Shown: one piece after another, positions 1 through 64,000 of the stretch
Layout of the letters: each line of letters starts with the position of its first letter
How positions within the stretch are numbered: position 1 is the first letter of the stretch
From: Paenarthrobacter sp. JL.01a
Lineage (GTDB): Bacteria > Actinomycetota > Actinomycetes > Actinomycetales > Micrococcaceae
DNA length: 64,000 bases
Direction: 5' to 3'
Assembly (NCBI RefSeq): GCF_025452095.1
Contig: NZ_CP104877.1
Coordinates: 1,426,001-1,490,000 of the forward strand
The notes under the pieces: model-generated
Database searches by the model: none
Seen by the model: the letters and a program-made list of their open reading frames with translations, nothing else
What the model was told of the DNA's origin: nothing
Position numbers and translations under genes: made by a program

Positions 1-331
1 CCCCTCCGAGTCCGCTTGAGACCAGTCCTTCGGTCCCGCGGAAGGTCCACGCATCGAACAGACCGTACAAGCCGCGGTCCGGGTCCCAGAAGTTCTTGCC
101 CATCTCCGACGGCGTTCGGGCAAAACTCCCGGGCGGGTACGGTTTGCCGCGTTCCATCAACACCACGGACTGGCCGGCTTCGGCCAGCCGCAAGGCCGCT
201 ACCGAGCCGCCAAAACCCGATCCCACAACCACCGCATCCACCTTCTCGATGCTTTGCGGTCTGCGGCGTCGTGGATCATCAGCGGATTCAGGGCCCGCAT
301 CCCCACTGTTCCCGGTCCCCAGACGACCCAT
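1..331 (-). CDS. GMC-type FAD-dependent oxidoreductase, 5' part only
   Basis: Partial gene that runs leftward off the window edge; 110 codons are visible. After about 27 polar, Arg-rich residues comes a Rossmann FAD-binding motif, VVVGSGFGGSVAALRLAEAG, followed by the acidic-turn strand VVLMERGK. The stretch ending FRGTEGLVSSGLGG resembles the N-terminus of cholesterol-oxidase-like GMC oxidoreductases, which oxidise alcohols or sterols with FAD. The ATG at 331 is preceded by AGAGGAA, a plausible ribosome binding site. The substrate cannot be told from this fragment, because the substrate-binding and catalytic His regions lie outside the window. Confidence 0.8.
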   Translation of the reverse strand, partial: MGRLGTGNSGDAGPESADDPRRRRPQSIEKVDAVVVGSGFGGSVAALRLAEAGQSVVLMERGKPYPPGSFARTPSEMGKNFWDPDRGLYGLFDAWTFRGTEGLVSSGLGG

Positions 332-481
332 GGCCGTTCCTCTCACAGGAGAGCTGACTACATGGCAGCGGCAGAGGGCGCCGGCGTGGCCGGGCGTTGC
401 CTCCGCGGTCTATGGGCCTTATGTTCCCACCGGGCAGTGGATCTGTAAATGAGGTGGACTAATGCTGTTTTTACCCGGCGG

Positions 482-913
482 TCATTGGATCCGCGCGTAG
501 ACCATGTCGAAGTCGTGCTCCAGCGGTCCGCCCGGGTATGTTCCGCGCTCCAGACGGGCGGTGATGGTGTTCCGGTCTTCGCTGAACCGGCCTACGAAGC
601 GTTGCGGCCAGTCCGGTCCGTCCCTGAAGAGCGTCCACACGTCGTCCTTCAGTGTCATGTCGTAGATCCAGGCGACGCCGCGGGAGTCGAAGTAGTGCTG
701 CTGGAAGGCTCCGTCAGATCCGGTGGTACCGATGATGCTGACGGCGTTGGGATACTCCGGCAGTTGGACTGTGGAGCGCTGGATCAGGAAACCGCCACCT
801 TCCAGCCACTCGAAGCTGGTCCGGCCGTGTGTTTGTGCCGTGGGAATGGTGGTCTCCCAGAGGCCAACAAGGACGTTGAGCTGCTCCAGCGCAGGTTCAG
901 GATTCCGTGCCAT
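482..913 (-). CDS. Small soluble protein, DUF1579-like
   Basis: A 143-residue protein with no signal peptide or membrane segment. It begins with a helix (NPEPALEQLNVLVGLWETT), followed by alternating beta-strand sequence with many aromatics (FEWLEGGGFLIQRS, QQHYFDSRGVAWIYDM, WTLFRDGPDWPQRFVG). This resembles the small lipocalin/calycin-like barrels of DUF1579-type proteins, in which L-x-G-x-W-x-x lies near the N-terminus. An AGAAGG ribosome binding site precedes the ATG. Nothing in the neighbourhood suggests a pathway. Function unknown; the fold assignment is by eye. Confidence 0.75.
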   Translation of the reverse strand: MARNPEPALEQLNVLVGLWETTIPTAQTHGRTSFEWLEGGGFLIQRSTVQLPEYPNAVSIIGTTGSDGAFQQHYFDSRGVAWIYDMTLKDDVWTLFRDGPDWPQRFVGRFSEDRNTITARLERGTYPGGPLEHDFDMVYARIQ

Positions 914-1026
914 GACCGCCTTCTTTTTCGTGCGTGCCGACAGCTTCAGGGTAGAACCAGCCAGGTCCGCCGCATAGGGTGTGGCGGGTCTGGTCGTGCT
1001 GCCTGGCCCAATGGCAGGATGGGCCC

Positions 1027-1620
1027 ATGACCCTCGTTACGTGTGATCTCACTGTGTCCCTTGACGGCTACGTTGCCGGTCCGCACCAGAGCCGGGAGCA
1101 ACCGCTCGGTGAAGGCGGGGAAAAACTGCACCGGTGGCAGTTCAAAGAACGCGACATCAACGCGGCCGAGGTGGCCGGGATTCTCGAAGCCGGTGCGTAC
1201 ATCATGGGCCGGAACATGTTCGCCGGGCCAGGGGAAGGGCTCTGGGAGAAGGAATGGCGCGGCTGGTGGGGTGAAGAACCGCCCTACCATGCTCCGGTTT
1301 TCGTGCTGACCTCCCACGAGCATGAGCCCCTGGTGATGGACGGCGGCACCACGTTCCACTTCGTCAATGACGACATCGAGTCGGTGCTCTCACGCGCCAA
1401 GGACGCTGCGGCTGGGAAGAACGTTGCCATAGCCGGAGGTGCTTCGACAGCCAGGCAGTTCCTGTCAGCCGGCTTGATCGACGAGCTGCGCCTCCACGTC
1501 GCGCCGGTGGTTCTGGGCGGCGGCGAGCGTTTGCTGGATGGGGTGGGGGAGCTGAAGCTTGAGCCTTTGGAGGTCCGGGGAACCAGCCTCGTCTCGCACC
1601 TTCGCTACAAGGTGGGGTAG
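1027..1620 (+). CDS. Dihydrofolate reductase family protein (RibD C-terminal type)
   Basis: A 197-residue protein of the DHFR/RibD-C superfamily. It starts CDLTVSLDGYVAG, the hallmark first strand of this family, and continues with GRNMFAGPGEG and a nucleotide-binding turn near KNVAIAGGASTARQFLSAGLIDELRLHVAPVVLGGG (written here as description, two adjoining motifs). Members bind NADPH and reduce pteridine-, flavin- or antibiotic-like substrates; most of this single-domain 'YyaP/YwjB' type have no assigned substrate. The ATG at 1027 is preferred over an in-frame ATG 48 bases upstream because homology to the family starts exactly here. Not part of an obvious operon. Confidence 0.85.
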   Translation: MTLVTCDLTVSLDGYVAGPHQSREQPLGEGGEKLHRWQFKERDINAAEVAGILEAGAYIMGRNMFAGPGEGLWEKEWRGWWGEEPPYHAPVFVLTSHEHEPLVMDGGTTFHFVNDDIESVLSRAKDAAAGKNVAIAGGASTARQFLSAGLIDELRLHVAPVVLGGGERLLDGVGELKLEPLEVRGTSLVSHLRYKVG

Positions 1621-1648
1621 GGGCTGCCAGCCGGGGCTCTGGCATTGC

Positions 1649-1717
1649 CGAGTTCGCGGGAAAACTTCCGATTCGCGGGAAGCCTCCCTGCGAGCTCGCA
1701 CCGTTCCCGCGAACTCG
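1649..1717. repeat. REP-like palindromic element, copy 1
   Basis: About 69 bp bounded by a perfect 14-bp inverted repeat: CGAGTTCGCGGGAA at 1649-1662 and its complement at 1704-1717. Inside is a CTTCCG motif and a second GCGGGAA. Elements of the same length and plan lie at 23162-23226 and 23653-23719. Here it sits just 3' of the DHFR-like gene and could also act as its terminator, although there is no T-run. Confidence 0.6.
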
Positions 1718-1760
1718 CCGGACCGCGCAGAATGTCCGCCGATCGCTGTACACTCAAGTA

Positions 1761-1776
1761 TCGAACATATATTCGA
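1761..1776. promoter_or_regulatory. LexA SOS box upstream of umuD
   Basis: TCGAACATATATTCGA is a near-perfect match to the actinobacterial/Gram-positive LexA operator (CGAAC-N4-GTTCG). It is directly followed by AATAA, a possible -10 element, as at the second SOS box at 8290-8305. It lies 37-52 bases upstream of the proposed umuD start, so damage-inducible expression is expected. Confidence 0.85.
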
Positions 1777-1812
1777 ATAAAGGTGTGTTGTGGGCGTGAT
1801 AGTCGGCCCCGC

Positions 1813-2220
1813 GTGATAGATGCGGGCTTTTCCTTGATGTCGGTGCTGCTGGCTCCTGTGGCTGTAGCGGCGGGGTATCCCTCGCCGGCCCAGGACTACT
1901 TCGATGGCAGGATTGACCTTAATGAGCACCTGATCAAGGACGTCACCAGCACTTTCGTCGTGCGTGTCACCGGTCAGTCCATGGAAGCTGCCGGGATCAG
2001 TGACGGCGACGAGTTGATCGTCAACCGGGCGTTGGAACCCAGGGACGGGTCCGTCGTCGTCGCTGTTTTGGACGGCGAGCTGACCATCAAAAGGTTGCGT
2101 ATTACCCCGGCAGGCGTGGTGCTGCAGGCGGACAACCCCGCTTTCCCGGACATCAAGGTGGCGGCGTTATCGGAACTGACCATCTGGGGTGTAGCGACGA
2201 CGTGCCTGCACCACGTCTAG
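1813..2220 (+). CDS. umuD: UmuD-like S24 autopeptidase, SOS-induced
   Basis: A 135-residue LexA/UmuD-family self-cleaving serine peptidase without the LexA DNA-binding domain. Cleaved UmuD normally activates a UmuC-type translesion polymerase. Catalytic Ser56 (GQSM) and Lys93 (ELTIKR) are 37 residues apart, the same spacing as S60 and K97 of E. coli UmuD. The predicted cleavage site is Ala20-Gly21 before YPSPAQDYFDGRIDL, which aligns with Cys24-Gly25 of E. coli. The start is uncertain: GTG at 1813 gives nearly the E. coli length, ATG at 1837 is an alternative, and neither has a good ribosome binding site. An SOS box lies upstream. The expected umuC partner is not adjacent but 6 kb away. The stop codon overlaps that of the convergent lacI-type gene. 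Confidence 0.88.
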   Translation: MIDAGFSLMSVLLAPVAVAAGYPSPAQDYFDGRIDLNEHLIKDVTSTFVVRVTGQSMEAAGISDGDELIVNRALEPRDGSVVVAVLDGELTIKRLRITPAGVVLQADNPAFPDIKVAALSELTIWGVATTCLHHV

Positions 2221-3227
2221 GCCGCCGGTGGTGCCGTCGAACCGCGAATGACCAGTTCCGGCGCCAGTTTCCGGTCCGCGATCGGTGCATCCGGATTCTT
2301 GAGCCGTTCAAGAGCAATCATGCCCGCGGCCTGGCCCAGGGCGATAGCGTGGAGGTCGACCGTGGTGAGGTCGATTCCGTGCAGCTTGGCGATCCTCGAA
2401 TTGTCGTAGCCCACCAATGACAGGTCCTTCGGGATGGACAGGCCCAAAGCGTGGGCGGCCTCGCGGGCGCCCAGGGCCAGTTGATCGTTGTGGGTGAAGA
2501 TCGCCGTCGGCCGGTCCGCTCGCGCCAGAAGGGCGGTGGCGGCCCGCTGCCCGGCTTCCTGGGTGAAGTCTTCGGCCGCGAGCGTCAGGGGCTTCAGCCC
2601 GGCGTCGTGCATGGTCTTTTGGTAACTGCGTCGTCTGACGGTGTGTCCGTCGTAATCGGGCCCGGCAATATGGGCGATGCGCCGGTGCCCGAGGCCGAGG
2701 AGGTGCTCCGTGGCCGCCCGCGCACCCATGACATCGTCCGAGTACACGCTGTCAACGCCAGGTACCGGCCGGGTGACGCTGACCAGCGGCACGATTTGCG
2801 CCAATTCCTGCACTTGCTCGTCCGGATCCAGCAGTGTCGCGGCGATGATGATCCCGGCGCGGGCCTCTATGAGGGACTCAAGCGCGCCCCGGTCAACACC
2901 GTCCACGGAACGGGATACGCTCAGGATCAGGCGGTTGCCCTCGGATGGGAGGGCCATGCGGACGCCGCTGAGGATGTCGGCGTAGACCTCGTTGCGGATA
3001 TCCATCAGGTAAAGCCCGACGGCGGAACGGTGCTTGCGTGCGAGGTCGGCGGCTGCCGCGTTGGGCCGGTACCCCAGACGCTTGGCGGCGTCGAAGATGG
3101 CTTCCTTGGTTTCGCCGCTGACTCCCGGCGCTCCCCGGAAAGCGAATGACACCAGCGTTCTGGAGACGCCCACTTCGCGGGCGACATCACTTTGCGTTGC
3201 AGGGCGGTGGGGGCGGTCGGCGGCCAT
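2217..3227 (-). CDS. LacI-family transcriptional regulator
   Basis: About 336 residues. The N-terminal helix-turn-helix (TQSDVAREVGVSRTLVSFAF) and hinge helix region (RPNAAAADLARKH) are followed by a periplasmic-binding-protein-like effector domain (SAVGLYLMDIRNEVYADILSG...; GYDNSRIAKLHGIDLTTVD near the C-terminus). It is divergent from the sugar porter at 3365, so that transporter is the most likely target and a sugar or polyol the likely effector. ATG at 3227 is chosen because a GGGAGG lies 9 bases upstream; an in-frame ATG at 3236 is possible but abuts the same sequence. The last bases overlap the umuD stop (CTAG shared by both strands). Confidence 0.93.
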   Translation of the reverse strand: MAADRPHRPATQSDVAREVGVSRTLVSFAFRGAPGVSGETKEAIFDAAKRLGYRPNAAAADLARKHRSAVGLYLMDIRNEVYADILSGVRMALPSEGNRLILSVSRSVDGVDRGALESLIEARAGIIIAATLLDPDEQVQELAQIVPLVSVTRPVPGVDSVYSDDVMGARAATEHLLGLGHRRIAHIAGPDYDGHTVRRRSYQKTMHDAGLKPLTLAAEDFTQEAGQRAATALLARADRPTAIFTHNDQLALGAREAAHALGLSIPKDLSLVGYDNSRIAKLHGIDLTTVDLHAIALGQAAGMIALERLKNPDAPIADRKLAPELVIRGSTAPPAA

Positions 3228-3283
3228 GCCCTCCATCCTCCCATGTCACAGAAAGGACAAAATGAGGTGTTTGTTAGTTTGAC

Positions 3284-3295
3284 CTTACATTTAAG
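3284..3295. promoter_or_regulatory. Candidate operator in lacI/porter gap
   Basis: CTTACATTTAAG is an imperfect 12-bp palindrome (10 of 12 positions symmetric) in the divergent gap between the LacI regulator and the sugar porter. It is flanked by a wider inverted pair, GAAAGG at 3251-3256 and CCTTTC at 3297-3302. It is AT-rich and does not have the usual CG centre of LacI-family sites, so the assignment is tentative. Confidence 0.35.
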
Positions 3296-3364
3296 CCTTT
3301 CGCGCGTTAGTCTGGATTTAGAGCGGATAGGTATGACCCGCAACACACTGACAAAGGAGTCCTG

Positions 3365-4831
3365 ATGTCTGCAACGCAATTGCAGCAGGAAGGCGCCCCC
3401 GGGGCTGCCCTTCCTCCGCTGACCAACGGTCCGCACCGAAAGCGCCTTGGCCTTGTAGCTTTGGTTGCTACGTTCGGCGGACTGTTGTTCGGCTATGACA
3501 CTGGTGTCATCAACGGCGCCCTGCGGCCCATGACAGCCGACCTTGGGCTGACGCCCCTGACGGAGGGGATCGTCACCAGCTCACTGCTGTTCGGCGCAGC
3601 GGCCGGGGCCGTGGGCGGCGGACGTTTGTCGGATTCCTGGGGCCGCCGGAAATCCATCCTCCTGCTCGCGGTGCTTTTCCTCGCTGGAACCATCGCCTGC
3701 GTCGTCGCGCCGAATTTCGAAGTCATGGTCCTGGGGCGCGTCATTCTGGGCCTGGCTGTCGGCGGGGCGTCCACGGTGGTGCCAGTGTTCCTGGCCGAGC
3801 TGGCGCCCTACGAGATCCGGGGTTCGCTGGCCGGGCGCAACGAACTGATGATTGTCATCGGACAGCTCGCCGCCTTCGTGGTCAACGCCATCATCGGCAA
3901 TATCTGGGGAGAGTTCGGGGGAGTATGGCGAGTCATGCTGGCGGTCGCCGCGTTGCCCGCCATCGCACTGTTCTTCGGCATGCTCCGGATGCCCGAATCA
4001 CCTCGCTGGCTGATTTCCAAGGGGCGGTGGGAAGAGGCCTTGGTAGTCCTCAAGACCATACGGTCGGTGGAACGGGCCGAGGCTGAAATGGCGGATGTCA
4101 AGCACCTGGCCGATGAGGAGCGGGCCTCCAAGGCGACCTCATGGGGTGCGCTGAAGAACAAATGGATTCTTCGCATTGTCCTGGTAGGCATTGGTCTCGG
4201 CGTGGCCCAGCAGCTGACCGGCATCAATTCGATCATGTACTACGGCCAGTCGGTGCTCGTCGAAGCCGGATTCGACTCCAATGCAGCCCTCATTGCCAAC
4301 ATCGCTCCCGGGGTGATCGCGGTGGTTGGGGGCGTGATCGCCCTGACCTTGATGCAGCGTGTCAACCGCCGTACCACCCTGCTTCTGGGGTTCACCCTGA
4401 CCACGGCGTGCCACTTCCTCATCGGCATCGCCTCGATCGTGCTTCCCGTGGGAAATGCGGCGCGTCCGTTCGTGATCCTTTTTCTGGTGGTGGCTTTCGT
4501 TGGCTCGATGCAGACGTTCCTGAACATTGCCGTTTGGGTGATGCTGTCCGAAATCTTCCCGCTTCATGTCCGCGGTTTTGCCATCGGCCTTTCGGTGTTC
4601 TGCCTCTGGATTGCCAACGCGCTGCTGGGTCTGTTCTTCCCTACCCTGGTGGCCGGCGTGGGGATCACGGGGACGTTCTTCCTGTTCGGTGCTGTGGGTA
4701 TCGCGGCCCTCATTTTCATCTACACCCAGGTCCCGGAGACCCGCGGGCGGACCCTGGAAGCACTCGAAGAAGACGTCACCACCGGAGCCATTTATCTGGT
4801 GCACAAGAAGGATGCCTCTATGGGTTCCTAG
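3365..4831 (+). CDS. MFS sugar porter (hexose/pentose/inositol type)
   Basis: A 488-residue proton-coupled sugar symporter of the major facilitator sugar porter family, with 12 predicted membrane helices. Family signatures are present: GGLLFGYDTGVINGAL in helix 1, GRLSDSWGRRK after helix 2, PESPRWLISKGR before the central loop, QQLTGINSIMYYG in helix 7, and PETRGRTLEALE at the C-terminus. The exact substrate (glucose, xylose, inositol) cannot be read from sequence. AAAGGAG lies 6 bases before the ATG. Divergent from the LacI regulator, which probably represses it. It converges with the arsenic operon with a gap of about 20 bp. Confidence 0.93.
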   Translation: MSATQLQQEGAPGAALPPLTNGPHRKRLGLVALVATFGGLLFGYDTGVINGALRPMTADLGLTPLTEGIVTSSLLFGAAAGAVGGGRLSDSWGRRKSILLLAVLFLAGTIACVVAPNFEVMVLGRVILGLAVGGASTVVPVFLAELAPYEIRGSLAGRNELMIVIGQLAAFVVNAIIGNIWGEFGGVWRVMLAVAALPAIALFFGMLRMPESPRWLISKGRWEEALVVLKTIRSVERAEAEMADVKHLADEERASKATSWGALKNKWILRIVLVGIGLGVAQQLTGINSIMYYGQSVLVEAGFDSNAALIANIAPGVIAVVGGVIALTLMQRVNRRTTLLLGFTLTTACHFLIGIASIVLPVGNAARPFVILFLVVAFVGSMQTFLNIAVWVMLSEIFPLHVRGFAIGLSVFCLWIANALLGLFFPTLVAGVGITGTFFLFGAVGIAALIFIYTQVPETRGRTLEALEEDVTTGAIYLVHKKDASMGS

Positions 4832-4853
4832 CTGCGCTCTTCCATTCCGGTTG

Positions 4854-5363
4854 CTATTCGGCGCGGCGTTCGAGCAAGACGGTGTCCCGCCAGGAGCCGG
4901 CGGCTGGCCCGTAGCTCATGAGTCCAATCCTTTGCCGGGTGCCCACGACGGTGAAACCGTGTCGTTGGTGCAGGGCTATGGAGGCGGCGTTCTCGGGGAA
5001 GATGTTGGATTGGATGGTCCATATCCCTTCCTCTTCGGTCCTGCGGACGAAGGCGTCGAGGAGTTGGGCCCCGTAGCCTCGGCCGCGGGCCTCCTGGGCG
5101 ATGTAGATGGAGTGCTCGACGACGCCGCGATAGACCGTCCTTGACGAAACGGGTGACGCGGCGACCCAGCCCACGATGTTGCCGTGGTCTTTGGCAACGA
5201 GGCGGAGCTGGGGGTGACGGGTAGCGTCGAAGTCTTCCCAGCTTGGCGGTGCCGGTTCGAAGGTGGAATGGCCTGAAGCGATGCCCGCGGCCCAGATCGC
5301 CTCGACCGCCGGCCAGTCGGCGTGCTCCATCCGGCGGCTCAGCAGGTGGTTGGTACCGGTCAT
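4854..5363 (-). CDS. GNAT acetyltransferase, ArsN1/phosphinothricin-acetyltransferase-like
   Basis: A 169-residue GNAT N-acetyltransferase. The acetyl-CoA pyrophosphate loop is EARGRGYGAQLL (R/QxxGxG/A), preceded by VEHSIYI. SGHSTFEPAPPSWEDF and NAASIALHQRHGFTVVGTR are typical of phosphinothricin acetyltransferases and of the ArsN1 enzymes that acetylate the antibiotics arsinothricin and phosphinothricin. It is the last gene of the ars operon, and its ATG overlaps the stop of the flavoprotein gene by ATGA. That position favours the ArsN assignment, which remains an inference. A longer reading to 5450 is open, but the overlap fixes the start better. Confidence 0.85.
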   Translation of the reverse strand: MTGTNHLLSRRMEHADWPAVEAIWAAGIASGHSTFEPAPPSWEDFDATRHPQLRLVAKDHGNIVGWVAASPVSSRTVYRGVVEHSIYIAQEARGRGYGAQLLDAFVRRTEEEGIWTIQSNIFPENAASIALHQRHGFTVVGTRQRIGLMSYGPAAGSWRDTVLLERRAE

Positions 5364-6724
5364 GGTGCGGCTGGTTCCCCGATGCGGCCGTGAACCAGCC
5401 CGGTAGCGAAGCCAATCGTGACCGGTTCTGGTTTGGCGGACCCGCAGCACGAATCTGCCGCGTCTTGCCCATCTGCGGGAAGGCTGGTGGAGCAGACCCC
5501 TGTTTCGGGAAGTTCCAGTTCCAAAGCTTCTGCTGCTGCTGTGTCGCCGGCCAGGGCGGCGGCGATGGACCGCACTTGTTCGTAGCCGGTGGCCATGAGG
5601 AAGGTCGGTGCCCGGCCATAGGACTTCATTCCTGCCAGGTAAAAGTCCTTCTCGGGGTGGGCCAGGATCCGCGCGCCGTGCGCTGGGACGGTGCCGCAGC
5701 TATGGAAGTCCGGGTCAATCAGTGGTCCCAGCGCTTTGGGGGCGTCGACCGCCGGGTCCAGCTCCAGCCGCAGTTCGGCAAGGATGCCCAGGTCCGGGCG
5801 GAAGCCGGTGGCCGGGATCACCCGGTCAACCTCCACCGTCCGGCCGTCAGTTGCGTGGACGATCACGGCAGCGCCGCTGGTCTCGACGCTTAGGGTGCGG
5901 AAGCCGGTCAGGAGCTGGACGGCACCGGTCTCGACGGCGGTGCGCAGGCGTGTGCCCAGCTGGCCGCGGGCGGGGAGTTCGTCGGCGTTACCGCCACCGT
6001 AAGCCCTTGCGGGGGTCTCGGCGCGGATGGCCCAGACGACCGTGGTGCCGGGATGGGTGCGTGCAAGGCGGGCGAGGTCCAGGACCATGTTCGCGGCCGA
6101 GTGCCCGGACCCGATGACGAGGGTCCGGTGGCCGGCGAAACCATCCTGGGTGACATCGGGTAGGGCTCCAGTGATGATCCCGGCGGCGCGGGCTCTGGCT
6201 TCGCCGGGAACCGGGAGGCCGTTGGAGCCAAGCGGAGCGGGGGCGTTCCACGTTCCTGAGGCATCGATGACAGCCCGCGCCAGAACCTCAGTGGTCTGGC
6301 CGTCGTCGTCCTGAACCTGCAGGACGAAGGGTGTCTGGTCGCGGCCCTGGCTTCGGCTTTTATCCATCCCTTGCCGGGTCACGGCAACCACCTTCGAACC
6401 GGTGTGGATCCTCTGCCTGAGTTCCTGGCTTGCGGCCAACGGTTCGAGATATTGGGTGACGATTTCGTGGCCAAAGGGCAGCGCGGTCGGGCGGGGTGCT
6501 TTCCAGCCAGTTCGCTGGAGCAGACGGACGGCAGCGGAGTCGAGGTTGTATTTCCAGGTAGAGAAGACTCGAACATGCCCCCACCCTTTGATAGCGGAAC
6601 CGACGGTGGGGCCGGCTTCGATCACCAGGGGTTCCAGTCCACGTTCGAGCAAGTGCGCGGCCGCGGCCAATCCGACCGGTCCGGCGCCGATCACCGCGAC
6701 CGGCAGGGAATCGTGCCCGGTCAT
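5360..6724 (-). CDS. ArsO-like FAD/NAD(P)-dependent monooxygenase in ars operon
   Basis: A 454-residue two-dinucleotide-domain flavoprotein. The FAD-binding motif is VIGAGPVGLAAAAHLLERG at the N-terminus; the NAD(P)-binding motif is TLVIGSGHSAANMVLDLA near residue 215. An ATGFRPD segment is typical of flavin-containing monooxygenases and the ArsO group found in actinobacterial ars clusters. The C-terminal tail carries CSTSLPADGQDAADSCCG, a Cys pair plus single Cys that could bind trivalent arsenic. It is the fourth gene of the arsenic operon, starting within the stop of arsC (ATGA) and ending within the start of the acetyltransferase gene (ATGA). The substrate is unproven; oxidation of an arsenic species or redox support of ArsC are both possible. 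Confidence 0.82.
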   Translation of the reverse strand: MTGHDSLPVAVIGAGPVGLAAAAHLLERGLEPLVIEAGPTVGSAIKGWGHVRVFSTWKYNLDSAAVRLLQRTGWKAPRPTALPFGHEIVTQYLEPLAASQELRQRIHTGSKVVAVTRQGMDKSRSQGRDQTPFVLQVQDDDGQTTEVLARAVIDASGTWNAPAPLGSNGLPVPGEARARAAGIITGALPDVTQDGFAGHRTLVIGSGHSAANMVLDLARLARTHPGTTVVWAIRAETPARAYGGGNADELPARGQLGTRLRTAVETGAVQLLTGFRTLSVETSGAAVIVHATDGRTVEVDRVIPATGFRPDLGILAELRLELDPAVDAPKALGPLIDPDFHSCGTVPAHGARILAHPEKDFYLAGMKSYGRAPTFLMATGYEQVRSIAAALAGDTAAAEALELELPETGVCSTSLPADGQDAADSCCGSAKPEPVTIGFATGLVHGRIGEPAAP

Positions 6725-7137
6725 TGCTGGGCTCCCGTCGGCGTGAGGCTGGCAATCAGGGCCTCGACCCGGGTTTTGATCTCGTCGCGGATGGGCCGGA
6801 CGGAGTCGACGCCTTTGCCTGCGGGGTCTTCCAAAACCCAGTCTTCGTAGCGTTTACCCGGGAAGTACGGGCACTCGTCCCCGCAGCCCATGGTGATCAC
6901 GACGTCGGAGTCCTTCACGGCCTCGGTGGTGAGAATCTTGGGGATTTCGGCGGACATGTCGATCCCGATCTCGGCCATCGCCTCAACCGCTGCGGGGTTG
7001 ACCTGGCTGGCGGGTTGGGAACCTGCGGAGCGGACCTCGATGGCGCCCCTGCCCAGGGTGGTCAGGAATGCGGCGGCCATTTGGGACCGTCCGGCGTTGT
7101 GGACGCAAACGAACAGGACGGAGGGTTTGACGCTCAT
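6721..7137 (-). CDS. arsC: Arsenate reductase, low-molecular-weight phosphatase fold
   Basis: A 138-residue enzyme reducing arsenate to arsenite. The P-loop VCVHNAGRSQMA (C-x5-R) carries the nucleophilic Cys11, and EDPAGKG holds the general-acid Asp. The second Cys region reads MGCGDECPYFPGKRYEDW, as in the corynebacterial mycothiol-dependent ArsC enzymes rather than the thioredoxin-dependent pI258 type; mycothiol coupling is therefore inferred. It is linked by 4-nt ATGA overlaps to the upstream aquaporin and the downstream flavoprotein, so translation is probably coupled. Product arsenite could leave through the neighbouring aquaporin. Confidence 0.94.
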   Translation of the reverse strand: MSVKPSVLFVCVHNAGRSQMAAAFLTTLGRGAIEVRSAGSQPASQVNPAAVEAMAEIGIDMSAEIPKILTTEAVKDSDVVITMGCGDECPYFPGKRYEDWVLEDPAGKGVDSVRPIRDEIKTRVEALIASLTPTGAQQ

Positions 7138-7844
7138 GAGTGCACCTTTCGATCGTCCGCGGCATCAGCTGCGGCAACATCAGTGGTTTGGGGATAGAGG
7201 AAACGAACCAGGACCAAGCCGAGGGCACCGCCGACCAGTTGGGCGGCGATGAAACCCGGCGCGGAGGCAGGTGCGATCCCTGCGAAGGTGTCCGTGATGG
7301 TTCGGGCGATCGTGACGGCGGGGTTGGCGAAGCTTGTGGAGGAAGTGAACCAGTACGCAGCGGTGATGTAACCGCCGACGGCGAAAGCCACCCGGTCGGC
7401 GCGTCCGGAACGGATGGTCCCAAACACGATGACCAGCAGCCCTGCCGTAGCTATGACCTCTGCCAGCCACAGACCAGGACCGGAGCGTTCATGGGTGGAC
7501 AACGTGACCGGAGCCAGGTCGAACATCAGGTTCGCCGCGACAGTCCCGGCCAATCCACCCAGCACCTGAGCCGCAACCAAAAGGGCTGCAGCCCGGGTGT
7601 CGATCATTCCAAGGGCCCGTTCGACCAAGGTGACCATAGGATTGAAGGAGGCTGAGACCGGCTGCAGGGCAAGGATCAACGCGGCCAAAGCCGCGCCAGT
7701 GGCGAGGCTGTTCTGCAGCAGCTGCAGCCCGACGTCGTTCGGTGACAGCCGGGAGGCCATCACTCCGGAACCAACCACGGCAGCGACCAAGAGGCAAGTG
7801 CCGAGGAATTCCGCAGCCGCCCGGCGCAGGAGCAAGGGATTCAC
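7134..7844 (-). CDS. aqpS: Aquaglyceroporin-type arsenite channel (AqpS-like)
   Basis: A 236-residue major intrinsic protein with six predicted helices and two half-helix loops. The first NPA-type motif is altered to FNPMVT (NPM), and the second is a normal FANPAVT. Such channels conduct neutral solutes including As(OH)3. In Sinorhizobium meliloti an arsR-aqpS-arsC operon gives arsenate resistance by downhill exit of arsenite, and the gene order here is the same. The GTG start at 7844 overlaps the arsR stop (GTGA), and its stop overlaps the arsC ATG. A longer upstream reading exists in this frame but would lie inside arsR. No ArsB or Acr3 pump gene is present in the cluster. Confidence 0.9.
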   Translation of the reverse strand: MNPLLLRRAAAEFLGTCLLVAAVVGSGVMASRLSPNDVGLQLLQNSLATGAALAALILALQPVSASFNPMVTLVERALGMIDTRAAALLVAAQVLGGLAGTVAANLMFDLAPVTLSTHERSGPGLWLAEVIATAGLLVIVFGTIRSGRADRVAFAVGGYITAAYWFTSSTSFANPAVTIARTITDTFAGIAPASAPGFIAAQLVGGALGLVLVRFLYPQTTDVAAADAADDRKVHS

Positions 7845-8197
7845 TGGGCCTGTCCGCCGATCAAGGCTGCCAGGTTCTGCAGGGCTTCGGTGCGGGCCTT
7901 GTAGTAGACCCAGACTCCGCGCTTTTCCCGGTCCAGCAAACCGGCTTCGTGCAGCACTTTCAGATGGTGGCTGATGGTCGGCTGCGACAACTCGAAGGCA
8001 TCGTTCAGGTCGCAGACGCATGCTTCCCCGCCCGCGTGTGAGGCCACCAGGGACATCAGCCGCAACCGCACGGGATCCGCCAAAGCTTTTAACAGCGGCG
8101 CAACGCCGTCGGCTTCTTTCTCCGACAATGGCTCGCGTGCCAGCGGCGAGCAGCAGGCAACGGCCTGGACCGGGGTCAGCTCCAAAGACATAGACAC
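7841..8197 (-). CDS. arsR: ArsR/SmtB-family arsenite-responsive repressor
   Basis: A 118-residue winged-helix repressor. The recognition helix region is LSQPTISHHLKVLHEAGLLD with the beta-wing KRGVWVYYKA. A Cys pair at residues 15-16 (VACCSP) plus Cys60/Cys62 (EACVCDL) match the arrangement of corynebacterial ArsR, which binds As(III) with Cys15, Cys16 and Cys55. First gene of the ars operon. GTG at 8197 and ATG at 8191 are both possible. No ribosome binding site is visible, and the -10 sequence lies so close that the transcript may be leaderless. A perfect palindrome at 8200-8211 overlaps the promoter, which suggests autoregulation. Confidence 0.93.
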   Translation of the reverse strand: MSMSLELTPVQAVACCSPLAREPLSEKEADGVAPLLKALADPVRLRLMSLVASHAGGEACVCDLNDAFELSQPTISHHLKVLHEAGLLDREKRGVWVYYKARTEALQNLAALIGGQAQ

Positions 8198-8199
8198 AG

Positions 8200-8211
8200 G
8201 TAAATATTTAC
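8200..8211 (-). promoter_or_regulatory. arsR promoter/operator palindrome
   Basis: GTAAATATTTAC is a perfect 12-bp palindrome three bases upstream of the arsR GTG. On the minus strand, TAAATA within it can act as a -10 box 16 bp downstream of TTGCTT. That would place transcription initiation at about the first base of arsR, giving a leaderless mRNA with the repressor site over the -10. Confidence 0.65.
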
Positions 8212-8289
8212 ACTCATCAATATGTTAAGCAAGCCCTCGCGGTGGCAGGGCAGTTTTATTGTCGGGGGCGCGAGGTACAGTTGAATTAT

Positions 8290-8305
8290 TCGAATATATC
8301 TTCGA
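8290..8305. promoter_or_regulatory. LexA SOS box upstream of umuC
   Basis: TCGAATATATCTTCGA is a LexA-type palindrome 62 bases upstream of the umuC ATG. It is placed between a possible -35 (TTGAAT, 8281-8286) and an AT-rich -10 region (AATAAT, 8305-8310). The bases following it (TTCGAATAA) are identical to those at the umuD SOS box. Confidence 0.85.
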
Positions 8306-8367
8306 ATAATTGGCGTGTCCCTCCGTATCCGGTGGGCGCGCATGGTATTGCCGAGCCAAGGAGGAGC

Positions 8368-9666
8368 ATGTCCAGGCCAGCCCTAATGCACCGCATGCAG
8401 GAGATCGCCCACGTGGACATCAACTGCTTCTATGCCTCGGCGGAACGGGCTTTTAACCCTGCCCTTGAGGGCAAACCGCTGATCGTCCTTTCCAACAACG
8501 ATGGCTGCGCCGTCACCAGGTCGCCCGAAGCGAAGCGGCTTGGCATTGGCCTGGGGGATCCGTGGTTCAAACTGGCTCCGCGGGCAAAGGAATGGGGACT
8601 CATTGCCCTGTCCAGCAATTACGAGTTGTACGGGGACATCAGCTCACGGGTCATGGAGTTGCTGCAGCGCTACTCCGCCTGGCAGGAGGTGTATTCCATC
8701 GACGAGGCGTTCCTCGGCGTCAAAGGCAGGCCCGAGGAACTCTTGCACCTGGGGCGGACCATCAAAGAGGCATGCCGCAGAAATGTCGGGGTTCCGGTGT
8801 GCGTTGGAATTGCCCGCACCAAAACGCTTGCCAAGCTCGCCAACAAGTGGGCCAAACACAATCCGGCCTTCAATGGGGTGTGCCGCTGGGATTCGGTCCC
8901 GGAAGCGGAGCGTGAGGCGCTCATGGCCCGGCTTTCGGTCATCGAGATCTGGGGCATCGCCACCAGGCTAACCAAGCGCCTGAATGCCATGGGAATCTAC
9001 TCGATCCTGGACCTGGTTCGCGCCGAGCCTGTTGCCTTGCGTGACAAGTTTTCCATCGTCATGATGCGCACGGTCCTGGAGCTGCGGGGTACCCCGTGCA
9101 TCCCCATGGAAGAGGAACGGATCGGGCGGGACCAGTTGATCTTCTCGCGCTCCTTCTCCACGCCGATTACGACGACGGCCCAGCTGCGGCAGGTGCTGAG
9201 CGTCTACGGGCAGATGGCAAGTGCCCGATTGGCCAAACACGATCTCCAAGCCAAGCTCTTGACAGCGTTCGCGGCAACATCGGTCTACAACCCGAACGAC
9301 AAATCGTTTCCGACCGTCAGCGTCTCACTGCCCATGCCGACGTCGGACCCTGTCCTGCTGACGAAAGCCGCCCACGCCCTGGTGCCGAAGATCCAGGAGG
9401 GAACAAAGTACGCCAAAGCCGGCATCATGGTCACCGACCTCCGTCCCACCGGCAACCAGAAGCCCTTGGAGATCTTCGAGAACCGGCACGAGGAACGCGG
9501 CATTGGCAGTTTGCTGGAGGAAGTCAGCAAACGCTACGGCCGGGGCTCCATTGGCCTGGGACACGCAGGCATCAAAGGCGGTCCGGACTGGTCCATGAAG
9601 CGGGACATGCTCAGCCCCCGCTACACCACCAACTGGGATGAACTTCCCTTGGTGAAGGCGGCATAG
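8368..9666 (+). CDS. umuC: UmuC-like Y-family translesion DNA polymerase
   Basis: A 432-residue Y-family polymerase, full length for UmuC. Palm motifs with catalytic acidic residues are VDINCFYASAER (Asp17) and YSIDEAFLG (Asp112, Glu113). CVGIARTKTLAKLANKWAK is the conserved helix following the active site. The helix-hairpin-helix thumb (EIWGIATRLTKRLNAMGI) and the little-finger domain follow, ending with the UmuC-specific C-terminal region. AAGGAGGA lies immediately upstream of the ATG; an in-frame reading to 8242 would cover the SOS box and is rejected. Expected to be induced by DNA damage and activated by UmuD'. The UmuD-like gene is 6 kb upstream on the same strand. Confidence 0.93.
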   Translation: MSRPALMHRMQEIAHVDINCFYASAERAFNPALEGKPLIVLSNNDGCAVTRSPEAKRLGIGLGDPWFKLAPRAKEWGLIALSSNYELYGDISSRVMELLQRYSAWQEVYSIDEAFLGVKGRPEELLHLGRTIKEACRRNVGVPVCVGIARTKTLAKLANKWAKHNPAFNGVCRWDSVPEAEREALMARLSVIEIWGIATRLTKRLNAMGIYSILDLVRAEPVALRDKFSIVMMRTVLELRGTPCIPMEEERIGRDQLIFSRSFSTPITTTAQLRQVLSVYGQMASARLAKHDLQAKLLTAFAATSVYNPNDKSFPTVSVSLPMPTSDPVLLTKAAHALVPKIQEGTKYAKAGIMVTDLRPTGNQKPLEIFENRHEERGIGSLLEEVSKRYGRGSIGLGHAGIKGGPDWSMKRDMLSPRYTTNWDELPLVKAA

Positions 9667-9679
9667 CGTGACCGGGCTC

Positions 9680-10837
9680 CTAGGCGCGCAGACGGTATCC
9701 GCGCTTCACCACTGTTTCCACGAGCTTTCCGTCAGGCAACGAGGACCGCAGCCGGCTGACCGTCATGTCCAGGGCATGTACGGAGCCCCGCAGATCCAAA
9801 AGATCCGACAACGCTTCACGCGACAAGACCGCACCTCCTGCCCCAAGGAGCGCCCGCAACAGCAGGAGGGGAGCCGGTGCCAGTTCCACCACTTCGCCGT
9901 CGATCCGGAGGCAACGCCCGCGCAGCTCGATCGTGGCCGTCTTGGTCTCCAAGCGTCGAACGTGGTTCAGCGACAGGTGCTCGGTGACGAGGCGGATGAG
10001 CGCACCCATGCGGTAGCGGTCGGGGATCAGGGGAGTCAGCCCGGCGTCGACCAATGGCTGTGCCGTGACAGGCCCCACGGCCGCAACGGTCACGGGGCCC
10101 TTGAGCGCCTCGATGAGTTGTCTGTACAGGCCCATTTCGTGCGCAGTGCTCCACATGGCATCAACGGCCGGGGCACTGGTGAAGGTCAGGACGTCGAGAT
10201 TGCCATTGACGACGGCCTCGATCAGGCGCGGCAATTTGTCCTCGCCATCAGGCTTGACCCAGCGGTAGGGAGTCACCGTCAGGACAGTCGCTCCCGACAT
10301 GCGGAGCCGCTCCAGTTGGCGAACGTCCGTGTAACCGTGCAACTGCACTGCCACGGTCTTGCCGCGCACACCCTCCACCAGCAGCATATCCACCAGGGTG
10401 GCCGTGGTCTCGTCACTGCTGATTCCGACGTCGGCCAAACCGGCGGCGCGTACGGCGCCACGGGCTTTTGGTCCCCTGACGAACATGCGACAGGCCGACA
10501 GGGTTTCCAGGAGTTGCTCCCCGATGCCAAAGGAATCGGCCGCCTCACACCAACGCCGCATCCCGTAGGCGGTGGTGGCGATGCAGATATCCGGCTTGGC
10601 CTCAATGATGGTCCGGGTGTCCTCGATGAGGATCATGTCCTCCTGGACGGGGGCGATCTTCAACGCCGGAGCGTGCAGGACGCTCGCGCCGCGCCGCTCG
10701 AGGGCCTCGATGAGGTCGCGGGAACGGCGGTGCGAGGTGACGCCGATGCGGAATCCATCCAGGGGCGCTTCGGCGGCCTCTGCGGTGTCCGGTGCGGCAT
10801 TGGGGTCCAGGGCTTCGATGGCCCGTGCAACAGTCAT
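9680..10837 (-). CDS. nnaR: HemD-domain/OmpR-type DNA-binding fusion regulator, NnaR-like
   Basis: A 385-residue protein with two domains. Residues about 25-270 resemble uroporphyrinogen-III synthase (HemD; GFRIGVTSHRRSRDLIEALE, TFTSAPAVDAMW, VAAVGPVTAQPL). Residues about 290-385 form an OmpR/PhoB-type winged helix (VLSREALSDLLDLRGSVHAL, TVSRLRSSL, VVKRGYRLRA). The same fusion in Streptomyces coelicolor, NnaR, activates nitrite and nitrate assimilation genes together with GlnR. Third gene of the leftward nirB-cobA operon with a 12-bp gap to cobA and a GAAGG ribosome binding site. It is probably a regulator; whether the HemD domain is catalytic or senses a tetrapyrrole is unknown. Confidence 0.88.
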   Translation of the reverse strand: MTVARAIEALDPNAAPDTAEAAEAPLDGFRIGVTSHRRSRDLIEALERRGASVLHAPALKIAPVQEDMILIEDTRTIIEAKPDICIATTAYGMRRWCEAADSFGIGEQLLETLSACRMFVRGPKARGAVRAAGLADVGISSDETTATLVDMLLVEGVRGKTVAVQLHGYTDVRQLERLRMSGATVLTVTPYRWVKPDGEDKLPRLIEAVVNGNLDVLTFTSAPAVDAMWSTAHEMGLYRQLIEALKGPVTVAAVGPVTAQPLVDAGLTPLIPDRYRMGALIRLVTEHLSLNHVRRLETKTATIELRGRCLRIDGEVVELAPAPLLLLRALLGAGGAVLSREALSDLLDLRGSVHALDMTVSRLRSSLPDGKLVETVVKRGYRLRA

Positions 10838-10849
10838 ATCTATTTACCT

Positions 10850-11884
10850 TCAGGCTTCAAGGAGCGAAGCCGCGAGTCGGCTCAGTTCAGCGGATGCTTC
10901 GGCGTGATTCCGGTTTGCTTCGGCCACCCGGACCACCTCACCGATGACCAGGACGGCCGGGTTGCTGCAGCCGGTCGCCGCTGTTTCGATATTACCGAGG
11001 TCGGCGATGGTGGTGCGCTGGCCGGGTCGGTAGCCACGTTCCACAACGGCCACGGGCATGTCGGATGTCATGCCCGCGCGACGCAGGCCGGCGGCGAGCT
11101 GTGGCAGTGTTCCTATGCCCATGAGGACCACAATGGTGCCGCCCAGTCCTGCGAGGTGGAGGTGTTCCTTCTCCGTCAAGGGGGCGTGGCCGGAAACCAC
11201 TGTGAACATGTGGCTCACTTCCCGGTGCGTCACCGGAATCCCCGCGGCCGCAGGCACGGAGATGGCGCTGGTAACGCCCGAAACAACCCGGACGGGAATC
11301 CCGGCCGCTACGCAGGCTGCAACCTCTTCGCCGCCACGTCCAAACACATACGGGTCACCGCCCTTGAGCCTGACGACGTTCTTGCCCAGCAGTGCCGCTT
11401 CCACCATGAGCTTTTCAATATCCCGCTGCGTCACCTTGTGCAGGCCTGGCTGCTTTCCGACATCCACCAGCTCTGCGGCGGTCAGGCCTGCCAGTTCCTG
11501 GCAGGGGGCCAAACGGTCGTAGAACACGACGTCGGCATCCCGCAACGCGTCCATGGCACCTACCGTCAGCAAGTCCAGCGCGCCTGGTCCTCCACCCACC
11601 AGGGTTACGTGTCCGGCGGCGCCGGGTGCCGGCTCAAACGCCACGGGGATGCCCGCGGCGCGGCAGCGTTCCACCAGCGCGGCCCAGCGGTCGTCGCCGT
11701 CGTCCACTACGGCTACCAGGAACGGACGTGCCGGGAGCTGGCCGTTGGCCGGAACCGCGTCCGGAGTGCCGAGGCGGTGAACGGTGGCGCCAGCGTGCTG
11801 GTAGCGGCGGACGGCTTGCCGGACGGTCTTGTCGGATCCTGCGACCAACACATCGCGGCCGGTGAGATCAATGGTGAGCTGCAT
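10850..11884 (-). CDS. cobA: Uroporphyrinogen-III C-methyltransferase with vestigial N-terminal domain
   Basis: A 344-residue SAM-dependent enzyme making precorrin-2, the siroheme precursor needed by nitrite reductase. The methyltransferase part (about residue 92 on) has the family motifs VTLVGGGPGALDLLT, VVFYDRL, VRLKGGDPYVFGRGGEE and PVTHREVSHMFTVVSGH. The first about 90 residues resemble the dehydrogenase/ferrochelatase half of CysG (GRDVLVAGSDKTVRQAVRRY), but the nucleotide-binding GGGxxA is degraded to GSDKTV, so dehydrogenase activity is doubtful. Second gene of the nirB operon, 12 bp from each neighbour, with AAGGGG before the ATG. Confidence 0.92.
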   Translation of the reverse strand: MQLTIDLTGRDVLVAGSDKTVRQAVRRYQHAGATVHRLGTPDAVPANGQLPARPFLVAVVDDGDDRWAALVERCRAAGIPVAFEPAPGAAGHVTLVGGGPGALDLLTVGAMDALRDADVVFYDRLAPCQELAGLTAAELVDVGKQPGLHKVTQRDIEKLMVEAALLGKNVVRLKGGDPYVFGRGGEEVAACVAAGIPVRVVSGVTSAISVPAAAGIPVTHREVSHMFTVVSGHAPLTEKEHLHLAGLGGTIVVLMGIGTLPQLAAGLRRAGMTSDMPVAVVERGYRPGQRTTIADLGNIETAATGCSNPAVLVIGEVVRVAEANRNHAEASAELSRLAASLLEA

Positions 11885-11896
11885 GGAGACCCCTTG

Positions 11897-14509
11897 TTAT
11901 TCGCTGCGGACCGGGATGGTGGAGGCGATGAGCACGCCGCCCTTTTCTTCATTCGTGGCAGGGCGGATCTGGCCGCGCTCCGGAACGAAGGCAATGGACT
12001 CGTCCTTCTGGTCGGGGGCGTTGACGAAGGAGCGGAAGCGGCGGAGGCGTTCGGGGTCCTTCAGTGTCTCAGCCCACTCGTCCTGGTAGGTGTCGATGTG
12101 CTTGGCCATCGCGGCTTCAAGTTCAGCGGCAATACCCAGGGAGTCGTGAACCACCACGTCCTCAACGTGCTTGATGTCGCCGTCGAGCTCTTCTTGCCAG
12201 CGGGCGGTGCGCTGCAGGCGGTCGGCGGTGCGGATGTAGTACATCAGATAGCGGTCGATGTACTTCAGCAGCGTTTCATCGTCCAGGTCCTTGGCGAGCA
12301 GTTTGGCGTGGGCCGGAGTGGCGCCGCCGTTGCCTCCCACGTAGAGGTTCCAGCCATCGGCCGTGGCGATCACTCCGACATCCTTGCCCCGGGCCTCGGC
12401 GCACTCGCGCGCGCAGCCGGAGACACCCATTTTGAGTTTGTGCGGGCTTCGCAGGCCCCGGTACCGCAGTTCCAGTGCGATGGCCATGGCCACGGAATCC
12501 TGGACGCCGAAGCGGCACCACGTGGATCCGACGCAGGACTTCACTGTGCGCAGGCTCTTCCCGTAGGCCTGGCCCGACTCGAATCCCGCGTCCACCAGTT
12601 CCTTCCAGATGTCCGGCAGCTGCTCGAGCCTGGCACCAAACATATCGATGCGCTGACCACCGGTGATCTTGGTGTAGAGGTTGTACTTCTCCGCCACCGC
12701 TGCGATGACGCCGAGCCCCTTGGGCGTGATCTCACCGCCTGCGATACGGGGGACCACCGAGTAGGTTCCGTCCTTCTGCATGTTGGCCAAGGCTCGGTCG
12801 TTGGTGTCCTGCAGCGAACCACGCCCGGCGTCCAGGACGTAGGCGGAGTGCTGGCTGGCCAGGATCGAGGCAATGGTCGGCTTGCAGATGTCGCAGCCCG
12901 CGCCTGTGCCGTACTTGGCCATGATCTCCTCGAAGGACGTGAGTTCAAGGACCCGGATGGCATCGAAGAGTTCCTGGCGGGAGAGGCTGATGTGCTCGCA
13001 CAGGGCCTTGGATACCTCAATGCCGGACTTGGTCAGCTCTCCTTCCAGGAGCTTCTTCAGCATGGGAACGCAGGAGCCGCACTGGGTTCCGGCACGGGTG
13101 CAGCCTTTGAGTTCGCCGAGTTCCTGGACCGGGGCATTGCCTTCGCACGCGCCGCAACCGTTGATGGTGTCCCGGATGGTGCCGGCGGCCACGTTGTTGC
13201 AGGAGCACAGGATCGCGTCATCGGGCAGCTCTGTCTCCGGTGCCTCCCCGCCGCCGGCAGCGCTCAGGTAAGCTCCCGGTTCAGCGGACAACTCCCGCCC
13301 CAACAGCGGTCGAAGGCTCATGTACGGAGATGCGTCGCCGACGAAGATAGCGCCCAGGAGGGTTTTGGCATCATCGGTGGTGACGATCTTCTGGTAGACG
13401 CCACGGGCAGGGTCGGCGTAGACGATTTCCAGGGAATGCTCGGTGCGGGCAAAGGCGTCGCCAAAGCTGGCAACATCCACTCCGGAAAGCTTGAGCTTGG
13501 TGGCCGTATCGAAACCGGGGAAAGTTGCTTCCCCGCCATGCAGCCGGTCGGCAACGATCTCAGCCATGGTGTTGGCCGGAGCCACCAGCCCCAGGCACAT
13601 CCCGCCGAAGTTGGCCACCTCGCCGATGGCCCAGATGCTCTCCACCTCGGTGGCGCAGAAGTCGTTGATGACCACGCCGCCGCGCGGGCCAAGGCTGAAC
13701 AGCTGCTCTTCTGCCTCGGCTGCGCGGAAGAGGTCATCCCGGGGCCTGACACCAATGGCCACAATCACCAGATCAGCCGGGATGGTGCGTCCATCGGCCA
13801 TGAGGACCCCGGTGACCTGGCCGTCGTCGTCGGTCAGGACTTCGGAGGGGAAGACGCCGCCGTGCACTTCGAAGCCCTTGGCCGCGATCAAACGGCCCAA
13901 GGCCTGGCCCGCGCCCTCATCCAACTGGGTGTTCATCAACCACGGGGAGCCGTTGATGACAACGGGCGTCGCGCCGAGCTGCTCGGTACCAGCGGCAGAT
14001 TCAAGGCCAAGGAGACCACCGCCGATGGTGACCGCGTTGACCTTCCGGCCGAGCTTTGCGGTCAACTCCGCGATGGCCTTGTTGATGGACCACACGTCCT
14101 CGAGGGTGCGGTACACGTGCGTGTGCTCGGATCCGGGAATGGGAAGCCGTGCGGCATCAGAACCTGTTGCGACCACCAGGTGGTCGTAGTCGTACTTGTT
14201 GCCTGCGGCCGTGAGGACGCTCTTGGCAACGGAGTCGATCCTGACCGCGCGCTCGCCGGTCTTCAGTTCGACGGCGGGGTGCTCCCACATCGCCGCCTCG
14301 CCCAGGGTGAGGTCAACGTCGACCTCAGTGAGGGCCTTGCTCAAGGCCACACGGTCGTAGGGGAGGTGCGCCTCCTCAGCCAATACCGTAAGCTGCCAGC
14401 CTTCAAGACCGCGATTGACCATGGCATCGGTGAAGCGGTGGGCCGCGGGACCGCCGCCGACGACGACGACGCGGCGTGGAGTCCCTGTGCTTGAAGTGTG
14501 TCCGGTCAC
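11897..14509 (-). CDS. nirB: Assimilatory NAD(P)H nitrite reductase, large subunit
   Basis: An 870-residue cytoplasmic enzyme that reduces nitrite to ammonium with NAD(P)H. Domains in order: FAD/NAD(P)-binding pyridine nucleotide reductase (VVVGGGPAAHRFTDAM; VTIGGGLLGLESA); a BFD-type [2Fe-2S] segment with four Cys (CSCNNVAAGT...GCGACEG, then CTRAGTQCGSC); a second related segment (GAGCDICKPTIAS); a sulfite/nitrite reductase ferredoxin-like half-domain; and the siroheme/4Fe-4S region (KSCVGSTWCRFG, VSGCARECAEA). Length is normal for NirB. GTG start with AAAGG upstream. First gene of a leftward operon with cobA and the NnaR-like regulator. An 11-bp-periodic GlnR-type array lies 68 bp upstream. 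Confidence 0.96.
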   Translation of the reverse strand: MTGHTSSTGTPRRVVVVGGGPAAHRFTDAMVNRGLEGWQLTVLAEEAHLPYDRVALSKALTEVDVDLTLGEAAMWEHPAVELKTGERAVRIDSVAKSVLTAAGNKYDYDHLVVATGSDAARLPIPGSEHTHVYRTLEDVWSINKAIAELTAKLGRKVNAVTIGGGLLGLESAAGTEQLGATPVVINGSPWLMNTQLDEGAGQALGRLIAAKGFEVHGGVFPSEVLTDDDGQVTGVLMADGRTIPADLVIVAIGVRPRDDLFRAAEAEEQLFSLGPRGGVVINDFCATEVESIWAIGEVANFGGMCLGLVAPANTMAEIVADRLHGGEATFPGFDTATKLKLSGVDVASFGDAFARTEHSLEIVYADPARGVYQKIVTTDDAKTLLGAIFVGDASPYMSLRPLLGRELSAEPGAYLSAAGGGEAPETELPDDAILCSCNNVAAGTIRDTINGCGACEGNAPVQELGELKGCTRAGTQCGSCVPMLKKLLEGELTKSGIEVSKALCEHISLSRQELFDAIRVLELTSFEEIMAKYGTGAGCDICKPTIASILASQHSAYVLDAGRGSLQDTNDRALANMQKDGTYSVVPRIAGGEITPKGLGVIAAVAEKYNLYTKITGGQRIDMFGARLEQLPDIWKELVDAGFESGQAYGKSLRTVKSCVGSTWCRFGVQDSVAMAIALELRYRGLRSPHKLKMGVSGCARECAEARGKDVGVIATADGWNLYVGGNGGATPAHAKLLAKDLDDETLLKYIDRYLMYYIRTADRLQRTARWQEELDGDIKHVEDVVVHDSLGIAAELEAAMAKHIDTYQDEWAETLKDPERLRRFRSFVNAPDQKDESIAFVPERGQIRPATNEEKGGVLIASTIPVRSE

Positions 14510-14576
14510 TGGTGGGCCTTTCGCAAATGGTGCAGACGGATCTCCGCAACGTGTGGTCCCAGCCTAGGAAGGGGCA

Positions 14577-14636
14577 GTTTCGCTTCAGTTTCCCGTTTGT
14601 TTCGTGGTCTTAACTTCTGCATCACGAACGCGTTTC
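14577..14636 (-). promoter_or_regulatory. GlnR-type operator array, six half-sites at 11-bp period
   Basis: Read on the minus strand, six pentamers lie exactly 11 bp apart (6-bp gaps): GAAAC (14632-14636), GTGAT (14621-14625), GTTAA (14610-14614), then GAAAC at 14599-14603, 14588-14592 and 14577-14581. The actinobacterial GlnR box is gTnAC-N6-GaAAC repeated, so four half-sites match the b-type perfectly and two match the a-type at four of five positions. The array lies between divergent nirB and nirD and probably serves both, giving nitrogen-limitation control. Confidence 0.75.
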
Positions 14637-14791
14637 AGCAGGTGTGAGGTGTCTTTTACCAATCGGACACAAAGGCGCACCCCGGACGAAACACCCCGGT
14701 TTTAGCGTGGAGGAGTGGCCACAAGCGTGGCCTGGTCCGGCAGATGCGGCAGTGGAATACGGCACTCCCGGACACAGTGAGAGGGGCTGAA

Positions 14792-15178
14792 ATGACCGTA
14801 ATTCTGGACCGCGCTGGGACTTTGGACAGTGCCGAGGGACTGGCCGAGGGCATCACCTGGCACCGCGTTTGCCCTCTGGACGAGCTTGAGCCCGCCTGGG
14901 GAGAAGCGGCACTGATCGAGGGCCGCCAGGTCGCACTCTTTCGAACAGGACCGTCAGAGGTATTTGCCGTCGCCCAGCAGGACCCGGCCACTCTCGCCAA
15001 CGTCATGGCGCGCGGAATCATCGGCTCCCGGGGCAGCCGGCCCACCATCGCTTCCCCGCTCCATAAAGAGGTTTACGACCTCGAAACAGGCGAGTGCTTC
15101 AGCAACGCCGAACTCAGTCTCGAAGTCTTCGCCACCCGCCACGTGGGCGGCTTCGTTGAGGTCGGGCTCCAGGCTTGA
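14792..15178 (+). CDS. nirD: Nitrite reductase small subunit
   Basis: A 128-residue Rieske-fold partner of NirB. Recognisable features are WHRVCPLDELEPAWGEAALIEGRQVALFRTG, the segment GSRGSRPTIASPLHKEVYDLETGECF (described across two motifs) and FATRHVGGFVEVGL. As in other NirD proteins the Rieske Cys/His ligands are absent, so it carries no cluster and is structural or regulatory. The ATG at 14792 is chosen at the family start (TVILDRAGTL); an in-frame ATG at 14744 would add 16 atypical residues. Unusually, it is divergent from nirB instead of following it. It ends 3 bp before the convergent phosphohexomutase gene. Confidence 0.9.
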   Translation: MTVILDRAGTLDSAEGLAEGITWHRVCPLDELEPAWGEAALIEGRQVALFRTGPSEVFAVAQQDPATLANVMARGIIGSRGSRPTIASPLHKEVYDLETGECFSNAELSLEVFATRHVGGFVEVGLQA

Positions 15179-15181
15179 AAG

Positions 15182-16930
15182 CTACTGGCCCAGTGCTTCG
15201 CGGACGTCGCTGAGCACATCGTCCAGCGCGGCCCGTGCCGCTTGGCGTGCTTCCGGTAGTTCCGCCGCGGATTCCACCGGACGGATCACTTCCAGGTAGC
15301 ACTTGAGCTTGGGTTCGGTGCCGCTGGGCCGGATGATGACGCGGCTCTGGTCACGCGTGAGGTAGAGCAGCCCGTCGGTGGGAGGCAGTGACTCGCTTCC
15401 TTCCGCCAGGTCCGTGGACACTTCGACGGCGGAACCTCCAAACGCTTCAGGCGGATTGACCCGCAGCCGGTTCATCATGGCATCGAGAAGGCCCAGGTCG
15501 GCCACGCGGATGCTCAATTGGTCGCTGGCGTGCAGGCCGTGCACCAGATACAGATCATCCAGGGTGTCGAAGATCGACTTGCCCTCAGCTTTGGCAGCTG
15601 CCGCCATCTCGGCGATCAGCACGGCCGCCGAGATGCCGTCCTTGTCGCGGACCAGCTCCGGCGCCACACAGTAACCCAATGCTTCCTCGTACCCGTAGGT
15701 CAGTCCGGGGACCCGGGAAATCCACTTGAAGCCCGTGAGCGTTTCTTCGTGAGCGAAGCCTGCCGACGCCGCGATCCGGGAGAGCAGCCGTGAGGACACG
15801 ATCGAGTTCGCAAAGACACCGCTGTGCGCATCGTCCGAGGAAGCAGAGGCAGCCAACCGGGTCACGATATGCGCTCCCAGCAACGCCCCAACCTCGTCGC
15901 CACGCAGCATGCGCCAAGCACCCGTCGCGGGGTCCAGGGCAGCAACCGCAGCGCGATCGGCGTCGGGATCATTGGCCAGAACAATGTCAGCCCCAGCCTC
16001 CTCGGCAGCGGCGAGTGCCAGGTCCAAAGCGCCGGGTTCTTCGGGATTCGGGAAAGCAACAGTGGGGAAGTCCGGGTCCGGCTCAGCTTGCTCGGCCACC
16101 AGGGTGACATCAGAGAACCCCGCTGCGTTCAGGACGGAGACGGCCGTCCCGCCGCCCACGCCGTGCATGGGCGTCAAAATAATCTTCAAGTCCCGGGCCG
16201 GGAAATGTTCGCGATCCACCAGCTTGGCCATGGCCGATTCGTAGTCCGACGCTATGGACGCCGGCAGCACCGACCAGCCGGCATCGGCCAATTCAATGGA
16301 CTCCAGCGCGCCGACGGCCTCGATCTTGGCCGCGATCATGGCATCGTACGGCGCCACGATCTGCGCCCCACGGCCGCTCTCAGCTACTGCATGCCGCCCC
16401 AAGTAGACCTTGTAACCGTTGTCCTGCGGCGGGTTGTGGCTGGCGGTGACCATCACGCCGCCGTCGCACTCCAGGTTCCTGACCGCGTAGGCGAGCAACG
16501 GCGTCGGAAGGGCTGCCGGCATGAGGAAGGTTTCGATCCCAGCGGCAGTGAAGATCGCGGCTGTTTCTTCCGCGAAAATGTCCGAGTTGTAGCGGGCGTC
16601 AAAGCCGACGACGGCGCGCGGGCGGGTTCCCGGGGATGCTGCGGCTACTGCTTCGGTGAGGAATGCCGCCAAACCTGCCGCGGCCCGGCGTACCACCACG
16701 CGGTTCATGCGGTTCGGGCCGGGGCCGAGGGCTGCGCGGAGGCCTGCGGTGCCGAATTGGAGGGTTCCGTTGAAGCTGTCGCCCAGTTCCTGGGCCGCTC
16801 CCGCGTCCCCGGCAGCGGCGAGGTCGGCAAGCTCCAGGAGGGCCGCCGTCGTCGTTGGGTCCGGGTCCTGGGCGGCCCACTGGCGGGCGTCGATGATCAG
16901 CTGTTCACGTGCGGCATCACTGGATGTCAT
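15182..16930 (-). CDS. Phosphoglucomutase/phosphomannomutase family phosphohexomutase
   Basis: A 582-residue alpha-D-phosphohexomutase interconverting hexose 1- and 6-phosphates. Domain 1 carries the phosphoserine loop VMVTASHNPPQDNGYKVY (Ser164). The metal-binding loop is NDPDADRAAV, the sugar-binding loop is GYEEALGY, and the phosphate-binding C-terminal loop is IIRPSGTEPKLKCYLEV. It belongs to the long PgmB-like/PGM2-related type of actinobacteria. The ATG at 16930 (TSSDAAREQL) is preferred; nine extra in-frame codons upstream have no support. It lies downstream of the fructan genes on the same strand, but separated from them by a long hairpin, so it is probably transcribed independently. 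Confidence 0.92.
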   Translation of the reverse strand: MTSSDAAREQLIIDARQWAAQDPDPTTTAALLELADLAAAGDAGAAQELGDSFNGTLQFGTAGLRAALGPGPNRMNRVVVRRAAAGLAAFLTEAVAAASPGTRPRAVVGFDARYNSDIFAEETAAIFTAAGIETFLMPAALPTPLLAYAVRNLECDGGVMVTASHNPPQDNGYKVYLGRHAVAESGRGAQIVAPYDAMIAAKIEAVGALESIELADAGWSVLPASIASDYESAMAKLVDREHFPARDLKIILTPMHGVGGGTAVSVLNAAGFSDVTLVAEQAEPDPDFPTVAFPNPEEPGALDLALAAAEEAGADIVLANDPDADRAAVAALDPATGAWRMLRGDEVGALLGAHIVTRLAASASSDDAHSGVFANSIVSSRLLSRIAASAGFAHEETLTGFKWISRVPGLTYGYEEALGYCVAPELVRDKDGISAAVLIAEMAAAAKAEGKSIFDTLDDLYLVHGLHASDQLSIRVADLGLLDAMMNRLRVNPPEAFGGSAVEVSTDLAEGSESLPPTDGLLYLTRDQSRVIIRPSGTEPKLKCYLEVIRPVESAAELPEARQAARAALDDVLSDVREALGQ

Positions 16931-16963
16931 AGGGACAAAACTATCCTCATTGCACACGGCAAG

Positions 16964-17030
16964 GGCAACGCGGGGTCAGATATGGCCCATAAATCGGGTC
17001 GTAATGGGCCATATCTGACCCCGGGTTGCC
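16964..17030. repeat. Long palindromic element, copy 1 / likely terminator of sacC
   Basis: Arms of 27 bases at 16964-16990 and 17004-17030 pair with one mismatch around a 13-base loop. The core CGGGGTCAGATATGGCCCAT recurs in nearly the same form at 20724-20786. It begins directly at the stop codon of the leftward fructan hydrolase gene, so it probably ends that transcript, although it has no T-run. It is a repeated extragenic palindrome as well as a terminator candidate. Confidence 0.75.
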
Positions 17031-18653
17031 CTAGAACGGACGCGAACGCATGGAGAAGTTCGTCTCTCCGTCCGTGCTGAACACTGAGGTTCCGGTGGCG
17101 TCCCAGTCCGGGAAGAATGTGTCCGTGATGACTGCCACGCCATCCTGGGCAAAGACTTCCACTGAGGAGGAATCGAGGAGGATGGTGAGGCGGACCTTCC
17201 CGTCGTTCCCGGCAGGGGGAAGGGAGACCTGATGGTACGGACTGAATTTCTCGGAAAAGTTGCCGGTCCCCGCCTGCGAACGGTCCACCTTCAGTGTCCG
17301 GTTTTCCTTGGCGTAGGAGATCCGCAGTCCGGACTTGCCGTCGGCGGACCGCCGGAGAATGATGCCGGCCTCCTGCGCAGAAATCAGGTCCAGTTCGAGT
17401 TCGATCAGCTGGCTGCGACCCTCGAAGTCACCACCCAGGTCCTGGACCGAGGAGCCCACGGTGAGGTCTTTGTTTCTGACCTCACCGCCCCGGCGTTCCA
17501 GTGCCTCCCTGGCCGTGGTGGCGATTGCCGAGCGGAGCTCATAGCGGTGCTCTCCCCGGACCAGCGTGAGTTCCCTGGGAATCGCCATGGAGCCGCGCCA
17601 GGGAGTGGTGGGTACGTTCTGGGCGTAGTCCCAGTTGCCCATCCAGCCAAGCAGCACGGGCTTGTCCCCGGGCGCGTGGGAGATCGAGTTGGCGGCGTAG
17701 TAGTCGGCTCCGTGGTCCAGCCATTGCGACTCGGACAACGGGGCGTCAGGGGCCGCCGCGTTCTCGGCGGCAAAGCGGATTCCGTCGAAATCGCCCACGA
17801 AGTACTGCATGCCGGACCCGCCCGCGATGCCGCCTGGGTTGATGCTCAGCACCATGACCCACTTTTTCGCCGTGGAGCCATCCACCGGCATCTGGACAAG
17901 CTCTGGGACCTCCCACAGGCCACCCTGGGCGCCGACACCGGAGAAGTCGCTGAGGTAGTCCCAGTGGAGCAGGTCGGTGGACTTGAAGAGCTTGACCACC
18001 TGGGCGTCGGCCACCACCGTGGTCATCATCCAGTATTGGCCTGGCTCGTACCAGAAGACTTTCGGGTCCCGGAAGTTGTTGTTGGTGGGCGCGAGGTTGA
18101 GCACAGGATTACCGGAGTACTTCTGCCACGTGGTACCGCCGTCGAGGCTGTACGCGACTGATTGCGCTTGGGCTCCTTGGGGGAGCGCGCCGTTTTTGCC
18201 GTAGGCGCTGGTGTAGAGGGCTACCATCGGCGGGTTTCCGGCCGATCCAAGGCCCGAAGCATTGTTGCTGTCCATCACCATGCAGCCGGAGAAGATCTCT
18301 TCCGCAGCGCTTGCCTCCATGGCTACCGGTTGCTGTTCCCAATTCACGAGGTCTTTGCTGGTGGAGTGGCCCCACGACATGTTGCCCCACGAATTGGCGC
18401 GCGGGTTGTACTGGTAGAACGCGTGGTACGTGCCGTCGTGGTAGATCAGTCCGTTGGGATCATTGAGCCAGTTCTTCTCGGCCGTCAGGTGTGCCAGGGG
18501 CCGCCACGGATCCGAAGCGGTGGGCGTCCGGCCCGCCGCGGTGGGAGCCGGCGTCGGGCTTGCCGTGCAGGAGGCGGCAGAAAACGCGACGACGACGGCG
18601 GCACTTGCGGCCAGCAATTGGCGGCGGGACAGGTGGGGGCTGGGATGAGTCAT
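17031..18653 (-). CDS. sacC: Secreted GH32 fructan hydrolase (levanase/inulinase/invertase type)
   Basis: A 540-residue glycoside hydrolase family 32 enzyme cleaving beta-fructosides. A twin-arginine-like signal (LSRRQLLAAS) precedes a hydrophobic stretch ending AFSAASC, possibly a lipoprotein Cys29. The five-bladed propeller has NWLNDPNG (nucleophile Asp65), FRDPKVFWY (transition-state Asp) and WEVPEL (acid/base Glu). A C-terminal beta-sandwich follows (LILDSSSVEVFAQDG is typical). The ATG at 18653 gives a proper signal peptide; 18 extra codons upstream are rejected. It follows levansucrase on the same strand with a 79-bp gap holding a strong hairpin. It probably releases fructose from levan made by the neighbour. 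Levan versus inulin preference is unknown. Confidence 0.92.
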   Translation of the reverse strand: MTHPSPHLSRRQLLAASAAVVVAFSAASCTASPTPAPTAAGRTPTASDPWRPLAHLTAEKNWLNDPNGLIYHDGTYHAFYQYNPRANSWGNMSWGHSTSKDLVNWEQQPVAMEASAAEEIFSGCMVMDSNNASGLGSAGNPPMVALYTSAYGKNGALPQGAQAQSVAYSLDGGTTWQKYSGNPVLNLAPTNNNFRDPKVFWYEPGQYWMMTTVVADAQVVKLFKSTDLLHWDYLSDFSGVGAQGGLWEVPELVQMPVDGSTAKKWVMVLSINPGGIAGGSGMQYFVGDFDGIRFAAENAAAPDAPLSESQWLDHGADYYAANSISHAPGDKPVLLGWMGNWDYAQNVPTTPWRGSMAIPRELTLVRGEHRYELRSAIATTAREALERRGGEVRNKDLTVGSSVQDLGGDFEGRSQLIELELDLISAQEAGIILRRSADGKSGLRISYAKENRTLKVDRSQAGTGNFSEKFSPYHQVSLPPAGNDGKVRLTILLDSSSVEVFAQDGVAVITDTFFPDWDATGTSVFSTDGETNFSMRSRPF

Positions 18654-18678
18654 GGGGAATCCTGAAGGGTTGGGGTGA

Positions 18679-18711
18679 CGGGGTGCGCCGGGCTGTGACC
18701 GGCGCACCCCG
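18679..18711. terminator. Intercistronic hairpin between levansucrase and GH32 genes
   Basis: A perfect 13-bp stem (CGGGGTGCGCCGG at 18679-18691 with its complement at 18699-18711) and a 7-base loop. It lies 22 bases after the levansucrase stop and 26 bases before the GH32 ATG. There is no T-run, so it may be an attenuator or an RNA-stabilising element that sets the sacB:sacC ratio rather than a full terminator. Confidence 0.65.
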
Positions 18712-18732
18712 CCGTGGCCTTAGGGCCGGGTG

Positions 18733-20334
18733 TTACTTGTAGAGGCCCTCGCCGCCGACGCGGACGTTGGTGGGGAGGTAGCCGAACGGGCCGAGGCCGT
18801 TCTGGCCGAAGCTGCGGTCAACCTGCGTCACGCCTGCCTTGAAGTTCATCTTCACGGTGGGTGAGAGGGAACCGCCGCGGACGCCATCCACGTTGTCAAT
18901 GAATGACTGCACCAGTCCACCGGGCTGCACGTAGTGCGAGTACGCCTGGAACTGGCGGCCGTTCTGGCGCGGGTCCGGACCTTCGGGCGCGTTGGCCGGC
19001 ATGTTCAGGTCCGTGGGTGATCCGAGAGCCAGTCCGCTGTTGTTGACGGGCTGGTAGTCCGAACGGACACCGTCACCGACGAAGCCGTAGACGCCGTCGG
19101 GGCCGCGCATGCCATCCGCGTACGTGAACTGGTGGCTGATGGTGAACAGGTAGTACTTGTTCTTGCCGTTCTCGTTCTGGATGAAGATCTGCGGACGCTC
19201 GGTCTGGTCATTGACGCAGTTGGCGGACAGGAGCGGCGGGAGGAAGCTCCACTTGGTCAGGTCCTTGTTGTCGGCCACAGCCAAGCCAACGTTGGCGGTC
19301 TGGTACCAGGCGCCGGTGGTGGTGTTGACCTGGTCCACGGTCTCGGCGTGGGGATCGCCAGGGCGGTAGCCGAGGTCTTCCTGCTTGCACTTGTAGGAGC
19401 CGCGGGTGCCGCCGGTGTTGCCTTCGAACACCATGAAGGTCTTGCCCGGGTGGGCAGGGTCACTGAAGGTGTACGGATCCCGGAACGCGAAGCCCGGGTT
19501 CTGGGCTTTGTTCTGGTACAGCTTTCCGTCCGGTTCCAGGAGCTTGGTGTGCTGGAAGCCGTCGAAGCTCACGCCGTCCTTGGTGGCGTGGATGTTGCCC
19601 AAGGCCTTGGCGATGACGGCGTCCGGAGCAATTCCGCCACCTCCGGCATTGCGCTCGGCGACGTCGTAGAACGTTGTTGCCGTGTAGAAGACGTTGATCT
19701 TGTTGCCCTGCATCAGGCGCGTGGACCCGGACCATTCGGTGTTGCCGATGGACGTGTTGGGCAGGAAGAGGTGTCCGCCGTAGTTCCACTTGTCCTTGGC
19801 AGGATCGGCGTTGGTCTTCCGGAAGAAGTAACCGATCCTGGCGTTCCAGTGGCGCTGGTCGAAGCCGTAGCCGGCGTGCCGGTCGGCCACCAGGGCGAAG
19901 ATGACATCCCAGCCCTTGTAGCTGATCTGGTTGGCATTCTCGTCAGTCAGCGACCACGTATCCCACACCCAGACGTCGTCGTTCATGGCCGGGAAGTCCT
20001 TGGGAATCTCCGGCATGGTGACGTTCGGGCTCATGGAGTTCTGGCCCGGCGTCACGTTGGGGTTGCTCTGGGCCATGATCTGCTTGGCGTCGGCCCGGGT
20101 CCACTTCGAGGTGAAATTGGCGGCCGGGTCGTAAGCCTGCTGGGTGTGCAGCGACGGCAGTGGGAAGCCGGGCGTGGGTGCCGGCAAGGTGCTCGACGGC
20201 GGGTCGGCAGGCAGATTTGCCTGCGCGGCCGGCGTCACCAGCAGGATGGTGCCCGCTACGCTGGCGGCTGCCGCGACGGCTACTGCCCGTTGCAGGCGGC
20301 GCCGTGGCCGTCGGGGGTTTGAGTGCGTGTTCAT
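18733..20334 (-). CDS. sacB: Secreted levansucrase (GH68)
   Basis: A 533-residue fructosyltransferase making levan (or inulin) from sucrose outside the cell. The Sec signal peptide has a basic start and hydrophobic core with cleavage after AQA, about residue 39. GH68 catalytic motifs: VWVWDTW (nucleophile Asp125), AFRDPYTF (stabiliser Asp286) and TERPQIF (acid/base Glu379). It is longer than Bacillus SacB by an N-terminal extension, as in other actinobacterial members. A LacI-type operator lies about 270 bp upstream. It is the promoter-proximal gene of a sacB-sacC pair. Inulosucrase activity cannot be excluded by sequence. Confidence 0.93.
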   Translation of the reverse strand: MNTHSNPRRPRRRLQRAVAVAAAASVAGTILLVTPAAQANLPADPPSSTLPAPTPGFPLPSLHTQQAYDPAANFTSKWTRADAKQIMAQSNPNVTPGQNSMSPNVTMPEIPKDFPAMNDDVWVWDTWSLTDENANQISYKGWDVIFALVADRHAGYGFDQRHWNARIGYFFRKTNADPAKDKWNYGGHLFLPNTSIGNTEWSGSTRLMQGNKINVFYTATTFYDVAERNAGGGGIAPDAVIAKALGNIHATKDGVSFDGFQHTKLLEPDGKLYQNKAQNPGFAFRDPYTFSDPAHPGKTFMVFEGNTGGTRGSYKCKQEDLGYRPGDPHAETVDQVNTTTGAWYQTANVGLAVADNKDLTKWSFLPPLLSANCVNDQTERPQIFIQNENGKNKYYLFTISHQFTYADGMRGPDGVYGFVGDGVRSDYQPVNNSGLALGSPTDLNMPANAPEGPDPRQNGRQFQAYSHYVQPGGLVQSFIDNVDGVRGGSLSPTVKMNFKAGVTQVDRSFGQNGLGPFGYLPTNVRVGGEGLYK

Positions 20335-20601
20335 GCTTGCTCTTCTCGCGGAGTGTTGGACTTCGTGGAGTGGGGCGCATGCCCTGTTCCCCGGTTGGGG
20401 TCTCGACTCAGGCGTCCATCGATCCGCTGGTGGCGTCTTCGAAGGACGCCATCGTTTCGAGGTGGCGGTGAGTGCCCTTCAGGGCGCTCACCACAGGTGG
20501 TTCCGGCACGTCGACTTGCCGCAACAGACTCCACGCTAGACACGTGTTAGGCCGCAAATCAAAGGGTGTTTCGGCGGGCTTATGAGCTACTCGCCAGTAC
20601 G

Positions 20602-20617
20602 TGCGCAAGCGCTTACA
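20602..20617. promoter_or_regulatory. LacI-family operator upstream of sacB
   Basis: TGCGCAAGCGCTTACA has the AAGCGCTT core with central CG that is characteristic of LacI-family binding sites. It lies upstream of levansucrase, so sugar-responsive repression of the sacB-sacC pair is likely. No LacI gene is adjacent; the only one in the window is at 2217-3227. Confidence 0.7.
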
Positions 20618-20723
20618 TTGCCAACGTGCGCGCGTGGCATATCCGGCCGTCGGGAATCAAATGTTGCGCAATAAATCTGTTTTAATCTGTGAATTTACTG
20701 TGCGTTTACCCCCCGGTTAAAAA

Positions 20724-20786
20724 CAACGCGGGGTCATTTATGGCCCATGTTTGTCGTAAACATGGGCCATAAGTGACCCCGCGTTG
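20724..20786. repeat. Long palindromic element, copy 2 / likely terminator of pnp
   Basis: Arms of 29 bases (20724-20752 and 20758-20786) pair with one mismatch around a 5-base loop, GTCGT. The element shares CAACGCGGGGTCA and TATGGCCCAT with the copy at 16964-17030. It lies 15 bases past the stop of the leftward purine nucleoside phosphorylase gene, the same position relative to a gene end as copy 1. Confidence 0.75.
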
Positions 20787-20801
20787 CTGTTAAGGAGCGG
20801 G

Positions 20802-21620
20802 TTACAGCTTGGCGATGATCTCCGCCAGGAGCTTGGAAATCCGCTTGCCGGCTGCCTGCCCGGCCTCCAGCACCTCAGCGTGGCTCAAGGGAACCGGGCT
20901 GATGCCCGCGGCGAGGTTCGTGACCAGCGAGATGCCGAAGACTTCCATGCCTGCGTGCCGGCCGGCGATGGCTTCCAATGCCGTGGACATGCCCACCAGA
21001 TCCGCGCCGATCCGCTTGGCATACTGCACCTCGGCCGGCGTCTCGTAGTGCGGCCCGGTGAACTGTGCGTACACGCCTTCCTGAAGCGAGGAGTCCACTT
21101 CGCGGGCCAATTGCCGGATGCGGGAGGAGTAGAGGTCGGTGAGGTCCACGAACGTTGCGCCCTCAAGCGGTGAGGTTGCCGTCAGGTTGATGTGATCGCT
21201 GATCAGCACAGGGGTGCCAGGCGTCCAGCCTTCGTTCAGCCCGCCACAGCCGTTGGTCAGGACCAGTGTTTTGCAACCGGCGGCAGCAGCTGTCCGGACG
21301 CCGTGGACGACGGAACGGACGCCACGGCCTTCGTAGTAGTGCGTCCTGGCCCCCAGGACCAGGGCCCGCTTGCCCTCCTTCGTAAGCACGGAGCGGATGG
21401 TGCCCACATGGCCAACCACGGCGGGCTTGTGGAAGCCGGGCACCTCGGAGGCATTCAGGGTTGCCGTGGTCTCGCCGATGAGATCGGCGGCCTCGGCCCA
21501 GCCGGATCCGAGCACCAGCGCTACGTCGTGGGACTCGACGCCGGTCTCGGCGGCTATGAAGTCTGCGGCGGCCTGGGCGGCTTCAAAGGGGTCTGTGTTC
21601 ATCAGCTCAGTGTTACTCAC
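20802..21620 (-). CDS. punA: Purine nucleoside phosphorylase, trimeric type
   Basis: A 272-residue enzyme splitting purine nucleosides with phosphate in nucleoside salvage. Family motifs: VALVLGSGWAEAADL (phosphate loop), GARTHYYEGRG, LVLTNGCGGLNEGWTPGTPVLISDHIN (described as one block), FTGPHYETPAEV and VGMSTALEAIAGRHAGMEVFGISLVTN (purine site). It starts with GTG at 21620 or ATG at 21602; neither has a clear ribosome binding site. It is divergent from the LpdA-type gene with a 98-bp gap. Its 3' side ends in a long palindrome. Confidence 0.94.
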   Translation of the reverse strand: MSNTELMNTDPFEAAQAAADFIAAETGVESHDVALVLGSGWAEAADLIGETTATLNASEVPGFHKPAVVGHVGTIRSVLTKEGKRALVLGARTHYYEGRGVRSVVHGVRTAAAAGCKTLVLTNGCGGLNEGWTPGTPVLISDHINLTATSPLEGATFVDLTDLYSSRIRQLAREVDSSLQEGVYAQFTGPHYETPAEVQYAKRIGADLVGMSTALEAIAGRHAGMEVFGISLVTNLAAGISPVPLSHAEVLEAGQAAGKRISKLLAEIIAKL

Positions 21621-21718
21621 TGGTACAAGCTACCTTGCCCCTGCCGCAATCAGGTAGGGGTGGAGGTGAGGCTCGGCTGAGTGGCAGCCTGCGGAGCAAT
21701 AAGCGAGAATTGAGGATT

Positions 21719-23128
21719 GTGACCACCCAAGTTGACTTCAGTGCCCCCCGTATCGCGATCCTGGGAGGTGGTCCCGGCGGATATGAAGCCGCCATGGTGG
21801 CCGCCTCGCTGGGTGCCCACGTCACCATCGTTGAGCGCGCCGGTCTCGGCGGATCCGCCGTGCTGACCGACGTCGTGCCTTCCAAGACCCTGATCGCCAC
21901 CGCCGACCTCATGACCCGCGTAGGCGAGGCGGACGAGCTGGGAGTGAAGTTCGACGGCGATGGCGCGGCCTCCAAGCCCCGCGCCGACCTCAAGCACATC
22001 AACGACCGCGTCCTGAACCTGGCCCACGGACAGTCCAACGACATCCGCGCAGGCCTTGAGCGCCTGGGCGTGGAAATCGTCATCGGCTCCGGCAAACTGC
22101 TGGACAACAACACCATCGAGGTCCTGACCCTGGAAGGGACCCGCACCATCGACGCCGACGCCATCCTCTTGGCCGTCGGCGCCCACCCGCGCGAGCTTCC
22201 CACGGCAAAGCCCGACGGCGAACGCATCCTCAACTGGGCCCAGATCTACAACCTGGACGAACTTCCCGAGGAACTGATCGTCGTGGGATCCGGTGTCACG
22301 GGTGCCGAATTCGCCTCCGCCTATAACGGCCTGGGCTCCAAGGTCACCCTGATTTCCAGCCGCGACCAGGTCCTCCCCGGCGAGGACACCGACGCTGCCA
22401 AGTTGCTGGAGGGCGTCTTCGAACGCCGCGGCGTCCGCGTCTTGTCCAAGTCCCGCGCGAATGCGGTGGAGCGGACGGACGACGGCGTGAAGGTCACCTT
22501 GGGTGACGGTTCCGTGGTGACGGGCTCGCACTGCCTGGTGTGTGTCGGATCCATCCCGAACACCGCAGGTGTCGGGCTTGAGGAAGCCGGCGTAACGCTC
22601 ACCGAATCGGGCCACATCAAGGTCGACGGCGTTTCCCGCACCACTGCGCCCAACATCTACGCTGCCGGCGACTGCACGGGCGTCTTTGCTTTGGCATCCG
22701 TGGCTGCCATGCAGGGCCGGATCGCCATTGCACACTTCATGGGCGACGGCGTGAAGCCCCTCAAGCTCAACCAGGTGGCATCGAACATCTTCACTTCCCC
22801 GGAGATCGCCTCCGTGGGCGTTTCGGAGGCCGATCTCGCCTCCGGCAAGTACCAGGGCGACGTCGTGATGCTCTCGCTGCTCAGCAACGCCCGCGCCAAG
22901 ATGCGCAACACCAAGGACGGCTTCGTCAAGATCATCGCCCGCAAGGGCTCCGGCACCGTTATCGGTGGCGTGGTGGTGGGACCGAACGCGTCGGAACTGA
23001 TCTTCCCGATCTCCGTGGCTGTTACCCAAAAGCTCCACGTAGATGATGTGGCCAGTGCCTTCACCGTGTACCCGTCGCTGACCGGGTCCATTTCGGAGGC
23101 TGCACGCCGGCTCCACGTTCACATGTAG
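21719..23128 (+). CDS. LpdA-type NAD(P)H:quinone dehydrogenase
   Basis: A 469-residue flavoprotein of the pyridine-nucleotide disulfide reductase superfamily. The FAD motif is AILGGGPGGYEAAMVAAS and the NAD(P) motif is LIVVGSGVTGAEFASAY; DCTGVFALASVAAMQGRIA and a dimerisation domain ending RRLHVHM follow. The redox-active CxxxxC is missing, replaced by GLGGSAVLTDVVPSK, as in mycobacterial Rv3303c (LpdA), which reduces quinones instead of disulfides. The GTG at 21719 is preceded by TTGAGGATT; an in-frame upstream extension of 28 residues is not conserved in character. A monocistronic gene, divergent from pnp. Confidence 0.9.
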   Translation: MTTQVDFSAPRIAILGGGPGGYEAAMVAASLGAHVTIVERAGLGGSAVLTDVVPSKTLIATADLMTRVGEADELGVKFDGDGAASKPRADLKHINDRVLNLAHGQSNDIRAGLERLGVEIVIGSGKLLDNNTIEVLTLEGTRTIDADAILLAVGAHPRELPTAKPDGERILNWAQIYNLDELPEELIVVGSGVTGAEFASAYNGLGSKVTLISSRDQVLPGEDTDAAKLLEGVFERRGVRVLSKSRANAVERTDDGVKVTLGDGSVVTGSHCLVCVGSIPNTAGVGLEEAGVTLTESGHIKVDGVSRTTAPNIYAAGDCTGVFALASVAAMQGRIAIAHFMGDGVKPLKLNQVASNIFTSPEIASVGVSEADLASGKYQGDVVMLSLLSNARAKMRNTKDGFVKIIARKGSGTVIGGVVVGPNASELIFPISVAVTQKLHVDDVASAFTVYPSLTGSISEAARRLHVHM

Positions 23129-23161
23129 CTTGTTGCTTCACGGGCCGCCTGCCGGGCACCC

Positions 23162-23226
23162 GACTTCGCTGGAAAGCTGCGATGACGCCGGGAAACTTCC
23201 GGCTAACCCGCAGCGTTCCCGCGAAA
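23162..23226. repeat. REP-like palindromic element, copy 2
   Basis: About 65 bp starting GACTTCGCTGGAA and ending TTCCCGCGAA, with an internal CTTCCGGCTAACCCGCAG that is nearly identical to the interior of copy 3 (23653-23719). It lies 34 bases after the quinone dehydrogenase stop and just beyond the 3' end of the decayed metallo-hydrolase gene. Confidence 0.55.
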
Positions 23227-23241
23227 CGGGCTTTTTGCGTC

Positions 23242-23630
23242 TTAGGAGTCCAGGGCAGCCGCTGCTTCGGCCAGGGGCATTTGGAGGGCAGGGCCGTGGC
23301 CCGGGAGGACCACGCTGGCTTCAAGGCTCTCCAGTCGCCGGGCAGAGTTCAGCGCCGCGGCCGGGGAGCGTGATTGCCTCGGGCCGCCCGGGAAGACCAG
23401 CGCGCCGCTCAGGGGTCCAGGCTTCGGCGCGCACAGCCGGCTCTGCCTGGAGGGCCTTGGCTTTGATGACATGGATCATCCAGCGCAAGACAGTGGGACG
23501 CCAGATCCGGGCGAGTACCTGGCCTATGGTGACCTGGTGCTTCTCCTTGCCCTGGACGTGGGCAAGTTCCTCCGGGGAGCACAGGATGGGCGTCCCGTAG
23601 CTCTCAGAGAAGTACGCGGCCGAGCCTGCC
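23242..23630 (-). pseudogene. Decayed metallo-beta-lactamase-fold hydrolase
   Basis: Reading leftward, one frame encodes a fragment from about 23614 (YFSESYGTPILCSPEELAHV, then VTIGQVLARIWRPTVLRW) with an in-frame TAG just upstream. The homologous reading then shifts to another frame for GALVFPGGPRQSRSPAAALN and SLEASVVLPGHGPAL, ending in TAA at 23242. These are recognisable pieces of an MBL-fold hydrolase, but the N-terminal HxHxDH metal site and the central GHTxGH region are missing. This fits truncation plus an internal deletion. The fragment is bracketed by two copies of the REP-like element. Confidence 0.7.
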
Positions 23631-23652
23631 TAGCCCGCCGGGGCGTCCACGC

Positions 23653-23719
23653 GACTTCGCTGGAAGCTTGCGAAGTCGCCCGCAAGCTTCCGGCGAACCC
23701 GCAGGTTTCCAGCGAAGTC
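23653..23719. repeat. REP-like palindromic element, copy 3
   Basis: 67 bp bounded by a perfect 13-bp inverted repeat, GACTTCGCTGGAA at 23653-23665 and its complement at 23707-23719. Internal arms contain GCTTGCGAAGTCGC and GCAAGCTTCCGGCGAACCC. It lies 11 bases past the stop of the leftward nitrate reductase electron-transfer gene and may help end that operon. Confidence 0.6.
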
Positions 23720-23730
23720 ACGGAGCACCC

Positions 23731-25293
23731 TCAGGCAACTGCCCCCTGGAAGTGCTTCTCGATGAGGCCCTTGATGTCCTCGTGGCATCCACCGCAGCCG
23801 GTCCCTGCCCGGGTTGCCTTGGATACCTCCGCAACAGAAGAGCAGCCCTCCACCACGGAATCCCCGATACTGGTGGCGCTGACACCGGCGCAGCGGCACA
23901 CAGTCCGCTGGGGGTCGTTGTTCGCGGCCCCCGTATCGAGTTGGTCCGGACCATCGAGCCGAAGCAGCAAGGAGCGGTCCGCGGGCAGCTCCGAAGCGCG
24001 TTCGAACAGCACCACCAGCTCGGCGGCAGTCCTGGGCATCCCCACGGCAACCAGGCCCTCCAGAACCCCGCCGCGGGTGGTCATCTTCACATAGCGCCCA
24101 TGTTCCGGGTCGGCCCACTGCGAAATCTGACGGCGGACGCGGCCGGGAGCAGCCCCGGCTTCGAGCAGTTCCTCGTCCCACGGATCGGCCTGGTTGTCGC
24201 CGGCAACGGCCAGGTTGAGGCCCCGGGCCTTCAAGACGATGACGCCGGGCTTTTCGGCTGCCAGCGGCTCCAGAGAATCCGCAGCGGACTGCCCATCCCT
24301 GGCCAGGACCACCAGGTATTCCGCCAGCCACTCGGCTTGCCGCCACCCGGGACCAACGAGGCCGGAAGGACCGGCAGCGGTACGGCATCCAGCACAGGAG
24401 GCATCGGAGCAACGGACTTCTGCGCAGTCACCGATCGCGAACAGGTGTGGCTCGTGGTGGGTCCGGAGGTGGTGGTCCACCAGGATGCCGCTGCCCACAG
24501 ACAGGCCACAGCGTTCAGCAAGCTCAATCCGTGGCCGCACGCCACAGGACAGGACCAGCAGGTCGCCGTCGATCGCGGAACCGTCGTCGAGCAGTAACGC
24601 TGAGAACGAGCCGCCAGGACCCGCGGTTTCGACGCCGGTGGACCGGGCATTGCCGGCCATCCGGACTCCGTTGGTTCGGAGGCTGGCAGTCAGGACCGAG
24701 CCACTGCCTCGGTCGATGCTTCGGCCCAGGGGGAACGGGCCGTTATGGACCACGGTTGCCTGGGCACCTTCTTCGGAGACAGCCAACCCCGTCTCAAGAC
24801 CGAGCACGCCACCGCCGAGGACCACCACGCGTTTGCGTCCGGCTACGGCGGAACGCAGCACGGCCGCATCCTGCAGGTCACGGAGCGTGATCACACCCGG
24901 AGGCAGGACCGGCGCGGAAGGATCGGGATTGAGCCCGGTGAGATTGGGGATGACAGGGCGTGAACCCGTGGCGAAGACCAGCCGGTCGTAATGCTCAGTG
25001 GTGCCATCGGAGAGGATAACGTTCTGCCGCGCACGGTCGATCCTCTTCACGGCGGTCCCGAGCCGGACTTCGACACCCGATGCTTCCATCTCGGAAGTAT
25101 CGGCCATGGCCAAGGCCTCGGGAGTAGTGCGGCCTACGCCCAATTCGGCCACCATGACGCGGTTGTACGCTGCCACGGACTCTTGGCCCACCACCAGCAA
25201 CTGCAAGAGTCCGTCGCGGACCGAAGGGAGCAACTCGTCCACCAGGCGCGCGGCCACGGGGCCAAATCCAACAACAACAATGCGCTCGCTCAT
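23731..25293 (-). CDS. nasB: FAD/[2Fe-2S] electron-transfer subunit of assimilatory nitrate reductase
   Basis: A 520-residue NirB-like flavoprotein lacking the siroheme half. FAD and NAD(P) motifs are RIVVVGFGPVAARLVDELL and VVVLGGGVLGLETGLA. The C-terminus is a BFD-type [2Fe-2S] domain (TVCRCAGVSATSIGDSVVEG, ending GTGCGGCHEDIKGLIEKHF). A four-Cys patch, CAEVRCSDASCAGC, follows the second FAD motif and is unusual. It probably passes electrons from NAD(P)H to the molybdenum subunit encoded immediately upstream, whose stop overlaps this ATG (ATGA). A 75-codon in-frame extension overlapping that gene is rejected. Last gene of the nitrate operon. The symbol follows Bacillus usage. Confidence 0.85.
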   Translation of the reverse strand: MSERIVVVGFGPVAARLVDELLPSVRDGLLQLLVVGQESVAAYNRVMVAELGVGRTTPEALAMADTSEMEASGVEVRLGTAVKRIDRARQNVILSDGTTEHYDRLVFATGSRPVIPNLTGLNPDPSAPVLPPGVITLRDLQDAAVLRSAVAGRKRVVVLGGGVLGLETGLAVSEEGAQATVVHNGPFPLGRSIDRGSGSVLTASLRTNGVRMAGNARSTGVETAGPGGSFSALLLDDGSAIDGDLLVLSCGVRPRIELAERCGLSVGSGILVDHHLRTHHEPHLFAIGDCAEVRCSDASCAGCRTAAGPSGLVGPGWRQAEWLAEYLVVLARDGQSAADSLEPLAAEKPGVIVLKARGLNLAVAGDNQADPWDEELLEAGAAPGRVRRQISQWADPEHGRYVKMTTRGGVLEGLVAVGMPRTAAELVVLFERASELPADRSLLLRLDGPDQLDTGAANNDPQRTVCRCAGVSATSIGDSVVEGCSSVAEVSKATRAGTGCGGCHEDIKGLIEKHFQGAVA

Positions 25294-27470
25294 GAAGCCT
25301 CCTCGGCGTGCAATGGCAGTCCCGCGCCCACCAAGGCGGCGGGGACGGGGTTGGAAACAGCGCGCCGGACCCACACCCGGCTGGTCTTGAATTCCGGCAT
25401 GCCCGAGATCGGGTCGGTAGCCGCCTCCGTGAGCCGGTTGGCGTTCTCCTGGCCGGGGAAGTGGAAGGGCAGGAACACCGTGTCCGGGCGCACCGAATTG
25501 CTGAGCTCGGCACGGCACAGGACCTCGCCGCGCTCGTTGCTCACCGTTGCGTAGTCGCCGTCGGTGATCCCACGGGAGGCCGCCGTCGAGGGGTGGATCA
25601 GAAGGCGCGCCTGCGGCTGCGCCGCCAGCAAGTCGGCCACCCGCCGCGTCTGGGAGCCGGACTGGTAGTGCTCCAGCAGGCGTCCGGTCGCCAGTGCCAG
25701 CGAATCATCGGCGAAGGAACGCACGGCCCGCTTCGACGGCGTCACCGGGACCATCACGGCGCGGCCGTCGGCGTGCGCGAAGCCGGCGGAAAACAGCCGG
25801 GGAGTGCCGCTGCTGCCCACGGGGTACGGCCAATAGGCCGCTTCGCCGCGGTCCAACATGGCGTAGTCGATGCCGGAGTAATCCGCCAGGCCACCGGCAG
25901 AAGCCACACGCAATTCCTCGAACACAGTACGGGGATCGTCACTGAACGTGGAGGGTGCTTCCAGCAGCTCGGCCAGACGCGCCATCAGCCACAGTTCGTT
26001 GCGGACGCCCGGGGGAGGGGTCAGTGCACGGCGGCGCCGGATCACCCGTCCCTCAAGGTTGGTCAGCGTGCCCTCTTCCTCGGCCCACTGCGTCACAGGC
26101 AGTACCAGGTCCGCCTCCATCGCCGTCTCGGACAGGAAGAAGTCGCAGACCACCAGGAAGTCGAGGTCCCGGAGCCCCTGCGTGACGGCGTTGGTGTCCG
26201 GCGCCGAGACCACCACGTTGGCGCCGTGCACGAACAGGCACCGCACGCCGTCGGGCTTTCCCAAGGATTTGAGGAGTTCGACGGCGGGCAGCCCGGGACC
26301 TGGGATGAGCGACTCGTCGACTCCCCACACCGAGGCAATATGGGTGCGTGCGGCAGGGTCCGTGATCTTGCGGTATCCCGGGAGCTGGTCGGCTTTCTGC
26401 CCGTGTTCACGTCCGCCCTGGCCGTTGCCCTGGCCGGTCAGTGTCCCGTACCCGCTGCGGGCGGACCCGGGCAGGCCCAAAAGGAGGCTGAGGTTGATGG
26501 CGGCCGTGGCGGTGTCGGTGCCGTCCACGTGCTGTTCCACGCCGCGGCCACTGAGGATGTAGCTTCCGCCGCCTCGTGCCCCCTGGGCGAGCCGGCGTGC
26601 GGTGTCACGGATGAGGTTGGCAGGGACGCCGGTGATGGACTGGACCCGTTCCGGCCAGAACGCGGAAAGGCTGCGCACCAAGGCGGGGTACCCGGAGGTG
26701 TGGGCGGCCACGAAAGCAGAATCCACCAACCCTTCGTGAACCACTACGTGGCTGATGCCCAAAAGGAGGGCGAGGTCCGTGCCGGGCGTCGGCTGCAGGT
26801 GGACGCCGCCGCCGTCGGACGTCAACGCGGCAGTAGCCGAGCGGCGGGGGTCCACCACGATCAAGCCGCCGGCATCGCGTGCGCCTTGCAGGTGCTGGAC
26901 GAACGGCGGCATGGTGTCGGCGACGTTGGAACCGAGCAGTAGGATGACCGACGCCGGATCGAGGTCGGTGACGGGGAAGGGGAGTCCGCGGTCCACGCCG
27001 AACGCGCGGTTCCCTGCCGCCGCAGCCGATGACATGCAGAACCGGCCGTTGTAATCGATCCGGGACGTGCGAAGGGCCAATCGAGCGAACTTGCCCAGCA
27101 TGTAGGCCTTCTCGTTGGTGAGGCCGCCACCGCCGAAGACTCCGACGGCGTCGTTTCCATACTCCCTCTGGGTGTCCTTCACCGCTGCCGAGACGAGCGT
27201 CAGGGCCTGGTCCCAGGAGACTGGTCGGTGGACGCCGTCGGAGCCTTTGAGCAACGGTTCGGTGACGCGGCCGTTGTGATGCAACAACGACGCCGATGTC
27301 CAGCCCTTGCGGCACAGCCCGCCCCGGTTGGTGGGGAACTCGCGCGCGGAAACTTCGAGGGGTGCGGCGGCCGCTGGCGCTTGACCCGCCACCTCAGCGG
27401 CGGCCGGGCTCAGCGTCATGGCGCACTGGAGCGCGCAGTAGGGGCAGTGGGTATCGGCGCCGTTGGGCAT
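25290..27470 (-). CDS. nasC: Assimilatory nitrate reductase, molybdopterin catalytic subunit
   Basis: A 726-residue cytoplasmic bis-MGD molybdoenzyme reducing nitrate to nitrite. The N-terminal [4Fe-4S] site is CPYCALQC plus GGLCRKG. Molybdopterin-binding regions include YNGRFCMSSAAAAGNRAFG (Cys likely molybdenum ligand in this class), ILLLGSNVADTMPP, VDPRRSATA and YGTLTGQGNGQGGREHGQKA. The C-terminal molydop-binding barrel (TGRLLEHYQSGSQTRRV; RGITDGDYATVSNERGEV) completes it. No Tat signal is seen, consistent with an assimilatory enzyme. Its ATG follows the transporter stop without a gap (TAAATG), and its stop overlaps the next gene. Confidence 0.93.
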   Translation of the reverse strand: MPNGADTHCPYCALQCAMTLSPAAAEVAGQAPAAAAPLEVSAREFPTNRGGLCRKGWTSASLLHHNGRVTEPLLKGSDGVHRPVSWDQALTLVSAAVKDTQREYGNDAVGVFGGGGLTNEKAYMLGKFARLALRTSRIDYNGRFCMSSAAAAGNRAFGVDRGLPFPVTDLDPASVILLLGSNVADTMPPFVQHLQGARDAGGLIVVDPRRSATAALTSDGGGVHLQPTPGTDLALLLGISHVVVHEGLVDSAFVAAHTSGYPALVRSLSAFWPERVQSITGVPANLIRDTARRLAQGARGGGSYILSGRGVEQHVDGTDTATAAINLSLLLGLPGSARSGYGTLTGQGNGQGGREHGQKADQLPGYRKITDPAARTHIASVWGVDESLIPGPGLPAVELLKSLGKPDGVRCLFVHGANVVVSAPDTNAVTQGLRDLDFLVVCDFFLSETAMEADLVLPVTQWAEEEGTLTNLEGRVIRRRRALTPPPGVRNELWLMARLAELLEAPSTFSDDPRTVFEELRVASAGGLADYSGIDYAMLDRGEAAYWPYPVGSSGTPRLFSAGFAHADGRAVMVPVTPSKRAVRSFADDSLALATGRLLEHYQSGSQTRRVADLLAAQPQARLLIHPSTAASRGITDGDYATVSNERGEVLCRAELSNSVRPDTVFLPFHFPGQENANRLTEAATDPISGMPEFKTSRVWVRRAVSNPVPAALVGAGLPLHAEEAS

Positions 27471-28883
27471 TTAGATGTGTCCGATCGTGTTGCGCTGGCG
27501 GGCGGGGCGGATATAGCAGACCCAGCAAACGGCAAGCATCAGCACATAGGCAGCCACGAATCCGTAGAACGCCGGGGTGTAGGAGCCGCTGGCTGTGTTG
27601 GAGGCGTTGAGCACTTGCGGAATCACGAAGCCCCCGTAGGCGCCGATCGCCGAGATCAGGCCCAGGGAGGACGCTGCGAGTCGCGCTGTGGCGGCGCTGC
27701 TGGCACCGGAGCGGGCCGCGCGGCTGGACGTCGCGAAAATGACAGGGATCATGCGGTAGGTCGCACCGTTTCCGAAACCGCTGGAGACAAAGAGCAGGAG
27801 GAACAGGCCCAGGAAGAGCCAGAAGTTCTTCAGCGGCAGGGTCCAGATCATGGTGAGGGTGATGACAGCCATGGAGGCGAAGGCGGTGATGGTCATGCGG
27901 GCCCCGCCCATGCGGTCGGCCATGCGTCCGCCGTAGGGTCGGGCGAGCGAGCCAACCAGCGGGCCGAGGAAGGCCAGGGACAATGCCACTGCACCGACGT
28001 GGATCGAGGAGAACTCCGGGAAGTAGTCCTTGATCAGTTTGGGGAAGACCCCGGCAAATCCGATGAACGAACCGAACGTGCCGATGTACAGGAACGCCAT
28101 GATCCACAGGTGCGGTTCCTTGACGGCGGCCAGCGAGCCGGCAACATCACCCTTGGCACTGGTGAGGTTGTTCATGTACTTCCAAGCGCCGAAGGCGGCG
28201 ATGACGATCAGCGGTATCCAGATGATGCCTGCCATGGGCAGGTTCACAGTTCCGGCCGCCAGCAAGGTGATGGCGATGGGGACAACAAGCTGGGCGACGG
28301 CGGCACCCAGGTTGCCGCCTGCTGCGTTCAGTCCCAGCGCCCAACCCTTTTCGCGGGCGGGGTAGAAGAAGGTGATGTTGGCCATCGAGCTGGCGAAGTT
28401 GCCACCGCCGAAGCCTGCAAGGCCCGCCATGAGGAGCATGACGCCGAATGGTGTCTCCGGGTTCGAGACGCAGACCGCCAATCCGGTGGTCGGGATCAGG
28501 AGCAGGAGCGCCGAGACGATGGTCCAGTTCCGGCCACCGAATCTGGGAACCATGAAGGTGTAGGGGATACGAAGTGTCGCGCCTACCAGGCTGGGGATGG
28601 AGATGAGCCAGAAGATCTGGTTGGTGTCGAAGGTGAAGCCCGCCGCGGGGAGCTGGACCACCACGATGGACCACAGCTGCCAGACAACGAATCCGAGGAA
28701 TTCGGCGAAGATGGACCAGTACAGGTTCCGCTTCGCGATGACCCGGCCTTCAGCTTCCCACTGGCCCTTGTCCTCGGCATCCCAGTTGGCAATCCAGCGG
28801 CCGGGGCGGTGTTCAAGGGTGGTGGTGGCAGCTGCGGTGGACTGGACTGGAGCCAGTGCATCTGCGGTGCTTTCAACAGTCAC
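27471..28883 (-). CDS. narK: Nitrate/nitrite transporter, NarK/NasA type
   Basis: A 470-residue major facilitator with 12 predicted helices that brings nitrate into the cell. Family features: LYWSIFAEFLGFVVWQLWS in helix 1, a conserved Arg in LRIPYTFMVPRFGGRNWT, and the two Gly-rich nitrate signatures LAGFGGGNFASSMANITFFYP and LGLNAAGGNLGAAVAQLVVP (given as separate blocks). GTG start with AAGGAGG 8 bases upstream. First gene of the narK-nasC-nasB operon. A candidate GlnR site with 11-bp spacing lies 50-110 bp upstream. Confidence 0.94.
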   Translation of the reverse strand: MTVESTADALAPVQSTAAATTTLEHRPGRWIANWDAEDKGQWEAEGRVIAKRNLYWSIFAEFLGFVVWQLWSIVVVQLPAAGFTFDTNQIFWLISIPSLVGATLRIPYTFMVPRFGGRNWTIVSALLLLIPTTGLAVCVSNPETPFGVMLLMAGLAGFGGGNFASSMANITFFYPAREKGWALGLNAAGGNLGAAVAQLVVPIAITLLAAGTVNLPMAGIIWIPLIVIAAFGAWKYMNNLTSAKGDVAGSLAAVKEPHLWIMAFLYIGTFGSFIGFAGVFPKLIKDYFPEFSSIHVGAVALSLAFLGPLVGSLARPYGGRMADRMGGARMTITAFASMAVITLTMIWTLPLKNFWLFLGLFLLLFVSSGFGNGATYRMIPVIFATSSRAARSGASSAATARLAASSLGLISAIGAYGGFVIPQVLNASNTASGSYTPAFYGFVAAYVLMLAVCWVCYIRPARQRNTIGHI

Positions 28884-28934
28884 GGAAGTGCCTCCTTGGT
28901 GGGGGTCGTTGTCCTTCCAAGGTAGGTTTGGCGC

Positions 28935-28994
28935 ATTTCACGGACGGTCGCTGTTTGTAAACGGGCTGTGACATTTCCCTATCAGCGCGGTCAC
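28935..28994 (-). promoter_or_regulatory. Candidate GlnR site upstream of narK
   Basis: On the minus strand, pentamers in an 11-bp register are GTGAC (28990-28994), GATAG, GTCAC (28968-28972), TTTAC (28957-28961), CGACC and GAAAT (28935-28939). The two GTnAC half-sites 22 bp apart are perfect and the intervening positions are weaker. Less convincing than the array at nirB/nirD, but in the right place for nitrogen control of nitrate uptake. Confidence 0.45.
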
Positions 28995-29101
28995 CGGCGC
29001 GTGAGGCGTTGGTGAGGTATTGTGGCGCAGACCACATACTGGGATTTTCCCATGCGTCCGTATGTTGGACTTGGTTGTCCAGTGAATGGACGCCGGGAAC
29101 T

Positions 29102-29122
29102 ATTATTGAACTCTCAAATAAT
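29102..29122. promoter_or_regulatory. AT-rich inverted repeat upstream of MHS transporter
   Basis: ATTATTGA and TCAAATAAT are arranged as an imperfect inverted repeat around ACTC, in an otherwise GC-rich region 57-77 bases before the transporter ATG. It may be an operator for an unidentified regulator or part of the promoter. Confidence 0.35.
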
Positions 29123-29178
29123 CCTCCTCCGGGCGGTGCGCTCAGGCACTGCACGGCGTGAACGAAAGCTGTTACTAC

Positions 29179-30588
29179 ATGTCTTCCACCGCACCATCCA
29201 AGGAAGGCGAGTCCACTCGACCGGTGAACTCGCGGGGGCGGGTGATCTTCGCCAGCCTGATCGGTACAACGATCGAGTTCTACGACTTCTACGCCTACGC
29301 GACGGCGTCTGTGCTCGTCTTTCCCAAGCTCTTCTTCCCGGACGCCACCGACATCAACGCCCTGCTCAGCGCCTTCGCCATCTTCGGCGTCGCCTTCTTC
29401 GCACGGCCCATCGGAGCCGTGGTCTTCGGGCACTTTGGTGACAAGATCGGCCGCAAGGGAACGCTGGTGGCTTCCTTGCTGACGATGGGTATTGCCACAT
29501 TCCTCATCGGCCTGCTCCCCGAGGCATCGCTGCCCGGGTGGGCCATCCTGGCCCCGCTGCTGCTGGTGGTCCTTCGGTTCTTCCAGGGCCTGGCTTTGGG
29601 CGGCGAATGGTCCGGTGCCGCGTTGCTCGCCACCGAGAATGCCCCCGAGGGAAAGCGCGCCATCTACGGTACGTTCCCGCAGCTGGGTGCGCCCATCGGC
29701 TTCATCATCGCCAACGTGATCTTCATCTGGATGAACGTTGCCCTGACGCCCGAACAGTTCCTGGCATGGGGTTGGCGTGTGCCGTTCCTCGTCAGTGCCG
29801 TGCTGGTGATCGTGGGCCTGTACGTCCGGCTCAAGCTCGTGGAAAGCGCATCCTTCACCAAGGTGGTCCAGCAGGACAAGGTCCAGAAACTTCCCCTGGG
29901 TGCCACCCTCAAGAACCACTGGCGCCCGGTGGTCGCAGGCACGTTCATCATGTTTGCCACTTACGTGCTGTTCTACATCATGACCACCTTCACCCTCTCC
30001 TACGGCACCAAGCCAACCTTGGCAGGTGCGCAGGCGGCGGCTGAGAAGGCCGGCAAGCCCATGACCGCGGAGCAGATTGCCGCGTTCGTGCCGGGCCTTG
30101 GAATCTCCCGTTCCGACTTCCTCTGGATGCTGATCATCGGTGTGATCTTCTTCGGTATCTTCACTGTTGTCTCCGGTCCGCTGGCCGAGAAGTGGGGCCG
30201 CCGGAAGTTCCTGCTGGGTGTCACCGCCGGAATCTTCGTCTTCGGCGCGCTCTGGTTCACCATGTTCGGCCCCGGCCAGGCGGCTGCCATGGTCGGCCTG
30301 ATTGTCGGCTTCACCCTCATGGGCCTTACCTTTGGCCCCATGGCGGCGATACTGCCCGAGCTGTTCCCGGCCAATGTCCGCTACACGGGCTCCGCCGTGG
30401 CGTACAACCTGTCCTCCATGATCGGAGCAGCTCCCGCGTCCTTCGTGGCCATCGCCCTGTGGTCCGCAGCGAACGGAAGCACCTGGCTGGTCGGGGTCTA
30501 CATGGCCGTCGCAGCCGTGGTCACCTTCATCGCGCTGTGGTTCACGCGCGAAACCAAGGACACGGACTACGAGAACAACGTAGCCTAA
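29179..30588 (+). CDS. MHS-family MFS transporter (metabolite:H+ symporter)
   Basis: A 469-residue member of the metabolite:H+ symporter family, related to ProP, KgtP and ShiA. Signature regions: IGTTIEFYDFYAYATA in helix 1, FGHFGDKIGRKGTL (loop 2-3 motif), FFQGLALGGEWSGAALLATE, the insertion between helices 6 and 7, and AEKWGRRKFL. Substrates of the family are small organic acids or betaines; the one here is unknown. ATG at 29179 is preferred over an in-frame GTG at 29158; neither has a strong ribosome binding site. Followed directly by a strong terminator. Confidence 0.9.
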   Translation: MSSTAPSKEGESTRPVNSRGRVIFASLIGTTIEFYDFYAYATASVLVFPKLFFPDATDINALLSAFAIFGVAFFARPIGAVVFGHFGDKIGRKGTLVASLLTMGIATFLIGLLPEASLPGWAILAPLLLVVLRFFQGLALGGEWSGAALLATENAPEGKRAIYGTFPQLGAPIGFIIANVIFIWMNVALTPEQFLAWGWRVPFLVSAVLVIVGLYVRLKLVESASFTKVVQQDKVQKLPLGATLKNHWRPVVAGTFIMFATYVLFYIMTTFTLSYGTKPTLAGAQAAAEKAGKPMTAEQIAAFVPGLGISRSDFLWMLIIGVIFFGIFTVVSGPLAEKWGRRKFLLGVTAGIFVFGALWFTMFGPGQAAAMVGLIVGFTLMGLTFGPMAAILPELFPANVRYTGSAVAYNLSSMIGAAPASFVAIALWSAANGSTWLVGVYMAVAAVVTFIALWFTRETKDTDYENNVA

Positions 30589-30596
30589 GCACCCCA

Positions 30597-30642
30597 TAAC
30601 GACGTCGGCCCCGCACCAAAAGGTGCGGGGCCGACGTCGTTA
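30597..30642. terminator. Bidirectional terminator between MHS transporter and carboxylase alpha gene
   Basis: A perfect 21-bp stem, 30597-30617 with 30622-30642, around an AAAA loop. It lies 8 bases after the transporter stop and 11 bases past the stop of the leftward carboxylase alpha gene, so it can end both convergent transcripts. Confidence 0.85.
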
Positions 30643-30653
30643 AGCCGTGGTTG

Positions 30654-32468
30654 TTAGTCCTCGATGGTCGCGATGACTGCGCCGGCCGAGACGGTCTCAC
30701 CGGGAGCTGCGGAGAGGCCCCTGACGGTACCTGCCTTGTGCGCGGTGAGGGGCTGCTCCATCTTCATGGCTTCGAGGACCACGATGAGATCGCCTTCGGC
30801 CACCACGTCACCCTCGGCGGCCGCCACCTTGACGATGGTGCCCTGCATCGGCGAAGTCAGGGCGTCGCCGCCCGCGGCAGCAGCCGCGGCCCCGGCCGAG
30901 CGGGAGCGCTTCTTCGACTTACCTGCCTTGGCGCCCGTTCCGGCGGAGGTGGTCGCGACGCCGGCGCCCAGGCCGGACGGCAGGACCACCTCAAGGCGCT
31001 TGCCGCCAACCTCGACGACGACGCGCTGACGCTCACCGGCGTCGGGCGTTTCAGCGTTGGCGCCGACGGCGGACCAAGCGGGAATGCTGTTGACGAACTC
31101 GGTTTCAATCCAGCGGGTGTGGACCTTGAACGGACCTTCCGCAGGGGCGAAAGCGGGGTCTGTCACAACGGCGAGGTCAAAGGGGATGACGGTGGGGATC
31201 CCCTCAACCACCATTTCCTCGAGGGCGCGGCGGGAACGCTGGAGCGCCTGCTCACGGGTGGCACCGGTGACGACCAGCTTGGAGAGCATGGAGTCGAAGT
31301 TGCCGCTGATGATGTCGCCCTGCTCGACGCCGGAATCGACGCGGACGCCGGGGCCGGTCGGGTTCTTCAGCGTAGTGATGGTGCCCGGAGCCGGCATGAA
31401 GTTGCGACCCGGGTCCTCGCCGGTGATGCGGAATTCGAAGGAGTGGCCGCGGACCTCGGGGTCGTCGTAGCCGAGCGCCTCACCGCGGGCAATACGGAAC
31501 TGCTCGCGGACGAGGTCGATTCCAGTGACCTCTTCGGAGACGCAGTGCTCAACCTGGAGGCGGGTGTTGACCTCGAGGAAGGAGATGGTGCCGTCCTGGC
31601 CCACCAGGAATTCGCACGTGCCGGCGCCGAGGTAGTTGGCTTCCTTCAAGATGGCCTTGGAGGACTCGTAGAGGCGCTTGTTCTGCTCTTCGCTCAAGTA
31701 CGGAGCCGGGGCTTCCTCCACGAGCTTCTGGTTGCGGCGCTGCAGCGAGCAGTCGCGGGTGGAGACAACCACCACGTTGCCATAGGCGTCCGCCAGGCAC
31801 TGGGTTTCGACGTGGCGGGGGGCGTCCAGGAAGCGCTCGATGAAGCACTCGCCGCGGCCGAATGCTGCGGTGGCCTCGCGGACGGCGGATTCGTAGAGCT
31901 CCGGAATCTCATCCATGGTGCGCGCTACCTTGATGCCGCGGCCGCCGCCGCCGAACGCTGCCTTGATGGCCACGGGAAGGCCGAATTCTTCGGCGAACTT
32001 GAGGATTTCGTGCGCGTCCTTGACGGGGTCGGCTGTGCCGGGGACCAAGGGTGCGCCGACCTTCTCGGCAATGTGGCGGGCCTGGACCTTGTCACCCAGG
32101 GCCGAGATGGCTTCGGGGGAGGGGCCGATCCAGGTGATTCCCGCGTCAATGACCTTGGCGGCGAATTCGGCGTTTTCGGCCAGGAAGCCGTATCCGGGGT
32201 GGATGGCGTCAGCACCCGACTGCTTGGCGACATCGATGATCTTGTCCATCACCAGGTAGGACTCTGCGGCCGTGTTGCCGCCCAAAGCGTAGGCCTCGTC
32301 GGCGAGGCGGACGTGCAGGGCATCGCGGTCCGGGTCCGCGTACACGGCCACGGAGGCAATGCCTTCGTCCCGGGCGGCTCGGATGATGCGGACCGCGATT
32401 TCGCCGCGGTTGGCAATCAAGACCTTGGTAAGAGGGCTGGAAATGGGCTGCGCCGGGTTAGCTGACAA
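30654..32468 (-). CDS. accA: Acyl-CoA carboxylase alpha subunit (biotin carboxylase + BCCP)
   Basis: A 604-residue fused subunit that carboxylates biotin with ATP and bicarbonate and carries the biotin. The biotin carboxylase part begins [20 protein letters not shown] and includes the ATP-grasp Gly-rich loop [13 protein letters not shown] and [12 protein letters not shown]. The C-terminal biotinyl domain carries [11 protein letters not shown] with biotinylated Lys569. Actinobacterial AccA3-like. TTG start, supported by AAGGAG 8 bases upstream. The beta and epsilon partners are encoded at 40848-42664, and an almost identical palindrome lies upstream of both transcription units. It serves malonyl- and/or propionyl-CoA carboxylation. 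Confidence 0.95.
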
Positions 32469-32561
32469 GTTGTTGACTCCTTCTGTCCTTCAGGGAGCCT
32501 AGCGTGATTGTGAGGGTTCCGCCCATATTGATGAGGGATTCCGTGTGTGAACGGCCGTTCC

Positions 32562-32580
32562 TTTGTAGGGTTGCTACAAA
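32562..32580. promoter_or_regulatory. Palindromic operator upstream of carboxylase alpha gene
   Basis: TTTGTAGGGTTGCTACAAA is a 19-bp inverted repeat with 7-bp arms, about 100 bp upstream of the carboxylase alpha start and overlapping the end of maf. Its core TGTAGGGTTGCTACA differs by one base from the complement of the palindrome upstream of the beta-subunit gene at 42797-42811. Confidence 0.7.
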
Positions 32581-33245
32581 GTGTTCTCCTGGGCATCCGA
32601 CGCCCACAGTTCCGTAACGCTTACGTTCGCGTGGACCAGCAGGTCCCGGAGGGTGGAGATGGAAAGCCCGACGACGGCGTGCGGGTCGCCGTCGACCTTG
32701 CGGATGAAGGCCCCGCCGAGGCCGTCGATGGTGAAGGAACCGGCGCAGTGGAGCGGTTCCCCGGTGGCGATATAGGCGTTGATTTCCTGCTCCGACATCT
32801 CGGCGAAGTGCACTTCCGCACTTGAGACGGCACCCAAGGTGGCGCCCGTGCCCTCGGCGGGCTCGTCGTCGTCGACCTCTGCTGCCGTCTCCCGGCAGTC
32901 CACCAGCCAGTGGCCCGTGTGGAGGATGCCCTTGGAGCCGCTCATGCGCAGCATGCGCTCCTTCGCGACGTCGGCGGTGTAGGGCTTGCCGTGGGACTCG
33001 CCGTCGAACTCGAAGACGGAATCGCAGCCGATCACCAGGGCGCCTTCCGCCTCGGTAAGGGCGGCAACGGCCTCGGCCTTGGCGCGGGCAAGCAGCAGTG
33101 CTGTGTCGTGTGCATCGGTGACACCGTACCTGGCCTGGACCGCGTCCTCGTCCACGTCCGAGACCACGATGTCGTGGGCGATGCCCGCCTCCGTGAGGAG
33201 CTTGGTGCGGGCGGGGGACTGGGAGGCAAGGATCAATCGGGTCAC
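32574..33245 (-). CDS. maf: Maf-family nucleotide pyrophosphatase
   Basis: A 223-residue Maf/HAM1-fold house-cleaning enzyme hydrolysing non-canonical or modified NTPs. Family motifs: LILASQSPARTKLLTEAGI at the N-terminus, ALVIGCDSVFEFDG with the catalytic Asp, and the C-terminal block GSFTIDGLGGAFIRKVDGD followed by VVGLSISTLRDLL. The GTG at 33245 with GGAGG just upstream is chosen over a 21-codon extension. It lies upstream of the carboxylase alpha gene on the same strand, with the carboxylase operator at the junction. In many actinobacteria maf is next to acyl-CoA carboxylase genes. Confidence 0.93.
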   Translation of the reverse strand: MTRLILASQSPARTKLLTEAGIAHDIVVSDVDEDAVQARYGVTDAHDTALLLARAKAEAVAALTEAEGALVIGCDSVFEFDGESHGKPYTADVAKERMLRMSGSKGILHTGHWLVDCRETAAEVDDDEPAEGTGATLGAVSSAEVHFAEMSEQEINAYIATGEPLHCAGSFTIDGLGGAFIRKVDGDPHAVVGLSISTLRDLLVHANVSVTELWASDAQENTL

Positions 33246-33357
33246 GCCCTCCAGCCTAATACGGACGCTCTCCCACATCCCGACACCTTCCGGCCAAACT
33301 TCTCTCACTTCCGACCGTTATTCGCCGGTCCCTCTCTCAGATCCCACCCCCTAACGG

Positions 33358-33400
33358 CCAACGCTCTCTCACTTTCGTGGAGAAAGTGAGAGAGCGTTGG
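33358..33400. repeat. GTGAGAGAGCG palindrome between maf and MMPL gene
   Basis: A perfect 19-bp inverted repeat: 33358-33376 pairs with 33382-33400 (GAAAGTGAGAGAGCGTTGG) around a 5-base loop. Single further copies of the arm motif lie at 33417-33428 (GTGAGAGAGCGT) and, degenerate, near 33300 (TCTCTCACTT). It lies downstream of the MMPL gene and could terminate it; the surrounding partial copies suggest a repeat family. Confidence 0.65.
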
Positions 33401-33429
33401 TGGGTTCACCCGGGGATGTGAGAGAGCGT

Positions 33430-35955
33430 CTAGTGGACCAGTTGCTCGGAGCCGCTCTTCGAACGGTCGCTGCGCTCCAGCTTGGCACCTTCGACATCCA
33501 CGTCCGGGAGGATCCGTCCCAGCCACTTCGGCAGCCACCAGGCCTTCTCGCCGAGCAGGTACATGATGGCGGGCACGATCGTCATGCGGACAACGAAAGC
33601 GTCGATCAGCACACCGAACGCCATCGCGAAGCCCAGCGGACGCACCATGGTCAGGTGGCTGAAGATGAAGCCGGAGAACACGCTGACCATGATGATCGCG
33701 GCAGCTGTGACCACTGCGGCTGCATGGCTGAAGCCCGTGCGGACGGCGTGCTTGGCCGACTCGCCGTGCATGAAGGACTCGCGCATGCCGGAGGTAATGA
33801 ACACCTGGTAGTCCATGGCGAGGCCGAACAGCACGCCGATCAGGATGATGGGCAGGAAGCTCAGGACCGCGCCCGGGTTCGCGACGTCGAAGACGGTTCC
33901 CAGCCAACCCCACTGGTACACGGCAACCACGGCACCGAACGCGGCGGCCAGTGAGAGCAGGAACCCACCGGTAGCCAGCAACGGCACAACGATCGAGCGG
34001 AACACCAGCAGCAGCAGGATCAGGGACAGCCCCACCACAATGGCAAGGTATGGCGGCAACGCAGCGCCCAGCTTCGCGGACACATCGATGTTGCCGGCCG
34101 TTTGCCCGGTCAGGCCGATGGTGACGCCGAGGTCATCGTGGATCGTCTGGCCCTTGCCTCGAAGATCGGACACTACCTGCACGGTTCCGGCACTGGCCGG
34201 GCCCTCCTTGGGAATGACCTGGAAGACGGCGGTGCGGTGGTCGTCGCTGATGGCGACGGGTACGGCCGCGATGACGTTCTGTACGCTGCGGAGCTGCCCG
34301 GCGACGTCGTACTGCTTGTTCTTGGCATCGTTCTCGTTGAGGCCCTCGGGGAACTCAGCCACCACGATGATCGGGCCGGTCATGCCTTCGCCGAAGCTGC
34401 TGCGGGTGAGGTCGTAGGCCTTGTAGGCCTGCGAATCGACAGGTTCCGAACCGCCGTCGGGCAATGCCAGCCGCAGCTGCGAAGCCGGCAGCGCCAAGGC
34501 GCCCAAAAGCACGACGCTCGCTATGAGGGAAACCCACGGGTGACGCGTTACCAGGCCACCCCAGCCACCGCTGCTGCGCTTCTCCTCACGCTCGCGGTCG
34601 GCGGCCTCGTGCCCCGGTTCGGCGTTGTGCTTGGCGGCCTTTGCCCAAGCGCGCTTGGAGATGAGCCTGCGGCCGATCAACCCCAGGACGGCGGGCGTCA
34701 GGGTCAACGCGACGACGACGGCGACACCGACTGTTGCTGCGGCGGCAACACCCATGACGGCGAGGAACGGCAAGCCGGGCACCACCAGGGCGGCCAGCGC
34801 GATGATGACGGTGAGGCCGGCGAACAGCACGGCGTTGCCCGAGGTGCCGGTGGCGAGCGCAGCGGATTCTTCCCCGTCCATCCCGGCCAGCAGCTGGGTG
34901 CGGTGCCGGTTGACGATGAAGAGGGAGTAGTCGATGCCCACCGCGAGGCCAAGCATCAACGCAAGCATGGGGGAGATGGAGCTCATGTCGATCACGCTGG
35001 TGAGCGCGAAGGTGCCGCCTACGCCCACGGCCACGCCGACCAAGGCCATTACCAAAGGCAGGCCCGCGGCGATCAGCGTGCCGAGCATGAGGATCAGAAC
35101 CAGCGCCGCAACGGCGACGCCAACGATTTCAGCGATGCCGAAAATCTCCGAGACGTCCTCGGTGATCTCCTTGCTGGCGTAAGCCGTGACGCCGGCCGAG
35201 GACACCTCGTGGACGATCTCCTGCACTTTCTCGCGGACCGCCGGATCAACGGCATTGATGGAGGTCTTGAACTGGACCTGGGCTACAGCGGCCTTGTTGT
35301 CGCTGGAGACGAAACGCAGTCCCTCGGAGGCCTCGGCCTGCCGCTTCCCGAGCGCGAGTTTAACGGCGCCATCGGCAGCTTCCTTGTCTCCGGCGTCGAG
35401 CTTTTCCTTGGTCGCGGCCAGCTGGGCGCGCTGTGCACCCAACTGGGCGTCGATCTGGGCGGGCGTGAGGCCGGAGGCTGCCAGCTGCTGTTCGGCGGCA
35501 GCGAGCTGGGCTTCGCCCGCAGTGAGCTGTGCGCGTCCGGCGTCCAGTTGGGCTTTGCCTTCGGCTGCCTTGGCTTCACCGGCGGCGATGTCGCCCGGTG
35601 CCTTATCCAGCTGCTCCTGGGTCGTAAAGGGGTTCACCGTGGACTGGACGTCGGGGATGCCCTTCAGTTTCTCGAGCGCTGCGCCGACGGCATCCTTCTT
35701 CGCCTGGTCGAAACCGGAATCACCGGCGTCGAAGACCACACTGGCGGAACCGCCGGACGCTTCCGGCAGAGCTTCTTTGAGCTTGTCCGCCATCCGCTGC
35801 GTCTCCGTGCCGGGGATGGTGAAGTTGTTGGACATGGTGCCGTGGAAGGCGGCGGCAGAACCGCCCACGGCCACCAGCACCGCGAGCCATATGGAGATGA
35901 CCAGCCAGCGGCGGCGATATGAAAATTTGCCGAGGCGGTAGAGGAACGAAGCCAT
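33430..35955 (-). CDS. MMPL/RND-family membrane exporter
   Basis: An 841-residue transporter with 12 predicted helices in two MMPL halves. Helix 1 follows FSYRRRWLVISIWLAVLVAVG. Each half has a sterol-sensing-like helix bundle (LALMLGLAVGIDYSLFIVNRHR in the first, GVLFGLAMDYQVFITSGMRESF in the second, with the buried Asp-Tyr pair used for proton coupling). The first extracellular domain contains a heptad-rich Ala/Gln/Leu stretch, residues about 120-195, predicted as a coiled coil. MMPL proteins export lipids, siderophores or drugs. It is encoded 1 bp after the TetR gene, so it is probably that regulator's target. The substrate is unknown. Confidence 0.92.
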   Translation of the reverse strand: MASFLYRLGKFSYRRRWLVISIWLAVLVAVGGSAAAFHGTMSNNFTIPGTETQRMADKLKEALPEASGGSASVVFDAGDSGFDQAKKDAVGAALEKLKGIPDVQSTVNPFTTQEQLDKAPGDIAAGEAKAAEGKAQLDAGRAQLTAGEAQLAAAEQQLAASGLTPAQIDAQLGAQRAQLAATKEKLDAGDKEAADGAVKLALGKRQAEASEGLRFVSSDNKAAVAQVQFKTSINAVDPAVREKVQEIVHEVSSAGVTAYASKEITEDVSEIFGIAEIVGVAVAALVLILMLGTLIAAGLPLVMALVGVAVGVGGTFALTSVIDMSSISPMLALMLGLAVGIDYSLFIVNRHRTQLLAGMDGEESAALATGTSGNAVLFAGLTVIIALAALVVPGLPFLAVMGVAAAATVGVAVVVALTLTPAVLGLIGRRLISKRAWAKAAKHNAEPGHEAADREREEKRSSGGWGGLVTRHPWVSLIASVVLLGALALPASQLRLALPDGGSEPVDSQAYKAYDLTRSSFGEGMTGPIIVVAEFPEGLNENDAKNKQYDVAGQLRSVQNVIAAVPVAISDDHRTAVFQVIPKEGPASAGTVQVVSDLRGKGQTIHDDLGVTIGLTGQTAGNIDVSAKLGAALPPYLAIVVGLSLILLLLVFRSIVVPLLATGGFLLSLAAAFGAVVAVYQWGWLGTVFDVANPGAVLSFLPIILIGVLFGLAMDYQVFITSGMRESFMHGESAKHAVRTGFSHAAAVVTAAAIIMVSVFSGFIFSHLTMVRPLGFAMAFGVLIDAFVVRMTIVPAIMYLLGEKAWWLPKWLGRILPDVDVEGAKLERSDRSKSGSEQLVH

Positions 35956-35956
35956 G

Positions 35957-36667
35957 TCAGAACCGATCTGTGGTGGAAGGAACGGGTGCGGATTGAGCGG
36001 AAGCGCCCGACGACGGCGCGAAGCCGCCTCCCAGTAGCCCCATCGCGTCGATGAGGTGCTGGCGTAGGACGGCGAGTGATTCGGGGGAGAGGTCGGGTCC
36101 GCGCTCGGCGAACCAGACGTTCATGGCTGCTTTGCCACAGGAAATGACGGAGCCCGCCAGTGCATGCAGGTAGAGCTCGCTGACGCCTGCGCCCAACCTG
36201 TAGCGGGCGGCATCGATGATCTGCTCGGTGCAGTGGTCCCAGGCTTCGAGCTCGGAGCGGGCCAGGGAACGGTTGTCCTGGGTCAGGCTGAACAGCTCGG
36301 CCATGGGGGCAACGGACATGGGGTCGGCGAGGGCCATCAGCGCCGCTTGGGCGGATTCAAGGATCGACTCCTCCGCTGGCCGCAGCCGGAACTGCTCCAA
36401 CGCCCGGTCCATGAACCCGTCCGCGACGGAGGCCAGGGCAGCTTCGAGGCTGGGGAAGTAATTGAAGAAGGTGCGCCGGGAAACGCCTGCGCTGGCGGCT
36501 ATGTCCTCGACGGTGAAGTTCCCGGCCCCTTTGCTGCGCAGGAGATCCAGGGCTGCGCCGGCAATGGAGCTGCGGGTAGCGGCCTTGTTGAGTTCGCGCC
36601 GTGAAGGAGTGCTCTGCCCGGTTGATGGGAGCGCAGAGCCTTGCTCCTGGCTGCTGATGGAAGTCAC
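35957..36667 (-). CDS. TetR-family regulator of the MMPL exporter
   Basis: 236 residues. The N-terminal helix-turn-helix is FTVEDIAASAGVSRRTFFNYF, and the C-terminal ligand domain is helical. It starts with GTG at 36667 without a ribosome binding site. A palindromic operator candidate, 36680-36695, lies 13 bases upstream. It forms a two-gene leftward operon with the MMPL exporter (1 bp between stop and ATG). This suggests repression relieved by an export substrate, a common TetR-pump arrangement. Confidence 0.92.
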   Translation of the reverse strand: MTSISSQEQGSALPSTGQSTPSRRELNKAATRSSIAGAALDLLRSKGAGNFTVEDIAASAGVSRRTFFNYFPSLEAALASVADGFMDRALEQFRLRPAEESILESAQAALMALADPMSVAPMAELFSLTQDNRSLARSELEAWDHCTEQIIDAARYRLGAGVSELYLHALAGSVISCGKAAMNVWFAERGPDLSPESLAVLRQHLIDAMGLLGGGFAPSSGASAQSAPVPSTTDRF

Positions 36668-36679
36668 ATACTTACACTA

Positions 36680-36695
36680 AGTGCAACTTTGCACT
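36680..36695. promoter_or_regulatory. TetR autoregulatory operator candidate
   Basis: AGTGCAACTTTGCACT is a perfect inverted repeat with 7-bp arms and a 2-bp centre, directly upstream of the TetR-family start and within its probable promoter. Confidence 0.7.
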
Positions 36696-36809
36696 GTGCG
36701 CAAACTGATTTTAAGCGGTCTACAAAAAATCCCGCCCTCGCCCGGTCTCCTCGCCGAGGAACGGCAGGGGAGAGCGGGCAAAAGCGGGACTGAGCGGATG
36801 GAAGGAGGA

Positions 36810-37274
36810 TCAGAACTGCTGCGGAGGGGCTGGGTGGATCGGCGGGGCGGGCGGCTGCTGCGGCTGTGCCGGCTGGGCAGCCTGCTGGCCGGTGCTCTGG
36901 CCTGCGTTCCTGGTCAGGTAGATCGACTGCCCGGTGGCACCCGGCTCACCCTCGCCCAAAGGAAGCACATAAACCGCGGTGCCGTAGGCGCAGACTTCGG
37001 TCCAGTTGGTGCCCATTTCGGAGGTGTCGAAGCGCATGGCAACAATGGCGTTGGCACCGCGCTGCTGTGCTTCGTTGACCATGCGTGCCATGACTTCCTG
37101 TCGGCTTTCGTAGAGCGCTTTGGTCATTTCGGGCAGCTCGCCGCCGCCCAGTGAGCGGAAACCGGCGAGCATCTGTGAGCCGATGTCCCGCGATCGGACG
37201 GTCAGGCCCATGACTTCGCCGAAGACGGCGTCAATGCGGTGGCCCGGGATTTCATTGGAGGTGACGATCAACAT
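36810..37274 (-). CDS. YbjQ/DUF74 family protein with Pro/Gln-rich tail
   Basis: A 154-residue cytoplasmic protein. Residues 1-107 form the YbjQ (heavy-metal-binding DUF74) domain: MLIVTSNEIPGHRIDAVFGE, GLTVRSRDIG, ARMVNEAQQRGANAIVAMRFD and GTAVYVLP. The last about 45 residues are low-complexity Gln/Pro/Ala (AAQPAQPQQPPAPPIHPAPP), not part of the family core. The function of the family is unknown; pentameric assembly is known from structures. A single gene between the TetR and symporter genes. Confidence 0.88.
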   Translation of the reverse strand: MLIVTSNEIPGHRIDAVFGEVMGLTVRSRDIGSQMLAGFRSLGGGELPEMTKALYESRQEVMARMVNEAQQRGANAIVAMRFDTSEMGTNWTEVCAYGTAVYVLPLGEGEPGATGQSIYLTRNAGQSTGQQAAQPAQPQQPPAPPIHPAPPQQF

Positions 37275-37313
37275 GGTCAGAGCCTATCCAGCTTTCGGCC
37301 CTTTAACGGGGAA

Positions 37314-37342
37314 ATCCCCCGGGGAGAACTCCCCCGGGGGAT
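37314..37342. terminator. GC-rich hairpin after symporter gene
   Basis: ATCCCCCGGGGAG and CTCCCCCGGGGGAT form a nearly perfect GC-rich inverted repeat with a single extra G, 26 bases past the stop of the leftward symporter gene. No T-run is present. A probable terminator. Confidence 0.6.
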
Positions 37343-37367
37343 CAACACCGTTCACAGCCGGTTGACG

Positions 37368-38801
37368 CTAGGCTTTGGCGCCGGCCAACTCGCGCTCGTC
37401 GGCTTCAGCGGCGGCCTTGTCGGCTGCGTACTCGTCGGCGAACGCTGCGCCGTTGCGCGGGGCGTTGTACAGCGACTCGTCCAGGATGCCCTGGCGCTTG
37501 GCGACAATCGCGGGCACCAGGGCCTGGCCGGCTACGTTGACCGCGGTGCGGCCCATGTCCAGGATGGGGTCGATGGCCAGCAGAAGGCCGACGCCGGCCA
37601 GCGGCAGTCCCAGCGTGGACAGGGTCAGCGTGAGCATGACCACGGCGCCGGTGGTGCCTGCGGTAGCGGCGGAGCCGAGGACCGAGACCAGCACGATCAG
37701 CAAGTACTGGCTGAAGTCCAGGTTGATGCCGAAGAACTGTGCCACGAAGATCGCCGCAACAGCCGGGTAGATCGCGGCGCAGCCATCCATCTTGGTGGTG
37801 GCACCCAGCGGCACGGCGAAGGAAGCATAGCCCGAGGGAACGCCGAGGTTTCGTTCAGTGACGCGCTGCGTGAGCGGCAGCGTGCCGATGGAGGAACGGG
37901 AGACGAAGGCCAGCTGTACGGCAGGCCAGACGCCGGAGAAGTACTGCTTGATCGACAGGCCGTGTGCACGGACCAGGATCGGGTAGAGCACGAAGAGGAC
38001 CAGGGCCAGGCCAATGTAGATGGCGGCCGTGAACTTGCCCAGCGAGCCGATGGTGTCCCAGCCGTAGATCGCAACGGCATTGCCGATCAGGCCGATGGTT
38101 CCCAGCGGGGCGATACGGATGATCCACCACAGGACCTTCTGGATGACGGCCAGCGCGGATGCGTTGAATGTCAGGAAGGCCTCAGCCTGCTTGCCCACCT
38201 TGAGGGCGGCAATTCCGACGGCGATCGCGACCACCAGGATCTGGAGGACGTTGAAACTGACGGACGTGCTCACCGTGGTGGCAGCGTTGGCGCTTTCCGT
38301 GACAGTGGAGCTCGCGCCCAGGCCCAGGAAGTTCTTCGGGAACAAGCCGATCAGGAACGCCCACCAGTCACCGGTCTTGCCGGCGTATTCGGCCTTCTGG
38401 GTGATGCCCGTAGCAGCGCCCGGCTGCAGGAGCACGCCGAGGCCGATACCGATCAGCACGGAAACGAGGGAGGTGATGGCGAACCAGAGCAGGGTGTTCC
38501 ATGCCAGGCGCGCTGCGTTGGAAACCTGGCGCAGGTTCGCGATGGAGCTCACCACCGCAGTGAAAATCAAAGGAACGACGGCGGTCTGCAGCAACGAGAC
38601 GTAGCTGGAGCCGATCGTCTGGAGGGTTGCGCCGAGGCCGTTGGGGGCAGCCTTGGTGCTGCCGGTGTACTTGGCGATGAGGCCAAGAACCAGGCCGACA
38701 ATGAGGGCAGCGATGATCTGGACGCCGAACGAACCGGCCCACTTGGGGAGCCGGAAGCCGGTCTTTCCAGCTGAAGGTGATGTTTGGATTGAGGTGCTCA
38801 C
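37368..38801 (-). CDS. Dicarboxylate/amino acid:cation symporter (DAACS)
   Basis: 477 residues of the glutamate-transporter-like fold. Family features: SLLQTAVVPLIFTAVVSSIANL near helix 3, the serine-rich hairpin FVSRSSIGTLPLTQRV, the helix 7 motif GATTKMDGCAAIYP (variant of NMDGTA), and LGSAATAGTTGAVVMLTLTL in hairpin 2 with IDPILDMGRTAVNVAGQAL in helix 8 (Asp/Arg/Asn substrate and sodium ligands). The Lys in the helix 7 motif is an uncommon variant. The GTG at 38801 is where the family begins; upstream in-frame codons are rejected, although the ribosome binding site is poor. Substrate probably C4-dicarboxylate or a small amino acid. Confidence 0.87.
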   Translation of the reverse strand: MSTSIQTSPSAGKTGFRLPKWAGSFGVQIIAALIVGLVLGLIAKYTGSTKAAPNGLGATLQTIGSSYVSLLQTAVVPLIFTAVVSSIANLRQVSNAARLAWNTLLWFAITSLVSVLIGIGLGVLLQPGAATGITQKAEYAGKTGDWWAFLIGLFPKNFLGLGASSTVTESANAATTVSTSVSFNVLQILVVAIAVGIAALKVGKQAEAFLTFNASALAVIQKVLWWIIRIAPLGTIGLIGNAVAIYGWDTIGSLGKFTAAIYIGLALVLFVLYPILVRAHGLSIKQYFSGVWPAVQLAFVSRSSIGTLPLTQRVTERNLGVPSGYASFAVPLGATTKMDGCAAIYPAVAAIFVAQFFGINLDFSQYLLIVLVSVLGSAATAGTTGAVVMLTLTLSTLGLPLAGVGLLLAIDPILDMGRTAVNVAGQALVPAIVAKRQGILDESLYNAPRNGAAFADEYAADKAAAEADERELAGAKA

Positions 38802-38961
38802 CGGAACACGGTAGGTGCTTGCCAAATAACATAGCGAACGGACGTTGAGAAATGTTACGTGCGCAAATGTTATTCCCTGTGCGTTTGTGACGTTGCTCTC
38901 CGGCAAGCACCGGTACCGAGGGTGGGCGCCAGGGGTGGGCGCTGGCGTCGTTGTTGTGCTC

Positions 38962-39043
38962 CGCACCCCCTAACGCCGATCGCACCCGTAACCGCTGGTG
39001 CATTTCGCGGCTACGGGTGCGAAGGCAACGCCGAAGGGGTGCG
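38962..39043. repeat. Nested inverted repeat downstream of DUF885 gene
   Basis: An 82-bp element with an outer 8-bp pair (CGCACCCC at 38962-38969, GGGGTGCG at 39036-39043) and an inner perfect 11-bp pair (TCGCACCCGTA at 38980-38990, complement at 39012-39022). A further GGGTGCGA lies at 39056-39063. It lies 50 bases past the DUF885 stop. Terminator-like or a REP element; no coding potential seen. Confidence 0.55.
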
Positions 39044-39093
39044 CTTGGCGGAGCCGGGTGCGACCACCGCTCCAAAGGCGGAGCTCAAGCGGG

Positions 39094-40776
39094 TCAGCCC
39101 AGCAACGCCCTCCGCAGCACGTCCAGGCCTACGGAGCCTATGTTCAGGGCTTTACTGTGGAATGACTTGAGGTCGAAGTCATCCCGCCCCTCGAGATCTG
39201 TCCTGATCTGTTCCCACAGACGTTGGCCTACCTTGTAGGAGGGTGCCTGTCCCGGCCAGCCGAGGTAACGGGCGAATTCGAACTGAAGCTGCCCCTCGCT
39301 GATATCAAGGTTGGCCCTGAGGAAATCGAAGCCCTTCTCCGGGGTCCAGGTGCCGGAGCCCCAGCGTTCGGGGATGGGCAATTCCAAGTGGACTCCGATG
39401 TCGAACACTACACGTGCCGCACGCATGCGCTGGCCATCCAGCATGCCCATGTGGTCGCCCGGGTCCTTGAGGTAGCCCAGCTCGAGCATGAGTTGCTCGG
39501 CGTAGAGCGCCCACCCTTCGCCGTGGCCCGAGACCCAGCAGACGTTGCGGCGCCAGTTGTTCAGCAGCTCGCGGCGGTACGTAGCTGTTGCCACCTGCAG
39601 GTGGTGTCCCGGGACGCCCTCGTGGAACACTGTGGTGGTCTCGGACCAGGTGGTGAAAGTGTCTTCGCCAGCGGGCACCGACCACCACATCCGACCGGGC
39701 CGTGAGAAGTCGTCCGAGGGGCCGGTGTAATAGATGCCGCCCTCATCGGTGGGGGCAATCATGCATTCAAGGGTCCGCATGACGTCCGGGATGTCGAAGT
39801 GGACGTCCGCCAGTTCGGACACGGCGCGGTCGGAGAGTTCCTGCATCCAGGCCTTCAGGGCGTCGGTGCCCTTGATCTGCCGTGCGGGATCGTTGTTGAG
39901 GATGCTCTTGGCTTCCTCGATCGAAGCGCCTGGCTTGATCTGCCCGGCAACCTTTTCCTGTTCGCCAATGAGCCGGTCCAGTTCCTGCACACCCCAGGCG
40001 TACGTTTCTTCCAGGTCCACCGCTGCACCCAGGAATGACCGGGAAGCAAGGGCGTAGCGCTCACGGCCAACGGCGTCCTTTTCCGGGGCTACCGGGAGGA
40101 GCTCGTCCCGCAGAAAGGCGCCCAAGGCGCTGTACGCCGAACGCGCGGCCGCTGTTCCGGCGTCGAGCTTGTCCTGGACCCCGGCGGGCAGCGGCGCGTC
40201 GCCAATCCGGGCATTGGCGGCGAGCTTGGCGAAGAAGCCGTCCTCGGCGGCATAGCGGCTGGTCTGCTCGATGACGATGCGGACTTGCCGGGCAGCGGAG
40301 ACTTTGCCGGAGCCGGCAGCTGCGCGCAGTGATGAAATATATCCCTCGATCGCGCCCGGTACATTGGCCGCGCGACCGGCGATGTGCTCCCACTGTTCTG
40401 CCGTGTCGGTAGGCATGAGGTCGAAAATGGCGCGGATGTCCTGGGCCGGGGAAGCGATGTTGTTCAGGTCCGCCGCGTCCCAGCCCGAGGCGTGGATCTC
40501 CAGATCCAGGCCCAGACGCTCGCGCATCGCATCAAGTGTCACAGCGTCGGTTTCGTCCGCGGGCTCAAGAGCAGCCAAGGACTCCAGGGCGTCCCGTGCA
40601 GCCTGGGCGTGGGCAGCTGCCCCGGCCTGGGAGTAGTCCTGGTACTCCGTTTCGTGGCCGGGCAGCCCAAGCGTGGTGGCGAAGCTGGGATTGAGTTCGA
40701 TCAGCTTTTCTGTGTACGCGTCAGCGACGGCGTCGATGGCAGACTTCGGGCGTACGGAGGTGTTTGCAGTAGTCAC
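39094..40776 (-). CDS. DUF885 family putative zinc metallopeptidase
   Basis: A 560-residue, mostly helical protein. The key motif is TTVFHEGVPGHHLQ (HExxxHH-like, zinc-binding), followed by GHGEGWALYAEQLMLELGY with the third-ligand Glu region, and MRAARVVFDIGVH. No signal peptide is visible, so it is probably cytoplasmic. Related proteins are annotated as DUF885 peptidases, but their substrates are unknown. GTG start without a clear ribosome binding site. It lies downstream of the carboxylase epsilon gene on the same strand with a 71-bp gap and may be read from that operon. Confidence 0.88.
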   Translation of the reverse strand: MTTANTSVRPKSAIDAVADAYTEKLIELNPSFATTLGLPGHETEYQDYSQAGAAAHAQAARDALESLAALEPADETDAVTLDAMRERLGLDLEIHASGWDAADLNNIASPAQDIRAIFDLMPTDTAEQWEHIAGRAANVPGAIEGYISSLRAAAGSGKVSAARQVRIVIEQTSRYAAEDGFFAKLAANARIGDAPLPAGVQDKLDAGTAAARSAYSALGAFLRDELLPVAPEKDAVGRERYALASRSFLGAAVDLEETYAWGVQELDRLIGEQEKVAGQIKPGASIEEAKSILNNDPARQIKGTDALKAWMQELSDRAVSELADVHFDIPDVMRTLECMIAPTDEGGIYYTGPSDDFSRPGRMWWSVPAGEDTFTTWSETTTVFHEGVPGHHLQVATATYRRELLNNWRRNVCWVSGHGEGWALYAEQLMLELGYLKDPGDHMGMLDGQRMRAARVVFDIGVHLELPIPERWGSGTWTPEKGFDFLRANLDISEGQLQFEFARYLGWPGQAPSYKVGQRLWEQIRTDLEGRDDFDLKSFHSKALNIGSVGLDVLRRALLG

Positions 40777-40847
40777 CCACAGAGCCTAACCGTGACGAAC
40801 GCCACGTGAAAGGGTTGTTGAACTTATTTGCAACGTGCCGCGGGAAA

Positions 40848-41084
40848 TCAGCCCCGGCTGCGCCTCCACGCGCCCGGACCCGGAGTGGGGTCAAGACGCA
40901 ACTGCTGGCGACGCACCCAGTGCCTGACGTTCGGCTTGGGCAGCTCCGCTTCCGGCGGGGCGCCAAGGGAAACCACGACGGCGGCAATCGCCGCGAGCTC
41001 TTCGGCTGTCGGTTCGCCCTTGACCACCGAGAACAGGGGCTGCGTGGGCTCGTCGGCCGGAGAAGGGGTCTGTGCGGTGGTCAC
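40848..41084 (-). CDS. accE: Acyl-CoA carboxylase epsilon subunit
   Basis: A 78-residue actinobacterial protein that stabilises the alpha-beta carboxylase complex. It has the family pattern: a disordered start, then [21 protein letters not shown] (two adjoining parts) and a basic tail with [13 protein letters not shown]. Its GTG start overlaps the stop of the beta-subunit gene (GTGA), indicating coupled translation and joint assembly. Confidence 0.9.
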
Positions 41085-42664
41085 AGCGGGATGTTTCCGT
41101 GCTTCTTGGTGGGCAGGCTGGCCCGCTTGTCACGCAGGGCGCGCAGGCCACGGATAATCTGCAGGCGGGTGTCCGAGGGTGCGATGACGGCGTCCACATA
41201 ACCAAGCTCAGCGGCCTGGTACGGGTTGAGGAGTTCTTCCTCGTAGCCCTGGATGATCTCTGCACGGCGGGCCTCAACGTCCCCGCCGGCCTCGGCAACG
41301 GCTGCGAGATCGCGGCGGTACAGGATGTTTACGGCACCCTGGGCACCCATGACACCGATTTGGGCCGTGGGCCACGCGAGGTTGAGGTCGGCGCCGAGCT
41401 TCTTGGAACCCATCACGATGTACGCTCCGCCGTAGGCCTTGCGGGTGATGACCGTGAGCTTGGGAACAGTAGCTTCGGCGTAGGCGTAGAGGAGCTTGGC
41501 GCCACGGCGGATGATGCCCTGGAACTCCTGGTCCTTGCCGGGAAGGAAGCCCGGGACGTCCACCAGGGTGATGATGGGGATGTTGAAGGCGTCGCAGTGG
41601 CGGACAAAGCGGGCAGCCTTTTCCGACGCCGAGATGTCCAGTGTTCCGGCGAACTGCATGGGCTGGTTGGCCACGATGCCAACGGTGTGCCCTTCAACGC
41701 GGCCGTAGCCAATGATGACGTTGGGGGCATACAGCGACTGCATTTCCAGGAAGTGTGCGTCGTCCACGATCTGCTCAATGACCTTGCGCATGTCATAAGG
41801 CTGGTTGGCCGAATCCGGAATCAACGTATCCAGGGCGAGGTCGTCGTCGTCGAGTTCCAGTTCCTGGTCGTGCTCAACGACCGGGGCCTCGGAGAGATTG
41901 TTGGAGGGCAGGAAGTCCAGGAGTTCGCGGACGAACTCGATCGCGTCCGCTTCGTCGGATGCCAGGTACGTGGACGTGCCGGTGGTGGCGTTGTGCTGGC
42001 GTGCCCCGCCCAGGGTTTCCATGTCCACGTCTTCGCCGGTGACGGTCTTTATGACGTCGGGTCCTGTGATGAACATGTGGGAGGTCTTGTCCACCATCAC
42101 CACGTAGTCGGTAAGGGCAGGGGAGTACGCGGCGCCCCCGGCACAAGGGCCCATGATGAGGGAGATCTGCGGGACCACGCCGGAGGCGTGGACATTGTTG
42201 CGGAAGATGTCCGCGAACATGGCCAAGGAGGCGACGCCTTCCTGGATTCGTGCGCCGCCGCCGTCGTTGATGCCGACAACCGGGCAGCCGTTACGGAGGG
42301 CGAATTCCTGGACCTTGACGATCTTTTCGCCGTTGACCTGGCTCAGGGAGCCGCCGTAGACGCTGAAGTCCTGGCTGTAGATGGCAACCAGGCGGCCGTC
42401 CACGGTGCCGTATCCGGAGACTACGCCATCGCCCAGGGGCTTCTTCTTTTCCATGCCGAAAGCGGTGGAACGGTGGACGGCGAGGGCGTCGAACTCGACA
42501 AACGAATCGGGGTCGACCAGGAGGTCGATGCGCTCACGGGCGGTGTTCTTTCCGCGTGCGTGCTGCTTTTCGATCGCTTCCGGGCCGGAAGGCTGCTCTG
42601 CCCGTGCCTGGCGGTCGCGGAAGTCGGCAATCTTTCCCGCTGTCGTTGTCAGATCGTGGCTCAT
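41081..42664 (-). CDS. accD: Acyl-CoA carboxylase beta subunit (carboxyltransferase)
   Basis: A 527-residue carboxyltransferase (AccD5/PccB type) that moves CO2 from biotin to propionyl- or acetyl-CoA. The N-half oxyanion region is [20 protein letters not shown] with [20 protein letters not shown] (acyl-CoA site). The C-half biotin site includes [14 protein letters not shown] and [19 protein letters not shown]. The ATG at 42664 has GGAGA upstream; a longer in-frame reading is rejected. It is followed by accE with a 4-nt overlap. The matching alpha subunit is encoded at 30654-32468. Confidence 0.95.
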
Positions 42665-42796
42665 CAAGTGTCTCCGGCTCTGTAGCTGATATTCGCTGGC
42701 GCAGTCCTGAGTGCGGACAAGTAGCTGACTTAAGTAGCTTCCGTACAAAGAACAGGCCCCGCAGGCCAGTCTAGTGACGCGTTTGCCGCGAACCGC

Positions 42797-42811
42797 TGTA
42801 GAAACCCTACA
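42797..42811. promoter_or_regulatory. Palindromic operator upstream of carboxylase beta gene
   Basis: TGTAGAAACCCTACA has 5-bp arms and is the complement, with one base change, of the core upstream of the carboxylase alpha gene at 32564-32578. It lies about 133 bp upstream of the accD ATG. One regulator may control both carboxylase units. Confidence 0.7.
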
Positions 42812-42839
42812 ATTTTCCGCGGCGTAGCCAAATCGACCA

Positions 42840-42863
42840 CTATGTTACCCGTGAGTAACATAG
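42840..42863. promoter_or_regulatory. 24-bp palindrome upstream of SDR gene
   Basis: CTATGTTAC and GTAACATAG are perfect 9-bp arms around CCGTGA, ending 18 bases before the SDR ATG and about 176 bases upstream of accD. It looks like a TetR- or MarR-type operator for the SDR gene and perhaps for accD. Confidence 0.7.
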
Positions 42864-42881
42864 TTGGGTTAGAGTGTCCCC

Positions 42882-43760
42882 ATGACTTCAAGCAACGATG
42901 CTTCCAGCACACTTTCCCAAAGCGGCAGCCCCTACGTCGCCAAGGGTTCGCTCAAAGGCAGGACCATCCTGATGTCAGGCGGCAGCCGCGGCATCGGCCT
43001 GGCCATCGCCACCCGCGCCGCACGCGATGGCGCCAACATTGTCCTCATGGCCAAGACCGGAGATCCGCACCCGAAACTCGAGGGGACCGTCTTCACTGCG
43101 GCAGAACAGCTGGTCGCCGCAGGCGGGCAGGCCCTCCCGCTGGTCGGGGACGTCCGCAACGATGACGACGTCGCCGCCGCGGTTGCCGCCGCCGTCGAGC
43201 GTTTCGGGGGCATCGACGTCGTGGTCAACAACGCCTCGGCCATCGACCTGTCCGGCACCGACGCCGTAGACATGAAGCGCTACGACCTCATGCAGGACAT
43301 CAACGTCCGCGGCACCTTCCTGTTGTCGAAGCTGTCATTGCCGGCGCTCCGGGAGTCAGGGAACGGTCACATCCTGACGCTCTCCCCGCCGCTGAACCTT
43401 GACCCCAAATGGGCGGGCATGCACTTGGCCTACACCATGGCCAAGTACGGGATGAGCCTGACTACCCTGGGACTCGCCGAAGAGTTGAAAGACGACGGCG
43501 TGTCGGTCAACTCGCTGTGGCCGTGTACCTTGATCGACACCGCTGCGATCCGGAACATGCCAGGTGGCCGGCAGATGGTCCAGGCCGCCCGCGGACCGGA
43601 AATCATGGCCGACGCGGCCCATGCAGTGTTGACGGGTTCAGGGGCCACAGGGAACTTCTACACCGATGAAGAAGTCCTGCGCGCGGCCGGCGTCACTGAT
43701 TTCGCCCCCTACAGCCTGGGTGCTCCGGAAGACCGCTTGGTGCCGGACATCTTCCTCTAA
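42882..43760 (+). CDS. Short-chain dehydrogenase/reductase (HSDL2-like)
   Basis: A 292-residue NAD(P)-dependent oxidoreductase. The cofactor motif is MSGGSRGIGLAIATRAARDG, then VGDVRNDDDV and VVNNASAI. The catalytic Ser-Tyr-Lys includes LTLSPPLNL (Ser) and YTMAKYGMSLTTLG (Tyr-x-x-x-Lys). The PPLNLDPKW segment is typical of the HSDL2-like group that acts on lipid substrates. It is divergent from accD and starts 18 bases after a palindromic operator. No strong ribosome binding site; a near-leaderless transcript is possible. Its role may be in lipid metabolism. Confidence 0.9.
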   Translation: MTSSNDASSTLSQSGSPYVAKGSLKGRTILMSGGSRGIGLAIATRAARDGANIVLMAKTGDPHPKLEGTVFTAAEQLVAAGGQALPLVGDVRNDDDVAAAVAAAVERFGGIDVVVNNASAIDLSGTDAVDMKRYDLMQDINVRGTFLLSKLSLPALRESGNGHILTLSPPLNLDPKWAGMHLAYTMAKYGMSLTTLGLAEELKDDGVSVNSLWPCTLIDTAAIRNMPGGRQMVQAARGPEIMADAAHAVLTGSGATGNFYTDEEVLRAAGVTDFAPYSLGAPEDRLVPDIFL

Positions 43761-43827
43761 GCCTATTAACGGGTTCTTTTCAGGGCAGCGGGCCTTCCCG
43801 GACGGCGCAACTGGATAGGATTCAGCT

Positions 43828-44751
43828 ATGGATGCCGAACAGCCCAACAGCAGCGAACCGCACGTACCCTCCGGAGGCACGGAACGGCCCGCCCTGGATC
43901 GCGAAGCGTTGCAGCAAGCGGACTTCCTGTCCGCTACCGGCATCCCGCAGCTAGAAATCGTCGACTCGACCGGCTCCACCAATGCGGACCTCATCCGTGC
44001 AGTGACCGTTGAGCCGAAAAAGTGGGGCGATCTCGCCGTACTGACGGCCGAGCACCAGACGGCGGCGCGCGGACGCCTGGACCGGCACTGGGAAGCGCCC
44101 GAACGGTCGGCGGTATCGGTCTCCATCGTGCTGCGGCCCGTCACATCCCAGGGCATGCCGGTTCCCACCCAGAGCTACTCGTGGTTGTCACTGCTGGCAG
44201 CAGTCGCCTTGCGCGAAGCGTTGCAGGAAACGGCCGGAGTGACTGCCGAGATCAAGTGGCCCAATGATGTCCTGGTCAAGGGCCGGAAGGTTGCAGGCAT
44301 CCTTGCCCAGATGACGCCCCTCGGGGACGGCTCCGTGCCGGCAGTGGTCCTGGGTGTCGGCCTTAACGTCTCCCTCGCCGAGGACGAGCTGCCGGTTCCG
44401 ACGGCGACGTCCCTCGCCGTCGAAGGGGCCACGACGACGGACCGCACCGCACTGCTGAAAAGCTACCTTTCGCGTTTTGCCCGGTTGTACCGCAGTTTCT
44501 GCAACTCCGAAGGAGACCCTGCCGCGGGTTTGGCCGGCGGAGCCTCGCTGCACAAACGGGTTGAATCGGCCATGGTCACCCTGGGGCGGGAAGTCCGGGC
44601 GCACCTGCCCGGCGATCTTGAACTGGTGGGGCACGCCTCCCGCCTGGACGAGCACGGTTCCTTGCTGGTGGTTGACCATGGTGGCCGGGAACATGTCATC
44701 ACTGCCGGCGATGTGGTGCACCTGCGCGCCACAGAAAGCGGTTATGCGTAA
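43828..44751 (+). CDS. birA: Biotin--[acetyl-CoA-carboxylase] ligase
   Basis: A 307-residue enzyme that attaches biotin to the carboxylase biotinyl domain. Motifs: IVDSTGSTNADLIRAV, HQTAARGRLDRHWEAP (GRGRxGRxW-like biotin/AMP loop), IKWPNDVLVKGRKVAGILAQ and VVLGVGLNVSL. A C-terminal SH3-like domain follows. It lacks the N-terminal DNA-binding domain of bifunctional BirA, so it is not expected to repress transcription. First gene of a run with the PH-domain and adenylate cyclase genes (overlaps of 8 and 11 bp). It lies between carboxylase genes and related functions. Confidence 0.94.
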   Translation: MDAEQPNSSEPHVPSGGTERPALDREALQQADFLSATGIPQLEIVDSTGSTNADLIRAVTVEPKKWGDLAVLTAEHQTAARGRLDRHWEAPERSAVSVSIVLRPVTSQGMPVPTQSYSWLSLLAAVALREALQETAGVTAEIKWPNDVLVKGRKVAGILAQMTPLGDGSVPAVVLGVGLNVSLAEDELPVPTATSLAVEGATTTDRTALLKSYLSRFARLYRSFCNSEGDPAAGLAGGASLHKRVESAMVTLGREVRAHLPGDLELVGHASRLDEHGSLLVVDHGGREHVITAGDVVHLRATESGYA

Positions 44752-45337
44752 AGAGTTGCTTCCGGGGGAGCAGGTCATCACCATCACGCGTCAACAGGCC
44801 CGCTCCCTCTTCTTTCCCGTGCTGGCCTGCATCGTTGTTCCTGCCGTCGCTGCGTATGCGTGCGCATGGATCGTCAAAGGCAACCCGCAGCGCCTCATTC
44901 CTTTTGTTTCGTCCGAGTGGACGCCTTGGCTCTTGGGTGCGTGTGTTCTGCTGGCGGTGTGGTTCCTGGCGGCGTACAGCCTCAAGCGCGTCCTGAAGTG
45001 GCGGTCCATCCGCTACATCCTGACCAGCCGGCGCATACTTGCCAGATACGGAATGTTCCGGCGCAACGATTGGCAGGTATCCCTGGCGTCCATCCGCAAT
45101 GTGGGAGTCCACCAAAGCCTGATCCAACGGTCATTGCACTCAGGGAATATATCCTTGGATACCGGGCACTCCGGAGCAGCGTTGCTGACCGATGTCCCTG
45201 AGGCAGGCAAATTCAGGGGTTTCATTCTTGACGCGATGGACGAACTCCCGCAAGGTGAGCCTTTTGAGGGCGAAGTGCTGGACGACTATGAAGAATTGCC
45301 GTGGGAATTGAGAGAAGGTGGATGGGATGAGCGTTGA
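44744..45337 (+). CDS. PH-domain membrane protein (bPH2/DUF304)
   Basis: 197 residues. Two predicted membrane helices (SLFFPVLACIVVPAVAAYAC; WLLGACVLLAVWFLAAYSL) precede a bacterial PH-like domain: RYILTSRRILARYGMFRRND, WQVSLASIRNVGVHQSLIQR and GNISLDTGHS. An acidic C-terminal tail follows. The ATG lies inside the last codons of birA (8-bp overlap), and its own end overlaps the cyclase start. The same birA-PH-cyclase order is seen in related actinobacteria as far as I recall. Function unknown. Confidence 0.88.
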   Translation: MRKELLPGEQVITITRQQARSLFFPVLACIVVPAVAAYACAWIVKGNPQRLIPFVSSEWTPWLLGACVLLAVWFLAAYSLKRVLKWRSIRYILTSRRILARYGMFRRNDWQVSLASIRNVGVHQSLIQRSLHSGNISLDTGHSGAALLTDVPEAGKFRGFILDAMDELPQGEPFEGEVLDDYEELPWELREGGWDER

Positions 45338-46526
45338 GGATCAGCAGTCCGGCGAGGACCTGGACCAGGAGTTCGACGCAGCACCCGAACCTTCGGACGC
45401 CGCAGCGGACACTCCAGAGGACGACGACGCCGAGCCGGGCCCCGTCCGGACGAGCGTGCCGACGGGTCCTCCGACTGGCGTGATGTCGGCGGAGCGGCTC
45501 GCCATCAAAGCCTTGGAATCGAAACTGCTGGGCGGCGAACGCAAGCTTCGGCGACGTGAGGTGGCTGCCGGCGCGGGCGTGTCCATCCTGTCCGCCCGCA
45601 AGGTGTGGCGGGCACTGGGTTTCCCGAACTTCAACGATGAGGACGTGGCGTTCACCGAACGCGACCAAGCAGCGCTGTCCCGCATCCTGGACCTGGTGCG
45701 GGCGGGTCTGCTGACCGAAGAAGCCGCCATCTCCGTGACCCGTTCCATTGGCCAGATGACGGACCGCATGGTGGTCTGGCAGATCGAGGCTCTGGTAGAA
45801 GACATGGTCTCTGAGCAGGGCATTCCGGACGCCGTGGCCCGCAAACAGTTGGTGGGCCGCTTGCCCTCCCTGGTGGATTCCCTCGAAGAGATCCTCGTCT
45901 ACTCCTACCGCAGACAGCTCAATGCCGGCATACAACGGTTGGCCGTGCGTGCCGAAGCAGGGCTCCAGGCCAGCGAAGAAGGCCGTGAGGGTGACGAGGA
46001 CGATTCTCCGTTGCCCTTGGCGCGCGCCGTCGGTTTTGCCGACCTCGTCTCGTACACCAGCCTTTCGCGGCGCATGAATGAAAAAACGCTGGCCCAGCTG
46101 GTGCAGCGCTTCGAGAACAAGTGTGCCGAAATCATCTCCGTTGGCGGTGGTCGATTGGTTAAGACCGTGGGCGATGAAGTGCTGTACATTGCCGAGACCC
46201 CGGCTGCCGGGGCCGAGATTTCCCTCGCATTGGCACAGGCCTTCACTGAAGACGAGATCCTGCCCCAGTGCCGCGTGTCCATGGTGTGGGGGCGCATCCT
46301 TTCGCGTCTTGGCGACATTTACGGACCCACGGTGAATCTGGCCGCCCGCCTCACAACGCTGGCCCAGCCGGGCACGGTCCTGGTCGATGCCATGACCGCT
46401 GCGGCCCTGGGGCAGGACGACCGTTTCGTGCTGGTGCCGCAGAAGTCGGAGAACGTGCGCGGCTTCGGCGAGATCCACCCGGTCATGCTGGCCCGGGGCC
46501 GGGGCAAGGGCCTGGTGCTGGACTAA
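45327..46526 (+). CDS. Class III adenylate cyclase with pH-sensor-type N-terminal domain
   Basis: A 399-residue soluble cyclase. After an acidic disordered start, residues about 55-195 resemble the regulatory domain of mycobacterial Rv1264 (RREVAAGAGVSILSARKVWRA, LGFPNFNDEDVAFTERDQAA), which inhibits or activates by pH. The catalytic domain has VGFADLVSYTSLS (metal Asp), GGGRLVKTVGDEVLYI (Lys for adenine, second metal Asp) and GDIYGPTVNLAARL (Asp, transition-state Asn and Arg). All class III residues for ATP use are present, so it should be active, probably as a homodimer. ATG at 45327 is preferred over an in-frame GTG 9 bases upstream. Overlaps the PH-domain gene. Confidence 0.92.
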   Translation: MSVEDQQSGEDLDQEFDAAPEPSDAAADTPEDDDAEPGPVRTSVPTGPPTGVMSAERLAIKALESKLLGGERKLRRREVAAGAGVSILSARKVWRALGFPNFNDEDVAFTERDQAALSRILDLVRAGLLTEEAAISVTRSIGQMTDRMVVWQIEALVEDMVSEQGIPDAVARKQLVGRLPSLVDSLEEILVYSYRRQLNAGIQRLAVRAEAGLQASEEGREGDEDDSPLPLARAVGFADLVSYTSLSRRMNEKTLAQLVQRFENKCAEIISVGGGRLVKTVGDEVLYIAETPAAGAEISLALAQAFTEDEILPQCRVSMVWGRILSRLGDIYGPTVNLAARLTTLAQPGTVLVDAMTAAALGQDDRFVLVPQKSENVRGFGEIHPVMLARGRGKGLVLD

Positions 46527-46596
46527 GGCCTACCCAACGCCCCGGAAAGCCCACCTCCCTTAGTGTTGCGCGCGTCCTGCTTCATGTTGCGCGGCC

Positions 46597-46627
46597 TTGG
46601 CTAATCGATGGATTAACCCGGTACTCT
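46597..46627 (+). promoter_or_regulatory. Promoter-like motif of giant surface gene 1
   Basis: TTGGCT (46597-46602) and TACTCT (46622-46627) are separated by 19 bp and followed by TAG. The same arrangement, with the same 19-bp spacing, lies upstream of the paralogue at 52926-52956, which supports a conserved promoter despite otherwise different sequence. Confidence 0.5.
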
Positions 46628-46683
46628 TAGCTTGTTTGTGTCGTGATGGCCGGAGTTCGGTGCTGGCTGCCTATTAGTGGGGA

Positions 46684-49600
46684 ATGTGGATGGCTCTGAC
46701 CGATGGGTCCGGGAATCGCCGTGTCAAGATTCGTCGGCGGAAGATCATCACGGCCACCGCTTTCACAGCCGCCGCCGCGGTCCTGGTGACCGGCGCGATC
46801 CTCTACCCAGGGTTTAAAACCACCGAAGTGGACCTCAATGACGGCGGCGTCTGGGTGGTCAGCAAGTCCAAGGGTGCGGCCGGCCGGCTCAACTATCCGT
46901 CCAAGTCCCTGGACGGCGCCGTTACCCCGGCGAGCAAGGACTTCGACATCCTGCAGCAGGCCAGCGACGTCTTCATCGACGATGCCGACGGCGCCACCAT
47001 TAACCCGGTCAGTGCAGCCAACATGCGCCTCGGGGGCGACCAAAAGCTTCCCGGATCGGCCGAGGTCAGCTTCGGCAACCGGGTTCTGGCAGTCACTGAC
47101 ACTTCCAAAGGCAAAGTCTGGGCACTCACGGCAGGATCAGTGGGCGGGTTCAGCGACGAATCCGAACCCGTACTGGAGCAGTCCACCGGCATCGTTTCGG
47201 TGGTTGGCGTGGACGACACCATCCACACCGTGGACCCCGAAACCGGGAGCCTGACGGACACCAAGGTCGATGCCAACGGCCAGTCCGTGGACTCGCAGGT
47301 CCGCAAGGATGACGCCCTGAAGGCATCCGGCGACCTGCAGCTGACGGCGGTGGGGGACAAAGCAGTGGTCCTCAACGAGGCCACGGGCAACATCGTCCTG
47401 CCCGGCGGAGCGAGCGTTCATCTGGACGATGCCCGGGACGCCAAGCTGCAGCAAAGTGGACCCGCTGCGGATTTCGTGGCAATTGCCACCACCAAGGCAC
47501 TCTTGCTCCAGCCCCTCGATGGAAGCACAGCCAAGACCATCTCCGCCGAGGGCCAAGGTGTTCCTGCCGCGCCTGTCCACTTGGGCAGTTGCACGTACGG
47601 GGCGTGGTCCGGGGCCAACAAGTACCTCCGCGAATGTACCAACCAGGCTGACAGCCGCCGCGCCGACGTGCCCAAGGCGAGTGCGTCGCCGTCGTACGTT
47701 TTCCGGGTCAACCGCGATCTCGTGGTCCTCAACGACGTCAACTCCGGCAACGTCTGGATGGTCAACCAGAACATGCAGCTGGTCAACAACTGGGACGACG
47801 TCATCCCGCCGGAGCAAACATCGGACGACGCCGACAAGGACTCCGCCGATGAAGTCCAGCAGACGGTCCTCCCGGACCGCAGCAAACCGAACACTCCGCC
47901 GGTCGCGAAACCGGACGCTTACGGCGTGCGCGCGGGCAAGACGACCCTCCTGCCCGTGTTGGACAACGACGCCGACTCCGACGGCGACGTCCTGACCGTT
48001 TCTGCCGACCAAGCCCTGAAGTCCGGGGCGCTGGCTCCCGTTTACGGCGGGACGGGCTTCCAGATCACTGTTCCTCCCGGTCAGTCCGGATCGGAATCGT
48101 TCAAGTACTCCGTAGATGACGGCCGCGGCGGTACTGCTTCGACGAACGTGGACCTCAGGATCGTTCCGCCGGGTGAAAATGCCGCTCCCCAACAAAAACC
48201 CAACAGGAACAACGCCCTGGTGGTGCAGACCGGCAAAATCGCCAACCAGTACATCCTCACTGACTGGATCGACCCCGACGGCGACGACCTCTTCGCCGTG
48301 GCAGCCAGCAGCAGCGATCCCGCGGACCAGGTCCGGATCCGGCCCGATGGACTGTTGACGTTCCAGGACTCCGGCGCGGGCCCCGGAAAGAAAACCATCT
48401 CCGTTACGGTCTCCGACGGCACGCTGAGCACCGAAGGACGGATCAGCGTCGATGTCCGGGCTCCGGGAGCCCTGCCGCCCATCGCCAACGCCGACCACGT
48501 GGTGGCGGTCGCCGGCCAGGACACGGTGATCGCTCCGCTGAAGAACGACTCCGACCCCCAGGGCGGCACCCTGCGTCTTGCCCAAGCACAGCCGGACGAG
48601 CAAGCTACGGCAGTGATCGGCCCGGACCAGCAGACGTTCACGTTCAACTCCACCAGCGTCGGCCCGCACTACGTGACCTACATGGTCACCAACGGTCCGG
48701 CGAGTGCCCAGCAGTTGGTGCGCGTCGACGTCGTGTCCGGCAGCAACGATGGCGCTCCTGTCGCGGTCCGGGACATAGCGCTTCTGCCCAGCGGTGGCAG
48801 CACAGTGGTGGACGTGCTGGGCAATGACTCCGACCCCGCCGGCGGCGTGCTGGTGGTCCAATCCGTGACGGCAGCCGACGGACTTCCTGTCTCGGTGGCG
48901 GTCCTTGACCACTCGGTCGTCAAGATCACCGACATCCATGCCACGGGCCAGCTGTCCTTGAAGTACACCATTTCCAATGGCAAGGCCTCGGCCACAGGTG
49001 ACATTTCCGTGCAAGTGGTCCCGGCCCCCAGCAAACTCCAGGCGCCGCAAGCCAAGCCCGACGAAGTGTCAGTGCGGGTGGGCGACGTGGTCACCATCCC
49101 CGTGCTGGCAAACGACTCCGATCCCAACGGTGGCGAACTGAAGCTCGATCCCGTCCTGGCCCAGCAGCCCGACGCCGCCGACGGAAGGATGTTCATCGCG
49201 GGCAACTACCTGCGCTTCATCGCGGGCGAGGTTCCCAAGACGGTGTATGCGATCTACAAGGTCAGCAACTCCTCGGGACAGACCGATTCGCAGCAGGTGA
49301 CCATCCGCATCCGCGCACGTGACGACGCCACCAACACCCGGCCCGAGCCTCGTAACCTGACGGCCCGGGTTGTGGCGGGCATGACCGTCAAGATCCCGGT
49401 TCCGTTGGATGGCATCGATGCCGACGGCGACTCCGTGCAGCTCATCGGCGTGGACAAGGCGCCGGCCATGGGCACTGCAGTGGTGCGGGACGGCTACATT
49501 GAGTTCACGGCCGGGGGAAAGTCTGCTGGAACGGATACCTTCAGCTACCGGGTCCGGGACCGCATTGGCGCCGAAAACACGGGAACCGTGATTGTGGGCA

Positions 49601-52600
49601 TCGCTCCGGCAGAGGCAAACAACCAAAAGCCGATCGCCGTCGACGACGCCGTCGATGTCCGGCCGGGCCGCCGCATCGCGGTGGACGCCTTGAAGAACGA
49701 CTCCGATCCGGACGGCGACCCCATCGCCCTGGTCAATTCCTTTGAAGCCAACCCCGGCCTGCAGGTCGAGGCTGCCTCCGGCAAGGTCCTGCTGACCGCA
49801 CCCGGTGCGGCCGGTGTCGAGAGCATCAGTTACCGGATCCAGGACGACAAGAAGGCCGAAGCCAGCGCCGTGGTCCGGGTTCAGACAAGCCCGACGGCGC
49901 CCCTCCACGTGCCGATTGCCGTGGACGACCACGTCACGCTGGCTGAGACGCTGGGCAAGACAGCTGTCGACGTTCCGGTCCTGAAGAACGACTCTGATCC
50001 CGACGGCGTGGCTGAAGACCTCACGATCACGTTGCCGGACGCGAACCCGAATGCACGCGTCGGTACCTCGGGCAACGTGGTGGTGACCCTCGGTCCGCAG
50101 GATCAGCTGATTCCGTACACCGTCACTGACATCGATGGTCAGTCCGCGACTGCGGTGATGTGGATTCCGGGCCAGGGCCTCCAATACCCGACTTTGGCCA
50201 AGACGGACCCGGTGGAGGTCATGTCCGGCAAGGACGTCACCTTGTCACTGCAGGAGTATGTCCGCGTCCGGGATGGCCGGCAGGCACGCATTACCGTGGC
50301 AGACAAGATCCGTGTGCAGGGTGGAGATCCCACCAACGTCATCGCCGGCGATGGAAACGCGTTGCGCTATGCTGCGCAAGCCGATTACGTCGGTCCTGGT
50401 TCCATCACCTTTGAGGTCACCGACGGTTCCGGTCCGGATGATTCCCAAGGGCTGAAATCCACGCTGACCATCATGACCAAGGTGATCCCGGACCCCAACG
50501 CCAACCACCCGCCCACCTTCAGTGGCGCTTCGGTAGAGGCACCCAAGGGGGAGACCACCGACGTTGAGTTGGCCAACTTGGCCAAGGACGTGGACGAGCG
50601 CGACCAAGGCAACCTCAAGTTTGACCTCGACGGGGAACAACCAACTGGTTTCCAGGCCAAAGTTGAAGGCTCCGTCCTCAAGATCAGCCCCGATCTTTCC
50701 CTCAATCCCGGTGCCGTGGGTACTTTCCCGCTCAAGGTCACCGACGGCCGTTCCGACGCCGTACGGGCAATCGTGACCGCCACCGTGGTCTCCTCCAACC
50801 GGCCGCGCCCGGTGGCGAACGACGACTCCGTGGACAAAGCCAACGCAGGCCGCCCGGAAACCGTCAATGTCCTCTCCAATGACTTCAACCCCTTCAACGA
50901 TGCGCCGTTGACCATCGAAAACGCTGCTGTGGAAACAGGATCTGCCGCCGGTCAGCCGACGGTCTCCGGTGACTCGATCACCGTCACCCCGGCCGACGGT
51001 TTCAAGGGTGTGATGGTGGTCCGCTACACCGTGCTGGATAAGACCAAGGACCCCTCAAGGCAGGCCACGGGCCGTGTCCGTATTACGGTGCGGGATAAGC
51101 CTGACGCTCCGTCGGCACCGGTTGCCACGGACGTACGGAGCCGGACCGCTGTGCTGAAGTGGACACCGCCGTCGGACAATGGCGCAGCCATCACCAAGTA
51201 CACGGTGAAAGCGGCAGGCTTCGAGCAGGTGTGCCCCACCACCACCTGCACCCTGTCCGGGTTGACCAACAACGTGAAATACGTGTTCACCGTGTTCGCC
51301 ACGAATGAGGTGGGCGATTCGCCGGCATCTGCGGCTTCCAACGAGATCAAGCCGGATGAGAAGCCGTCACCGCCCGATGCCCCCGCCGTCAAGGCGGGCG
51401 ATAAGAACATGGCCATCACCTGGACTCCTGCCAGGACGGAGGGGTCCCCGGTAAAGCACTACAACCTGGAAATCTCGCCGCCTCCTGCCAACGGCATTGC
51501 CGTGAAAAACGAGGTCACAGGCCTCAGCTACACCTGGCCCGGTCTCACCAACGGCGTGAAGTACAAGGTACGGGCCCAGGCAGTGAATGACCTCGGCCCC
51601 TCGGACTGGGGCATGTACTCCATTGAGGACAACCCTGCCGGCCTTCCCGGTGCCCCCGCTGCACCCACCACCGCCGTGGTGCAGTCCGTGGGGACCCAGA
51701 ACCAACTCCGTGCCGACTGGACCGAGCCGGACACCAACGGTGATCCGATCAAGGCGTACTACGTCACCATGAACGGCGGTAACGGAGTGCCCCAGACGCA
51801 GACGATCCCCGGCAACGTTCGCTCCGCAGTTTTCACCGCGCAGAATGACGAAAAAGGCTACACATTCACGGTGCAAGCGGAGAACAAAGCCGGAAAGGGC
51901 AGCGTCAGTGCACCCTCGGCGCCACGGCGTGCCACCGGCATGCTGGGCCAGGTTAACAACGTCTCAGCGACACCCGCCAATACCGGGGGAGCCGGTCGGG
52001 CTGTGACCATCAATTTCACAGCCCTTGACCAAACGCAGCGCAACGGATCCGCCCAAAGTGAAGTGAGCTACCGCTACGTCGCAAGTACCGGACAATCAGG
52101 TCCCATCAGCCCCGGGCAAACGGTCAGTGGCTTCACCAATGGGCAGGCCACCACTATCACTGTCAACGCTGTATCTACAGTGGCACCCAGTTCGAATCCC
52201 AGCGCCCCGGCTACCACCACACCGTACGGTTCCCCGGGTACGCCGTCGGCCTCCGGCGCCAACGGTGGCCAGAACCAGACCACCCTGACCTTGAACTGGT
52301 CCTCACCTTCCACGGCCGGCAACGACGTTGCCACCACGAAGATCAGGATCACGGGCGGCGGAACGGACACCGGCTGGATCAACGAATCGGCCTCCGGCAG
52401 CCGGGTGGTGAACACCGGCGGTTACAACCAGACACGCACCATTGAAGTCCAAACGTTCAACTCGGTGGGCCAGGGTGGGCCGGTTGCTTCTGCAAGTGCC
52501 CAAAGTGGACCGCAGAAGACGTCGTGGGACGCTACGCTTCCGGCCGGAAGTTTCCGTACCTGTACGGACACAGCGGCATCGGGACAGACGTCCTGGGACC

Positions 52601-52824
52601 CGAACACACCGGGCCACCGCTGTGACGGCGTGGTCTACGGTACTCCGTGGCAGTACGAGTCAAACGGTTCCTTCACGGTCAACTGCTACATCAACCGCAG
52701 TACCCCGTACCTGAACTACGCGGCCTGGTACCGCCTGACCAGTGGGCCGAACGCAGGCCGCTACATCGCGCAGGGCAACACCACCCTGGGCGATCCCGGA
52801 CCCCACCAGATTCCGCAATGCTGA
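46684..52824 (+). CDS. Giant surface protein 1: membrane anchor, cadherin-like repeats, FN3 repeats
   Basis: 2046 residues. A basic start (RRVKIRRRK) and one hydrophobic segment, about residues 21-44 ending ILYPGF, form an uncleaved anchor or signal. Residues about 50-400 are a beta-rich, propeller-like region (TTEVDLNDGGVWVVSKSKG onward). From about 420 to 1400 come repeats of about 95 residues, each with an N-D-x-D-x-D-G/P-type calcium-binding loop (NDADSDGD at 426, NDSDPQGG near 619, NDSDPAGG near 712, NDSDPNGG near 809, NDSDPDGD near 1004). About five fibronectin type III domains follow (1470-1940), then a short module with Cys residues and WYRLTSGPNAGRYIAQ. Head of a locus with a paralogue, MoxR, DUF58 and a transglutaminase-like protein. 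Probably an extracellular adhesin or scaffold; function not known. Confidence 0.88.
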   Translation: MWMALTDGSGNRRVKIRRRKIITATAFTAAAAVLVTGAILYPGFKTTEVDLNDGGVWVVSKSKGAAGRLNYPSKSLDGAVTPASKDFDILQQASDVFIDDADGATINPVSAANMRLGGDQKLPGSAEVSFGNRVLAVTDTSKGKVWALTAGSVGGFSDESEPVLEQSTGIVSVVGVDDTIHTVDPETGSLTDTKVDANGQSVDSQVRKDDALKASGDLQLTAVGDKAVVLNEATGNIVLPGGASVHLDDARDAKLQQSGPAADFVAIATTKALLLQPLDGSTAKTISAEGQGVPAAPVHLGSCTYGAWSGANKYLRECTNQADSRRADVPKASASPSYVFRVNRDLVVLNDVNSGNVWMVNQNMQLVNNWDDVIPPEQTSDDADKDSADEVQQTVLPDRSKPNTPPVAKPDAYGVRAGKTTLLPVLDNDADSDGDVLTVSADQALKSGALAPVYGGTGFQITVPPGQSGSESFKYSVDDGRGGTASTNVDLRIVPPGENAAPQQKPNRNNALVVQTGKIANQYILTDWIDPDGDDLFAVAASSSDPADQVRIRPDGLLTFQDSGAGPGKKTISVTVSDGTLSTEGRISVDVRAPGALPPIANADHVVAVAGQDTVIAPLKNDSDPQGGTLRLAQAQPDEQATAVIGPDQQTFTFNSTSVGPHYVTYMVTNGPASAQQLVRVDVVSGSNDGAPVAVRDIALLPSGGSTVVDVLGNDSDPAGGVLVVQSVTAADGLPVSVAVLDHSVVKITDIHATGQLSLKYTISNGKASATGDISVQVVPAPSKLQAPQAKPDEVSVRVGDVVTIPVLANDSDPNGGELKLDPVLAQQPDAADGRMFIAGNYLRFIAGEVPKTVYAIYKVSNSSGQTDSQQVTIRIRARDDATNTRPEPRNLTARVVAGMTVKIPVPLDGIDADGDSVQLIGVDKAPAMGTAVVRDGYIEFTAGGKSAGTDTFSYRVRDRIGAENTGTVIVGIAPAEANNQKPIAVDDAVDVRPGRRIAVDALKNDSDPDGDPIALVNSFEANPGLQVEAASGKVLLTAPGAAGVESISYRIQDDKKAEASAVVRVQTSPTAPLHVPIAVDDHVTLAETLGKTAVDVPVLKNDSDPDGVAEDLTITLPDANPNARVGTSGNVVVTLGPQDQLIPYTVTDIDGQSATAVMWIPGQGLQYPTLAKTDPVEVMSGKDVTLSLQEYVRVRDGRQARITVADKIRVQGGDPTNVIAGDGNALRYAAQADYVGPGSITFEVTDGSGPDDSQGLKSTLTIMTKVIPDPNANHPPTFSGASVEAPKGETTDVELANLAKDVDERDQGNLKFDLDGEQPTGFQAKVEGSVLKISPDLSLNPGAVGTFPLKVTDGRSDAVRAIVTATVVSSNRPRPVANDDSVDKANAGRPETVNVLSNDFNPFNDAPLTIENAAVETGSAAGQPTVSGDSITVTPADGFKGVMVVRYTVLDKTKDPSRQATGRVRITVRDKPDAPSAPVATDVRSRTAVLKWTPPSDNGAAITKYTVKAAGFEQVCPTTTCTLSGLTNNVKYVFTVFATNEVGDSPASAASNEIKPDEKPSPPDAPAVKAGDKNMAITWTPARTEGSPVKHYNLEISPPPANGIAVKNEVTGLSYTWPGLTNGVKYKVRAQAVNDLGPSDWGMYSIEDNPAGLPGAPAAPTTAVVQSVGTQNQLRADWTEPDTNGDPIKAYYVTMNGGNGVPQTQTIPGNVRSAVFTAQNDEKGYTFTVQAENKAGKGSVSAPSAPRRATGMLGQVNNVSATPANTGGAGRAVTINFTALDQTQRNGSAQSEVSYRYVASTGQSGPISPGQTVSGFTNGQATTITVNAVSTVAPSSNPSAPATTTPYGSPGTPSASGANGGQNQTTLTLNWSSPSTAGNDVATTKIRITGGGTDTGWINESASGSRVVNTGGYNQTRTIEVQTFNSVGQGGPVASASAQSGPQKTSWDATLPAGSFRTCTDTAASGQTSWDPNTPGHRCDGVVYGTPWQYESNGSFTVNCYINRSTPYLNYAAWYRLTSGPNAGRYIAQGNTTLGDPGPHQIPQC

Positions 52825-52925
52825 GGCCATCAGCTGCGCGGTGCGGGGAAGTTGTCCCCATCGCCTCCCACGGCGGCAGCACTGTAGGCTGCCATAGCCA
52901 ATGGAGAGCCCGCTCGCGGTTTTCC

Positions 52926-52956
52926 TTGGCTGGCCGTGGGGCGCGTGGGATAGTCT
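52926..52956 (+). promoter_or_regulatory. Promoter-like motif of giant surface gene 2
   Basis: TTGGCT (52926-52931) and TAGTCT (52951-52956) are separated by 19 bp and followed by TAG, mirroring the motif upstream of the first giant gene. It lies about 120 bases before the GTG of gene 2, so the second paralogue probably has its own promoter. Confidence 0.5.
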
Positions 52957-53074
52957 TAGGGACTGAAAATTCCGCCGCCGTTCGGGGGTACTGCGGATTG
53001 TACGGCCGCCGGCACATGCCGGTCGGCTTGGAAGCCACGTGGGGGCGGCTTAAAACAAAGGGAATTCTGGGGCT

Positions 53075-56000
53075 GTGACAACTTTCTTCGGCAAGCTGGG
53101 GCTGAAAAAGCGTCAAAACAAGAGAATCATCACGGGCACCGCTGCGACTGCGGCTGGCGCTGTGCTGATCGCGGGGGCTGTGTTGTACCCGGGTTTCAAG
53201 ACCACGGAGGTGGACTTGAACGACGGCGGTGTGTGGGTTGTGAGCAAAACCAAGAACGCCGTCGGTCGGTTGAACTATCCCTCCCGTGTCCTTGATGGCG
53301 CGGTGACGCCTGCCACCACCACGTTCGATGTCCTGCAGCACGAGGGCAACGTCTTCGTCGATGACGAGTCCGGCTCGACCATCAACCAGGTCTCTGCGGC
53401 GAACCTGAAGCTCGGTGGCGACAAGCAGCTCCCGTCGTCGTCACAAGTGAGCTACGGTTCCACCGTCCTCTCCGTGACGGACCCCGCCCGGGGAAAGGTG
53501 TGGGCGCTTTCTCCCTCGACTGTCAACGGCTTTGATGAGGAGGGAACTGAACCCGTTTTGACCGGGGACCAGGGATTGGTCTCAGCGGTCGGCACGGACA
53601 ACCGCATCTACACGGCAGACCCCGGCAAGGGCGAAATCTCGGTCATCACCGTTGACGCTGATGGCCAGCGCACCAATTACGAGGTCACCAAGGTTGACGA
53701 GCTCAAGGGCGCGGGTGATCTCCAGCTTTCCGTGGTGGGGGACAAGCCTGTGGTCCTGGACGCGGCCTCCGGCAACCTGTTCCTTCCTGGTGGCCGCAGG
53801 CTGCAGCTGCAGGATGCCCGCGAAGCAAAACTCCAGCAGACCAGCGAGGACAGCAGCTACGTGGCCATCGCCACCCGCAAAGCACTGCTGAAGCAGCCGT
53901 TGGACGGTTCCACTGCCGCAACGGTCAACACTGACGGTGAGGGCGTCCCCGCGGCCCCCGTCCAGGTCAGCAAGTGCGTCCACGCCGCTTGGGCCGGCGC
54001 CAACAAATACCTCCGCGACTGCGACAACGACGCCGACGACAAGAAGAATGACGTCCCCAAAGCCAGTGCGTCTCCGAGCTATGTCTTCCGCGTCAACCGT
54101 GACCTCGTGGTGCTCAACGATGTGAACTCGGGCAGCGTCTGGTTGGTCAACCAGAACATGCAGCTGGTCAACAACTGGGACGATGTTGTCCCGCCCAAGA
54201 ACCAGTCCGATGACCAGGACCAGGAGTCCGCGGACAACAACACCATCAACGTCCTGCCGGACCGCACCAAGCCAAACCGTCCACCGGAAACCAAGCCGGA
54301 CGAATTCGGTGTCCGCCCGGGCCGCACCTCCATTTTGAGCGTCTTGGACAATGACTCGGACCCCGACGGCGATGTCCTCACCGCGTCCGTGGGAGCCAAC
54401 GGCCCCAAACTGGGCACCCTGGAAAACATTTACGGCGGCTCCGCCTTCCAGATCAAGGTGCCCGCCGATGCCAAACCGGGAACGGAAGTCTTCGACTACA
54501 ACGCCGCGGACGGACGCAGCCTGTCCGCCGGCGGGAAGGTCACCCTCCACGTGGTGGCCCCCGAAGAGAACAAGCCTCCGTTCTTCAAACGCGGCGAGCC
54601 CACCACCATGGTGGTGGAACAGGGAAAGTCGGTCAGCCAGAACATCCTGACCGACTGGATGGACCCCGATGGCGACGATCTGGTCCTGCTGGACGCCAAG
54701 ACCGACAACGACCAGGACCAGGTGAAGGTGCGCCGCGATGGCCTGCTGACGTACCAGGATTCCGGGGCCGCGCCGGGCAAGAAGAACGTCACCATCACCG
54801 TGTGGGACGGCCGCGCCACCACGACCGGACGCATCGTGGTCAATGTGCAGCCCCCGGGCGCCCTGGCGCCGGTGGTGAACGCCGACCACGTGACAGCCGT
54901 GGTGGGCCAGGACCTGGTCATCGCACCGTTGAAGAACGACGTCGACCCCAACGGCGGCGCACTGCGCGTGGCCCACGTCGAGGCGGCCGGACCGGCCGAA
55001 CTCGGTCCTGTGACCGACGGTGGTACCTTCACCTTCAGGAGCACCACACCCGGGCCGATCTACTTGACGTACATCGCCAGCAACGGCCCGCAAAGCAGCC
55101 AGGGACTCATCCGGGTGGATGTGGAATCCGGCAAGGATGCAGGGGCGCCCGTTGCCGTCCATGACGTAGCGCTGCTGCCCGTGGGCGGAAGCGTCCTGGT
55201 GGATCCGCTGGCCAATGACTCCGATCCCTCCGGCGGCGTGCTGGTACTGCAATCGGTCACTGTTCCGGATGGTTCGTCCGCTTCCGTCAGCGTGATCGAC
55301 CACAGCGTCCTTCGGGTCACGGACGTGCTCGGTTCCAAGGATCCTTTCGTCTTCAGCTACACCATGTCCAATGGCCGCGCCTCAGCCACCGGAACGGTCG
55401 GCGTCGTCCCGGTGCCGGCCCCCGCCGTCGTGGAAGCTCCGCAACCGAAACCGGACGAAGTGAACGTGCGTGTCAACGACGTCGTCACCATTCCGGTCCT
55501 GGACAACGACACGCATCCACAGGGTGAAGAGTTGTCCGTGGACCCTGTCCTGGCGCAGAACATCGCCGCGGAAGACGGAAAGGCGTTCATCTCGGAAAAG
55601 ACCCTGCGCTTCATCGCAGGTCCCACGCCCAAGACCGTGCGTGCCATCTACAACGCCGTTGATCCGCAGGGCCAGAAGAGCGCGGCCGCGGTGACCATCC
55701 ACATCCTTCCGCTCGAAGGCACCCAGAACTCGCGGCCCCAACCGAAGAACCTGACCGCACGTGTCGTGGCCGGGGGCAGCGTCCGGATTCCGGTTCCGCT
55801 GGACGGCATCGATCCCGACGGCGATTCCGTCCAGCTCACCGGCATCGACAGCACCCCCACCATGGGAACGGCGACGGCGGGGAGCAGCTTCATCGACTTC
55901 GTCGCCGCTGGTGACGGCGCGGGTACGGATACGTTCCGCTACAAGGTGATTGACCGCCAGGGCGCGGTCAATACCGGAACTGTGACTGTCGGCGTCGCTC

Positions 56001-59000
56001 CCCGCGGGGAGAACAACCAGAAACCGGCTCCCGTGGATGACGAAGTGAAGGTTCGGCCCGGCCGGCAGATCGCCGTCGATGCCATCGCCAACGATTCCGA
56101 CCCCGACGGCGACATTATCCGTATCCTCTCGGACAGCCTCGAAGCCGATGCCGGCCTGGACGCCCACGTCAGCAAGACCAGCGGACGCGTGCTGGTGAGG
56201 GCGCCGGCAGCAGAAGGCACCGTGAACGTCCGCTACTCCGTGGCCGATGACCGTGACGCGGTGGGACAGGCCAGCATCCGCGTGGTGGTCAAGAACGACA
56301 TCCCGCTCCAGGCGCCGATTGCCCGTGACGACCGGGTGACATCGGCCCAGACGCTCGGGAAAACCGCCGTGGACGTTCCCGTGCTCAAGAACGATGAAGA
56401 CCCCGACGGCGTGGGGGAGAACCTCAAGGTCAGCACGGAGGTGACCACTGCACGTCCCGGGCCTGAGGGCAACGTGATCGTCGAGCTCACTGAACAGCCG
56501 CAGCTGGTTCCCTACACCGTAGAAGACGTGGATGGCCAGAAGTCCACGGCCATCATCTGGGTTCCGGGCATCGGCCAGCAGGTTCCCACCCTTGCCAAGG
56601 ACGAGGTCATTGAGCTGGTTTCGGGCCAGTCGGTAACGGTCGACCTCGCCGAATGGGTGAAGGTCCGCGACGGCCGTTCACCCCGGCTTACTCAGACCGA
56701 CCGGATCAAGCTCATTGGCGCCGACGGAGCAGATCCTGTAGCCAACGGTGGTACCGGTCTGAAGTACACTGCCGGAGCCGAGTACGTCGGTCCTGGCTCG
56801 ATCAGTTTCGAAGTCACTGACGGAACCGGTCCGGACGATCCCAACGGATTGAAGTCCACCTTGAGCATCCGGACCAAGGTTTTGCCCGATCCCAACAAGA
56901 ACAACCCACCTGTCCTGCTCGGCAGCGACGTGGACGTGCCAAAGGGTGATTCCGCGAGCCTGGATCTCGAAAAACTGACCTCGGATCCAGACTCGGACGA
57001 TGTCCAGAACATGAACTACGAGCTGACAGGTGGAGCCACCGGAGGCTTCAAAGTCTCCATTGAAGGGAAGACGCTCAAAGCCTCCGCGGACGATTCCGTC
57101 CAGATCGGACAGTCGGGCACGGTGCAGGTGAAGGCCAAGGATCGCCGCGGGCTTGAAGCCGTGGCCACCTACAAGCTCTCACTCTCGGCGTCGAACCGAC
57201 CCAAGCCGGTGGCAAACGACGACGCCGAGCCGGACGCGCAGTCCGGCAAGCCCGTCACGGTCAACGTCCTGGCCAATGACTCGAACCCGTTCCCGGACAC
57301 GCCGTTGAAGATCGTTTCGGCCGTCACGGAGACCGGCCAGGGCACGGCCGAGCCGGGTGGTGACAGCGTTACTGTCACTCCTGCTGGTGGTTTCACCGGC
57401 ACCATGGTTGTCGCGTACACAGTGCAGGACAAGACGGGCGAGCTCTCCCGCTATGCCACGGCCCGCATCCGTTTGACCGTCAAGGACAAGCCAGCGGCGC
57501 CCAGTACACCCTTGGCCCAGAGCGTGGGCGACCAAACGGCATTGCTCACGTGGAACGCCCCGGCTGACCGTGGTTCGCCCATCACCAAATACACGGTGTA
57601 CGGCGAGAACGGCTTCAAACAGGATTGCCCCGCCAACACCTGTACGCTGACTGGCCTTACCAACAACGTGAAGTACCACTTCGCCGTCACGGCAACGAAC
57701 GCCATCAACGAATCCGAGCGTTCCCCGGTCTCGGCCGAGGTCCGTCCCGACGTCAAGCCCGACACCCCCGTGGCTCCCACGTTGAAGTTCGGCGACAAGC
57801 AGCTCTCGGTCGCCTGGGTTCCCCCGGCGAGCAAGGGTTCTCCCATCAAGTCCTATGACCTAGAGATTTCGCCTGCCCCGGCAGGTCAAAATCCCCAAAT
57901 CCAGAACCTGACGGGTAACAGTCACGTGTGGACCGGCCTGACCAATGGTGTGGCCTACAAGGTCCGGGTCCTGGCCCGCAACGACGCCAAGGAACCGTCG
58001 GAGTGGAGTACCTACTCGGCCGCGGAGACTCCTGCCGGAGTTCCGGCGACACCGGCTGCCCCGTCCGTCGCGGGCGCCGGGTCCGTGGGCAATCAGAGCC
58101 AGTTGCAGGTCAGCTGGACCGCACCAAACAACAATGGCGACGCCGTGTCCAGCTACACGCTCACCACGTACCGTGGTGGCGCGGTGGTTGGTTCCCAGGC
58201 AGTGGCAGCTACCTCCCAGAACGTGACAGTGGACAACTCGGAAGCGGACTACTCATTCACGGTCTCGGCCACCAATAAGGCCGGCGTCAGTGGCGTGAGC
58301 CAGCAGTCCAACGCCATTCGTGCCGCCGGCAAGCCTGGAATGGTGGGTGCACCCTCGGCAGCACTGGTGGAGACCAACGCCGACGGCGGCAAGATCCGTG
58401 TCGCGTTCAACCCGCTCTCCGCGGCGGAACGCAACGGTGCCAACGCCAACGAGATCAGCTACCGCTACGCCCTGACCTCCGGCTCGGGCACCGGTGCGAT
58501 CCCCGCCGGTGGCGGAGTTGTGGCAGCCCCCAACGGCGCCGACACAGCCGTGGTCGTGTGGGCCATTTCCTCCCGGAACCCCACGCCCGGTGACCGCAGC
58601 CCGGCGTCGAATACCGTGAATCCCTACGGCCTTGCCTACGCTCCGACCGTTACCGGCAGCAAGAGCAGCGGCGTGGGGGACAAGACGGTGTCCTGGACCT
58701 GGAACGCTCCCAACGGCAACGGCCGTCCGGTTACCGGCTACCAGTACAGCCTCGACGGCGGGGCGTGGCAGAACACCGACCAGCGGAGTTTCTCCAAGAC
58801 TGTCGGCTTCAGCGAAACGCACACCCTGCAGGTTCGCGCCGTCAGCGGGGGACAGGCAGGACGTGTGGGCAGCGACACCTCGCGCAGCGGTGCCGAGCCG
58901 CCACCGCCGCAGCCTCCGGCAGGCGAGGTCAGGGCCCACAACAACACGTGCCCCGGCCAGCCTGGAAGACCGGACACTTACAACCCGAGCGGCCCGAGCT

Positions 59001-59170
59001 GCGGCGTTGGCTGGGTCTCCAACTCCGAAGGGTGGTTGAACGTCAACTGCACCAAGGACATCTACAACAACGGCACGCCCTGGTACCGCGTCACCCAGGG
59101 CAGCCACCCCGGCTGGTTCGTAAAGTCCACCACCGTGGATCTGCGCGGAACCAAGCCCGGCGGGTGCTAG
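53075..59170 (+). CDS. Giant surface protein 2: paralogue of protein 1
   Basis: 2031 residues, colinear with the preceding protein over the full length. After KKRQNKRIITGTAATAAG and a hydrophobic segment ending AVLYPGF comes the shared TTEVDLNDGGVWVVSKTKN. Calcium-loop repeats fall at nearly the same positions (DNDSDPDGD near 425, NDVDPNGG near 620, NDSDPSGG near 713, NDTHPQGE near 809, NDSDPDGD near 1005). Fibronectin type III domains run from about 1470, and the C-terminus has CPGQPGRPDTYNPSGPSCG plus PWYRVTQGSHPGWFVKS, a degenerate SH3-like module. GTG start. The MoxR gene follows 66 bp downstream. An ancient tandem duplication, not a recent one, since third-codon positions differ widely. 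Confidence 0.88.
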   Translation: MTTFFGKLGLKKRQNKRIITGTAATAAGAVLIAGAVLYPGFKTTEVDLNDGGVWVVSKTKNAVGRLNYPSRVLDGAVTPATTTFDVLQHEGNVFVDDESGSTINQVSAANLKLGGDKQLPSSSQVSYGSTVLSVTDPARGKVWALSPSTVNGFDEEGTEPVLTGDQGLVSAVGTDNRIYTADPGKGEISVITVDADGQRTNYEVTKVDELKGAGDLQLSVVGDKPVVLDAASGNLFLPGGRRLQLQDAREAKLQQTSEDSSYVAIATRKALLKQPLDGSTAATVNTDGEGVPAAPVQVSKCVHAAWAGANKYLRDCDNDADDKKNDVPKASASPSYVFRVNRDLVVLNDVNSGSVWLVNQNMQLVNNWDDVVPPKNQSDDQDQESADNNTINVLPDRTKPNRPPETKPDEFGVRPGRTSILSVLDNDSDPDGDVLTASVGANGPKLGTLENIYGGSAFQIKVPADAKPGTEVFDYNAADGRSLSAGGKVTLHVVAPEENKPPFFKRGEPTTMVVEQGKSVSQNILTDWMDPDGDDLVLLDAKTDNDQDQVKVRRDGLLTYQDSGAAPGKKNVTITVWDGRATTTGRIVVNVQPPGALAPVVNADHVTAVVGQDLVIAPLKNDVDPNGGALRVAHVEAAGPAELGPVTDGGTFTFRSTTPGPIYLTYIASNGPQSSQGLIRVDVESGKDAGAPVAVHDVALLPVGGSVLVDPLANDSDPSGGVLVLQSVTVPDGSSASVSVIDHSVLRVTDVLGSKDPFVFSYTMSNGRASATGTVGVVPVPAPAVVEAPQPKPDEVNVRVNDVVTIPVLDNDTHPQGEELSVDPVLAQNIAAEDGKAFISEKTLRFIAGPTPKTVRAIYNAVDPQGQKSAAAVTIHILPLEGTQNSRPQPKNLTARVVAGGSVRIPVPLDGIDPDGDSVQLTGIDSTPTMGTATAGSSFIDFVAAGDGAGTDTFRYKVIDRQGAVNTGTVTVGVAPRGENNQKPAPVDDEVKVRPGRQIAVDAIANDSDPDGDIIRILSDSLEADAGLDAHVSKTSGRVLVRAPAAEGTVNVRYSVADDRDAVGQASIRVVVKNDIPLQAPIARDDRVTSAQTLGKTAVDVPVLKNDEDPDGVGENLKVSTEVTTARPGPEGNVIVELTEQPQLVPYTVEDVDGQKSTAIIWVPGIGQQVPTLAKDEVIELVSGQSVTVDLAEWVKVRDGRSPRLTQTDRIKLIGADGADPVANGGTGLKYTAGAEYVGPGSISFEVTDGTGPDDPNGLKSTLSIRTKVLPDPNKNNPPVLLGSDVDVPKGDSASLDLEKLTSDPDSDDVQNMNYELTGGATGGFKVSIEGKTLKASADDSVQIGQSGTVQVKAKDRRGLEAVATYKLSLSASNRPKPVANDDAEPDAQSGKPVTVNVLANDSNPFPDTPLKIVSAVTETGQGTAEPGGDSVTVTPAGGFTGTMVVAYTVQDKTGELSRYATARIRLTVKDKPAAPSTPLAQSVGDQTALLTWNAPADRGSPITKYTVYGENGFKQDCPANTCTLTGLTNNVKYHFAVTATNAINESERSPVSAEVRPDVKPDTPVAPTLKFGDKQLSVAWVPPASKGSPIKSYDLEISPAPAGQNPQIQNLTGNSHVWTGLTNGVAYKVRVLARNDAKEPSEWSTYSAAETPAGVPATPAAPSVAGAGSVGNQSQLQVSWTAPNNNGDAVSSYTLTTYRGGAVVGSQAVAATSQNVTVDNSEADYSFTVSATNKAGVSGVSQQSNAIRAAGKPGMVGAPSAALVETNADGGKIRVAFNPLSAAERNGANANEISYRYALTSGSGTGAIPAGGGVVAAPNGADTAVVVWAISSRNPTPGDRSPASNTVNPYGLAYAPTVTGSKSSGVGDKTVSWTWNAPNGNGRPVTGYQYSLDGGAWQNTDQRSFSKTVGFSETHTLQVRAVSGGQAGRVGSDTSRSGAEPPPPQPPAGEVRAHNNTCPGQPGRPDTYNPSGPSCGVGWVSNSEGWLNVNCTKDIYNNGTPWYRVTQGSHPGWFVKSTTVDLRGTKPGGC

Positions 59171-59236
59171 CCACGTCCGGCCGGCACCAGCAACAACTTC
59201 ATCCCAACACCCCGACACAAGGAACAGGATCAACCG

Positions 59237-60208
59237 ATGACCATGACAAGCGAGCAGGCCGCGTGGTTTGCAGAAACGTTCGAGAAGCTCGTTGCCAACG
59301 TGGGCCAGGCCGTCCTGGGCAAGGAACACGTCATCCGGCTGACCTTCACCGCGATGCTGGCCGAGGGCCACGTCCTCTTCGAGGACGCACCGGGCACGGG
59401 TAAGACCTCGCTGGCCCGGGCGTTGGCCGCCACGGTCCAGGGATCGCACAACCGCATCCAGTTCACCCCCGACCTCCTGCCCTCCGATGTCACCGGTGTG
59501 ACCATCTACGACCAGAAGACGCAGAAGTTCGAATTCCACAAGGGCCCGGTCTTCAGCAACATCGTCCTGGCCGATGAAATCAACCGAGCCTCGCCGAAGA
59601 CCCAGTCCGCCCTGCTCGAGGTCATGGAAGAGTCCCGCGTCACCGTCGACGGAACCACCTACGAGGCCGGCCGTCCGTTCATGGTGCTGGCGACGCAGAA
59701 CCCGATCGAGCAAGCCGGTACCTACCGTCTTCCCGAAGCCCAGCTTGACCGTTTCCTGATCAAGACCTCCATCGGCTACCCGGACCACGCTTCCACCGTG
59801 CGGCTGCTGGGCGGCTCCAACCTGAAGGACCGCTCGAAGGACCTGGCAGCCCTGATCACCACCCAGGCCGTGGCCGACATGGCGGACCTTGCGGCGACAA
59901 CCCACGTGGACACCGCGGTGCTCGAGTACATTTCGCGCCTGTGTGAGGAAACCCGCAACGCTTCCGAAACCCGGCTCGGTGTTTCCGTGCGTGGTGCCCT
60001 GGCCATGGTCCGTGCCGCCAAGGTGTGGGCAGCCGGACAGGGCCGGAACTTCGTGCTGCCGGACGACGTCAAGGAACTTGCACCCGTGGTGTGGACCCAC
60101 CGTCTGGTCATGGATCCTGAGGCTGAATTCTCGGGCGCGACGCCTGAGGTCGTGCTCGCGCGGGTCCTCTCCGAGGTCGCTGCCCCGCAGCAACGCGCCA
60201 CGGCTTAA
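59237..60208 (+). CDS. moxR: MoxR-family AAA+ ATPase
   Basis: A 323-residue MoxR chaperone-like ATPase. Walker A is EDAPGTGKTSLARAL, Walker B is IVLADEINRASPKTQSALLE, and sensor 1 lies in VLATQNPIEQAGTYRLPEAQLDRF (two adjoining parts). The C-terminal lid domain includes GVSVRGALAMVRAAKVWA. MoxR proteins work with DUF58 and von Willebrand-type partners in protein maturation or complex assembly. AGGAACAGGA lies upstream of the ATG. Its neighbours (DUF58 and transglutaminase-fold genes downstream, giant surface proteins upstream) suggest it remodels or activates that surface system. Confidence 0.93.
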   Translation: MTMTSEQAAWFAETFEKLVANVGQAVLGKEHVIRLTFTAMLAEGHVLFEDAPGTGKTSLARALAATVQGSHNRIQFTPDLLPSDVTGVTIYDQKTQKFEFHKGPVFSNIVLADEINRASPKTQSALLEVMEESRVTVDGTTYEAGRPFMVLATQNPIEQAGTYRLPEAQLDRFLIKTSIGYPDHASTVRLLGGSNLKDRSKDLAALITTQAVADMADLAATTHVDTAVLEYISRLCEETRNASETRLGVSVRGALAMVRAAKVWAAGQGRNFVLPDDVKELAPVVWTHRLVMDPEAEFSGATPEVVLARVLSEVAAPQQRATA

Positions 60209-60264
60209 GCCTGCACAGCCTCAGCACTTCCCTTCCTCGCACCAGTTCGAACAAAGGCCCCCAC

Positions 60265-61668
60265 ATGTCCTCCAGCAAACCCCTGAGCCGGGCTGCTGAT
60301 TCGCTTAAGCGCGCCACGTCAGCGCTTGGCGGTGCCCTGCGCGCCGCGCGTGGTTCCGGCAACGACGCGGGCAAACGCCCGGGCAGCCCGAAAAAGCCCG
60401 CTAACACCAGGAAACTGCACCCCGCGGCCGTATGGGCCGAGGCCGCCGGAGCAGCAGGGGAGATCCTTTCCCCGGCGTGGGAGAAATTCCGTTCCCTTTG
60501 GCTGCGCTACGCGTGGCCAATCCTCTCCGTCGTCAGTCTGCTCGGCTGGGTGGTGCTGGCGGCGTCGATCGGGCTCTGGTGGGCCGGGCAGGCATGGGGC
60601 TGGCAGGAAGCCAAGTCAGCGGCTTTGGTGGCATTCCTGCTCTTCCTGCTGGCCATCGGCTTTATTGTGGGCCGCTCGGCGTATTGCGTGGTGCTGGACC
60701 TGGCCCGTACCCGTGTGGCGGTGGGCGATGACGCCGTGGGAAGCATCGCGGTCTCCAACGTCTCGGCACGCCCGTTGCTGCCTGCAGCGCTGGAGTTGCC
60801 TGTGGGTGCCAACGCCGCCGTGTTCCACCTGCCCCGCATGAAGCCCGCACAGGTGCATGAGGACCTGTTCACCATCCCGACGGCCCGCCGTGCCGTCATC
60901 GTCGTCGGACCCGTGCGCTCGGTGCGCGCCGACCCGCTCCACCTGCTGCGCCGGCGCGTGCTCTGGACCGAACCCGTGGACCTGTTCGTGCACCCGCGGA
61001 CCGTGGCCCTCGGCGGTTCAGCGGCCGGCTTCATCCGCGACCTTGAGGGCATGCCCACCACTGAACTTTCCAGTGCCGACGTTTCGTTCCACGCGCTTCG
61101 TGACTATGTGCCCGGCGATGACCGTAGGCACATCCACTGGAAGACCACGGCCCGTACCAATAAACTCATGGTCCGCCAGTTCGAGGAAACGCGCCGCGCC
61201 CACCTGGCTATTGCCCTGTCCATCAACACCGATGAGTACGATTCCGAAGCGGAATTCGAAATGGCCATCTCGGTGGCCGGGTCCATTGGCCGCCAGGCGA
61301 TCAGCGAACAACGCGACCTCGATGTCCTGACCCAAAAAGGTCCCCTCCGCTGCGAAACCGGCCGTAACCTGCTGGACGACATGACACGGATCATCGGCGC
61401 ACCCTTGCGCAAGACCGCCGTCGACCTCGCCCGGACCTTGTCCGATACCGTCCCGAATGCCTCCGTGGTGTTCTTCGTGGTGGGCAGCCACGTCACCGCT
61501 ACGCAACTGCGTTCGGCCGCGGCCTCGGTCCCGCCCGGAGTCCGCAGCCTGGCCGTCCGCGTCCAACCCGGCGCCGCGCCGTCGAGGGCCAATATCGCGG
61601 ACCTGACCGTCCTCACCGTTGGCGACCTCGACGATCTCGCCATCGTTCTTCGAAAGGCGGCAGCATGA
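60265..61668 (+). CDS. DUF58 family membrane protein
   Basis: 467 residues. A basic N-terminal extension, two membrane helices (WPILSVVSLLGWVVLAASIG; AALVAFLLFLLAIGFIVGRS), then a beta-rich domain and the DUF58 core with the signature VSFHALRDYVPGDDRRHIHW, KTTARTNKLMVRQFEETRR, and a vWA-like fold behind it. Standard partner of MoxR. Its stop overlaps the start of the transglutaminase-like gene (ATGA). Confidence 0.92.
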   Translation: MSSSKPLSRAADSLKRATSALGGALRAARGSGNDAGKRPGSPKKPANTRKLHPAAVWAEAAGAAGEILSPAWEKFRSLWLRYAWPILSVVSLLGWVVLAASIGLWWAGQAWGWQEAKSAALVAFLLFLLAIGFIVGRSAYCVVLDLARTRVAVGDDAVGSIAVSNVSARPLLPAALELPVGANAAVFHLPRMKPAQVHEDLFTIPTARRAVIVVGPVRSVRADPLHLLRRRVLWTEPVDLFVHPRTVALGGSAAGFIRDLEGMPTTELSSADVSFHALRDYVPGDDRRHIHWKTTARTNKLMVRQFEETRRAHLAIALSINTDEYDSEAEFEMAISVAGSIGRQAISEQRDLDVLTQKGPLRCETGRNLLDDMTRIIGAPLRKTAVDLARTLSDTVPNASVVFFVVGSHVTATQLRSAAASVPPGVRSLAVRVQPGAAPSRANIADLTVLTVGDLDDLAIVLRKAAA

Positions 61669-64000
61669 GCACCGCGCCCAACGTCCGCGTCCGGCCGCGT
61701 GCGGAGAAGTCCGCGAAGGCCAATGCCCGCAAACGCGCCGCTGGTGCATCCATGTTCGCCGACGACCGCCCGATGTGGCACTTCTTTGTCGACTGCGGCG
61801 CCCTGGTGGTGCTGCTGTTGCTGGGCGTCCTCGGATTCACGCTGAGCTTCGGCGGCGACGCACGGTTCCTGGTCGCAGGACTCGGCGGGGTGGTCCTCGG
61901 GCTCGGCATCGCCGTCCTCAATGCCCATTTGCGCCTTGGTCTGCTGATCACGGCAGCTGCGACTTTTGGTGCCTACATGCTGTTCGGTTCCGCGCTGGCG
62001 GTTCCGGATTCTGCCGTGCTGGGCGTCCTGCCGTCCCTGGATTCCCTGCGGACGCTGCTGCTGGGCATCGTTTTCTCGTGGAAGGACATGCTGACCGTCG
62101 GTGTTCCCGTGGGCACCGCCAACGGAACGCTGATTGTGCCGTTCCTGAGCGCGCTGCTCATGGCCCTGGCGGCCGGACTCCTGACGTGGCGGATGAAGAG
62201 CCCCTATTGGCCGTTGCTTCCCGTTTTGGTCCTCTTCGTCACCGGCATTGCCTTCAGTACCAGTTCGGGCTTCCTGAACGTGGAGCGAGGCGTTTCCCTG
62301 ACGATCATCTCGATTGTCTGGGCGACGTTCCGCCGTGAGGTACTCCGCCAGCGCAGCACCAGGACCGTCTCGGCCAACAGGCCGGATTACGACGCCGGTA
62401 CAGCCCGGCGCGGCCAGCTGCGCCGCCTCGGGACTGCCGCAGCTGTCATCGCCGTCGCCGTGGGCGTGACGGCCATTGCTTCTCCCCTGGTAACAGCCAG
62501 CGACGACCGGAAAGTGCTGCGCAACACTATCGTCCCACCGTTCGATCCCAGGGATTACATCACCCCGTTGGCGAGCTTCAGGAACTTCGTCAAGGACGAG
62601 AAGGACGCCACCTTGTTCACCGTCAAGGGCCTGCCCAAGGATGCCCGGGTGCGGTTGGCGGCGTTGGACGCGTTCAACGGCTTGAACTACACCATGGATC
62701 CGAACAGCTCCGGCAACTTCAGCAAGGTCGGCGACGCGAAGTCGCTGAACACGCTGGCCGATTCCGGGAGCCCGGTGCAAGGCACCAACTACACGTTGGA
62801 CATCACGGTTGAGGACTATCAGGGCTACTTCGTTCCGGGTGGCCGCCACACTACAGGAATGAGCTTTGCGGACACCTCGGGAGCAGCGTCAGGGCTCTAC
62901 TTCAATGCCGGCACCGACACCGCGGTGACCACCAAGGGCCTGGGCAAGGGCGAGAACTACACCGTCCAGGTCTCCGATCCCGGAACGCTGGAGCACGGAC
63001 AGCTCACCCAGTATGACTTCGCCAAGCTCACGCTGCCCGAAGCCGAGGAAGTGCCGCCGATCGTCGCCTCACAGGCGAACGAGTTGTCCGCGGACGCGCC
63101 CACCGCGATCGACCGCGTCCGGCAGATCGAGGCGCACTTCCAGAAGAGCGGCGCGTTCAGCAACGGGCTTGTGGCAGAGGGGCAGCTCCCCAGCCTCCCC
63201 GGCCACAGCGCGGCCCGCATCCGCAACATGCTCTCCGCCAAGCAGATGCTCGGCGACGACGAGCAGTACGCGGTGTCCATGTCCCTCATGCTCCGTCATT
63301 TGGGCATCCCGTCGCGCGTTGTCATGGGCTTCTACCCGGATCCCAAGAGCCCTGAAAACGGCGCCGGCGACATCAAGATCACGGGCAAGGATGTGCACGC
63401 CTGGGTAGAGGTGGCCTTCGACCGCGTCGGCTGGGTTTCGTTCGATCCCACCCCGCCCAAGGACAACGTCCCGATCCCGCCTGACCCGCAGAACAAGTCC
63501 AAGCCCAAGCCACAGGTGCTGCAGCCGCCGCCCCCGCCGCAGGAACCCGCGGACCTGCCGCCGGATTCCACGCCGGACGCTTTGGATGCGGACGAGAAGA
63601 AGAACAATCCGTGGCTCTTCTGGGGACCGTTGCTTGCCGCTCTCGGCGTGGCGTTGATTCCGTTGGCGATTCTCGCCGTGCCTCTGCTGCTGATCTTGCT
63701 GTTGAAAGCACGACGCCGGAAGGCACGTTTCCGTGATGGCCACCCCGCCCAGCGGGTCGGCGCGGGATGGAGCGAAGTAGCGAGCCTCGTCACCGATATG
63801 GGTGCCTCGATCGACGCCAAGTCCACCAGGCGCGAGTCTGCCTCGGTGATCGCCGAAGCGTTCCCCACCGCCGGGAACACCACCACCATGCTTGCCCACC
63901 GGGCTGACGCAGCGGTGTTCGGTGCGGGGCAGCCGAGTGAGACAGAGGTCAAGGAGTACTGGGAGATCGTGGACACATCGCTGACCGACATCACCGGCAG
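61665..64000 (+). CDS. Membrane transglutaminase-fold protein lacking the catalytic Cys (3' end cut)
   Basis: At least 778 codons, open to the window edge. After a basic cytoplasmic start come about five to six membrane helices (residues 40-230), another near 265, a large extracellular domain, and the transglutaminase core. This reads MLGDDEQYAVSMSLMLRHLG, where family members have G-x-C-E-x-F/Y-A; Asp532 replaces the nucleophilic Cys. His578 (KDVHAWVEV) and Asp594 (SFDPTPP) remain. A Pro-rich linker, a further membrane helix (about 650-685) and a cytoplasmic tail follow. TgpA/DUF3488-like architecture. The ATG overlaps the DUF58 stop. Probably non-catalytic as a transglutaminase; a binding role in the surface system is inferred. 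Confidence 0.88.
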   Translation, partial: MSTAPNVRVRPRAEKSAKANARKRAAGASMFADDRPMWHFFVDCGALVVLLLLGVLGFTLSFGGDARFLVAGLGGVVLGLGIAVLNAHLRLGLLITAAATFGAYMLFGSALAVPDSAVLGVLPSLDSLRTLLLGIVFSWKDMLTVGVPVGTANGTLIVPFLSALLMALAAGLLTWRMKSPYWPLLPVLVLFVTGIAFSTSSGFLNVERGVSLTIISIVWATFRREVLRQRSTRTVSANRPDYDAGTARRGQLRRLGTAAAVIAVAVGVTAIASPLVTASDDRKVLRNTIVPPFDPRDYITPLASFRNFVKDEKDATLFTVKGLPKDARVRLAALDAFNGLNYTMDPNSSGNFSKVGDAKSLNTLADSGSPVQGTNYTLDITVEDYQGYFVPGGRHTTGMSFADTSGAASGLYFNAGTDTAVTTKGLGKGENYTVQVSDPGTLEHGQLTQYDFAKLTLPEAEEVPPIVASQANELSADAPTAIDRVRQIEAHFQKSGAFSNGLVAEGQLPSLPGHSAARIRNMLSAKQMLGDDEQYAVSMSLMLRHLGIPSRVVMGFYPDPKSPENGAGDIKITGKDVHAWVEVAFDRVGWVSFDPTPPKDNVPIPPDPQNKSKPKPQVLQPPPPPQEPADLPPDSTPDALDADEKKNNPWLFWGPLLAALGVALIPLAILAVPLLLILLLKARRRKARFRDGHPAQRVGAGWSEVASLVTDMGASIDAKSTRRESASVIAEAFPTAGNTTTMLAHRADAAVFGAGQPSETEVKEYWEIVDTSLTDITG

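Follow-up and report, generated by a model that had tools for sequence, protein, structure and literature searches.

Two genes for giant proteins of one design lie side by side in the 64,000-nt stretch of DNA analysed here (the window), and the locus raises the question of which of their parts stay alike, which change, and how. The first-pass annotation described genes A and B as head-to-tail giant paralogues, and indeed both frames are intact, in tandem and on the + strand (Table 1); they are the sole two matches in the 4.40-Mb genome (E <= 0.001). Both follow one domain plan, in which a tail and one transmembrane (TM) helix lead into a predicted beta-propeller; roughly ten Ig/cadherin-like repeats come next, then FN3 domains and finally a four-Cys tip. 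Pfam places 10 Big_9 stretches in A and 11 in B, with three fn3 stretches in each (290.5 bits for Big_9 and 109.1 for fn3 in A, 246.4 and 99.3 in B, all above the cut-offs). Judging from the N-terminal hydrophobic helix and the K/R-rich tail (seven K/R against one D/E in the first 22 residues of A), both would be membrane-anchored, outward-facing proteins.

Table 1. Features of the A/B locus, in positions of the window.
Feature	Positions	Strand	Basis or remark
Promoter-like TTGGCT-N19-TACTCT upstream of A	46597-46627	+	exact match
Gene A, giant protein of Ig and FN3 domains, single N-terminal TM helix	46684-52824	+	ATG start, 2046 aa, intact
A, K/R-rich tail and single hydrophobic TM helix, ~residues 1-43	46684-46812	+	sequence; topology inferred
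A, predicted beta-propeller, ~residues 42-377	46807-47814	+	structure matches; block converted in relatives, not here
A, stalk, Big_9/cadherin-like repeats, ~residues 403-1470	47890-51093	+	Pfam
A, FN3 and FN3-like domains, ~residues 1474-1950	51103-52533	+	Pfam; middle portion inferred
A, C-terminal four-Cys tip (Cys 1960, 1980, 2001, 2046)	52534-52824	+	sequence
Promoter-like TTGGCT-N19-TAGTCT upstream of B	52926-52956	+	exact match
Gene B, giant paralogue of A	53075-59170	+	GTG start, 2031 aa, intact
B, predicted beta-propeller, ~residues 39-374	53189-54196	+	homology to A
B, stalk, Big_9/cadherin-like repeats	54275-57490	+	Pfam
B, FN3 and FN3-like domains	57497-58921	+	Pfam; later portion inferred
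B, C-terminal four-Cys tip (Cys 1959, 1976, 1992, 2031)	58922-59170	+	sequence
MoxR AAA+ ATPase (AAA_3)	59237-60208	+	Pfam; adjoins giant in relatives
DUF58 protein	60265-61668	+	Pfam
TgpA-type transglutaminase	61665-64000	+	runs beyond window end

Comparison of A with B gave 53% identity across nearly the full length. For colinear blocks of ~95 aa, identity ranges over 36-65% with a mean of 0.53; for non-colinear ones it averages 0.28 and is 0.39 at most. Identity is thus higher at matched than at unmatched repeats, which was the check set beforehand, and chance is rejected as the source of the spacing of the putative calcium loops. Each protein contains seven acidic D-x-D loops, five of which fall, as had been claimed for the loop repeats, at nearly equal residue numbers (427/425, 530/530, 910/911, 1005/1006 and 1102/1106 in A/B); those at 99 and 381 of A and at 315 and 1304 of B have no partner. 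The N-terminal 398 aa, described earlier as well over half identical, reach 64%. Identity is also low at residues 1301-1400 (0.42); beyond roughly residue 1700 it declines gradually and reaches 0.23-0.29 in the final ~250 aa, which makes the tips, as proposed, the most divergent part of the pair. The four Cys of each tip are similarly spaced in A and B.

We then compared 45 A/B pairs from the GTDB genus that holds Arthrobacter, Paenarthrobacter and Pseudarthrobacter, a non-random set drawn from the best matches listed and the least fragmented assemblies. Tract and fourfold-site analyses covered 41 pairs (G014, G024, G071 and G136, whose A lacks the YPGF anchor, were left out), nearest-neighbour analysis 39 (both copies at least 1900 aa long, anchor within the first 200 residues). 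In 28 of the 41 pairs, one block of at least 600 nt is 90-100% identical between A and B. This block, about 1 kb, comprises the TM helix and the propeller; the stalks of the same pairs have only 62-67% A/B identity in DNA. At fourfold-degenerate sites, identity is 0.77-1.00 in the block (at least 0.95 in 19 of the 28) and 0.42-0.61 in the stalk. For the propeller, the paralogue from the same genome is the reciprocal nearest neighbour in 26/39 pairs, for the stalk in 0/39, and the propeller tree requires 29 changes of A/B label. The right edge of the block lies at residue 374-378 in 27 of the 28 pairs, a position that in part simply marks where sequence similarity stops: unconverted pairs also retain a short conserved stretch, which ends at 371-377. 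These comparisons confirm, on sequence grounds, that in 28 of the 41 pairs open to analysis the TM-propeller block has been homogenised within genomes by apparent gene conversion; as these pairs are related, the figure is not a count of events. G040 was scored as unconverted, its B frame having no start; the short comparable part of its block is 0.99 alike. Outside the genus, 20 tandem loci include only one clear case of conversion and one partial case.

If the genes duplicated long ago, the tips then diverged and purifying selection by itself preserved the likeness of the shared parts, no gene conversion would be needed. This view fits the window's own pair, in which the propeller has 66% nucleotide identity and a fourfold-site identity (0.38) not above that of the stalk (0.44), and it agrees with the many invariant residues of the propeller. 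Selection at the protein level, however, cannot give such different synonymous identities to block and stalk of the same genes, nor can it put the own paralogue ahead of orthologues in two thirds of the pairs. We consider it unlikely as a general account: the comparisons refute it for the 28 converted pairs, and it stands for the Paenarthrobacter clade. Conversion was found neither in the window's own pair nor in the rest of its clade, nor in G005 and G112. The propellers of the Paenarthrobacter lineage, now only ~66% alike in DNA, have probably diverged too far to recombine. Comparing lineages that show conversion with those that do not provides a natural test of which part must stay interchangeable.

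Could the near-identity have arisen during assembly, a collapsed repeat causing the same N-terminus to be written twice or one copy to be dropped? Ten drafts have A on a lone contig of 5.3-5.8 kb whose start lies within the block or at its end, the break falling at A residue ~263-372, and G014 looks falsely single-copy on its main contig, its A body lying on a separate one. Such breaks, however, themselves require near-identical repeats, and 20 of the 28 converted pairs come from assemblies of at most four contigs. Moreover, collapse would tend to produce exact copies, whereas the blocks are 95-99.9% identical in 22 pairs, lower in four and exact in two. We therefore regard an artefact as very improbable, and short-read drafts of the A/B locus as prone to break at the repeat.

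For the stalk, nearest neighbours always pair A with A and B with B (78 of 78). In the stalk tree (23 rows), A and B form two clades with SH-aLRT 100 each, and the whole-protein tree (44 rows) agrees with this split. The old duplication proposed in the first-pass annotation is thereby upheld, and the stalk is inherited vertically. The accompanying idea that the stalk is kept constant has to be given up: A and B stalks, each tracking its own lineage, have drifted to ~55% identity, and the part kept alike is the N-terminal TM-propeller block, in the converted pairs and not in this lineage. Another source of likeness would be recent re-duplication, A or B being lost and made again from the other copy several times. 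Copies in other genera, G348 (100%) and G179 (76-94%), are indeed alike over all 650 codons compared. Within this genus, however, the stalks are old and only the block is young; the stalk trees refute re-duplication here, and as an explanation it is scarcely credible.

Single-copy genomes also bear on exchange between A and B. In G003, G007, G009 and G108, an A-type 5' end stands on a B-type body and no A-type stalk was found, an arrangement such as A-B recombination between the repeats would leave. G002, G042, G101 and G155 were rejected as fusions: they are A-type only against G013_A, one of two failed controls in the 5'-end typing, whose own 5' end is B-like. G014, with its A body on another contig, was not counted. 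None of the 28 genomes that have a single propeller match has an A-type stalk, so A, at least, is dispensable; 31 of 150 genomes of the genus have no match to the A propeller.

At the C-terminus, tip type changes about 9 times in A and about 14 times in B on the stalk trees, as counted on FastTree trees without control for tree error. The A tips form six clusters, one being the frameshifted G156_A, and G014_A and G024_A are fragments. G011_B and G017_B, for instance, have stalks 89% alike in DNA and are 43-62% alike over the last ~300 codons. Eleven tip comparisons were chosen by hand; a sharp break ~300 codons from the end was seen in four, all of them B and two sharing G011_B. In G008_A/G023_A, G053_A/G129_A, G004_B/G056_B and G016_A/G056_A, identity falls mainly in the last ~100-200 codons, G073_B/G138_B drops to 68% only, and G123_A/G148_A and G147_A/G112_A are without such a break. 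This indicates that the C-terminal ~100-300 residues have been replaced by different versions, repeatedly, in A and in B. Tip specialisation as one event after duplication, as first proposed, does not agree with tips that keep changing type inside A and inside B.

Structure prediction places matches to solved propellers across residues ~42-377 of the N-terminal model, nearly the same stretch as the converted block. One of many is 7ax2 (Z 18.6, rmsd 3.7, 287 residues aligned, model residues 44-370). Mean pLDDT is 61.8, with poor values ahead of residue 120 and beyond 329, and residues 42-377 are thus predicted, with moderate model confidence, to fold as a beta-propeller. In the C-terminal model, Foldseek and VIA-align matches fall on the FN3 part (residues 1-91); the four-Cys tip occupies residues 94-192, and none of the Pfam and NCBIfam matches extends over it.

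Beyond the MoxR, DUF58 and TgpA genes (Table 1) follow RDD, PP2C, a 618-aa protein that matches no Pfam family, and a Ser/Thr kinase. Directly upstream of the giants lies a gene with an adenylate/guanylate cyclase domain. The A propeller was matched in 6 of 14 genomes from other families, and at all six loci the giant is followed by MoxR and DUF58 (by TgpA in five); a kinase precedes the giant only in some of these families. Members of the genus devoid of the giant have only distant DUF58 homologues (23-36%; 8/8 examined). In the Bifidobacterium PFNA cluster, the order is pkb2-fn3-aaa-atp-duf58-tgm-prpC-hyp-fha, and cluster and FN3 protein are called unique to bifidobacteria in the text available to us (PMC8430577). 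Compared with that text, our locus likewise has a large FN3 protein with a TM domain directly 5' of MoxR, DUF58 and transglutaminase, with kinase and phosphatase genes near; in contrast, the giant is duplicated and Big_9 repeats make up most of it. Because the kinase lies downstream and the cyclase-domain gene takes the place directly upstream, we call the locus PFNA-like, not PFNA proper. As far as gene order goes, giant-MoxR-DUF58 occurs here and at loci of six other families, one possibly bifidobacterial, which brings the order of a supposedly bifidobacteria-only cluster to Arthrobacter relatives.

We think it quite likely that these PFNA-like tandem giants are mosaics of a converted TM-propeller, a vertically inherited stalk and replaced tips. 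A tandem duplication would have made A and B before divergence set in among the A/B-bearing genus members sampled. The TM helix and propeller would have been copied repeatedly from one gene to the other by gene conversion between direct repeats of ~1 kb, ~6.3 kb apart, the Ig/cadherin stalk would have been passed on vertically, and the C-terminal segment would have been swapped for other versions, presumably by recombination with other strains. Three opposite evolutionary regimes would then act within a single pair of genes, and in bacteria of the soil instead of pathogens, their anchor-side edge coinciding with a domain border.

One anchor design thus probably carries changing tips, on proteins that are probably exposed at the bacterial surface. 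The propeller may be the shared contact with the envelope machinery encoded next door, and the tips may bind different targets. A more speculative extension, which we put forward tentatively, is that of one plug with many probes: selection would hold the propellers identical for docking to a single MoxR-DUF58-TgpA-kinase machine, tips would be cassettes exchanged between strains, recombination would both standardise the plug and diversify the probe, and the machine would report or act on tip contacts. Phage-targeted surfaces are often the fastest-varying. It is possible, though less than probable, that the pair is mainly structural, as an envelope scaffold or S-layer-like fibre, with tip variation driven by phage or other pressure instead of different ligands. 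The first Foldseek row for the N-terminal model is 1l0q, an archaeal surface-layer propeller/PKD protein (E 1.4e-9, TM-score 0.38-0.46), in keeping with such a role; the dispensability of A speaks against it.

LigA and LigB of Leptospira are the closest precedent in the texts available to us. These surface proteins have Ig-like domains, their genes are tandem on some chromosomes, and the near-identity of their N-terminal parts is ascribed to gene conversion aided by the tandem arrangement (PMC7821625). Tandem Ig-like genes with near-identical N-terminal and divergent C-terminal parts are thus common to both systems. However, what the Lig genes have in common is Big_2 domains together with the DNA before them (identity from -266 to +1890), whereas the A/B block consists of TM helix and predicted beta-propeller, with 5' tail and promoter normally outside; A/B tips also switch type between strains, and phylum and gene neighbourhood differ. 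In Haemophilus influenzae HMW1/HMW2, gene conversion is said to exchange binding domains between loci (PMC8262952). HMW1 and HMW2 are likewise giant adhesins and paralogues, and their binding domains are diverse, but their loci are unlinked and have their own translocator, and the reported swap affects the binding domains, whereas in A/B the anchor side is homogenised. In the open-licence PMC literature, we found nothing on Arthrobacter with fibronectin type III and gene conversion or with MoxR and DUF58, and among the papers listed none naming the A/B locus.

Finally, the two genes had been credited with the same promoter motif. It is present before A and B here and, in its exact form, absent elsewhere in the window; with up to two mismatches, three window matches compare with a chance expectation of 2.7. 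In relatives, a relaxed version (TTGGC[ACGT], spacer 17-21, TA[CG]TCT) was detected in 3/42 upstream regions of A and 5/58 of B, which leaves a genus-wide shared promoter site unsupported. It stands at both genes only in G000, G008 and G053, meaning that just two close relatives have retained it in A as well as B, and the claim thus holds for this locus and its closest relatives only. A structured RNA leader before B was also rejected (no Rfam match in 46400-53300; fold z-score -0.66). The -10-like TAGTCT alone is conserved 5' of B within the window's own clade.

Genes A and B are 53% identical and have no other matches in the 4.40-Mb genome. Both proteins begin with a K/R-rich tail and a single hydrophobic helix, next to which a beta-propeller is predicted (A residues about 42-377 in the structure model). 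Ten to eleven Big_9 and three fn3 stretches (Pfam) follow, then more FN3-like domains and a four-Cys tip. The nearest named relative found was Paenarthrobacter nicotinovorans SSBW5 (99%). The cyclase-domain gene directly 5' of A occupies the same position in almost every cluster locus fetched from the genus.

Coordinates and order of the features at the giant-gene locus
Feature	Position	Description
Window	G000:C1:1426001-1490000	4.40-Mb genome, single contig
Upstream of A	45318-46526	class III adenylate/guanylate cyclase domain, 38.6 bits vs cut-off 21.9
Gene A	46684-52824	intact, tandem with B
Gene B	53075-59170	intact, tandem with A
Downstream of B		MoxR, DUF58, TgpA, RDD, PP2C, 618-aa protein (no Pfam match), Ser/Thr kinase, in that order

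Every part of the pair described in the first-pass annotation is present in the sequence. The matched plan is borne out by identities of 0.53 for colinear and 0.28 for non-colinear A/B blocks, and five of the seven acidic loops per protein have a partner at the equivalent place. The N-terminal region is indeed over half identical (64% across 398 residues) and the C-terminal modules differ strongly (0.23-0.29 in the last ~250 residues). Along the pair, identity is 0.54-0.72 over residues 1-400 and 0.42-0.66 over residues 401-1700. The described pair is thus real, but its evolutionary reading as a constant stalk with a changed tip has to be corrected to a three-part mosaic. The shared promoter motif (TTGGCT-N19-TA(C/G)TCT) has two exact matches here, but among relatives, scored with a looser form, both genes carry it in G008 and G053 only. 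The stretch 3' of the B promoter (about 52948-53000) is strongly conserved in the window's own clade; it has no Rfam match and its folding is not unusual.

The A propeller was matched in 119 of 150 sampled genomes of the same GTDB genus, and in every case where a single fetched stretch contained both copies and was shown with its neighbours, the order was A, B, MoxR. A stalk tree with 23 rows separates A from B, each clade with an SH-aLRT of 100; a third paralogue, present in G002, G013 and G020, belongs to neither. The pair of Arthrobacter cryoconiti (L132) makes up its own clade and therefore represents either a separate duplication or ancient homogenisation. Of 741 genome pairs, 675 show greater similarity between their B stalks than between their A stalks. 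In each of the 28 genomes where the propeller was matched only once, there is one long stalk match at the B-type level (55-59% to the A stalk), and the search gave no A-type stalk. Apparently, then, A has been lost repeatedly and B is the retained copy. A distant third giant paralogue lies elsewhere in some genomes (L037, L047, L055; propeller 47-49% to A), in L055 alongside DUF58, TgpA and kinase homologues.

Comparison of A with B inside each genome points to gene conversion: 28 of 41 pairs share a single block, no shorter than 600 nt and with a median near 1.05 kb, that is 90-100% identical. These pairs do not equal 28 events, since the strains are related. Stalk DNA of these converted pairs is 62-67% alike. 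At fourfold-degenerate sites, identity is 0.77-1.00 in the block (at least 0.95 in 19 of 28) and 0.42-0.61 in the stalk. The block, the N-terminal TM-propeller stretch, starts at residue 0-41 and ends at 374-378 in 27 of 28 pairs, although this right edge is partly the end of similarity, because unconverted pairs have a conserved patch ending at 371-377. Tails 5' of the block are less similar, mostly 40-80% where alignable. For the propeller, the own paralogue is the reciprocal nearest neighbour in 26 of 39 pairs; for the stalk, the nearest neighbour is of the same type in all 78 cases. Of the 13 uncounted pairs, ten belong to the window's clade; the others are G005, G112 and G040, the last with a B frame of insufficient length for judging conversion.

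Named genomes, some of whose records are the same genomes as in the counts just given, yielded 36 loci with both copies readable. Propellers are at least 93% alike in 16 and 88-89% in 2 more; the 15 loci closest to that of the window (L066-L080, from Paenarthrobacter and allied strains) reach 65-69%. The lineage to which the window belongs thus forms the exception, its anchor not being homogenised. In ten named drafts (L106, L122-L128, L130, L131), A occupies a lone 5.3-5.8-kb contig. These contigs begin at A residue about 263-372, within the block or at its end, an expected effect of near-identical repeats, and they indicate that single-copy calls from drafts are possible assembly collapses.

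Sorting of 5' ends into A and B types, correct for 78 of 80 controls, identified three drafts (G003, G007, G009) and one two-contig assembly (G108) in which a B-type body carries an A-type 5' end; an A-type stalk was searched for in all four and none was found. Such fusions would be the expected remnant of recombination between the two propeller repeats. The protein tree pairs G003 with G009 (1.0) and places G007 next to the two without support, so a single event may account for all three. Most other single-copy genomes examined have kept a B-type 5' end, so A was lost there by a different route.

Clustering of the last 115 residues, done separately for A and B, gave 6 types from 46 A tips, one of these types being a frameshifted gene, and 5 types from 72 B tips. 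With FastTree stalk trees taken as given, type changed 9 times in A (minimum 5) and 14 times in B (minimum 4). G011_B and G017_B, two B copies with stalk DNA 89% alike, are 43-62% alike over the last ~300 codons, and the same break is seen in G021_B/G078_B and G090_B/G023_B. Tip change in A covers a shorter stretch than in B. Structure searches with the C-terminal tip model gave matches on its FN3 half only.

The N-terminal helix would anchor A and B, with the propeller close to the membrane and the tip at the outer end. The A propeller was matched in 6 of 14 other-family genomes; in all six loci the giant is followed by MoxR and DUF58, with TgpA in five. Eight of eight giant-less genus members tested contain only distant DUF58 homologues (23-36%), as against 74-92% for DUF58 beside A/B giants of the same genus. 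Giant and close DUF58 thus occur or are missing as a set, suggesting a functional partnership. The shared contact would most naturally be made by the propeller, whose sequence is held alike by conversion; the tip is a candidate for contact with the outside.

Among the sources consulted, the nearest published case is LigA/LigB of Leptospira: these Ig-domain surface proteins are encoded in tandem on certain chromosomes, and their almost identical N-terminal part is attributed to gene conversion (PMC7821625). Domain exchange by gene conversion is also stated for HMW adhesins (PMC8262952). The gene cluster resembles the bifidobacterial PFNA cluster, which a review terms unique to bifidobacteria (PMC8430577). 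The position of the kinase differs between the two, and the comparison covered gene content and order, so we use the label "PFNA-like". A search of open-licence PMC literature found no paper on this locus in Arthrobacter.

Twenty tandem loci were taken from the family's other genera. The same block pattern is clear in G232 and partial in G186. Two loci are alike over all 650 codons compared (G348, 100%; G179, 76-94%), three over the first 50 codons only (G251, G208, G181; 87-92%), and 13 are unconverted. For G348 (L187), whose giants are identical over the compared codons, either the duplication is very recent or the copies have been homogenised along their whole length. In L193, L205 and L206, from two other genera, giants form triple tandem arrays.
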